From a virus, in IMG/VR virus record IMGVR_UViG_3300036823_000235, positions 1-30,545 of that record: a DNA stretch of 30,545 bases. The stretch is one strand, 5' to 3'. The notes beneath the pieces are model-generated. The model did not search any database. It was not told the origin of the DNA and was given only the letters and a program-made list of their open reading frames with translations. Position numbers and translations under genes: made by a program. Below are positions 1 to 30,545 of this stretch, one piece after another (position 1 is the stretch's first letter; the number at the start of each line of letters is the position of its first letter).

Positions 1-186
1 GGACTGCCAGCTGCCTGGATTGCCAGCAATCTTCTTAAGACCCGTTTGTTCGGACTTACGCCGCATGATCCATGGAGCGTGGCGCTGGCCGTAGCTGGAA
101 CGTTAGCGGTAACGGCTTTGGCCGGATTTATTCCAGCCAGAAGAGCTTCGCGCGTGGATCCAATGGTGGCCCTGCGGTACGAGTGA
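1..186 (+). CDS. C-terminal fragment of FtsX/MacB-type ABC permease (host gene)
   Basis: The reading frame is open from base 1 and stops at TGA 184-186, giving the last 61 residues of a protein that begins outside the window. A hydrophobic segment (VALAVAGTLAVTALAGFIPA) is followed by the ending RRASRVDPMVALRYE. This pattern, last transmembrane helix then 'P..RA.RVDPM.ALR.E', is the C-terminus of MacB/FtsX permeases and in particular of the duplicated orphan permeases abundant in Acidobacteriota. These are inner-membrane proteins thought to power export or efflux. It is the only clearly chromosomal gene here and it is followed by a terminator, so it marks the left flank of the prophage. The taxonomic reading is from memory of the family, not a search. 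Confidence 0.85.
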   Translation, partial: GLPAAWIASNLLKTRLFGLTPHDPWSVALAVAGTLAVTALAGFIPARRASRVDPMVALRYE

Positions 187-219
187 GCTCGATCTTTAAT
201 CACGCTGGCACATAACGAC

Positions 220-264
220 AAAGGCCCAGCCAAAAGGACTATTTCCGGACTGGGCCTTTTCGGC
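220..264 (+). terminator. Rho-independent terminator after the host permease
   Basis: AAAGGCCCAG at 220-229 pairs perfectly with CTGGGCCTTT at 250-259 across a 20-base loop, and the 3' arm runs into TTTTC. The A-tract before and T-tract after the stem make it look bidirectional. It lies 33 bases after the permease stop and would insulate the phage region from host transcription. Confidence 0.75.
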
Positions 265-690
265 GCCAAACACCCTATGATTCACTCCCGCCATTAATGT
301 CCGATAACGAATAGCGAGTAAAACCACTGGCGTCCGAAAAGGCGTGCGTGCAAGGTGACCTCACTTGCCTGCGGATACTCTAACAAAACGATAGTAGTTC
401 TTGTCAATTAAATAAAATTTAACTATTGATCGACGGGGAACCGGCTAGTTATCGGAAGTTGATTGATGCCACGTTACGTAAGACACGGATTAATGAGCAC
501 CACTGCCGGTTTGCTGTTGACAGTTGGAAGAGTTGGTTTATTATCTGAATCCAGAGTACCCCAAAAATCCCAGCTAAAAAGGCCCTGCGAGCTGCGCATG
601 GTTTTGTTGGCAAGTTCCCCCGAAGTAAGCGACGCTGAAACGCTTTTACTCCAGTAGCCAAGCAGCTCTCACCAAAAGTGTATCCAAAAT
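265..690. other. Non-coding prophage boundary region, no supportable gene
   Basis: About 425 bases between the host terminator and the first plausible phage gene. Short open frames exist on both strands (for example 463-657 plus and 449-661 minus) but none has a ribosome site, recognisable motif or convincing codon pattern. An 8-base inverted pair CCGATAAC (301-308) and GTTATCGG (448-455) and the AT-rich stretch 401-429 are the only structure seen. The phage-host junction (att site) probably lies here, but the matching right-hand copy would be outside the window, so it cannot be placed. Confidence 0.5.
351..429 (+). promoter_or_regulatory. Candidate promoter with operator-like palindromes for the phage late genes
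   Basis: TTGTCA at 401-406 (one mismatch to TTGACA) is followed after 17 bases by TATTGA at 424-429, a poor -10. Between them lies a perfect inverted repeat TTAAAT-AAA-ATTTAA (408-422). About 40 bases upstream, an imperfect hairpin spans 351-369 (GCAAGGTGA / TCACTTGC). The arrangement would suit a repressor-controlled promoter at the phage left end. The weak -10 keeps confidence low. Confidence 0.3.
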
Positions 691-1302
691 ATGCCGCGTC
701 ACTCCGTCTGCCTCGTCCATGGGCACGATGCCGAACTGTTGTCTCAAGGCGTTGTGTTGAAATGCTCGGAACACAAACATATTGACCGTAGAACCGCTCA
801 GCTGATGGTCAGCGGAACGGGGATACGCCCATTTCTGGATCCTGATTACAACCCACTGAAGAGCGCTGATCAAAGAATCTCTGAACCGTATAAGTCGACC
901 GCGGATTGGGCTTTGGTGCCACACGTGGAATGCAGCGGGTTTGGCTGCAAGGATTGCCAGAACAGCGGCAAGGTTTCCAGCGAGAAATATCTGGTGGTTT
1001 TTAGCGCTCGCTGCTGGCAGGTGATTAATGGATCACAGCAGTATGCGGTGTTGGGATCAGCTCGCCAGTCACGCAAGCGCGGCAGAACGCATTTGCGGAA
1101 TAAATCGCTGATGAGGAATGGCAAGCCGGAACAGAACGGCAATGTCATGACTCAGCGCTGTGGCGATCGCGCTGGATTTAGAGTTTCAGCCCGCGGGATC
1201 GATACCACAAGAAAACCTTCTGAGCTGGCAATGCAGGTTTGCCGGCCTTCACTGTTGAGACGGCATCAGCAGCAGCAGGATAGTGAGACAGTAGCATCCT
1301 GA
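691..1302 (+). CDS. Hypothetical protein, 203 aa
   Basis: The family is not recognised. The codon pattern (many GAT, CTG, AAG, GAA, GGC) looks genuinely coding through most of the frame. A cysteine-rich patch at residues about 80-93 (C-x4-C-x2-C) could bind metal. The C-terminal third is basic and low in complexity, ending with a run of four glutamines. No Shine-Dalgarno sequence precedes the ATG. The same frame is open further upstream but broken by TAG at 655-657, so a longer ancestral gene cannot be excluded. It lies just upstream of the DUF2158 and HNH genes, where phages often carry small variable genes. Whether it is translated is uncertain. Confidence 0.4.
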   Translation: MPRHSVCLVHGHDAELLSQGVVLKCSEHKHIDRRTAQLMVSGTGIRPFLDPDYNPLKSADQRISEPYKSTADWALVPHVECSGFGCKDCQNSGKVSSEKYLVVFSARCWQVINGSQQYAVLGSARQSRKRGRTHLRNKSLMRNGKPEQNGNVMTQRCGDRAGFRVSARGIDTTRKPSELAMQVCRPSLLRRHQQQQDSETVAS

Positions 1303-1342
1303 ATCTCAATCTGAAAAAATACATATAAAAAGGATAAATGCT

Positions 1343-1498
1343 ATGAAAGTTGGAAGCTCAGTCGTACTGAATTCAGGCGGTCCCAAAATGACCGTAGAAC
1401 ACATCGACGGGTCAGTTGTTAAATGCATTTGGTTTGACAGAGATCAACCTATATCCGGCAAATTCCATAAAGCCTGTTTAACACTCTGGCCCCGTTAA
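1343..1498 (+). CDS. Small DUF2158 (YodC-like) protein, 51 aa
   Basis: The product begins MKVGSSVVLNSGGPKMTVE and then has VVKCIWFD and GKFHKACL. This matches the DUF2158/YodC pattern: 'vGD.V.LkSGGP.MTVe', then 'v.C.WFd', then a final 'F....L'. Members are about 50-75 residues, so the length is normal. An AAGGAT ribosome site lies 8 bases before the ATG. The fold is a small beta barrel and the family is found in bacterial chromosomes and prophages; its function is unknown. It sits alone between the hypothetical gene and the CxxC protein. The family call is from motif recognition. Confidence 0.8.
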   Translation: MKVGSSVVLNSGGPKMTVEHIDGSVVKCIWFDRDQPISGKFHKACLTLWPR

Positions 1499-1538
1499 CA
1501 GCGGGCAGCAGCCCCAGCCTAAAGCTTTTTTATTTCCA

Positions 1539-1721
1539 ATGAGTCATGATCACAACGGCCGTGTTGGTGGGCCGCGGTGCGAGGAGTGCAACGCTCCTTT
1601 ATCTGCAGACGATTTCAGTGAACGCAATTGCACTGAATGCCAGGCAATAGAACTAGCGCTGAGCGATCTGCGAAATATGCACGCTCTGTATCTTGATTCA
1701 ATGGCAGGCACGCGCGACTGA
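1539..1721 (+). CDS. Small double-CxxC zinc-ribbon-like protein, 60 aa
   Basis: The sequence has two CxxC knuckles about 14 residues apart (CEEC near residue 16, CTEC near residue 31), the spacing of a small zinc ribbon, followed by an acidic helix ending in GTRD. The stop codon overlaps the ATG of the HNH nuclease gene (TGATG), so the two are probably translationally coupled. No strong ribosome site precedes its ATG. Small zinc-finger proteins are often found next to HNH genes at the start of phage packaging operons; here it may help DNA recognition, which is inference. Confidence 0.6.
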   Translation: MSHDHNGRVGGPRCEECNAPLSADDFSERNCTECQAIELALSDLRNMHALYLDSMAGTRD

Positions 1722-2287
1722 TGCCAACCAGACTGATGGGACCGTGCAAGAACCAACCATGTCCCAATACACGCACACAGTCCAGCCAGTACTGTGATGG
1801 ATGTGCGACTAAGCCGGTTCAGTCGGAAGTAGATCGTGGCAGCTCAGCAGCACGCGGATACGGTCACAAGTGGCGCAAGCTGCGGCTGATGGTGATCCGA
1901 CGCGATCCGCTGTGCGCTGATCCATTTGCTATTGGTTGTTTGGCTGTATCTCGTCATGCTGATCACATCATCCCAAAACGCTCTGGAGGCCAAGATATCC
2001 TCGAAAACCTGCAAGGTTTATGTGATAGTTGCCACTCCAGAAAGACATTATTGGAAGGACTTGTTCGTTTCATCCTGCCAGCAGACGGCACCATTCCTGC
2101 CTTTTATCATGCATCAGGACGTCAAATCATCCTTGTCAGTGAGTCAGCTGCTGGATCAGAATCCGTGGCTATCAGAGCCTGGCCTGCAGCAATGGCAAAC
2201 CACGTATGGGGGCAGGGGTGGGTCAAATCTCTGGAGCTCTGCCCAGCGAGACCACGCGTGGAACACGCACACACACTCGCGAAATGA
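1721..2287 (+). CDS. HNH endonuclease, 188 aa
   Basis: The HNH core is clear: ARGYGHKWRKLR at residues 44-55, PLC at 63-65, ADHI at 80-83 (His82), ENLQGLC at 95-101 (Asn96) and CDSCHSRKT at 101-109 (His105). The cysteine pairs would bind structural zinc. A second cysteine cluster (C9, C14, C25, C28) forms an N-terminal zinc knuckle. HNH proteins next to terminase genes are known in HK97-like cos phages, where they assist terminase cutting of concatemeric DNA. After residue 110 the sequence is less typical and other frames are also open, so the exact C-terminus is less certain. The gene ends 15 bases before the small terminase. Confidence 0.85.
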   Translation: MPTRLMGPCKNQPCPNTRTQSSQYCDGCATKPVQSEVDRGSSAARGYGHKWRKLRLMVIRRDPLCADPFAIGCLAVSRHADHIIPKRSGGQDILENLQGLCDSCHSRKTLLEGLVRFILPADGTIPAFYHASGRQIILVSESAAGSESVAIRAWPAAMANHVWGQGWVKSLELCPARPRVEHAHTLAK

Positions 2288-2302
2288 AAAAATCACAGAA
2301 AA

Positions 2303-2839
2303 ATGCCCGGACGCAACCCAACGCCAACTGCAATAAAGGAAGAAGCCGGCAATCCTGGCCATCGTCCTCTAAACAAGAAAGAACCTAAGCCGGAAGCCGG
2401 CGAGCCCGCGATGCCGAAGGGTCTTTCTCCGGCCGCAAAGAAGAAATGGAAAGAGATTGTTCCCATTCTCCTGAAGATGAAGGTCCTCACTAAGGCTGAC
2501 GGCGACGCCCTAGCCAATTACTGCGAGTGTTACGCCATGCTTCAACAGGCGCGCAAAGAAATACGTAAAGGCGTCACATTCAAAGAGTACGCGGTGGCCA
2601 AGGATGGTGCACTCATTGTCGCCAAAGATGGATCGCTCATTGTCCTGGGAATCAAGACCAATCCTGCTGTAACCATCGCTGACAAAATGGCCAAGATGAT
2701 GCGCGCGATCGGAAGCGACTTCGGCTTGTCTCCTGTAAGCAGACCGAAACTCCACGCTGACAATGGCGACGGCGAAACAGAAGACCCCATGGACGCTTTC
2801 CTGCGACGCAGAAACGCTTCTCAAGCCTCTACGCAGTAG
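2303..2839 (+). CDS. terS: Terminase small subunit, P27 family
   Basis: The 178-residue product starts PGRNPTPTAIK and continues with the 'NPGHRPLN..EP.P' segment and then PKGLSPAAKKKWKEIVPIL, the hallmark N-terminus of the P27-type small terminase. A helical central region (LTKADGDALANYCECYAMLQQARKEI in part) and the late ADKMAKMMRAIGSDFGLSP segment also fit this family. The small subunit recognises the phage DNA for packaging and regulates the large subunit. An internal imperfect repeat (AKDGALIV / AKDGSLIV near residues 95-112) looks like a small duplication. The gene overlaps the large subunit by 77 bases. Confidence 0.93.
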   Translation: MPGRNPTPTAIKEEAGNPGHRPLNKKEPKPEAGEPAMPKGLSPAAKKKWKEIVPILLKMKVLTKADGDALANYCECYAMLQQARKEIRKGVTFKEYAVAKDGALIVAKDGSLIVLGIKTNPAVTIADKMAKMMRAIGSDFGLSPVSRPKLHADNGDGETEDPMDAFLRRRNASQASTQ

Positions 2840-4550
2840 GCTTCCAAAACTTGCACAGTACTGTCATGACATACGCAATGGCACAATTCCAGCCGGCCGC
2901 GGCGTTCGCCTCGCCGTCGATCGCTTCCTTTCGGATCTCGACGTTGGGATCCTGCGTGGGATCCACTTCGACATTGACGCCGCTGAATACGCGATTGAAT
3001 TCTTTGAGACGTTCCTTTTCCTCGCTGATGGTGAGTTTGATGGCAAGAATTTCATCCTGGAAGGCTGGCAGCAGTTCATCCTGGGCAACCTGTACGGATG
3101 GAAGGGCAAGGATGGTTATCGCCGTTTCCGCACTGCCTATATTGAGATCGGCAAGGGCAATGGAAAATCTCCACTCGCTGGCGGCGTTGGCATCTTCGGA
3201 CTCTTCGCAGATGGCGAAGCCGGCGCAGAGGTCTATTCCGCGGCCGTCACAAAAGAGCAGGCAGGCATTCTCTTTCGTGATGCTGAAATCATGGTGGATA
3301 AGTCTCCCCACCTGCGCACGCGCATACGCAAGAACCGCAACAATCTTTCAGTCCCCAAGTCCAATGCATTCTTTCGCCCCATCTCTTCAGAAAAGCGCGG
3401 GCTCGATGGCAAGCGCGTACACGTCGCGCTCATTGACGAACTGCATGAGCATCCCACGCCTATCGTGGTTCAAAAGATGCGTGCCGGCACCAAGGGACGC
3501 CGCCAGGCCATCATCTTTGAGATTACAAATTCTGGCTACGATCGCCAGAGCATTTGCTATCAGCACCATGACTACTCTCTCAAGGTCCTTGAGAACATCA
3601 TTCCCAATGATTCGTGGTTTGCATACGTTTGCATGCTCGATCCCTGCGAGAAGTGCAGGGCAGAAGGCCGCGATCAGCCCAACACAAAATGCAAAGCGTG
3701 CGATCAGTGGACAGACGAGAAAGTCTGGGTCAAGGCGAATCCTAACCTCGGCATATCCATTCAGCTCAAGTACCTGCGAGAGCAGGTTGCTGAAGCACAG
3801 GGAATGCCGGCGCAGGAAAATATTGTTAGACGGCTTAATTTCTGCGCCTGGACCGAGCAGTCCGTCCGTTGGATGCCCATGGATTTATGGGATCTCTGCT
3901 CGGGCGAACCAATTGATCCGGAAAGTCTTGTCGGACAGCTTTGTTATGGAGGCCTGGATCTTGCCAGCACTGCAGATCTCGCGCCGCTTGTTCTCTATTT
4001 CCCTGAGCTCCGCAAGGTCCTTTGCTATTGCTGGGTTCCCAAAGACAACATCGCTTCGCGTACTGAACGCGATCGCGTTCCCTATCAGCTCTGGGCTGAC
4101 CAGGAACTTATAACGCCTACAGAAGGAAATGAGATTGATTACGGCATAATCCGGCGCGATATTAAGGCTCTGGGGGAAAAATTCAATATAGCTGAGATCG
4201 CATACGATCCCTGGAACGCCACGCAGCTGGCCGGCGAGCTTTCAACTGACGGATTCAAGATGATCCCGGTCAAGCAGTCGATGGACAACCTCTGCGGTCC
4301 CACCAAACAAACTCTCACCATGGTGCGGAAGAAACAGCTGCACCATGGCGGCAATCCAATTCTTCGCTGGGCAGCTTCAAACGTCGCTGTAAAACAAGAT
4401 CCGGCCGGCAATCAACGTCCTGATAAAGAAACAAGTACAGAAAAGATCGATCCCATGATCGGTCTGGTCCTCGCGATCGGACGCGCGATGGTCCATCCGG
4501 AAACCGGATCTGTATACGACGATCCTGACCGAGGACTGCTCATACTTTGA
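2763..4550 (+). CDS. terL: Terminase large subunit
   Basis: The ATPase-nuclease motor that packages DNA into the prohead, 595 residues. The Walker A-like P-loop is GKGNGKSP (residues 130-137) and Walker B is VALIDE (221-226) followed by LHEH. The RNase H-like nuclease begins with YGGLDLAST (first acidic Asp399), and a second conserved stretch is AYDPWNATQL (near 482-491). The layout matches the HK97 gp2/Terminase_1 group. A four-cysteine segment (C295, C298, C310, C313) inside the ATPase-to-nuclease region looks like a zinc knuckle. This is the only start codon upstream of the conserved N-terminus, which forces the 77-base overlap with the small subunit. Confidence 0.97.
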   Translation: MATAKQKTPWTLSCDAETLLKPLRSRLPKLAQYCHDIRNGTIPAGRGVRLAVDRFLSDLDVGILRGIHFDIDAAEYAIEFFETFLFLADGEFDGKNFILEGWQQFILGNLYGWKGKDGYRRFRTAYIEIGKGNGKSPLAGGVGIFGLFADGEAGAEVYSAAVTKEQAGILFRDAEIMVDKSPHLRTRIRKNRNNLSVPKSNAFFRPISSEKRGLDGKRVHVALIDELHEHPTPIVVQKMRAGTKGRRQAIIFEITNSGYDRQSICYQHHDYSLKVLENIIPNDSWFAYVCMLDPCEKCRAEGRDQPNTKCKACDQWTDEKVWVKANPNLGISIQLKYLREQVAEAQGMPAQENIVRRLNFCAWTEQSVRWMPMDLWDLCSGEPIDPESLVGQLCYGGLDLASTADLAPLVLYFPELRKVLCYCWVPKDNIASRTERDRVPYQLWADQELITPTEGNEIDYGIIRRDIKALGEKFNIAEIAYDPWNATQLAGELSTDGFKMIPVKQSMDNLCGPTKQTLTMVRKKQLHHGGNPILRWAASNVAVKQDPAGNQRPDKETSTEKIDPMIGLVLAIGRAMVHPETGSVYDDPDRGLLIL

Positions 4551-4586
4551 AGTTTTTACTTAAATTGAAAAGAGGCCCTAGCAACA

Positions 4587-5363
4587 ATGAACTCCCCTAT
4601 TGGCTGGCCGGGCGGCAAACGCAGGCTAGTCAAGCGTCTCCTAACCCTTCTGCCTAAACACACAATCTACGTCGAGCCCTTCTGTGGCTCGGCAAAACTA
4701 CTATTTGCAAAACCTCCTAGCGACCGCGAAGTCATGAGCGACGCGAATGGAGACCTGATCAACTTTTTCATGGTCGCAAAATACAGGCCAAGCGCGCTGG
4801 CCGAGCAATTCGAGTCCGCAATTTCTCACCCTGCATGGTTCAAGAAGCTATTGAAATCGAAACCGGACCACGGAGACGAGGTTGAGCGAGCTTTCCGATT
4901 CTCATATTTGACTTGGCTCTCATTCGGGACCAAAGGGGAACACTTCGCCGGATCGCGCGACGGTGCGCCTCAAAAGAGATTGAAGCTTGTACGCGAGAAA
5001 CTGGCAAAAGCTAGTGCTCGCCTGCAGGACGTTGTCATAGAGTGCGCTGACTATGCTCAGATCATTTTGAAGTACGACTCTCCCGAGACGTTCTTCTTTT
5101 GTGATCCGCCTTATGTGGATTATGGATCCAACGGACGCTATGAGGCATTCACCTGCGAAAAGCTGGACGCCCTTTTTAAAGTGCTTGCAGGCATTAAGGG
5201 AAAATTCCTCATGAGCGAAGAGAACCACCCCGATGTTAGAAAGCACGCTGAGACTCACGGAATGCTGAGCCGCAGAATCCGCACGTCCTATTCACTATCT
5301 AAGACCACCAATTCTCAGATCAAGACTGAGCTTCTGATTTCAAATTTTCCATTGCCAGCTTAG
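4587..5363 (+). CDS. D12-class DNA adenine N6-methyltransferase (Dam-like)
   Basis: Motif X appears as GWPGGKRRL (residues 7-15), the AdoMet-binding motif I as VEPFCGSAKLLF, and the catalytic motif IV as CDPPYVDY. All are in the order expected for the D12/Dam class, with motif X N-terminal. At 258 residues it is of normal length. It would methylate adenine in DNA; GATC specificity is typical of the class but is not shown here. A GAGG ribosome site lies 12 bases before the ATG. It stands between terminase and portal on the same strand and is therefore part of the packaging operon rather than a distant moron. Protection of phage DNA from restriction, or a role with the nearby HNH enzyme, is inference. 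Confidence 0.93.
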   Translation: MNSPIGWPGGKRRLVKRLLTLLPKHTIYVEPFCGSAKLLFAKPPSDREVMSDANGDLINFFMVAKYRPSALAEQFESAISHPAWFKKLLKSKPDHGDEVERAFRFSYLTWLSFGTKGEHFAGSRDGAPQKRLKLVREKLAKASARLQDVVIECADYAQIILKYDSPETFFFCDPPYVDYGSNGRYEAFTCEKLDALFKVLAGIKGKFLMSEENHPDVRKHAETHGMLSRRIRTSYSLSKTTNSQIKTELLISNFPLPA

Positions 5364-5366
5364 AAA

Positions 5367-5531
5367 ATGACAAAATTTAAATCAGCTCTTGCAGATTTTC
5401 TTCTGCTCGCGGGCCTCGCACTCGCATGCTGGGGCGTATTCAAGTTCTCTCCAGATGCAGGATACATTGCGTGCGGCACGGTCCTGTTCTTCCTGGCCAG
5501 ATCCATCGCGCCTGAGAAAAATAAAAACTAA
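5367..5531 (+). CDS. Tiny two-helix membrane protein, 54 aa
   Basis: Below the usual gene-calling size but convincing: ATG three bases after the methylase stop, and stop codon directly adjoining the portal ATG (TAA then ATG). The sequence holds two hydrophobic stretches, LADFLLLAGLALACWGVF and YIACGTVLFFLARSI, with a lysine-rich C-terminus (PEKNKN), so both ends are probably cytoplasmic. Similar tiny membrane proteins upstream of HK97-type portals are common in prophages and have no known function. Family not recognised. Confidence 0.7.
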   Translation: MTKFKSALADFLLLAGLALACWGVFKFSPDAGYIACGTVLFFLARSIAPEKNKN

Positions 5532-7130
5532 ATGGGACTCGTCAATCGTTTCATGGCGGCTATCAGCGTAGCCGGCGTCCAGCCGTCCAATCCGCCAGAT
5601 TGGATGGTCCGGATGTTTGGTGGTACCGGCTCATCTTCAGGCGTTCAGATCACTGAATCGAACGCTATGACGGTGGCTGACGTTTACAAATGCGTCACAG
5701 TAATCCGGGAAACAATCGCCATGCTGCCGTGGAAGATGTACAAGCGCATGGATCCACGCGGCAAAGTGGAAGCACCCAACCATCCGCTCTATTTCATTCT
5801 CCATGATGAGCCGAACGACATGATGACGTCGTTCACTTATAAAGAAGCTATGCTCTCCCACATCCTTTTGTGGGGACGCCACGTAAGCTATATCGAACGA
5901 AATGCTACTACTGGAAAGATTGTTGCTCTCTGGCCTCTTCGACCTGATCGCGTTAGATACGAGATAAAAGACGGCCAACGGTGGTGGTACGCTTGTTCCG
6001 ATCTCGGACAGGAAGCGCAGTTCTGGGATGACGAGATTCTTTACATCCCAGCGTATACGACTGACGGCTACAACTCAGTCTCACCGGTCCGCCTGCACTT
6101 TGAAGCCTTCGGCCTGGCTAAAGCCACTGAGATCTACGGCGCCAAACTATTTGGCAACGGATCCACGCCTCCTGGGTATTTATCACATCCCCAAACTCTG
6201 AAGAAAGAGTCTGCTGCACGTCTTAAGGAACAATGGCAAAAGCTCCAGGGCGGATTAAATAACGCTCATCGCATTGCTGTGCTTGAAGAAGGTGTAACCT
6301 TCAAAACGCTGAGCATGCCAAATGATGAAGCTCAGTTCCTTGAGACACGGAATTTTCAGCGCACAGAAGTCAACGGCATCTATCGCGTCCCACCACACAA
6401 GACTGGCGACCTTCGCTTTGCCACCTTCTCCAATATTGAGAACCAGGACCAGCAGTTTTATAACGACGCCGTCACTCCAAGACTCGTGCAGATCGAGCAG
6501 GCCTGCAATCGCTGCCTGCTGCTGCCAAAAGAAAAGGGTAAGTTCTTCAACGCTTTCGTAATGAAAGGCGCGCTCCGCGGAGACACTGCAGCCCGCACTG
6601 ATCATTACCAGAAAATGTTTGACCGCGGCGTTTACTCGGCCGACGATATCCTGGAATCAGAAGATGAGAATCTGATCGGTGGCAAAAATGGCAATCGGCG
6701 CTATGTGCCGATGAATTTCATCCCCACAGACCTGGTAGACCAAGTCCTCACCGCGCATCCTCCTCCGCCAGATCCAGCCGAGGACTCTGGCGCCGGTCCG
6801 CAACCTCCAGCAAAACCAGATCCCATGAATGCTGTCCGCTTGGCATGTGGAAGGTTCTTTAAAGACGCTGCAGGTCGCGTTTCCAAGCGCAAGCCCGCGG
6901 AACGAGAGAAATACGCACAAACGGCCTTTTTGCAGCCGGTTTTGGCAGTAATCGAGTGCATTTTGGGCAAAGTCTCGCCAAAAGATGAGCAGTTTTCTGT
7001 CTCTTTTTCGTCACAGATTGCCAAATCCACGCCCTCATGGGAAGCCGAGAACTCAGAAACCAACGCCATCGCCGAACTGGAGAACACTATCCAGGCCGTT
7101 TTGAAAAGAGGAAACAATGAAGAATCTTAA
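5532..7130 (+). CDS. HK97-family portal protein
   Basis: The 532-residue product has the typical portal start (VADVYKCVTVIRETIAMLPWKMYKR), the segment LWGRHVSYIERNATTGKIVALWPLRPDRV, and DEILYIPAYTTDGYNSVSP. It also has RTEVNGIYRVPPHKTGD. Those blocks mark the HK97/lambda-like portal family, which forms the dodecameric DNA channel at one vertex of the head and docks terminase and connector proteins. A proline-rich linker (residues about 410-432) leads to an extra C-terminal region of about 100 residues that is longer than in typical HK97 portals and could have an assembly role. The gene overlaps the protease gene by 14 bases. Confidence 0.95.
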   Translation: MGLVNRFMAAISVAGVQPSNPPDWMVRMFGGTGSSSGVQITESNAMTVADVYKCVTVIRETIAMLPWKMYKRMDPRGKVEAPNHPLYFILHDEPNDMMTSFTYKEAMLSHILLWGRHVSYIERNATTGKIVALWPLRPDRVRYEIKDGQRWWYACSDLGQEAQFWDDEILYIPAYTTDGYNSVSPVRLHFEAFGLAKATEIYGAKLFGNGSTPPGYLSHPQTLKKESAARLKEQWQKLQGGLNNAHRIAVLEEGVTFKTLSMPNDEAQFLETRNFQRTEVNGIYRVPPHKTGDLRFATFSNIENQDQQFYNDAVTPRLVQIEQACNRCLLLPKEKGKFFNAFVMKGALRGDTAARTDHYQKMFDRGVYSADDILESEDENLIGGKNGNRRYVPMNFIPTDLVDQVLTAHPPPPDPAEDSGAGPQPPAKPDPMNAVRLACGRFFKDAAGRVSKRKPAEREKYAQTAFLQPVLAVIECILGKVSPKDEQFSVSFSSQIAKSTPSWEAENSETNAIAELENTIQAVLKRGNNEES

Positions 7131-7860
7131 AACTGGTACACGTTTTTCCATGCAAGCAGCGGGTGATACGGCCGAGATCCTGATTTATGAAGAGATCGGC
7201 GCCAGCTTCTGGGGCGGCGGCGTTGACGCTAAGCAGTTTGTCCTGGATCTGAAGGCCCTGGATGTGAAAACGCTGAACGTCCGTCTCAATTCTCCTGGTG
7301 GAGATGTGTTTGATGGCGTGGCAATCTACAACCAACTTACGCAGCACCCTGCAACAGTAAATATTTTCATTGACGGGCTGGCCGCATCGATCGCTTCGAT
7401 TATTGCCATGGCAGGCAACACTATCTCCATTGCAGATAATGCAATGTTGATGATTCACAACGCATGGGCTGGCACTGTCGGCAATTCCAAGGATATGCGC
7501 AAAATGGCAGATATCCTCGACAAGATCGACGTTACGATGGCAGGCACTTACTCGAAAAGAAGTGGAACGTCCAAATCTAAAGTCGTGGAAATGATGGCTG
7601 AAGAAACATGGTTCAGCGGGCAGGAAGCTGTCGATGCTGGCTTCGCCGATGAAATCACTCAGTCGACTGAAGCTGCAGAGGCAAGAGCTTACTTTGATCT
7701 CTCCCATTTCAAGCACGCGCCTGCTGCTTATGCTCTCCTCTTTCACAACAGCCTGAAATCCATGAAGGATCAATCAGCTGAATCAGCTAAGCAGCTGCCT
7801 TCTGCTCCTGATTTCTACCGTGAGCGCCTCAAGCTGTATGAGCGCACGCTGAAACACTAA
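7117..7860 (+). CDS. ClpP-like prohead maturation protease (S14 type)
   Basis: A ClpP fold serine peptidase of 247 residues. LNSPGGDVFDGVAIYNQL (58-74) is the family oxyanion region; DGLAASIASIIAMAG holds the probable nucleophile Ser91; MIHNAW gives His114; VDAGFADEI supplies the acidic residue (Asp173 most likely). In phages of this kind the protease is encoded between portal and capsid genes and trims capsid precursor and itself during head maturation. A GAGG ribosome site lies inside the end of the portal gene. The roughly 60 residues after the catalytic core may be a self-removed tail, which is inference. Confidence 0.93.
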   Translation: MKNLKTGTRFSMQAAGDTAEILIYEEIGASFWGGGVDAKQFVLDLKALDVKTLNVRLNSPGGDVFDGVAIYNQLTQHPATVNIFIDGLAASIASIIAMAGNTISIADNAMLMIHNAWAGTVGNSKDMRKMADILDKIDVTMAGTYSKRSGTSKSKVVEMMAEETWFSGQEAVDAGFADEITQSTEAAEARAYFDLSHFKHAPAAYALLFHNSLKSMKDQSAESAKQLPSAPDFYRERLKLYERTLKH

Positions 7861-7882
7861 AGCCAAAAAATTTAAGTTTTCG

Positions 7883-7902
7883 TTCCTGCCCAGGGGCAGG
7901 AA
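7883..7902 (+). promoter_or_regulatory. Perfect stem-loop in the capsid gene leader
   Basis: TTCCTGCC pairs with GGCAGGAA around a CAGG loop, an 8-bp perfect stem. No T-run follows, so it is unlikely to end transcription. It may stabilise or mark a processing point at the 5' end of the capsid mRNA. Confidence 0.45.
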
Positions 7903-7976
7903 AGCGCATGGGTGTCTTTCCCGTCGAAGTGATGCCGCGTCCGCACCAAACCAAAACCAACAAAGGGAATCACCTC

Positions 7977-9473
7977 ATGAAACGTCAAAGATTCTTCGCC
8001 ACCGCTGGCGAAAAACGCAAGTTCTACAACAACCGGCGTCACTTCGGCCGGACGTGTGACATCGGCCTCGCCGGCTTCGCATTGCTTCCTGCATTGCTGC
8101 CTGCAGCCCTCATCGCGATGGTCCTTTTTGCCGTCGCCTCATTCTTCATCGGAAGCCATGAAGTCCACCACGTTGCGCCAATCGCCTCCAGCGTGAAATA
8201 TCACCTACCAGCCCTCGGCATGGCCGTAAGCATCCGCAAGAGCATTGAGCTTAAAGACGACAAGCTCAAGCTGACAAACGATTACAGAATCATTCTGGAC
8301 AAAGTCTCAGCTGAGAAACGTAAATACACGCCTGACGAGACTGAAACTCTCAGAAAGATGGACGCGCGGTTCGATGAACTTGATGCAGAGATCGCGATGC
8401 ATGAAAAACAGGAAAAGCGGGAAGCTGATTCAGCCGGCCGCGATCCTCGCGCAACACGAAACCAGCCAGGCAATGACACGGCAAACCCTGGTGAGCCGCA
8501 GGGCGTTCGCGCCACTGAGCAGTATCGGCAGGTGTTTGCCAAGTACCTGCGCCAGGGCGACGCCGCTCTCGCATCTGCACCTCAGGAAATCCGCGCTGCA
8601 TTGCAGGCCGACAATGACGCAACCGGAGGCTACATAGTCGCTCCTGAGCAGGCGTCCGCCATGTTCATCCAGAAAGTGAATGATCTGGTTTTCATCCGCA
8701 ACCTCGCAACCAAAGAGACCGTCAAAACAGCGCAGTCGCTTGGCATTCCTACCTTGCAGGCAGATCCCGCAGATGCAGACTGGACCAGTGAACTGCAGAC
8801 CGGCACTGAAGATTCCACAATGTCCTTCGGCAAGCGCGAGCTGAATCCTCATCCGCTGGCCAAACAAATCACAATCTCCAATAAGCTGCTGCGTTTGGCG
8901 CCCAACGTGGAAAACAAAGTCATGGAGCGCCTGGCTTACAAGTTCTCAATCCCTGAAGAGAAGGCTTTTCTTCTGGGCTCAGGAGCTGAACAGCCGCTCG
9001 GGGTATTCACTCCCACCACGGACGGAATCTCCACCGCGCGTGATATTTCCACTGGCAGCACAACCGCCATCGTGGCCGACTCTCTGTTTGACGCCATGTA
9101 CTCGCTCAAAGCTCCATACCAGGCAAAAGCTGTGTGGGGATTCCATCGCGATGGCATTAAACAGATCCGGAAGCTGAAAGACACCACGAACCAGTACCTC
9201 TGGCAGCCTGCCATCAGCGCTGGCCAGCCCGATACGATCCTCGGCCGTCCTTTCTTCATGTCGGAGTACATCCCGAACACCTTCACCACTGGCCTCTATG
9301 TTGGCATCGTCGGCGATTTCAGCTTTTATGTGATCGCGGACGCGCTGGATATGTCAGTGCAGCGCCTGGTCGAGCTCTATGCCCTGAGCAACAAGACAGG
9401 ATTCATCGGCCGCAAGGAAACAGACGGCATGCCAGTCCTGGAAGAAGCGTTCTCTCGGATCAAGCTGGCTTAA
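7977..9473 (+). CDS. HK97-type major capsid protein with hydrophobic N-terminal extension
   Basis: From about residue 180 the product is a standard HK97-fold capsid protein (GGYIVAPEQASAMFI; LAKQITISNKLLRLAP; AFLLGSGAEQPLGVF; FMSEYIPNTF). Residues 83-150 are a charged coiled coil (SIRKSIELKDDKLKLTNDY onward) matching the delta/scaffold domain cut off by the protease. The unusual part is residues 1-82: a basic start, then a long hydrophobic stretch (about 29-59) resembling a membrane helix. The start at 7977 was chosen because AAAGGGA lies nearby upstream; an in-frame ATG at 7908 lacks such a site. An alternative start at 8220 (Met82) would give a normal capsid protein but has no ribosome site. 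Predicted 498 residues. Confidence 0.92.
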   Translation: MKRQRFFATAGEKRKFYNNRRHFGRTCDIGLAGFALLPALLPAALIAMVLFAVASFFIGSHEVHHVAPIASSVKYHLPALGMAVSIRKSIELKDDKLKLTNDYRIILDKVSAEKRKYTPDETETLRKMDARFDELDAEIAMHEKQEKREADSAGRDPRATRNQPGNDTANPGEPQGVRATEQYRQVFAKYLRQGDAALASAPQEIRAALQADNDATGGYIVAPEQASAMFIQKVNDLVFIRNLATKETVKTAQSLGIPTLQADPADADWTSELQTGTEDSTMSFGKRELNPHPLAKQITISNKLLRLAPNVENKVMERLAYKFSIPEEKAFLLGSGAEQPLGVFTPTTDGISTARDISTGSTTAIVADSLFDAMYSLKAPYQAKAVWGFHRDGIKQIRKLKDTTNQYLWQPAISAGQPDTILGRPFFMSEYIPNTFTTGLYVGIVGDFSFYVIADALDMSVQRLVELYALSNKTGFIGRKETDGMPVLEEAFSRIKLA

Positions 9474-9508
9474 TTCTCTCCACCTAAAAAAACATCTTCA
9501 GAGAAAAG

Positions 9509-9536
9509 GGTCGGGGCTTTCATAGCCCGGCCTTTG
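9509..9536 (+). terminator. GC-rich hairpin after the capsid gene, possible weak terminator
   Basis: GGTCGGGGCT (9509-9518) pairs with AGCCCGGCC (9524-9532) with one bulged G and a 5-base loop, then TTTGTT. It may partly end transcription or protect the 3' end of the abundant capsid mRNA. A small CTCG/CGAG hairpin (9539-9552) follows just before the next gene. Confidence 0.5.
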
Positions 9537-9560
9537 TTCTCGTGAAAGCGAGTAAAAGAA

Positions 9561-10001
9561 ATGAATCTCAGTACAGACACCAAGGTCACACGCGTTCTTG
9601 TCGCGACGGCCGTGGGCATCACCAACGTAAACGGATCGATCCTCGATATGGAAGGCTTTGAAGGGGTCGAGTTCATCATGCTGGGCGGCACCATCACCGA
9701 TGGATTGCTGTCCATAAAAGCCCAGGAAGGCGCCCAGGCCAACCTCTCAGACGCGGCTGACCTGCAGGGCACTCTAACTACACTCCAGAACACCGATGAC
9801 AACAAGGCTGCCGTGCTCGACGTGTTCCGTCCGGCCAAGCGCTACGTTCGGCCAGTGATTGTCCGCGGCGGCGCGACTGGAGCGGTAATTGATGGCGTCC
9901 TCGCCATTCAATACAGACCGCGTACCAAGCCGACAATCAATGACGCAACCACGGTCGGGTCCACGGAAACCTGGATTAGCCCACCTGAAGGAACTGCATA
10001 G
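9561..10001 (+). CDS. Probable head decoration/stabilisation-type protein, 146 aa
   Basis: Directly after the capsid gene and the same size as many phage decoration proteins. The sequence is rich in beta-forming residues and glycine (FEGVEFIMLGGTITDGL; YVRPVIVRGGATGAVIDGV) and ends with LAIQYRPRTKPTINDATT. This last segment recalls a recurrent uncharacterised phage structural family located after the capsid gene. No catalytic motif, signal peptide or membrane segment is seen. It probably coats or cements the head shell; the assignment rests on location and composition, not on a defined domain. Confidence 0.65.
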   Translation: MNLSTDTKVTRVLVATAVGITNVNGSILDMEGFEGVEFIMLGGTITDGLLSIKAQEGAQANLSDAADLQGTLTTLQNTDDNKAAVLDVFRPAKRYVRPVIVRGGATGAVIDGVLAIQYRPRTKPTINDATTVGSTETWISPPEGTA

Positions 10002-10021
10002 TCTCTCTCCTACTGCACTCC

Positions 10022-10055
10022 GCCGGGCAGTCTCCATTCTGCCCGGCATTTTTTA
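10022..10055 (+). terminator. Strong Rho-independent terminator ending the head operon
   Basis: GCCGGGCAG (10022-10030) pairs perfectly with CTGCCCGGC (10039-10047) around an 8-base loop and is followed by ATTTTTTAT. It separates the capsid/decoration genes from the connector genes, so expression of the tail side needs read-through or a new promoter. The connector gene starts only 6 bases after the T-run and has no visible ribosome site. Confidence 0.85.
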
Positions 10056-10060
10056 TCTCA

Positions 10061-10714
10061 ATGCGCTATCGACTCCAGACAAAAACCGGCCCAACCTCTG
10101 AGCCCGTGGCACTCGCAGACGTCAAGCTGCATCTGCATGAGACTGACACTGTTCAGGAATCGGTCATCTCTGGCATGATCCAGACTGCCAGGGAACAAGC
10201 CGAGGCTTTTACCTCCAGGGCTTTCCTTGCGCAAACGTTTGCAATGTACTTGGATGGGTTCCCGAACAACTGCAATCTTGACTACCGCGTAGGCAATCGC
10301 ATTTATCCAAATATTTGCGTCATGTTTTCAGAAGGCCAGGAGATCACGCTGCCCCGCGCCCCCGTTACAAGCGTTGATTCCATCAAATACCTTGACACCA
10401 CCGGCACGCTGCAAACCCTCGATCCCAGTCTTTACCTGGTGGACCCGCAAACTGACGATGATCCGGTCCGCATTCTACCGGCCTACGGAAAGACATGGCC
10501 GGCAACCAGGCCGCAGCCGAATGCCGTCATCATTCAGTTTGAGGCAGGATACGCCGACGCCGCGCACGTACCCGCAACCATCAAGCTGGCCATGAGCCAG
10601 GCGGTGGGAGACTGGTACAACAATCGCGATGCCGTGGTAGTCGATTCCCGTGTAGCCGTCCAGGAGCTGCCCAACGCAGCCAAGGCGCTGCTCTGGGACT
10701 ACAGGCTTTTTTAA
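10061..10714 (+). CDS. Head-tail connector protein (gp6-like/phiE125 gp8 family)
   Basis: The 217-residue product begins with 'PTSEPVALADVKLHLHETDT', then an alpha-helical QTAREQAEAFTSRAFL. A beta-rich centre with LPRAPVTSVDSIKYLDTTG and a C-terminal ATIKLAMSQAVGDWYNNRD helix follow. This order is the signature of the HK97 gp6-like connector/phiE125 gp8 family. The protein forms a ring below the portal and links it to head-closure proteins. Position right after the head module and before the head-closure protein agrees. The start ATG follows the terminator closely, so its translation initiation is unusual. Confidence 0.9.
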   Translation: MRYRLQTKTGPTSEPVALADVKLHLHETDTVQESVISGMIQTAREQAEAFTSRAFLAQTFAMYLDGFPNNCNLDYRVGNRIYPNICVMFSEGQEITLPRAPVTSVDSIKYLDTTGTLQTLDPSLYLVDPQTDDDPVRILPAYGKTWPATRPQPNAVIIQFEAGYADAAHVPATIKLAMSQAVGDWYNNRDAVVVDSRVAVQELPNAAKALLWDYRLF

Positions 10715-10715
10715 A

Positions 10716-11297
10716 ATGCAATCCGGAAAACTACGTTATCTGGTCGCGCTTGAGCAGAAGACCTCAGCTCGCGACAATTTTGGAGCTGACCAGGAGCTAT
10801 GGAATACCGTTGCCACCATCTATGCCGGCTTTGACACACTGAGCGGACAGGAACTCTTCGCCGCGCAAAAGATAAACGCAGACGTTACCCACAAAATCAC
10901 CCTTCGCTATCGCGCGGGCATCATTGCCGCCATGCGCATCAACTGGACTGACACAACCGAAGGCCGCAACCGCATCTTTGACATTATCGCGCCCATGGAC
11001 CCTGAACAGCGGCGTCAGATGCTGACCGTGCTGGCCATAGAAAGAAACATCCCAGGCGATGGAGTTGCGCCCGGACTGCTCACCGGGTTTCCCGTGGGCT
11101 ACAGCCGCAAGGCATTCAATGAAGCACCCGATGGCGCCAGAACAGTCTTTACTGTGTCTGGCATTCCTAACCCTGCAATCTTCCGCCTGGTGATCGAAGG
11201 GATGGAGCAAGACTCTTCGCAGTTCGTGCTTTCCGGCAACACCGTAACGCTGCCATTTGCGCCCCAGGCCGGCGACAAGATGGTCCCGTGGTTTTAA
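10716..11297 (+). CDS. Head-closure (head-tail joining) protein with extra C-terminal beta domain
   Basis: Residues 1-112 match the SPP1 gp16/Phage_H_T_join pattern: a basic LRYLVALEQKTSARDNFGAD start, then ELWNTVATIYAGFDTLSGQELFAAQKINADVTHKITLRYR, then RIFDIIAPMDPEQRRQMLTVLAIE. This ring protein closes the connector after packaging. Normal members end there; this one continues for about 75 residues (APDGARTVFTVSG..., LSGNTVTLPFAPQAGD) that resemble the small beta domain repeated in phage tail and fibre proteins. It begins one base after the connector stop codon. The fusion is likely real because the frame is continuous and the codon use does not change. Confidence 0.88.
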   Translation: MQSGKLRYLVALEQKTSARDNFGADQELWNTVATIYAGFDTLSGQELFAAQKINADVTHKITLRYRAGIIAAMRINWTDTTEGRNRIFDIIAPMDPEQRRQMLTVLAIERNIPGDGVAPGLLTGFPVGYSRKAFNEAPDGARTVFTVSGIPNPAIFRLVIEGMEQDSSQFVLSGNTVTLPFAPQAGDKMVPWF

Positions 11298-11314
11298 AAG
11301 AGACGGTTTTAAAC

Positions 11315-13309
11315 ATGAGATTCTGCAAACGTTTGCGCGGACTGCTCTCGCTGGCCATTCTTGCGTCTTGCGCCCTGCTCCACGCGCAGACCAAGCCGGA
11401 TATCGGCCGCTACACCGTGGGCGATCTCCCCACCTCGCGCCTGAACGCGCCTGGTATTGCCGGGCTCTGCCTTTTGACGGATGGCAACAGCCATGTCTCA
11501 ATAGCCGCATGCCCTGCAGGATCAGGCGGCAGCGGATCAGGGACCTTCCCGCAATCGCTCGCCAATGCGTCTCACAAATGGCTCAACAGCTATGACGCTA
11601 ACACCGGACTTTTCACTCAAACCCAGCCGGCGTCAACCGCACTCGCCGATTTCTCAGCCACCGCGCCAACCACAGCCGGCAAGATTCCCATCTTTGATCC
11701 CACGGCCCCCAACTCAGCCGGCGGCACCGGCGCTTACGTTCCCGGCGATCCGCTGGTGCAAGGCCTGTTTGCCGATGACTCAACCTCGGCAGAAAATCCC
11801 GTCGCTATCGGCGGCTATGACACTGCCGGAACGCCCGCCATCCACCGCGCAACCTTTATTAACGGAACGCCAGGCGGCACCGAGTATGGCATCATCACGC
11901 GCAACATTCCGTCCGGAACACAGCCGATCAGCGGGACCATAGCGGTATCCAATTTCCCGGCAACCCAACCCATCAGCGGATCTGTGTCAGTTTCAAACTT
12001 CCCGGCAACCCAACCCGTAAGCATCGCCAGCAGCGTCACCGTCGCGCAAGCCGCCGGCACAAACCTGCACACGGTGGTTGACTCCGCGCCCACCACGGCA
12101 ATAACGGCATCAGCTCTGCCTTTACCCACTGGCGCGTCCACTGCGGCGAAGCAGCCAGCACTCGGCACAGCCGGAACTCCTAGTCCGGATGTAATCACAG
12201 TCCAGGGCGCGGCCAGTGGAACTGCACTAAAGACAGACAGCAGCGCCACAACTCAGCCGGTATCTATAGCCAGCACCGTGCAGGTTTCGCTGGCAAATAC
12301 TGCAGCCAATGCGACGGCCGTAAAGACAGATGGCTCTGGTGTGACTCAGCCTGTAAGCGTTGCCTCATCTGTAACAGTTGCTCAAGCGACTGGAACAAAT
12401 CTGCATGTAGTAGTTGATTCAGCGCCGACCACGGCGATTACTGCTGTGGCTTTGCCTCTGGCCACCGGTGCGGCCACATCCGCCAATCAGTCCACAGTGA
12501 AAGCCGCTTCCACTGCTTCCGTGGCCACTGACACCAGCTCAGTGGTGCAGCTCTCGCCAAACCAACCTCAGTTGACGACTCCATTGAACGTTCAGGGCGC
12601 AACTGCCAATGTCGCGCCGCCCGCGCGCACTGAAGGAAACCAGGCTGCGCTCTCGGTTGATCTTCACGGCAACCTGCGCGTTTATGGGCATCCACCAGAC
12701 GTCCTCGGCTGTTACATGGTCAACGGCCGCACCGGCACTTATGCCGCACTGGCTGCCGGCTCTCCGCTTTATTCCTTCCGCTGGTCTTCATCCACCGCGC
12801 TTGCCGTGATCATGCGGGTCAAGGTCAGTGTCACCACCGTTACCGCTGCAACCGTTGCGGGCCAGGCTGAGCGCGAACTGATAGTGGCGAGGTCTTTTTC
12901 TGTATCTGACACGGGCGGCACGGCCGTTACTCTCACCGGCAATAACCAGAAGATGCGCACCAGCATGGCCACTTCTCTGGTGGGTGATATGCGCTTCGGC
13001 CAGCCTCTCACCGCGGGCACCCGCACGCTGGATTCTGCCCCAATTGCCAGTGCAGTCGCATGGCTGCCGCTTTTATTCACTGGCGTTGACATCGGATGCG
13101 GGGGAGCTGCCAACACCACAACCGCTAACTCCTGCATGGGCGGCATTGGGATGATTGAACTTCTCAACGCCACCAATGGACAGGATTATCCGCTGGTGCT
13201 GGCGCAGAACGAAGGATTCATTGTGCGCATCGGCAAAGACGCCCAGCCCACGACAGCCGTTCAGCAGACTTACGTAAACGTAAGCTGGTGCGAGGTCAGC
13301 GCTTTCTAA
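11315..13309 (+). CDS. Signal-peptide-bearing repeat-rich fibre-like protein, 664 aa
   Basis: The first 25 residues form a textbook Sec signal peptide: MRFCKRLRGL, a hydrophobic core LSLAILASCALL, and cleavage after HA before Gln25. The mature part has repeated beta units: VSNFPATQP twice, 15 residues apart; a 31-residue block at 12017-12109 recurs at 12353-12445. Such 'V.NFPATQPVSG' repeats are typical of phage neck or tail fibre proteins. The C-terminal third (residues about 470-664) looks globular, with several cysteines. The ATG at 11315 was chosen over an in-frame GTG at 11288 because it starts the signal peptide. It lies between connector and gp10-like genes, where a virion protein is expected, so the export signal is surprising. 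Confidence 0.75.
   Translation: MRFCKRLRGLLSLAILASCALLHAQTKPDIGRYTVGDLPTSRLNAPGIAGLCLLTDGNSHVSIAACPAGSGGSGSGTFPQSLANASHKWLNSYDANTGLFTQTQPASTALADFSATAPTTAGKIPIFDPTAPNSAGGTGAYVPGDPLVQGLFADDSTSAENPVAIGGYDTAGTPAIHRATFINGTPGGTEYGIITRNIPSGTQPISGTIAVSNFPATQPISGSVSVSNFPATQPVSIASSVTVAQAAGTNLHTVVDSAPTTAITASALPLPTGASTAAKQPALGTAGTPSPDVITVQGAASGTALKTDSSATTQPVSIASTVQVSLANTAANATAVKTDGSGVTQPVSVASSVTVAQATGTNLHVVVDSAPTTAITAVALPLATGAATSANQSTVKAASTASVATDTSSVVQLSPNQPQLTTPLNVQGATANVAPPARTEGNQAALSVDLHGNLRVYGHPPDVLGCYMVNGRTGTYAALAAGSPLYSFRWSSSTALAVIMRVKVSVTTVTAATVAGQAERELIVARSFSVSDTGGTAVTLTGNNQKMRTSMATSLVGDMRFGQPLTAGTRTLDSAPIASAVAWLPLLFTGVDIGCGGAANTTTANSCMGGIGMIELLNATNGQDYPLVLAQNEGFIVRIGKDAQPTTAVQQTYVNVSWCEVSAF
11953..12016 (+). 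repeat. 45-base period repeat encoding VSNFPATQP units
   Basis: The 18 bases TTCCCGGCAACCCAACCC occur at 11954-11971 and again at 11999-12016, exactly 45 bases apart in frame. This suggests recent tandem duplication inside the fibre-like gene. Confidence 0.75.
12017..12445 (+). repeat. Diverged 31-residue repeat pair within the fibre-like gene
   Basis: The blocks 12017-12109 and 12353-12445 encode 31-residue units identical at 28 positions (both contain SSVTVAQA, GTNLH and VVDSAPTTAITA). Their DNA differs at many third codon positions. The protein repeat has thus been kept while synonymous sites drifted. Confidence 0.8.
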
Positions 13310-13310
13310 A

Positions 13311-13871
13311 ATGGTCGACATCGATCTCACAACTTCCGGGCTTCCGGATCTGCAGGACAATCTCAAAGCTTTTGCCACCGAGATCCAGCAGAAGCTGCTT
13401 ACCAATTCGCTGGTAGCCGGCGCGCAGGAAGTTAAAGGCGAAATGCAGGCTCAGGCGCCGCGCTCTCACAATATTGGGCCACGGCAAAAATCTGACCAGC
13501 ACATTGCAGACGATATCGTTATCAAGATTGAAAAGAACCCCATCGATTCAGCGGCCGAGGTTTACGTTGGCCCAGGCAAAAGCGTCTCTTCCAAAGCCCG
13601 CTGGATTGAGCTGGGCGTTACGGCGCATGCCATCGTTACGCGCCTGACCAAACTAATGCGCAAACAGGGCGATACCGGAAAGAAAATCCTGGCCAGCTCC
13701 TCGCAGATATTCGGCACGCACGTTGAACATCCTGGGCTAAGCCCGCGGCCGTTCATGCGTCCGGCTCTGCAGGCGTCTGCACGGAAAGCAATTACGGCCA
13801 TGCGAGATTCCCTGGCAGCCGGCATTTCAGCCGCGGCCAAAAAGGCCAACCTGAAAAGCCGTTCCAAATGA
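13311..13871 (+). CDS. HK97 gp10-like tail-head joining protein
   Basis: The 186-residue product starts with a 'D..TSGLPDLQDNLKAFATEIQQKLL' helix and AQEVKGEMQAQAPR. It continues with AEVYVGPGKSVSSKARWIELGVTAHAI and ends with EHPGLSPRPFMRPALQASA. The 'W.E.G...H..' and 'P.RPFMRPAL' elements are the family hallmark of HK97 gp10 proteins. They act in head-tail connection or tail completion. Codon spacing is tight: it starts one base after the fibre-like gene and overlaps the next gene by ATGA. Confidence 0.9.
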   Translation: MVDIDLTTSGLPDLQDNLKAFATEIQQKLLTNSLVAGAQEVKGEMQAQAPRSHNIGPRQKSDQHIADDIVIKIEKNPIDSAAEVYVGPGKSVSSKARWIELGVTAHAIVTRLTKLMRKQGDTGKKILASSSQIFGTHVEHPGLSPRPFMRPALQASARKAITAMRDSLAAGISAAAKKANLKSRSK

Positions 13872-14098
13872 TCCAATGCCAACTCAGCTTCGATTGCTCT
13901 GGAATAAAGAGCCTGCTACCGCAGCTTGAATCTCAGCCGGCAAAATGCAGACAGATTCTTTCCATGCTGGAAGCGGGACGTTCAAAAGAACTGTTCGCAT
14001 GCGTGGTGGATGCAGATCAAAGCACTCCCCATCACGTCATCTTCAAGTTTGTTCCCACAGATTTACTCGCGCTGATGCTCGTCTCAGTCGACTGCTAA
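13868..14098 (+). CDS. Small hypothetical protein between gp10-like and tail terminator genes, 76 aa
   Basis: The start codon overlaps the previous stop (ATGA), and its stop is three bases before the next ATG, so it fits the operon perfectly. The 76 residues have no recognisable domain: a mixed helical centre (LPQLESQPAKCRQILSMLEA) followed by a hydrophobic end (FVPTDLLALMLVSVDC). No signal peptide. Overlapping frames are also open, so the gene is supported mainly by its exact fit between neighbours. Confidence 0.5.
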   Translation: MIQCQLSFDCSGIKSLLPQLESQPAKCRQILSMLEAGRSKELFACVVDADQSTPHHVIFKFVPTDLLALMLVSVDC

Positions 14099-14101
14099 CC
14101 C

Positions 14102-14551
14102 ATGCCAACTTTAGAAGAAGGTATTTTCGCGCTGATGAATGAGCGCGAGGAGAGCATCAATCTCACATTCTCCACCGGCCCATTCTTTGATGGCACTGCC
14201 TGCAGGATCTATCCCGGCACAGTTGACGAACTGGCGGTCCTGCCGGCTATGGGATATGCGCGCGTCGGGGGCAATCCCAGCGACATGACAATGTCAGGGC
14301 CTGATGGCGTGAAGGAAGCGCGGATCCAATTTACAGGCCTGGGCAAAACCTATGCGGATGCAGCCACGCTGATCGGCGCACTAACCGGCACGCCCGGATC
14401 CCGCGGACTCTTTGATGGATACCGCGGCACGTTGCCCAACGGCATTGTGGTCCAGCTCGCTGAGCTGGTGACTGAGCCAATCGATTCTTACGTCGACGAA
14501 GCCAAGCTGTTCACGCGCCACGTTGATGTGAAATTTACTTACGAAACCTAA
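14102..14551 (+). CDS. Tail terminator/completion protein (DUF3168-like)
   Basis: The product has the family order: an N-terminal LEEGIFALM helix, CRIYPGTVDELAVLPAMGYARVGG, then GVKEARIQFTGLGKTYADAATLIGAL. It ends with VDEAKLFTRHVDVKFTYE. These correspond to the DUF3168 'riyP...P.v.y', 'a.vqv...g.tyadA..l...' and final 'D..i.Y' strands. DUF3168 proteins cap the tail tube and connect it to the head. At 149 residues the length is normal, and it stands before the tail tube gene as expected. Confidence 0.82.
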   Translation: MPTLEEGIFALMNEREESINLTFSTGPFFDGTACRIYPGTVDELAVLPAMGYARVGGNPSDMTMSGPDGVKEARIQFTGLGKTYADAATLIGALTGTPGSRGLFDGYRGTLPNGIVVQLAELVTEPIDSYVDEAKLFTRHVDVKFTYET

Positions 14552-14568
14552 ACAAGGAGTTAGAAGCA

Positions 14569-14997
14569 ATGAACACTAGAAAGAAGATCTTCGCTGCAGT
14601 CGTTCTCACCATGGTCCTGTCGATCGCCGCCTGGGCCACGCGTGTATCCATTACCCCGCAGACGCCCAAAGGCCCTTACCCCGGCACGGTGAATGCCGGC
14701 GACCTGGCATTGACCTTTACGGCAGCTGATGCCACCAACTTCAATCAGTTTGCCGCGGTCGGCAATGAAATTCTGATTGTGCAAAATACTGACGCGGCCA
14801 GCCAGACCGTCACCTTCACCAGCCGCGCGGACAATTTCGGCCGCAGCGGAGATGTTGGCCCTTACACGCTCACCACCGGAACCTTTGCTGTCTTTAATTT
14901 CCGCAATGCCAATCAAGGCTGGATCCAGGCGGACGGCAATGTTTACTTCCAGGCCAGCACCACCACTGTGAAGTTCGCAGTGCTCCGCGTTCAGTAG
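14569..14997 (+). CDS. Small beta protein of phage type with Sec signal peptide, 142 aa
   Basis: MNTRKKIFAAVVLTMVLSIA with cleavage probably after AWA (residue 23) is a classic signal peptide. The mature part (AGDLALTFTAADATNFNQF; VGNEILIVQNTDAASQTVTF; ADNFGRSGDVGPYTL; GWIQADGNVYFQAS) matches a recurrent small phage structural family of the tail region, which normally lacks a signal peptide. A strong AAGGAG site lies 11 bases upstream. It is flanked by the tail terminator and tube genes. Export of a virion-like protein is unexpected and is discussed as a finding. Confidence 0.7.
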   Translation: MNTRKKIFAAVVLTMVLSIAAWATRVSITPQTPKGPYPGTVNAGDLALTFTAADATNFNQFAAVGNEILIVQNTDAASQTVTFTSRADNFGRSGDVGPYTLTTGTFAVFNFRNANQGWIQADGNVYFQASTTTVKFAVLRVQ

Positions 14998-15058
14998 TTT
15001 CATTTTTTCGCGCTTCACTCAAAAACAATTCAACATCTCTTAGCAAAGGAACACTCTC

Positions 15059-15487
15059 ATGAGCGGTACACAATCAACAATCGGAATAGGCACACAGGTA
15101 CAGCGCGGCGATGGCCTGTCTCCAGAAGGTTTCAACGCCATCGGAGAAATTTTGGATATTGGCGGACCTGCGCTTTCTCTCGATACTCCTGACGCCACCA
15201 ATATGGGATCCACGAATTTCCGCGAGGAAGTAATCGCTGGAATCGTAAAGACCGGAACAGTCGATTTCGACGTGCAATATGTGCGCGGCAACGTGCAACA
15301 TGTCGGCTTGACCAACGATCTCAAGACACGCATCTTGCGCAACTTTAAGATCGTCTTCCCTGACGATCCGACCAACCCAGTCACATTTGCCGCCTTCGTT
15401 ACCAAGGCACAGCCTAAGACGCCAGTTACCGGTAAGCGCACCATGTCCTTCTCGCTCAAGCTGTCTGGCGACTTCACCGGTCTCTAA
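15059..15487 (+). CDS. Major tail tube protein
   Basis: The 142-residue product starts TIGIGTQVQRGDG and has a long beta-rich core: GEILDIGGPALSLDTPDATNM, FREEVIAGIVKTGTVDFDVQY, and KRTMSFSLKLSGDFTGL at the end. The 'i.gp.....d.Td' and final 'G..sf..kltG.' elements are typical of siphovirus tail tube proteins, which stack as hexamers into the tube. AAAGGA precedes the ATG. Placement before the assembly chaperone and tape measure genes supports the call. Confidence 0.85.
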   Translation: MSGTQSTIGIGTQVQRGDGLSPEGFNAIGEILDIGGPALSLDTPDATNMGSTNFREEVIAGIVKTGTVDFDVQYVRGNVQHVGLTNDLKTRILRNFKIVFPDDPTNPVTFAAFVTKAQPKTPVTGKRTMSFSLKLSGDFTGL

Positions 15488-15527
15488 AAAGAGACACCCT
15501 CTAAATATCACGCTTTAAGGAAAATCC

Positions 15528-15923
15528 ATGTCTGCAACCCATCCCATTATGCCGTCCGTCCCCATTGAGCTGGACGGCCGTAATTTCAATCTGATCTTTG
15601 ACTTCAACGCTCAGTGCGCTTTTGAGGAAGTAACCGGCACAACCGTCCTCAGCCTGTTTGATAAGCGCGGCCGGCTGACCATTTCTTCTCGTTTTACCCG
15701 CGCTCTCTTGTGGTCTCAATTTCTCTTTGAGGATGAACAGGTCAGCTTTGATGAGTTCGGGCGGATCGTGCAGCAGCCGGAACTTAACATGCAGGCAGTG
15801 GGCAGGATGATCACGCATAAGACGCTGCAGCTGGTGAACAGCAAAACCAGGGAAGCGCTGCTGCTGTTTTTCAAGCCTGATAAAAAGTCTGAGGAAGATT
15901 CCAAAAACCCTCCCAGCCGCTGA
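15528..15923 (+). CDS. Tail assembly chaperone (gpG-like)
   Basis: The 131-residue product carries IELDGRNFNLIFDFNAQCAFEEVTGTTVLSLF, then a helical region with VSFDEFGRIVQQPELNMQAVGRMI, and a charged tail (KPDKKSEEDSKNPPSR). This is the pattern of the gpG-type chaperone found before the tape measure gene, which keeps the tape measure protein soluble and recruits tube subunits. AAGGAAA precedes the ATG. The next reading frame is one base back (-1), and a run AAAAAC lies just before the stop, so a longer G-T fusion product is probable. Confidence 0.82.
   Translation: MSATHPIMPSVPIELDGRNFNLIFDFNAQCAFEEVTGTTVLSLFDKRGRLTISSRFTRALLWSQFLFEDEQVSFDEFGRIVQQPELNMQAVGRMITHKTLQLVNSKTREALLLFFKPDKKSEEDSKNPPSR
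15903..15908 (+). other. Candidate -1 frameshift site (AAAAAC) in the tail chaperone
   Basis: In the chaperone frame the codons here read TCC AAA AAC CCT. Slipping back one base at AAA AAC gives CAA AAA CCC TCC CAG and enters the next open frame, which has no stop from 15893 to 16219. The six bases lie within the only window (15893-15920) where a shift would work. It is not a perfect XXXYYYZ heptamer, since the base before AAA is C. Confidence 0.5.
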
Positions 15924-15928
15924 CCCTG

Positions 15929-16219
15929 TTGGAGCTCAGGGCCATTGCCCTGTTCGACCTGGGACTCAGCGGCTTGGAGTTCGGCCGTAATAACCACCGC
16001 ACACTCGGCGCACTCATGGAACGCCTGAAGGTTCGCCGCGTGATTGAAGATTTTCGCGCCGGCCAGATCTGCTCCATCATTGCTAACAGTGTGCCCCGCA
16101 CTGGCAACGCTTTATACCCTCAAGACTTTTTCCCCAGTCTGCACGTCCCGCGGACGCCTCTCACGCCTAGCCAGGTGAGGGCCAAACTGCGGGGTATTCG
16201 TTCCGTTCTCAACGCATAA
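15929..16219 (+). CDS. Tail assembly chaperone C-terminal frame (gpT-like)
   Basis: The frame is open from 15893 to 16219 and has only a TTG at 15929 as possible start, without a ribosome site. It encodes LRAIALFDLGLSGLEFGRNN and then FRAGQICSIIANSVPRTGNALYPQDFFP. The last stretch resembles the 'aalia..ANv.r.....P..pedF.P' ending of phage chaperone T domains. The most likely product is therefore a fusion with the preceding chaperone made by -1 frameshifting, joining ...EDSKK to PSQPLTLLELRAIALF. Independent translation from TTG is the alternative. Confidence 0.75.
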   Translation: MELRAIALFDLGLSGLEFGRNNHRTLGALMERLKVRRVIEDFRAGQICSIIANSVPRTGNALYPQDFFPSLHVPRTPLTPSQVRAKLRGIRSVLNA

Positions 16220-16233
16220 ATAGAAATCCACTT

Positions 16234-18288
16234 ATGGCCAGCGCAGCTACAGACACAATCGGCTCACTCGTCATTGACCTTCGCGCCAACGTCGCCCAGC
16301 TCCAGGCCGACATGGACCAGGTCAAAGACATCGTAACCAAGTCCTCTGCCCAAATGTCTTCGCAGATGCGGAGCGACATGCAGGAGACTCGGCAAACGTT
16401 GGCTCTCTTGCGCGATGATTTCGGCGTTGGCATCCCGCGCGAACTCAGGGCCGTGGTTGCTTCCAGCGAGACGGCACGTACAGCGATTATGGCCATGAGC
16501 AATGCTTTCGTTGGCTTGGCCTTTATCAATATCGCTGTCGAAGGATTCAAAAAGCTCAGTGAATACCTTGACTCGGCCAGTGCAAAAGCCGCTCAGGAGG
16601 CAAAGAGCACGCTGGATATTGCTTTTGCTGCGCAACAGGCGGTCGATGCCACCATCAAGAGGAACGAAGCTCTTGAGCTGATCGGCAAAGGCGAAGATGA
16701 TCGCGCTGCCATCCAGGCTGCGTTCTACGCCACAGAAAAGCAGCGCAACACGGAACGCCTCGTCGCGCTGCGGGGCCAGCTGCAGGCTCGCCTCGCGATT
16801 CTCAAGACTTATGAGAATGCTCCAGATGCTACTCCTGATCGCGCTGCTTCGGCCGAAGCCGGCATTGATGACGGCGGAACACCTACAGGCGATTCAAATG
16901 GGAGCACAGCTTCTCTTTATGCTCAGGCCGTCAAGGATGCCAAGCCTGAACTGGAAGCATTGCAGAAAGCCATCGACGATGCCACCGCGGGCGCCAAGAG
17001 TAGCGCTCTCCAGTATTCTGACTATTTAAAAAGCCTGGCCGAGGACAGCCTGAAGAATGACGAGACTATCGCTCTCGCAAAAGTAGCGCTGAGAAAAAAG
17101 ACCGCCGATGACGAACTCCAGTCCGGGAAGATCGGAATTGATGCTTACCTCGCCGCTGAAAAGGGGGCCGCAGAGGCGGAATACGATATCAAGCTGGAGT
17201 CTCTCTACAATACCCTGGCCATCCTGGAACTCGACCCCTCGCGCAACGTAAAACTGATCCAGGACACTTTCGCCAAAATTGACGTGCTCCACATCGATCA
17301 CGAAAAGGACAAGACGGACATATTGGCTAAGGGAGTAGAGGCCCGCAAAAAAATCATAGACGATGAAAACACAGCCAACATGAAGGCTCTGGGGTCAATG
17401 GGACTCGCGAATAAAAACGAGACGTTCCCCTCCAATATAATTCAGAGCCTGGCTGCCAGCAGCTCCGCCAAGCCAAAGTTGGATGGTTCAATCGCAGGCT
17501 TCATGCAAGGGCAGTCCCAGAATCTACTGGGCAACACCATGAAAGATGCGGCGGCCCAGGGCAAGCTTCTTGAGACGGCCATGGAAGGCCTGCTCACTCC
17601 CACCCAGAAATACGAAGTCCTGCAGGCGGAGATCGTTCCGCTCATGGATAGATACAAAGCTTATCCTGATGTCGTAAAGGCGCTCACCGTTGAGCTGCAA
17701 AAAGCCAATCCGGAATTTCAGAAGATGCAGGAAGCGTCCTCCGAGTTTGGCAAGGACCTGAGCACAGAGATTGAAAATATCGCCCTCAGTGGAAAATCGC
17801 TGCATGACGTTCTTATCTCGCTCCTGCAGGACCTGGAAAAGATCGTACTCGAAGCTACGCTGCTGAAACCGTTGCAGGATTTCTTCGCCGGATCCGGCAG
17901 CAGCACTGGCGGAGGCCTGCCCGGCTTCCTGAGTAATCTTTTCGGTATCGGCGGAAGCTCTGGCGGAGGCGCTGCGGCGGCGGCCGGGGGCGTGACGGTA
18001 CCAGGTTTTGAAGATGGCTTTCTTGAAGGCTTTGCCGATGGCGGCAATCCACCAGTAGGCGTTCCTTCCATTGTGGGTGAAAATGGTCCGGAACTGTTCG
18101 TGCCGCAGTCAGCGGGAACCATCGTTCCCAACGGCCAATACGGCGGATCCACGCAGATCATCAACATTGACGCCAGAGGCTCAACGCCTGGCAGCGCGCC
18201 AGCCATCCAGCGCGCGGTCCAGACTGCCCTTCAGCAGAACGTCAGGCAGTCAGTCGCAGCCTCAATCGATTACCAGAGACGGAGATAA
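16234..18288 (+). CDS. Tail tape measure protein
   Basis: The 684-residue product is long, helical and has coiled-coil segments, one central hydrophobic segment (ARTAIMAMSNAFVGLAFINI near residues 86-110) and glycine-rich stretches near 555-585. The C-terminus FADGGNPPVGVPSIVGENGPE and LFVPQSAGTIVPNGQYGG is the hallmark of lambda gpH-type tape measures. The protein sets tail length; by the usual rule of about 1.5 angstrom per residue the tail would be near 100 nm. No clear ribosome site precedes the ATG. It follows the chaperone frames as in most siphoviruses. Confidence 0.95.
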   Translation: MASAATDTIGSLVIDLRANVAQLQADMDQVKDIVTKSSAQMSSQMRSDMQETRQTLALLRDDFGVGIPRELRAVVASSETARTAIMAMSNAFVGLAFINIAVEGFKKLSEYLDSASAKAAQEAKSTLDIAFAAQQAVDATIKRNEALELIGKGEDDRAAIQAAFYATEKQRNTERLVALRGQLQARLAILKTYENAPDATPDRAASAEAGIDDGGTPTGDSNGSTASLYAQAVKDAKPELEALQKAIDDATAGAKSSALQYSDYLKSLAEDSLKNDETIALAKVALRKKTADDELQSGKIGIDAYLAAEKGAAEAEYDIKLESLYNTLAILELDPSRNVKLIQDTFAKIDVLHIDHEKDKTDILAKGVEARKKIIDDENTANMKALGSMGLANKNETFPSNIIQSLAASSSAKPKLDGSIAGFMQGQSQNLLGNTMKDAAAQGKLLETAMEGLLTPTQKYEVLQAEIVPLMDRYKAYPDVVKALTVELQKANPEFQKMQEASSEFGKDLSTEIENIALSGKSLHDVLISLLQDLEKIVLEATLLKPLQDFFAGSGSSTGGGLPGFLSNLFGIGGSSGGGAAAAAGGVTVPGFEDGFLEGFADGGNPPVGVPSIVGENGPELFVPQSAGTIVPNGQYGGSTQIINIDARGSTPGSAPAIQRAVQTALQQNVRQSVAASIDYQRRR

Positions 18289-18289
18289 T

Positions 18290-18334
18290 TATTTGCTTTT
18301 CTCCGTGCCTCTGTGTCTCCGTGGTGAAAATTAA
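18290..18334 (+). repeat. Short interspersed repeat-like sequence after tape measure gene
   Basis: The stretch contains CCTCTGTGTCTCCGTGGTG, a string I recall as highly repeated in intergenic regions of Acidobacteriota and other environmental bacteria; in one frame it yields the familiar spurious peptide SVPLCLRGE. It fills the gap between tape measure and the next gene. The copy-number claim is from memory and needs a genome search. Confidence 0.45.
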
Positions 18335-18338
18335 TTTT

Positions 18339-19178
18339 ATGAAATCCAAACGCACATGGCAGCTGATAGCTGCCTTTTTAATTGCCATTTGCTATTTGCC
18401 AATTGCTTCTTTCGCCCAGAGCGCCAAGGGCTTCCGCTATGACAACGTTGCCACCCTTGATAGCGGACGCCCCGTCCAGGGCGCAAGCATTCTGGTGTGT
18501 AAACCCGGAACCAGCTGCGCCACCAACGCCAGCATATTCACTGACCAGGCGCTCAGCTCGGCCATTACGCAGCCGGGCTTTCAGAGCGGGGCCCAGGGCA
18601 ATTACTTCTTTTATGCCGCATGCGGGACCTATGACATCCAGATCTCCGGCAACGGCCTGACCACGCGCACCATGAAAGACGTGCAGCTCGGCGCGTGTAC
18701 CAGCACCGGCTTTATCCAGTCCGGCAACACCGCCCGCGTGGCCACGGATTTCACCACGGCCGCCAATACGTCTCTGCAAACGATTGCAGGGCTTACCTGG
18801 ACCGTGCCGGCTGTCGCCAGCAGTTACAGCTTTCACTGCGGCATCACTTATTCGCAGGCCACGGCCGCGGCGCTGGTTTCGTTCGGCATCCAGGCGGCCA
18901 CCAATGCGCCCACCAACATCTTTGCCAACGGCGCGCAGTCCATCACGGTTGGCCCTCCAGCTACTGAGGTCAACGGAAACCTGCTGGCGCTTACCACCAC
19001 CACGGCCACCACCATAGTTTCCGGGACGCCCGGCGCCATTGCGAATAACTATGTGGTCACGCTCGAAGGCACCATTGAGAATCCCGCAGTGGTGAATACC
19101 TTCAACATCATGGTAAGCACGGCCACCGCAGCCGACGCCGTCACCGTAAGGCGCGGCAGTTACTGCCAGCTGCTCTAG
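18339..19178 (+). CDS. Signal-peptide-bearing fibre-adaptor-like protein, 279 aa
   Basis: A Sec signal peptide (MKSKRTWQLIAAFLIAICYL, cut after SFA at residue 26) leads into YDNVATLDSGRPVQGASILVC, SIFTDQAL, and GNYFFYAACGTYDIQISGNG. This is the 'grPv.ga.v.v......a.iytd......p..aD..Gnf.fya..G.Ydv.isg.g' module often found at the N-terminus of phage tail fibre or minor tail proteins and in some acidobacterial secreted proteins. The rest is beta-rich and ends with RRGSYCQLL. An in-frame GTG at 18321 exists, but ATG 18339 begins the signal peptide. It is a tandem paralogue of the next gene in its N-terminal half. Confidence 0.72.
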   Translation: MKSKRTWQLIAAFLIAICYLPIASFAQSAKGFRYDNVATLDSGRPVQGASILVCKPGTSCATNASIFTDQALSSAITQPGFQSGAQGNYFFYAACGTYDIQISGNGLTTRTMKDVQLGACTSTGFIQSGNTARVATDFTTAANTSLQTIAGLTWTVPAVASSYSFHCGITYSQATAAALVSFGIQAATNAPTNIFANGAQSITVGPPATEVNGNLLALTTTTATTIVSGTPGAIANNYVVTLEGTIENPAVVNTFNIMVSTATAADAVTVRRGSYCQLL

Positions 19179-19206
19179 TCTTCCAAAACTGAAAAGGTCA
19201 AAAATA

Positions 19207-20448
19207 ATGAAATCCAGAATCTTAAGCGCAGCGCTCCTGCTATTTGCCATTTGCTATTTGCCAGTTGCCGGCTTCGCCCAAGGCTCGTGCTCTCCGGACA
19301 AGATCGCTCTCCTGGACACCGGACGCCCGGCCAACGGCGCGCAGATCCGCGTCTGCCCTGCAGGCGGAACTTTCCCTGGCTGCGGATCTTCCTTGTTCAC
19401 AGATCCCACGCTGGGCACGCCGCTGGTGGGCAGTCCGGTTGTAACCTCAGACTCGCATGGCAATTGGGGATTTTGCGCAGCGGCCGGCCAGAACTATGAC
19501 TATCAGGTCACCTGCACAGGATGCACCACTGCGACCATCAAGAATTTTCCGCTGCCGCCAGCGAGCCCCATCAACGCCGCATCGCTCACCAGCTCCTCTG
19601 CCAATCCCGCGAACGTTGGCCAGATAAAACTGGCGTCCAGCGATTGCATGGACTGGCGCAACAATGCCAACACGGGAAATATTCAGCTATGCAAGAACAC
19701 CAGCGATCAGCTTGATCTGACCGCGTTTAGCGTTGTGAACGCAGTCAGTGTTGCAGCCACGGGAAACGTAAACGCAGGCGGAGCAGTTACCGGCGAAAGC
19801 ACCGGCGACGTAGCAGCATCTCGGTCGGCTACTTCAGGCGCTGCATGGCTTGGTACCGATGGGAACCTTGCTTTATTTCGGAGCGGATTGACTGCACTGG
19901 GAATATTCACACCAGCTGGGACGCTGACGATTCCGGTGGTCACCGACACTCTCGTCGCCCGCAACACCACGGAGACGCTGAACAATAAAACCTTGGCCAG
20001 TCCGACGAGCACCGGAACTGACAGTGGCACAGAGGCGCTGACAAACAAGAGCCTCGGCGGAACCGGGTCAACAACCCCGAGTACCCCATTCAATCGCCTC
20101 GCTGCAACGCGCGGAACCGCTCTCACCACGGCGAAGGTCGGAACACTTACGGGTTGGGGAACTACTGCAACCGTATCAGCCGTTTTCGGCTCTGATTCTT
20201 TCGGTATTGTGGCGATTAGCTCAAGTGGAACGGGGCAAGCGGCGAATCCAACTTTTACAATTACATTTTCGGATGGGACGTGGGGAACGAATGGGCCAAT
20301 GGCGGTTGTGTGCAGGGCTGATGCTAATTCACCCTCGGCGGCGGCGTTCTTTAATTCCTCTACGCCAACAACTCTAGTTTTGGGGCTTCAGGGAACTCCG
20401 GCGGCAGGCAACATTTATACTTTTATCTATTTCGCCGCAGGAAGGTGA
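19207..20448 (+). CDS. Signal-peptide-bearing tail-fibre-like protein, 413 aa
   Basis: Signal peptide MKSRILSAALLLFAICYLPV with cleavage after GFA (residue 24). The next 100 residues repeat the module of the upstream paralogue (LDTGRPANGAQIRVC, GNWGFCAAAGQNYDYQV). Residues about 255-295 carry TLVARNTTETLNNKTLASPT and TEALTNKSLGG, the 'dTltNKTLtsPt' repeat seen in phage fibres. The C-terminal 100 residues form a probable knob. AAAAGG precedes the ATG. From about 20130 the codon use shifts (more GGG, ACG, AAT, TTT), suggesting an exchanged receptor-binding end. Its stop at 20446-20448 is immediately followed by the end of the opposite-strand cassette. Confidence 0.75.
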   Translation: MKSRILSAALLLFAICYLPVAGFAQGSCSPDKIALLDTGRPANGAQIRVCPAGGTFPGCGSSLFTDPTLGTPLVGSPVVTSDSHGNWGFCAAAGQNYDYQVTCTGCTTATIKNFPLPPASPINAASLTSSSANPANVGQIKLASSDCMDWRNNANTGNIQLCKNTSDQLDLTAFSVVNAVSVAATGNVNAGGAVTGESTGDVAASRSATSGAAWLGTDGNLALFRSGLTALGIFTPAGTLTIPVVTDTLVARNTTETLNNKTLASPTSTGTDSGTEALTNKSLGGTGSTTPSTPFNRLAATRGTALTTAKVGTLTGWGTTATVSAVFGSDSFGIVAISSSGTGQAANPTFTITFSDGTWGTNGPMAVVCRADANSPSAAAFFNSSTPTTLVLGLQGTPAAGNIYTFIYFAAGR

Positions 20449-20559
20449 TCAGTGATTGCGTCTGTTTCGCGGAGCGTAAGCCCACGAGAAAACGGCATAC
20501 ATCACGATGCCCGCAGGCACTAACGCTGCTCCAGCAATAAGACCGCCCATGAATGTCAC
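20449..20559 (-). CDS. Tiny membrane protein, 36 aa (GTG start)
   Basis: Reading leftwards, AAGGAG stands six bases before a GTG at 20559, the best ribosome site of the cassette. The product is VTFMGGLIAGAALVPAGIVM followed by YAVFSWAYAPRNRRNH: one membrane helix with a basic C-terminal tail. Its GTG overlaps the stop of the upstream gene (GTGA), so translation is coupled. Too short for most gene callers. Function unknown; small paired membrane proteins in phages can act as holin, antiholin or exclusion factors, which is only a possibility. Confidence 0.6.
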   Translation of the reverse strand: MTFMGGLIAGAALVPAGIVMYAVFSWAYAPRNRRNH

Positions 20560-20672
20560 TGTTTTCTCCTTCTCTCTAAAACAAAGACTAGGAACCACGT
20601 AAGAAGAATGACAGTGGCCATTATTCCAAACATGAAACCGAGAACCACCAGAATGGGTTTTGCTTCTGCCAT
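20556..20672 (-). CDS. Tiny membrane protein, 38 aa
   Basis: MAEAKPILVVLGFMFGIMAT followed by VILLTWFLVFVLERRRKQ: a single long membrane helix with a strongly basic end, giving N-out/C-in topology by the positive-inside rule. An AAAGG site lies just upstream of the ATG; an upstream in-frame ATG (20681) would add three residues. It overlaps the next small gene by GTGA. The pair forms the end of the minus-strand cassette. Family not recognised. Confidence 0.6.
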   Translation of the reverse strand: MAEAKPILVVLGFMFGIMATVILLTWFLVFVLERRRKQ

Positions 20673-20724
20673 CGGCCTTTGCATCGTACTAAAAGCCGAT
20701 GGCCAGAGCAACCGGGAACTCTGT

Positions 20725-21306
20725 TTACTGTTCGTGCCATTCAAAACCGAAAATTGGAGTGCCTTTAAATCCGGGCAGGTTGTAAATCACATATCCTCGT
20801 CCGGGCGGTATCGCCAATGGATGCGCAGTGAGATCAAGAGTGCATGAGTTTTTCGATTTGTTGACCATGCACGCAAAGTGATCAATGTAGGTTCCAGCCG
20901 TCGCGCCCAGATTGCCTGTGTTGACCGGCCCAAGGCACGGCTGGCCAAAGAACTTCGCCACGGACTGAGCGGATGTTCCTCCGGGTGTCTGCTGCCCTGC
21001 GTCACTGAGGTCAATATTCGTTACGCCGTAGGCAGTGCAGTTGCTTGGATACGTGAGCGCGAACTGAGTGCCAAATTCAACGTAAGGAGTGGTGTCGTCC
21101 GCATCGAATCCCACGCTGATATTCACGCGGTCAATGTAGATCGTCTTGCCGGAATTGGCAGGATTGAAAAGCCCCTGATCGAATCCAGTGGCGAGATCAT
21201 CCTGGGTGTAAACGTAAGAAGAGAAATATTTCGGCGGGTTGGTTTGAGCAAAGCCGCTGATTGCGGCCAGAGAGATGAACAAAAAGAGGTAAAATTTCTT
21301 AGCCAT
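20725..21306 (-). CDS. Secreted hypothetical protein, 193 aa
   Basis: MAKKFYLFLFISLAAISGFA followed by Gln21 is a signal peptide with the same FA|Q cut site as the plus-strand exported proteins. The mature region is beta-rich (KTIYIDRVNISVGFDADDTTPYVEF in part) with four cysteines that could form disulfides outside the cytoplasm, and ends with RGYVIYNLPGFKGTP. No enzyme motif is seen. It lies in the cassette downstream of the PEGA protein after an 82-base gap that contains a 6-bp hairpin (21350-21367). Probably periplasmic or surface located. Confidence 0.7.
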   Translation of the reverse strand: MAKKFYLFLFISLAAISGFAQTNPPKYFSSYVYTQDDLATGFDQGLFNPANSGKTIYIDRVNISVGFDADDTTPYVEFGTQFALTYPSNCTAYGVTNIDLSDAGQQTPGGTSAQSVAKFFGQPCLGPVNTGNLGATAGTYIDHFACMVNKSKNSCTLDLTAHPLAIPPGRGYVIYNLPGFKGTPIFGFEWHEQ

Positions 21307-21388
21307 GATTTGGGGTGTCCTATCACCCTGAATTGCGGTTGGGTCAGTTCGGAAGTTGACGCTTCCGGGCTGGCCGTTATGGTTTAGG

Positions 21389-22141
21389 TTATTTCGTTTC
21401 TTTTTCTAGATCAAACGCAATGGGTATATTCTTTCCGTCTGGCGTGAAGCTTTGCGCTGCCCCCTTGTATCCATCCAGTTTCACGCTAACGACTCGCGGC
21501 GTATCCTCTTTGAATAAAAAAAACGCTATTGGCGAATTCCCGGCGAGGTTGCCGTCGATATAAACCGCAGCGCCAGCAGGATTTGTAACCACAGAAGCGC
21601 GAGAAGCTTTTCCTTCTTCAATCGCTCTCTTGACCTGATCCGGCGTCATTTTGGTATGCCCGTTGGCCAATGCAGCGGCGGCTGCAGGCGAGCCCTGAGA
21701 ATCCTTGGAGTTTTGAAGTATCTCGGCTCTCAGTTTTATCTGCTGAAGGATGTTTTCGAGATTGGCCCTGGCATTTTTATCATCCAGGTGGTCACGCACA
21801 AGCCTGCAGAATGGCCCGGCCCGTTCATAATCGAGAGCGCCCGAAATGGTGCTTCCTGTAAAAACCGCCGTCAGTATGACCCTCGGCGCAATGGAAGAAC
21901 AAGCAGGTGGCGAAAGAAGCGCCTTACTGAAAAACCCAGAGGCTCCTGTTATATCCCTTGCGAAAACAAATTGGAACTGTCCTTCCTGCAACAGGGCGTA
22001 ATGATCCCCGGTCAGAATTTCAACCGCAGCTCGTTTCACCATCTGATCCGATGCTCCAACATTCACGGATACGGGGTCTTTTTGTCGCGCTACGCATGCG
22101 GTTCCCAACAATAGCCCGATAGCCAGCAATGATATTTTCAT
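21389..22141 (-). CDS. Envelope protein with C-terminal PEGA domain, 250 aa
   Basis: MKISLLAIGLLLGTACVARQ looks like a lipoprotein-type signal ending at Cys16, although the lipobox (G-T-A-C) is not ideal. The middle has a helical stretch (LENILQQIKLRAEILQNSKD) and GHTKMTPDQVKRAIEEGKASR. Residues about 182-248 form a PEGA domain: VVTNPAGAAVYIDGNLAGNSP and then VVSVKLDGYKG. PEGA domains are beta modules of surface-layer and envelope proteins. The gene lies 29 bases downstream of the ribbon-helix-helix gene, likely in one transcript. An envelope-altering role during lysogeny is inference. Confidence 0.72.
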   Translation of the reverse strand: MKISLLAIGLLLGTACVARQKDPVSVNVGASDQMVKRAAVEILTGDHYALLQEGQFQFVFARDITGASGFFSKALLSPPACSSIAPRVILTAVFTGSTISGALDYERAGPFCRLVRDHLDDKNARANLENILQQIKLRAEILQNSKDSQGSPAAAAALANGHTKMTPDQVKRAIEEGKASRASVVTNPAGAAVYIDGNLAGNSPIAFFLFKEDTPRVVSVKLDGYKGAAQSFTPDGKNIPIAFDLEKETK

Positions 22142-22170
22142 TTTGTCTCTTTCTTTTTTTTGCTACTGCA

Positions 22171-22320
22171 CTATGCAGCCTTTTCCTTATCGCGCAGAAC
22201 GCGCAGCGCCTGGCGGATCACGCCGCTGGTGCTCGCGCCCAGCTTCTTTTTGAGCCAGTCCAGTATCTTTCGATCTTCGTCGTTCGGTTTAAAGCTGACG
22301 GGGGTAACTTCATTTGCCAT
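22171..22320 (-). CDS. Ribbon-helix-helix regulator, 49 aa
   Basis: MANEVTPVSFKPNDEDRKIL starts with a beta strand (TPVSFKP) followed by helix DRKILDWLKKKLG and a second helix TSGVIRQALRVLRDKEKAA: the fold pattern of Arc/CopG-like DNA-binding proteins. The ATG at 22320 was preferred over longer in-frame starts because a promoter (-35 at 22356-22351, -10 at 22333-22328) places the transcript start at or next to this ATG. An inverted repeat overlaps the -35, so it probably represses itself and the cassette. A lone antitoxin without toxin is the alternative. Confidence 0.75.
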   Translation of the reverse strand: MANEVTPVSFKPNDEDRKILDWLKKKLGASTSGVIRQALRVLRDKEKAA

Positions 22321-22327
22321 GCGCTGG

Positions 22328-22360
22328 ATAGTAGTAAAAGGTATTACTTTAGTCAAGTAA
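22328..22360 (-). promoter_or_regulatory. Promoter and operator of the minus-strand cassette
   Basis: On the minus strand, TTGACT (22356-22351) and TACTAT (22333-22328) are separated by exactly 17 bases. The -35 overlaps an inverted repeat TTACTT-TAGTC-AAGTAA (22344-22360), a likely binding site for the ribbon-helix-helix protein. The -10 ends 7 bases before the regulator ATG, predicting a leaderless or nearly leaderless mRNA. Confidence 0.6.
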
Positions 22361-22380
22361 AGAATTTGTTGCCCTCCTAA

Positions 22381-23001
22381 ATGCCTGTAATACAAGCAGC
22401 TAAGACCATGCCGGCTTTGCCCGGCTTTTCTGCCGTGACCATTACGCAGAATTCCACCGTGGGCATGAGTGCGTCTCCGTTCACCGGACAGCAGCAGACG
22501 CAGGAATGGTCAAATCAATGGTGGAACGCCCAGGTATCCATGCCGCGGATGACCCGCGCTTCTGCGGCCAACTGGATTGCCTTTCTGGTGAGCCTGCGTG
22601 GCATGGCCGGCACGTTCATGCTGGGCGATCCTGCGTGTAAAGTCCCGCGCGGCGCTGCGCTGGTGGCCGGAGCCACGCCGCTGATTGCCGGCAACGTCAA
22701 TGGTGGATCCAGTATTTCTACCAAAGGCTGGACGCCCAACACCCAGCACGTGCTTGTGCCTTACGACTGGATGCAGATCGACAATCACCTTTACATGATT
22801 CTCAGCGACGAAAACGCTGACAATGCCGGCAACGCCTCATTTGATATCTGGCCCGATCTCCGCACCCAGCCGCTGGACGGTACGCCCATCATCATTCAAA
22901 ACGCGCAAGGCGTCTTCCGTCTCGCCGGCAATACGCAATCGTTCGACATCGATAACGCGTTTACCTATGGAATTCAGTTCAACTGCATGGAGGCTTTCTA
23001 G
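22381..23001 (+). CDS. Distal tail-type protein, 206 aa
   Basis: First gene of the tail-tip block. The sequence has FTGQQQTQEWSNQWWNAQVSM, PRMTRASAANWIAFLVSLRG, GTFMLGDPACKVPRG and a final YGIQFNCMEAF. This 'fsg..q...w.g..W.a.v.lP.m.r..a..w.afl..LrG..gtF.lgdp' pattern is known from distal-tail proteins of several siphoviruses, not from DUF2460, which takes the place in gene transfer agents. It probably joins the tail tube to the tip. The ATG directly follows the divergent promoter region; no ribosome site is visible. Its stop overlaps the next GTG start. Confidence 0.72.
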   Translation: MPVIQAAKTMPALPGFSAVTITQNSTVGMSASPFTGQQQTQEWSNQWWNAQVSMPRMTRASAANWIAFLVSLRGMAGTFMLGDPACKVPRGAALVAGATPLIAGNVNGGSSISTKGWTPNTQHVLVPYDWMQIDNHLYMILSDENADNAGNASFDIWPDLRTQPLDGTPIIIQNAQGVFRLAGNTQSFDIDNAFTYGIQFNCMEAF

Positions 23002-23675
23002 TGCCCCGGCCGTGGACGCCAACCATGCTGGCGCAGCTCACCGCGCCCAACATCAAGCCGGTGCTGTTTTTGAGAATGCAGTTCAATTCCGGCCCCATCT
23101 TTGTGTGGTCCGGAGTTGGCATGCAGAATTGGAACGGCCAGCAATGGATGGGACTGGGGCAGCTCGGCTCCATCTCCACGGTGGAAGAGAGCTCTGAGCT
23201 GGCGGCCACGAACGTTACGTTCACGCTCTCCAGCATTCCCCAGGAACTGATTCAGGATGCGCTCAGTGAAGTGCGCCAGGGCAATCCCGTGCAGCTGTGG
23301 TTTGGCACGCTGGGCGATAACAATAACGTTCTGGCCGATCCGCTGCAGATCTTTGCCGGACGCATGGACACGCCCACCATTGACGAAGGCACCGATACTG
23401 GCACGATTTCTATTTCAGTGGAAAACCGGCTCATCGATCTCAACCGCGCGCGCGAGCGCCGCTATACCAATCAGGACCAGCAGATTGATCATCCCGGCGA
23501 TCTCGGCTTTCAGTATGTGCAGTCCATCCAGCAATGGAACGGCACATGGGGCAAAGCCGGGCCAGGCGGCGTTCCGAGTGCGCCGGGTAATCCTCCATAT
23601 AAGCCAGGCGGCGGCAGAAATTTCGGCCCTGGCGGCGGCGGATTTCTCGGCGGTCCAGGACTCTTAAACTCATAG
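23001..23675 (+). CDS. Tail hub protein (DUF2163-like), 224 aa
   Basis: The GTG start overlaps the previous stop codon by one base. The product includes IFVWSGVGMQNWNGQQWMGLG, ISTVEESSELAATNVTFTLS, and later DTGTISISVENRLIDLNRARE followed by RRYTNQDQQ. The 'W.g..w.g.g.l.si..v.e..e..a..v...lsgi' and 'R.Y...dQ...pgD' blocks fit the DUF2163-like hub proteins, encoded before the peptidase and gpJ genes. The C-terminus is glycine- and proline-rich (residues about 185-224), a likely flexible linker. Confidence 0.75.
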   Translation: MPRPWTPTMLAQLTAPNIKPVLFLRMQFNSGPIFVWSGVGMQNWNGQQWMGLGQLGSISTVEESSELAATNVTFTLSSIPQELIQDALSEVRQGNPVQLWFGTLGDNNNVLADPLQIFAGRMDTPTIDEGTDTGTISISVENRLIDLNRARERRYTNQDQQIDHPGDLGFQYVQSIQQWNGTWGKAGPGGVPSAPGNPPYKPGGGRNFGPGGGGFLGGPGLLNS

Positions 23676-23688
23676 GTTTGCAAAAACA

Positions 23689-24225
23689 ATGATTGCTTTC
23701 GTCCCACACTGGCAGGAACTTCTGCACAACTATTTGCTGCGCCGGCACAATGAAGCATTCGCCTGGGGAACCATGGACTGCTGTCTCTTTGCCTGCGACG
23801 CGCTGCACGAACTCACTGAAGTGGATATCGCTTCTGACTTCCGCGGCAAATATGCGTCCGCCCTTTCTGCCGCCAGAGCGATGCGTAAATTCGTGGACTA
23901 TGAATCAGCAGAATCCACGGAACCAACCGAATCAAAAGACAAGCCCACGGCCATTCATGACCTGGTGGAAGCCGTGGCCGTAAAGATTGCCGCCCGCCAT
24001 GAGATACAGGAAGTCCCCGTGCTCATGGCCCAGCGCGGCGACGTGCTGCTGCTGGATACGCCTCAGGGCAAGAGCCTGGGAATTCTGGGCCTGCGTGGCA
24101 CCCACGTTCATACCACCGGCCCGGACGGCATTGTGGATGTCCCGCTTGAAGATTGCGAACGCGCGTGGCGTATTCCAAAATTTGCTCCCGTCCCAGCAGA
24201 AGCAACGATTAGGGCTTCTCGTTAA
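23689..24225 (+). CDS. Phage tail peptidase-like protein (DUF6950/NlpC-P60-like)
   Basis: The key motif is FAWGTMDCCLFACDAL (residues 24-39): Cys31 or Cys32 corresponds to the NlpC/P60-type nucleophile following Asp. RGKYASALSAARAM follows as in DUF6950. A second half has QRGDVLLLDT (115-124) and GTHVHTTGPDGIVDVPLEDC; His139 or His141 could be the catalytic histidine. It ends AWRIPKF. Such proteins, encoded just before gpJ, are thought to cut peptidoglycan during DNA entry. The insert at about 70-92 is acidic and lysine-rich. Its 3' end overlaps the opposite-strand small gene by 17 bases. Confidence 0.82.
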   Translation: MIAFVPHWQELLHNYLLRRHNEAFAWGTMDCCLFACDALHELTEVDIASDFRGKYASALSAARAMRKFVDYESAESTEPTESKDKPTAIHDLVEAVAVKIAARHEIQEVPVLMAQRGDVLLLDTPQGKSLGILGLRGTHVHTTGPDGIVDVPLEDCERAWRIPKFAPVPAEATIRASR

Positions 24226-24418
24226 TCAGCTGCCGCAAAGCGCCGAAAGAGTTTCCGTCGAAACAGTGTTCGCTCTTGCCGTCAATCTCTACTGACACAG
24301 TGTCGCTTGTTCGGCAATATGAAATCCGCATTTTGTGCCCGGGACAGCCAGACTCCCTGCAGTCGTTGATGCATCGGTATTCCACTTCTCTCGTCACATT
24401 GCGTCCCATAAAAACCAT
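24209..24418 (-). CDS. Small cysteine-rich CPGH-motif protein, 69 aa
   Basis: Transcribed against the tail genes. The product has EYRCINDCRESGCPGHKMRI then CRTSDTVSVEIDGKSEHCFD and FGALRQLINEKP. The cluster C-x3-C-x4-C-x2-H could bind zinc. The pattern looks like a recurring family of small bacterial proteins ('C..dC..sGCPGH...'), of unknown function. AGGGG lies seven bases before the ATG at 24418; a second in-frame ATG at 24409 is possible. Coding character is good compared with the opposite frame. It is likely a moron gene. Confidence 0.65.
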   Translation of the reverse strand: MVFMGRNVTREVEYRCINDCRESGCPGHKMRISYCRTSDTVSVEIDGKSEHCFDGNSFGALRQLINEKP

Positions 24419-24442
24419 TCTAGCCCCTGCTTTAGCTGAGCC

Positions 24443-24466
24443 AATTGCTAACGGCTAATTGCTAAC
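24443..24466. repeat. AATTGCTAAC direct repeat upstream of gpJ gene
   Basis: AATTGCTAAC occurs at 24443-24452 and 24457-24466, separated by GGCT. Similar TTGCTA-rich strings are, as I recall, scattered in acidobacterial genomes. It lies between the divergent moron and the gpJ-like gene and contains no evident promoter. Confidence 0.5.
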
Positions 24467-24479
24467 TGACTTTTCTCTC

Positions 24480-27400
24480 ATGCCCAAAGTTCTCATAGGA
24501 ATCGGTGAAGCCGTTCTCGGCATCGGCGCGGCCATTGTTGGCGCGGTCTTTGGCCAGCCGTGGCTGGTCGGACTGGGTGTCACTCTTGCGCTGAACGGCG
24601 TAACCACGCTGCTTACCAAGCCGCCGGCTGCAGCCAGCGTGGTAAACGATCTGGGATCGAGCAGCGTCTCAGTGCGCCAGCCGCTGGCGCCGCGCCAGGT
24701 CACTTACGGCCGCGATCGCCGTGGCGGCGTCTTCACCTACATCATCAACAGCGGCGGAGTATTTAACACATTCCTTAATGTTGTTATCACCATGGCCGGC
24801 CACCAGGTCACGGACATTCCCGCCATGTATTTTGACGGCGTGCAGATTCCCGTGGACGCCAATGGCGACGGACTCAATCAATACGCCGCAACCGATGGCA
24901 GCGGGCTTGCCTTTGTGCACTGGGAAAAGAAGCTGGGCGCTCCGGGCGAACCTGCATTCCCTGGCCTGATCGCGCAGGTGCCTTCGCAGTGGACCGTAAA
25001 CCATCGCCAGGACGGATGCGCGAGCTGCTACGTGCGCCTCAAGTGGGACGCCACGCTCTTTCCCAACGGCATGCCCACCATCACCTTTGACATTCTGGGC
25101 AAGCCCGTTTTCGATCCGCGCACCGGCCTCACGGCTTACTCTGAGAATGTCGCGCTCTGCCTCCGCGATTACCTGCTGGATCCAGTGGTTGGCCTGGCTG
25201 AGAGCGCAGCGTCCATTGACAACAGCCTGCTGATTGCCGCTGCAAACGTTTGCGATCAGAGTGTGGCCCTGCGCGCTGGCGGCAGCGAACCTAATTTCTC
25301 GCTCAACGGGTCCTTCAGCGTTGACCAGGTTCCCGCGGACATCATCACCGGACTGCTCAGCGCCATGGCCGGCAGCATGATTTATTCCGAAGGCAAGTGG
25401 AAGATCTACGCGGCCGCCTTCCGCGGCACCACCATTCCTCCGCTCACAGACAACGATCTGCGCGACTCCATGAAGGTGCAGACGCTGCTCTCGCGCCGCG
25501 ATCTTTCCAACTGCGTGAAGGGCGTGATGCGCGATCCGCTGAACAACTGGCAGCCCGGCGACTTCCCGTGCGTGCAGAATCCGCAATACATCTGCCAGGA
25601 CAATGGCTTTTCTCCCACGCAGAATCTTGGCCAGTGGGCCAGCTTCATTGGTTACGTGCGGGGCGATTCCGTCTTTGATAACGGCAGCGCCTGGTGGTGT
25701 AACACGCCGCACAACTCCGTGCCGGGCAATGAGCCCAGCTCCGGCTCTCCGCTGTGGACTCTGGCCCCGGAACGCGCGTGGCTTGACCTGGCCCTGGCTT
25801 ATACCATCTCGCCCTCCATGGCGCAGCGCATTGCCAAGATCCAGCTGGAGAAAATCCGCCGCCAGATTGACGTGCAGTTTCCCGGCCGGCTCAATGCGAT
25901 TCGTCCGGAAGTGTGCGACGTGATTCAGATCACGCGCCAGGCGCGCTTTGGCTGGAACGCCAAGTCCTTTGAGGTCTACAACGCGCAGATGAAAGTTTTC
26001 CAGGGCGACAATGGCGCCAACCAGATTGGCTGCGACCTGGGCTTGCGTGAGACGGATGCCGCCGTTTATGCGTGGAATCCCACCGTGGATGAGACGGTTG
26101 TGAACTTTGTTGGGACGGGCATCCAAAGCGCGGGCGGTACCACGGTGAATAAATACTTCACTGACGGCACTGAAGGCGTCGCAGGCGTGCAATATATCGT
26201 GAGCGTGGTGGTGGACAATCAGGGACTGGGCAACGCCTTTGTGTCCGCGGGCTCAAGCTATCCCGTCTCTGCGCCCATTCTGCCTGGCGCCACGCAGAAT
26301 ATCGATCTTATCTTTGCGGCCAGCGGTCCTGACGTGCAGCTGATCTTCCAGACTGCGCTGGCTGCTGACGCGCTGAATATTCTGGCCATCAATCCCATCA
26401 TTGCGCGGACCTCAAATAACGTAAACCTGATTCCACCGCAAAACCGGACTTTCCAGACGTGGCTGCCATTGAATGGCGCAGTGGTCACAATAACGCAGCT
26501 CGCTCCCACGCTGCCCGATATGAAGCAGGTTGGAGTTCCGGGCGTGCTGGTGGCCACCAATGACACGTTCACACGCGCTGACGGCGTAAAGAAAACCCGG
26601 ATCAAAGCCACCTGGATTTCACCCACTGATACGTTCGTCCTCAGCGGCGGCTGGATCAACCTGGAAGTTTCTGACCACGCCGACGGCAGCACGCCCAAGA
26701 TATGGAAGTTCGCTTCGCGCGTTGCCGGCAGCGCCACCGTGGCCTATTACGAAGAGGTGATTGACGGCCATACCTATGACGTGCGCATCTCCTCGGAAAA
26801 CTCATCCGGATCGCATAGCGCGCTGGTGGAAGCTGATGGCCTCGCGGTCTCAGACGCCTTCAGCCAGATCACCAGCACCAGCTTTGGCAACCAGGGCAGC
26901 ATTCGTCCCACGGCGTTTCCAGCATGGACCGTTGCAGCCAACACAAATAACGGATCCGGAGCGTGCACTGTAAGGCTCACGGCCCCGGCCACACCGCTTC
27001 CACTCACGGATGGAACCAGCATCTCCATGCCGGCTGCGGATTTCACCTGGCCAGGTGTGCTGGCGGCATCCACTTCTTACATGTTCGCGCCGCGCTACAA
27101 AATCGCCGACGACACAGTTCATTTCGCGGGCTTCGCCGGCGTGAACGTCAACGCCGATCCCAATACGATCCCGCTGGCCAGCACCGGCACTGATGATCAG
27201 AAAAACCAGCTTTCTGTAAACCAGAACTTTGATGGCTATATTCCGCTTTCCAACGGATACATCAACGTCACCACGCCCAACAATGCCGGCGCGGGCGGCG
27301 GATCGAGCGGCGGCGATCCGGGCTGCGTGCATGAAGATGCGCGGGTGGAATTGATCACCAGCACCGCGCACGGAGTTTATGCGCTGAAGGAATGCAGCCT

Positions 27401-27722
27401 GGGCGATCTGCTCAAAGGCCGTGACCTGGTCACCGGCGAAGTGCGCTTCCGCAGGATCATCCGGATCCAGCGCGAGGCCTGCTATGACTGGTATGAAGTC
27501 GCCGGCAGATTGGTCACGCCCTGCGAGCCCATCTGGTGCGAGCAGAAGATGGCATGGGTTCCCGCGCACGAGATCGGGATCCATAAGATCGGCATGTTTG
27601 GCTACAAAATGTCGGTGACCGTGGAAGGCCAGTGCGACGACGATCACAACTTCGTGCTGATGCCCAAAGAAGAAGGCCAGACGGAAATGATCATCCATAA
27701 CGCCGTGCTGCCCAGAAGTTAA
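24480..27722 (+). CDS. gpJ-like tail tip protein with carbohydrate-binding-like insert and C-terminal Hint domain
   Basis: At 1080 residues it is the largest protein here and equals the lambda J/GTA tip protein in position. The N-terminus is hydrophobic (residues 1-50). PRQVTYGRDRRGGVFTYI is followed by AGHQVTDIPAMYFDG, and GSMIYSEGKWKIYAA is a J-family landmark near residue 300. W386 to W426 (GYVRGDSVFDNGSAWWC, then SPLWTL) resembles a CBM5/12-type module. Fibronectin-like strands lie at about 700-800. After a Gly/Ser linker, residues 949-1074 look like a Hint domain: Cys949 first, GDLLKGRD, VTPCEPIW, WVPAHEIG, DDHNFVL and a terminal HN (1073-1074) before AVLPRS. The usual block-B histidine is Glu1016. 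ATG 24480 was chosen over TTG 24459. Confidence 0.9.
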   Translation: MPKVLIGIGEAVLGIGAAIVGAVFGQPWLVGLGVTLALNGVTTLLTKPPAAASVVNDLGSSSVSVRQPLAPRQVTYGRDRRGGVFTYIINSGGVFNTFLNVVITMAGHQVTDIPAMYFDGVQIPVDANGDGLNQYAATDGSGLAFVHWEKKLGAPGEPAFPGLIAQVPSQWTVNHRQDGCASCYVRLKWDATLFPNGMPTITFDILGKPVFDPRTGLTAYSENVALCLRDYLLDPVVGLAESAASIDNSLLIAAANVCDQSVALRAGGSEPNFSLNGSFSVDQVPADIITGLLSAMAGSMIYSEGKWKIYAAAFRGTTIPPLTDNDLRDSMKVQTLLSRRDLSNCVKGVMRDPLNNWQPGDFPCVQNPQYICQDNGFSPTQNLGQWASFIGYVRGDSVFDNGSAWWCNTPHNSVPGNEPSSGSPLWTLAPERAWLDLALAYTISPSMAQRIAKIQLEKIRRQIDVQFPGRLNAIRPEVCDVIQITRQARFGWNAKSFEVYNAQMKVFQGDNGANQIGCDLGLRETDAAVYAWNPTVDETVVNFVGTGIQSAGGTTVNKYFTDGTEGVAGVQYIVSVVVDNQGLGNAFVSAGSSYPVSAPILPGATQNIDLIFAASGPDVQLIFQTALAADALNILAINPIIARTSNNVNLIPPQNRTFQTWLPLNGAVVTITQLAPTLPDMKQVGVPGVLVATNDTFTRADGVKKTRIKATWISPTDTFVLSGGWINLEVSDHADGSTPKIWKFASRVAGSATVAYYEEVIDGHTYDVRISSENSSGSHSALVEADGLAVSDAFSQITSTSFGNQGSIRPTAFPAWTVAANTNNGSGACTVRLTAPATPLPLTDGTSISMPAADFTWPGVLAASTSYMFAPRYKIADDTVHFAGFAGVNVNADPNTIPLASTGTDDQKNQLSVNQNFDGYIPLSNGYINVTTPNNAGAGGGSSGGDPGCVHEDARVELITSTAHGVYALKECSLGDLLKGRDLVTGEVRFRRIIRIQREACYDWYEVAGRLVTPCEPIWCEQKMAWVPAHEIGIHKIGMFGYKMSVTVEGQCDDDHNFVLMPKEEGQTEMIIHNAVLPRS

Positions 27723-27907
27723 TTCTGGTCCTCTGGCTGAATGTCAGGTGTCTGTACTTCAATTCTCCACCAGCCTTTCAGGAGACCATTGTTGAATGAA
27801 AGGCATGCCTCATCAAAGGTAATTCCGGCCATTTCCGCAGCTTGATAGAGATCACGAGCGCCTGCCCTGAACGCTTGCTCGAGCTCGTTTAAATAGGGCG
27901 CTGCCAT
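27719..27907 (-). CDS. Small hypothetical moron protein, 62 aa
   Basis: Encoded against the tail genes, with its stop overlapping the gpJ stop (27719-27722). The product is helical in the first half (NELEQAFRAGARDLYQAAEM; ITFDEACLSFNNGLLKGWW) and ends IQPEDQN. No domain recognised. A perfect TATAAT lies six bases before the ATG, predicting a leaderless transcript; no ribosome site. The opposite strand carries no gene here except the last four bases of the gpJ gene. Probably an independently expressed lysogenic gene. Confidence 0.55.
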   Translation of the reverse strand: MAAPYLNELEQAFRAGARDLYQAAEMAGITFDEACLSFNNGLLKGWWRIEVQTPDIQPEDQN

Positions 27908-27919
27908 CGCAGAATTATA
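27908..27919 (-). promoter_or_regulatory. -10 box of the 27907 moron gene
   Basis: TATAAT reads leftwards at 27919-27914 and is followed by TCTGCG and then the ATG. No good -35 is seen (the hexamer 17 bases upstream is GCGTTT), so activity may need an activator. Confidence 0.4.
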
Positions 27920-28389
27920 TGCTACTCAATCTAGTAAAACGCTGGATCTGGTCTCCACTGGAATCCGTTCAGTCTCCCATCGTCGACGACTGGCAGAATT
28001 GCGCCACCGCGAACGGCTGCACGCCGGACCAGATTGCCCAGGTTGTGGATATGGCCAACGAGCTGTATCCGCCGTATGACCTGGCTGTCTGCCGGCAATA
28101 TGCCCTGCGTTACGATTCGCCCTTTCACGGCGATGGCGCAGCGCTGGTCTATTGCGAAATGGACATCACGCATCTTGCGGCCGCGCTCAAAGATTCACGG
28201 CTCACCATATTCAGCAGCCCGGATGACGCGATCGATCCCAGCATGCTCGACGCATATTCTGGGGCGCTGCCACAGCAAGCCGCCAAGTCCGCGCCCGTAA
28301 CTTCCGCGCCTGCAGCCACGCCTGCCACGCTGGGCGATCTGCTCAAAGCTTTAGAAGTACTGCACCTCAAATTTTCCGCCACTGAGTAA
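27919..28389 (+). CDS. Hypothetical late phage protein, 156 aa
   Basis: First gene after gpJ on the plus strand. Residues 15-105 look globular (VDDWQNCATANGCTPDQIAQ; MANELYPPYDLAVCRQYALR; DMITHLAAAL-like helix), then a Pro/Ala-rich linker (about 115-135) and a short amphipathic end, LGDLLKALEVLHLKFSA. No signal peptide or motif is recognised. The ATG overlaps the -10 of the divergent gene and has no ribosome site, so a later start is possible. It stands between the tip and lysis genes and may be a minor tail or lysis-linked protein. Confidence 0.6.
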   Translation: MLLNLVKRWIWSPLESVQSPIVDDWQNCATANGCTPDQIAQVVDMANELYPPYDLAVCRQYALRYDSPFHGDGAALVYCEMDITHLAAALKDSRLTIFSSPDDAIDPSMLDAYSGALPQQAAKSAPVTSAPAATPATLGDLLKALEVLHLKFSATE

Positions 28390-28393
28390 AACC

Positions 28394-28672
28394 ATGTCCG
28401 CCGATACCATGACCGCACCCTTCGCCCAAAAACCCAGCATCGGACAGATAGCCTCTTTTTTAACCGTTGCCACCATGCTGATCGGATTACTGTTCTGGGT
28501 CTTCAACGTCAACGCCAAAGCTGACTCTGCTTTAAAGCAGGGAGACGCCAACGCTGAGCTGATCCAGAAAAAAGCGGACAAGGACGATATGAAAACGGAG
28601 CTTCACGAGATCAACAAAAAACTCGATCTCGTACTCGATCGGCTCATGAACGAACCGGCTCCAGCCCGCTAG
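28394..28672 (+). CDS. XhlA/holin-associated-like membrane coiled-coil protein, 92 aa
   Basis: One clear membrane helix (FLTVATMLIGLLFWVFNV, residues about 22-40) followed by a charged coiled coil, ELIQKKADKDDMKTELHEIN then KKLDLVLDRLM. This helix-plus-coil layout and size resemble XhlA-type haemolysin/holin-associated proteins of prophage lysis modules. It follows the previous gene by four bases and precedes the DUF5675 gene. It would sit in the inner membrane with the coil on one side; its role in lysis is inferred from layout. Confidence 0.65.
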   Translation: MSADTMTAPFAQKPSIGQIASFLTVATMLIGLLFWVFNVNAKADSALKQGDANAELIQKKADKDDMKTELHEINKKLDLVLDRLMNEPAPAR

Positions 28673-28709
28673 CCCTTTCTAAATTCCACTTCAAAACTTA
28701 AGGAGCATC

Positions 28710-29180
28710 ATGGAACTCTTATCCACCAGGCGGTGGTATACCTCCACGTCCACCATCAGCGGCCTTTCCCTCAATGGCGAGCGTGAATGCTTTGTCCTGG
28801 AAGACACGGTCCGCGCGCCGGGCGTGAAGATCCAGAATGAAACCGCGATTGCTGCCGGCCGCTACCGCGTGATTGTGGACTGGTCGAACCGTTTCAAGAA
28901 ATACGCCTTCCACATCCTGGACGTGGCCAACTACACCGGCATCCGAATGCACTCCGGCAATACCGCGGAAGACACAGACGGCTGCCTGCTGGTGGGACAG
29001 ACGCGCGCGCTCAACGCTGTTTTTGGATCGCACAACGCTTTTGTCGCGCTGTGGGACAAACTCACCGAGCAAGCCGGCTTCAGCGAAGAGCACGGCTGCC
29101 AGATCTTCCAGATGAAAGAAGAGACCTGGATCACCATCGTCGACGCCCCGGAAGAAGACACCCGCGATCACGCCGCTTAA
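28710..29180 (+). CDS. DUF5675 family protein, 156 aa, possible cell wall enzyme
   Basis: The family signature is clear: ECFVLEDTVRAPGVKIQNET then AIAAGRYRVIVDWSNRFKKY, and GIRMHSGNTAEDTDGCLLVG (residues 77-96). The H81-x-G-N...D-G-C92 arrangement recalls the H...GC active site of YkuD-type L,D-transpeptidases, which would suit a cell wall function. DUF5675 genes are common in phage lysis regions. A strong AAGGAG lies four to five bases before the ATG. No signal peptide, so access to peptidoglycan would need a holin or tail incorporation. Enzyme activity is inference. Confidence 0.85.
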   Translation: MELLSTRRWYTSTSTISGLSLNGERECFVLEDTVRAPGVKIQNETAIAAGRYRVIVDWSNRFKKYAFHILDVANYTGIRMHSGNTAEDTDGCLLVGQTRALNAVFGSHNAFVALWDKLTEQAGFSEEHGCQIFQMKEETWITIVDAPEEDTRDHAA

Positions 29181-29201
29181 ATCCCTTTAGAGAAAAATCA
29201 C

Positions 29202-29540
29202 ATGAACAAACTTATCGCTGCTATTGCAGCCTGGTACAAATCCCTGCCCACCTGGGCCCAGGGCGCCATCACCGCGGCCGAGGGCGGCGCTGCGGGTTTC
29301 CTTGGCCAGTGGGTCCTTAGCCAGCAGCCTCTGTGCCTGAGCCGTGGCTGTCTTAAACAGTTCGGCGCAGCGCTCATAACTTCCATGGTGATTGCGGTCC
29401 GCAACTGGATCAAGCAATCTCCGGTTATTCCTGCGCCACCACCACCGCCTTGTCTTTGTATTGTTGGCTGTTCGGTCAACGGCGCGTGTCCTCAGCATGG
29501 CGATGAAGCTCAGAGAATGGCGAAGGCGGCGCAGAAATGA
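29202..29540 (+). CDS. Holin-like small membrane protein, 112 aa
   Basis: Two hydrophobic stretches (GAITAAEGGAAGFLGQWVLS and FGAALITSMVIAVRNWI) and a proline-rich then cysteine-rich C-terminus (PAPPPPPCLCIVGC...C). The start MNKLIAAIAAWYKSLPTWAQ is amphipathic. Size, topology and position after DUF5675 fit a holin or related lysis protein, but no holin family motif is certain. It shares the pattern of its N-terminus ('lPtWaQ.a') with the partial gene at 30295. The ATGA overlap with the next gene indicates coupling. Confidence 0.6.
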   Translation: MNKLIAAIAAWYKSLPTWAQGAITAAEGGAAGFLGQWVLSQQPLCLSRGCLKQFGAALITSMVIAVRNWIKQSPVIPAPPPPPCLCIVGCSVNGACPQHGDEAQRMAKAAQK

Positions 29541-30256
29541 CGCGCACCAGGCAATTCTTCAGGTGTCTTCTCAGAGCGATGGGAGATTCGGCTCTGCCGT
29601 TGGCCAAGATCATTGCGCTGACGTGCCTCAGCTTATTTCTGCTGAAGGCACGCGAGGCCGCTGAGCAGCTCCGCGCGACCTCGGCTGAGCTAACAATTAC
29701 GGTCGCCAAATCGAACGACGCGCTGTTCAAGCAATACGGCCTGGCCGATGAGGCGCGTAAGACCCTGGTGGACGTACACCGAGCGGCCGGCGAGGCCGCT
29801 ATTGCGGAGCGCGACTATTACACGCGCACGCTACAGCCGCAAACGTTTGCGCTTTTTTCAAACCTGAACACCGCCATCACCGGACTGGACGCGCCGCGGA
29901 TCGGCGCCGACGTACACGGCACGCTGGCCAACCTGAACCAGACTCTGGACCAGCTGCCTCCGCTGCTGCAGGCAGCCACAGAAACGATCAACTCGGCTGC
30001 CGGCACGCTCGATGCGCTACACCAGGCCATCAGCGACGTGGACAAGAATCTCCTGAACGATCCGGACGTGGCGAAATCTCTCAACGAGATCTCCGCCATC
30101 CTGGGCAACGTAAAGCTGACCACGGATGAGGTGTTGCCCATCGTCCAGAAGATACGGCACCTGGCAACGGATCCCCCAACCAAGAAGGCCAAGCTGCTGG
30201 GCATTCTGCAATTCGTTTACGAGACGGTACTGATCAAGGCCGCTCTCGGCAAGTAA
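29537..30256 (+). CDS. Membrane-anchored coiled-coil protein, 239 aa
   Basis: A single N-terminal membrane helix (LAKIIALTCLSLFLL, residues about 22-36) is followed by an almost wholly helical chain: EAAEQLRATSAELTITVAKS, LANLNQTLDQLPPLLQAATE, and later LNEISAILGNVKLTTDEVLP. Heptad spacing is evident. Topology (short basic cytoplasmic end, long periplasmic coil) is like an inner-membrane spanin, though far longer than usual ones and without a visible outer partner. MCE-like or tether proteins are alternatives. Start overlaps the previous stop (ATGA). Confidence 0.65.
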   Translation: MTRTRQFFRCLLRAMGDSALPLAKIIALTCLSLFLLKAREAAEQLRATSAELTITVAKSNDALFKQYGLADEARKTLVDVHRAAGEAAIAERDYYTRTLQPQTFALFSNLNTAITGLDAPRIGADVHGTLANLNQTLDQLPPLLQAATETINSAAGTLDALHQAISDVDKNLLNDPDVAKSLNEISAILGNVKLTTDEVLPIVQKIRHLATDPPTKKAKLLGILQFVYETVLIKAALGK

Positions 30257-30294
30257 CCCCACCAACCCCGCCGCAAGGCAGAAAAGAGAAAACA

Positions 30295-30545
30295 ATGTTT
30301 AAGAAAATCGGAAGCTTTTTCAGCAAGCTGTTCGGGAGCGTCCCGAGCTGGAGCCAGAAAGCCAGCACTGTTATCACGCTGGCTGCACCTCTCACCAACA
30401 CCATCGTAGTGCTTGCAGCCGGCGAGGAAGCCGCCGCTCAGGTAACTTCTGCCGTTCACGAAGTCCAGAGTGACATGGCTGCCGCTTCGGCTTTCCTGAG
30501 CGAAGCCCATGGCACTGCCACGGCTCCTGCAGGTCTGACTGCTGT
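30295..30545 (+). CDS. Partial gene: membrane-associated late phage protein, 5' 83 codons
   Basis: The frame opens at ATG 30295 and runs off the window end. The product starts MFKKIGSFFSKLFGSVPSWS, an amphipathic segment, then QKASTVITLAAPLTNTIVVL, a hydrophobic segment, and an Ala-rich helix EVQSDMAAASAFLSEAHG. 'VPSWSQKAST' parallels 'LPTWAQGAIT' in the holin-like protein at 29202, hinting at common origin. A GAGAAAA stretch before the ATG is a weak ribosome site. The 3' end is missing, so the full function cannot be judged. Confidence 0.65.
   Translation, partial: MFKKIGSFFSKLFGSVPSWSQKASTVITLAAPLTNTIVVLAAGEEAAAQVTSAVHEVQSDMAAASAFLSEAHGTATAPAGLTA

Follow-up and report, generated by a model that had tools for sequence, protein, structure and literature searches.

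Four genes in the late operon of a siphovirus-type soil phage encode proteins predicted to begin with cleavable Sec signal peptides (SPs), and one of them, gene 2, has relatives with (SP+) and without (SP-) the signal that share a mature N-terminus. In the textbook view, tailed-phage assembly takes place wholly in the cytoplasm. The reading favoured here, at a probability of about 0.5, is that these genes encode accessory virion proteins, which would form disulfides as they fold in the periplasm and would be added to the particles at lysis.

Layout of the late operon

The window, i.e., the whole stretch of DNA analysed, is a 30.5 kb IMG/VR record with a late operon of the HK97/lambda type. The genes follow the order TerS, TerL, portal, ClpP-type protease, major head protein, adaptor, head closure, gp10-type tail completion, tail terminator, tail tube, tape measure, distal tail and J-type tip protein, and the combination of an HK97-type head with lambda-type tail genes is that of a siphovirus-type phage. 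The same order was found in the SP+ relatives (loci L016, L017, L002/L009, L010, L011 and L012).

The terminase genes are separated from the portal gene by a gene for a D12-class adenine methyltransferase (4587-5363). At 7908-8220, the ORF of the major head protein is extended at its N-terminus by a long segment, which includes a strongly hydrophobic stretch and precedes the usual start of the delta-domain (MAVSIRKSIEL); the head-protein ORF of L016 is 99% identical to it and equal in length. The C-terminus of the J-type tip protein (27276-27722) resembles a Hint/intein-type domain with CVHEDARVEL near its start and HN near its end, the match to Pfam Vint reaching only E=0.07.

Predicted signal peptides

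Signal peptides were called with a home-made rule combining positive charge of the n-region, hydrophobicity of the h-region and small residues at -3/-1. The rule recognised 19/19 E. coli SPs and called 0.5% of shuffled core N-termini. None of 195 distinct core virion genes of related phages (TerS, TerL, portal, head, connector, tail-tube, chaperone, tape-measure and related proteins) was called. When the first 60 residues of each window protein were shuffled, the observed score was reached in 6 to 53 of 5000 shuffles, which corresponds to a chance rate of about 0.1-1% per gene for its own N-terminal composition.

Genes 1-4 showed the positive n-region, hydrophobic h-region and small -3/-1 residues of Sec/signal peptidase I substrates, as the preliminary description of this DNA had proposed for all four. 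Their N-termini, with an arrow at the predicted cut, are MRFCKRLRGLLSLAILASCALLHA↓Q for gene 1 (start 11315), MNTRKKIFAAVVLTMVLSIAAWA↓T for gene 2 (start 14569), MKSKRTWQLIAAFLIAICYLPIASFA↓Q for gene 3 (start 18339) and MKSRILSAALLLFAICYLPVAGFA↓Q for gene 4 (start 19207). The number given in that description was too low, as it missed a fifth SP gene (20725-21306, minus strand; cut site GFA↓Q, four Cys in the mature part) and a neighbouring PEGA-domain gene with a lipoprotein-like N-terminus, a probable moron (21389-22141, minus strand). Together they form a moron-like pair within the tail region (20725-22141). An SP+ gene of similar size stands at the place of the fifth gene in L002/L009, where other exported-looking genes also occupy the position of the pair.

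The signals are kept in relatives even though their sequences diverge: the gene 1 SP recurs in L016, L017, L002/L009 and L011, that of gene 2 in L002/L009, L010, L011 and L012, and those of genes 3 and 4 in L002/L009, L011 and L012. The view that the signals form a repeated pattern and no single accident is strongly supported. On the basis of sequence, the SP-bearing proteins are very probably exported. Some late operons of related phages contain SP+ genes of very large size, encoding up to 1695 aa (L118 12941-19931, L140 11124-15450 and L060 13489-16188); in L118 and L140, gene 2 has no signal.

Gene 1 (11315-13309, plus strand) encodes a fibre-like protein of 664 aa with the reported VSNFPATQP repeats, an SP (11315-11386, cut site LHA↓Q) and a C-terminal beta domain (12617-13306) carrying the Cys pair C466/C659. 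The SP is present with either this start or the alternative GTG at 11288. The gene lies 17 nt downstream of the head-closure gene and 1 nt upstream of the gp10-type tail completion gene, and so should be made together with the virion proteins. Its C-terminal domain is shared with SP- phage proteins that do not have the Cys pair, several of which belong to virion modules and have terminase, head-tail adaptor, major head or tail genes as neighbours. A Foldseek search of the PDB with the domain model (pLDDT 72.3) gave no match at E<=1e-3.

Gene 3 (18339-19178, plus strand; SP 18339-18416, cut site SFA↓Q) combines a carboxypeptidase-regulatory-like domain containing conserved Cys with a fibre-like C-terminal part. 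It is preceded by a leader (18300-18338) with a CCTCTGTGTCTCCGTGGTGA element and no ribosome site. Gene 4 (19207-20448, plus strand; SP 19207-19278, cut site GFA↓Q) shares this N-terminal domain and contains the NKTL repeats noticed earlier. The hydrophobic SP cores of genes 3 and 4 (FAICYLP; window 18339-18420 and 19207-19285) are encoded by TTTGCYA heptamers, which in this orientation give a nearly identical hydrophobic heptapeptide in all three frames. Being nearly frame-independent, such repeats could seed signal peptides. Of 19 further viral stretches that contain the triple repeat, L247 alone has it close to the start of an ORF, where the context may be SP-like, and the SPs of the L011/L012 homologues are unrelated in sequence, so that seeding of signals by this repeat was set aside as local at most.

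Gene 2 occurs with and without a signal peptide

Gene 2 (14569-14997, plus strand; SP 14569-14637, cut site AWA↓T), which has a strong ribosome site, lies between the tail terminator and tail tube genes and encodes a small tail-family protein with a weak match to phrog_16194 (E=8e-5). This tail protein family was matched by 17/39 scanned members of the gene 2 family, the window's among them; PHROG annotation and synteny suggest a place in the virion. Foldseek against the PDB with the gene 2 model (pLDDT 92.9) yielded no match at E<=1e-3, and a BFVD structure search returned mostly uncharacterised small phage proteins.

A scan with a gene 2 profile detected 55 loci with 44 distinct members, one of which was dropped from the tree because its end was too divergent. 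Of the remaining 43 relatives in phage assembly operons, 13 (including the window's) are SP+ and 30 are SP-. The SP- members have an ATG start where the SP would be cut, in most cases with a good Shine-Dalgarno sequence upstream and usually as the sole plausible start. In the alignment their initiator Met corresponds to the -1 residue of the predicted cut in SP+ proteins, as in mature TRVSITPQTPKGPY of the window compared with M followed by SRTAVTPQTPKGPY in L013, or mature VQTPLTPQ (L116) compared with M followed by AQTVLTPI (L130). Cleavage would therefore restore the cytoplasmic N-terminus of the protein. The common mature N-terminus of the two versions gives strong support to the earlier idea that secretion signals were recruited onto virion-type genes. 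Homologues starting after the hydrophobic region had been named as an observation that would speak against the signals; such homologues do exist, but the segment is absent from them altogether, and they are cytoplasmic versions of the protein, which leaves the finding intact. Automatic SP calls in the SP- types L014/L015 and L119/L120 were rejected, as the hydrophobic stretch falls in the mature domain.

In a tree built from the mature part, SP+ members fell into two separate clades, and a single SP+ clade was rejected (AU p=0.0062). The tree forces at least two changes of SP state, with counts of changes that do not distinguish gain from loss. In L016 a clade-B SP+ gene 2 (3515-4009) stands beside the adaptor gene, as opposed to the clade-A position in the window. 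Since the head proteins of L016 and the window are 99% identical and gene 2 yet differs in clade and site, the gene was apparently exchanged between near relatives.

Cysteines accompany the signal peptide

The Cys pair of the gene 1 C-terminal domain (GCY and WCE) was found in 8/8 SP+ and in 0/8 SP- relatives, with the second region missing from one of the latter (L021). The SP- protein of L231/L018, 70% identical to the window's gene 1 domain, reads GAY and WSE at these places, and in the domain tree SP- L231 is the sister of SP+ L232 (support 100/98). For gene 2, a Cys pair occurs in 6/13 SP+ as against 0/30 SP- members. It sits at two fixed positions (pattern ACD...xCx) in 6/8 clade-B SP+ proteins, no SP- member has Cys at either position, and the mature part of clade-A members, including the window's, is devoid of Cys. 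The descriptive P values of 1.6e-4 (gene 1 pair) and 2.8e-4 (gene 2 pair) ignore shared ancestry and belong to a post hoc comparison. Genes 3 and 4 have an N-terminal domain in which two Cys are invariant across six SP+ sequences; no SP- relative of this domain was found for comparison. The Cys content was 2.0% in mature SP+ fibre-like proteins versus 0.45% in core virion genes, and the number of Cys was even in 21/24 of the former. The paired cysteines lend independent support to the predicted export.

The residue after the cut site and the probable host

Gln follows the cut site (position +1), directly behind a small residue, in 29/31 SPs of fibre-like proteins, and in a thirtieth when judged by eye. 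It is present in genes 1, 3 and 4 and in the minus-strand gene at 20725. Gene 2 departs from this pattern, with Thr at +1 in the window and never Gln in its SP+ relatives. A preference for Gln at +1, the Q-rule, has been described in Bacteroidetes, in a paper from which Acidobacteria are absent (PMC5837995). On 300 kb of plasmid pACIX901 of Granulicella tundricola (L264-L269), +1 Gln was found in 18/25 signal-like N-termini, or 18/26 with a shorter length cut-off. The corresponding counts were 3/22 for SPs of Proteobacteria loci and 0/19 for E. coli SPs, and the Bacteroidota loci examined had no SP genes for comparison. The common A↓Q sites pointed out in the preliminary description are hence no coincidence, as they match a +1 Gln habit seen also on an acidobacterial replicon. 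The pACIX901 data point to an acidobacterium that also follows the Q-rule, which was described for Bacteroidetes.

The Shine-Dalgarno sites upstream of gene 2 are good ones, which we take to argue against a Bacteroidota host. Together with the +1 Gln habit they favour Acidobacteriota, and the host is probably an acidobacterium, as judged from these sequence features with no direct match. Scans of genome contigs with the gene 2 and TerL profiles revealed no acidobacterial prophage, and about 700 Pseudomonadota and Planctomycetota genomes contained no convincing prophage with gene 2. A tape-measure scan and searches of phage collections with genes 2 and 4 gave no matches.

Cultured phages of the acidobacterium Tunturiibacter have been isolated (Demina et al. 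2025, PMC11924767), and signal peptides are not mentioned in that article according to a text search. Tunturi 1 and 2 encode five SP+ proteins within gp12-gp17, with the annotations hypothetical, tail fibre, pectin lyase/tail spike and virion structural protein. Four of the five have +1 Gln. Their Cys content was 1.3-2.7% versus 0-0.8% in the listed neighbouring structural genes, with the exception of the small gp15 (1.8%). The siphovirus Tunturi 4 has two SP+ genes of like kind, and Tunturi 3, which shares its host strain with Tunturi 2, had none among 21 genes checked. At its N-terminus, gene 4 of L011 shows weak similarity to gp12 of Tunturi 2 (31% over 130 aa, E=2e-4).

Possible function of the SP-bearing proteins

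According to the proposed mechanism, the tailed phage infects a diderm bacterium, which is most likely an acidobacterium, and late in infection it would make fibres along with a small protein of the tail or decoration type. These accessory proteins would pass through Sec, signal peptidase I would remove the SP, exposing an N-terminal Gln in the fibre-like ones, and the products would fold in the oxidising periplasm, most of them with disulfides. Virions assembled in the cytoplasm could then meet and bind them upon collapse of the inner membrane at lysis. The preserved position and mature N-terminus of gene 2 suggest that its role is unchanged and that it would thus bind virions once the inner membrane has opened. 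Of the functional ideas raised earlier, that of fibres joining the virion at lysis fits best, and such binding is quite possible. Against the mechanism stand the need for the periplasmic pool to find virions within the short lysis step, the Cys-free mature part of clade-A gene 2 members, the missing +1 Gln of gene 2 and the absence of SP+ genes among those checked in Tunturi 3.

The main rival, a serious one though rather doubtful, is a late surface function. In this case the exported proteins would stay off the virion and act on the surface or debris of the infected cell, e.g., as decoys or by masking receptors, which would keep siblings from adsorbing so that progeny are not wasted. The SP and Cys evidence suits any exported protein, receptor-binding-type domains would suit receptor masking, and lambda Lom provides an example of an exported protein encoded between tail genes (PMC12309495). 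However, gene 2 shares its sequence, operon position and mature N-terminus with cytoplasmic phage homologues, which is unexpected if its role had changed, and in Tunturi 1 and 2 SPs are found on the annotated tail spike as well as on most of the large fibre candidates.

Lysogenic conversion, with morons expressed from the prophage modifying the host surface, is unlikely. The minus-strand pair does resemble a moron cassette, consisting of an SP gene and a lipoprotein-like gene, but genes 1-4 follow the late strand and the gaps are short, and promoter-like sites in the region were no commoner than in shuffled sequences. Moreover, Tunturi 1 and 2 have genes of this kind and no predicted integrase, integrase and/or recombinase genes being reported only for Tunturi 3-5 (PMC11924767). 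The suggestion that lysogens make these proteins as decoys or receptors is weakened by the same Tunturi data as well as by the location of the genes within the late operon, gene 1 being nearly gapless to the next gene.

It is very improbable that the hydrophobic N-termini are uncut membrane anchors or assembly peptides cut by the prohead protease. Such cleavage was suggested for capsid SPs of Porphyromonas gingivalis phages (PMC10367356), but the AxA-type sites are classical, Gln follows the cut with the regularity given above, the cut site coincides with the N-terminus of a cytoplasmic homologue, and the Cys pairs are linked to the SP. An artefact of start-codon choice or chance hydrophobic N-termini, which would agree with the missing ribosome site at genes 1, 3 and 4, can hardly be the explanation given the low chance rate, the clean controls and the recurrence of the signals in divergent relatives, a conservation that already contradicts it.

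If fibres are periplasmic intermediates, a two-compartment assembly step becomes testable, and the cultured Tunturi 1, 2 and 4 allow direct tests. The exchange of Cys pairs between SP+ and SP- versions offers a clean natural experiment on disulfides in viral adhesins. Proteins have been taken to be of phage origin partly from their lack of an SP (PMC6199706), a rule that would fail in this case; annotators may then drop or misassign receptor-binding genes of soil phages. More tentatively, it can be conjectured that a widespread group of tailed phages of diderm soil bacteria completes its virions outside the cytoplasm, with fibres and a small tail-type protein that are secreted by Sec, disulfide-bonded in the periplasm and mounted during lysis. 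SPs and Cys pairs would then have been acquired or shed jointly whenever a domain passed from an exported to a cytoplasmic version or back.

Comparison with known systems

In the open-access literature no tailed-phage structural-type proteins with SPs and matching cysteines were found, which is weak evidence as most subscription papers and preprints were outside its scope; exported phage proteins of other kinds were found, along with the Q-rule genes of P. gingivalis phages (PMC10367356). The latter come close to the present case, as these phage genes carry Sec SPs whose cleavage exposes Gln, as in exports of the host. They differ in that the five genes are of unknown function there, whereas virion-type families are concerned here, with SP-less counterparts, SP-linked Cys pairs and a host apparently from another phylum. 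The tail family phrog_16194 matches gene 2, yet Sec SPs are found in close to a third of the gene 2 relatives (13/43). Lambda Lom is likewise a Sec-exported product of the tail region; it is, however, an outer-membrane beta barrel and no version of a virion protein. Searches of Pfam and PHROG gave no barrel match for genes 1-4. SP-endolysins and the T4 RI antiholin (PMC8951688, PMC8385771) are tailed-phage proteins exported through Sec with cleavable SPs, but they serve lysis, whereas the proteins described here are of fibre or structural type. The filamentous phage G3p (PMC8310372) is a virion adhesin synthesised as a Sec preprotein; filamentous phages assemble at the membrane, in contrast to the siphovirus-type phage of the window.
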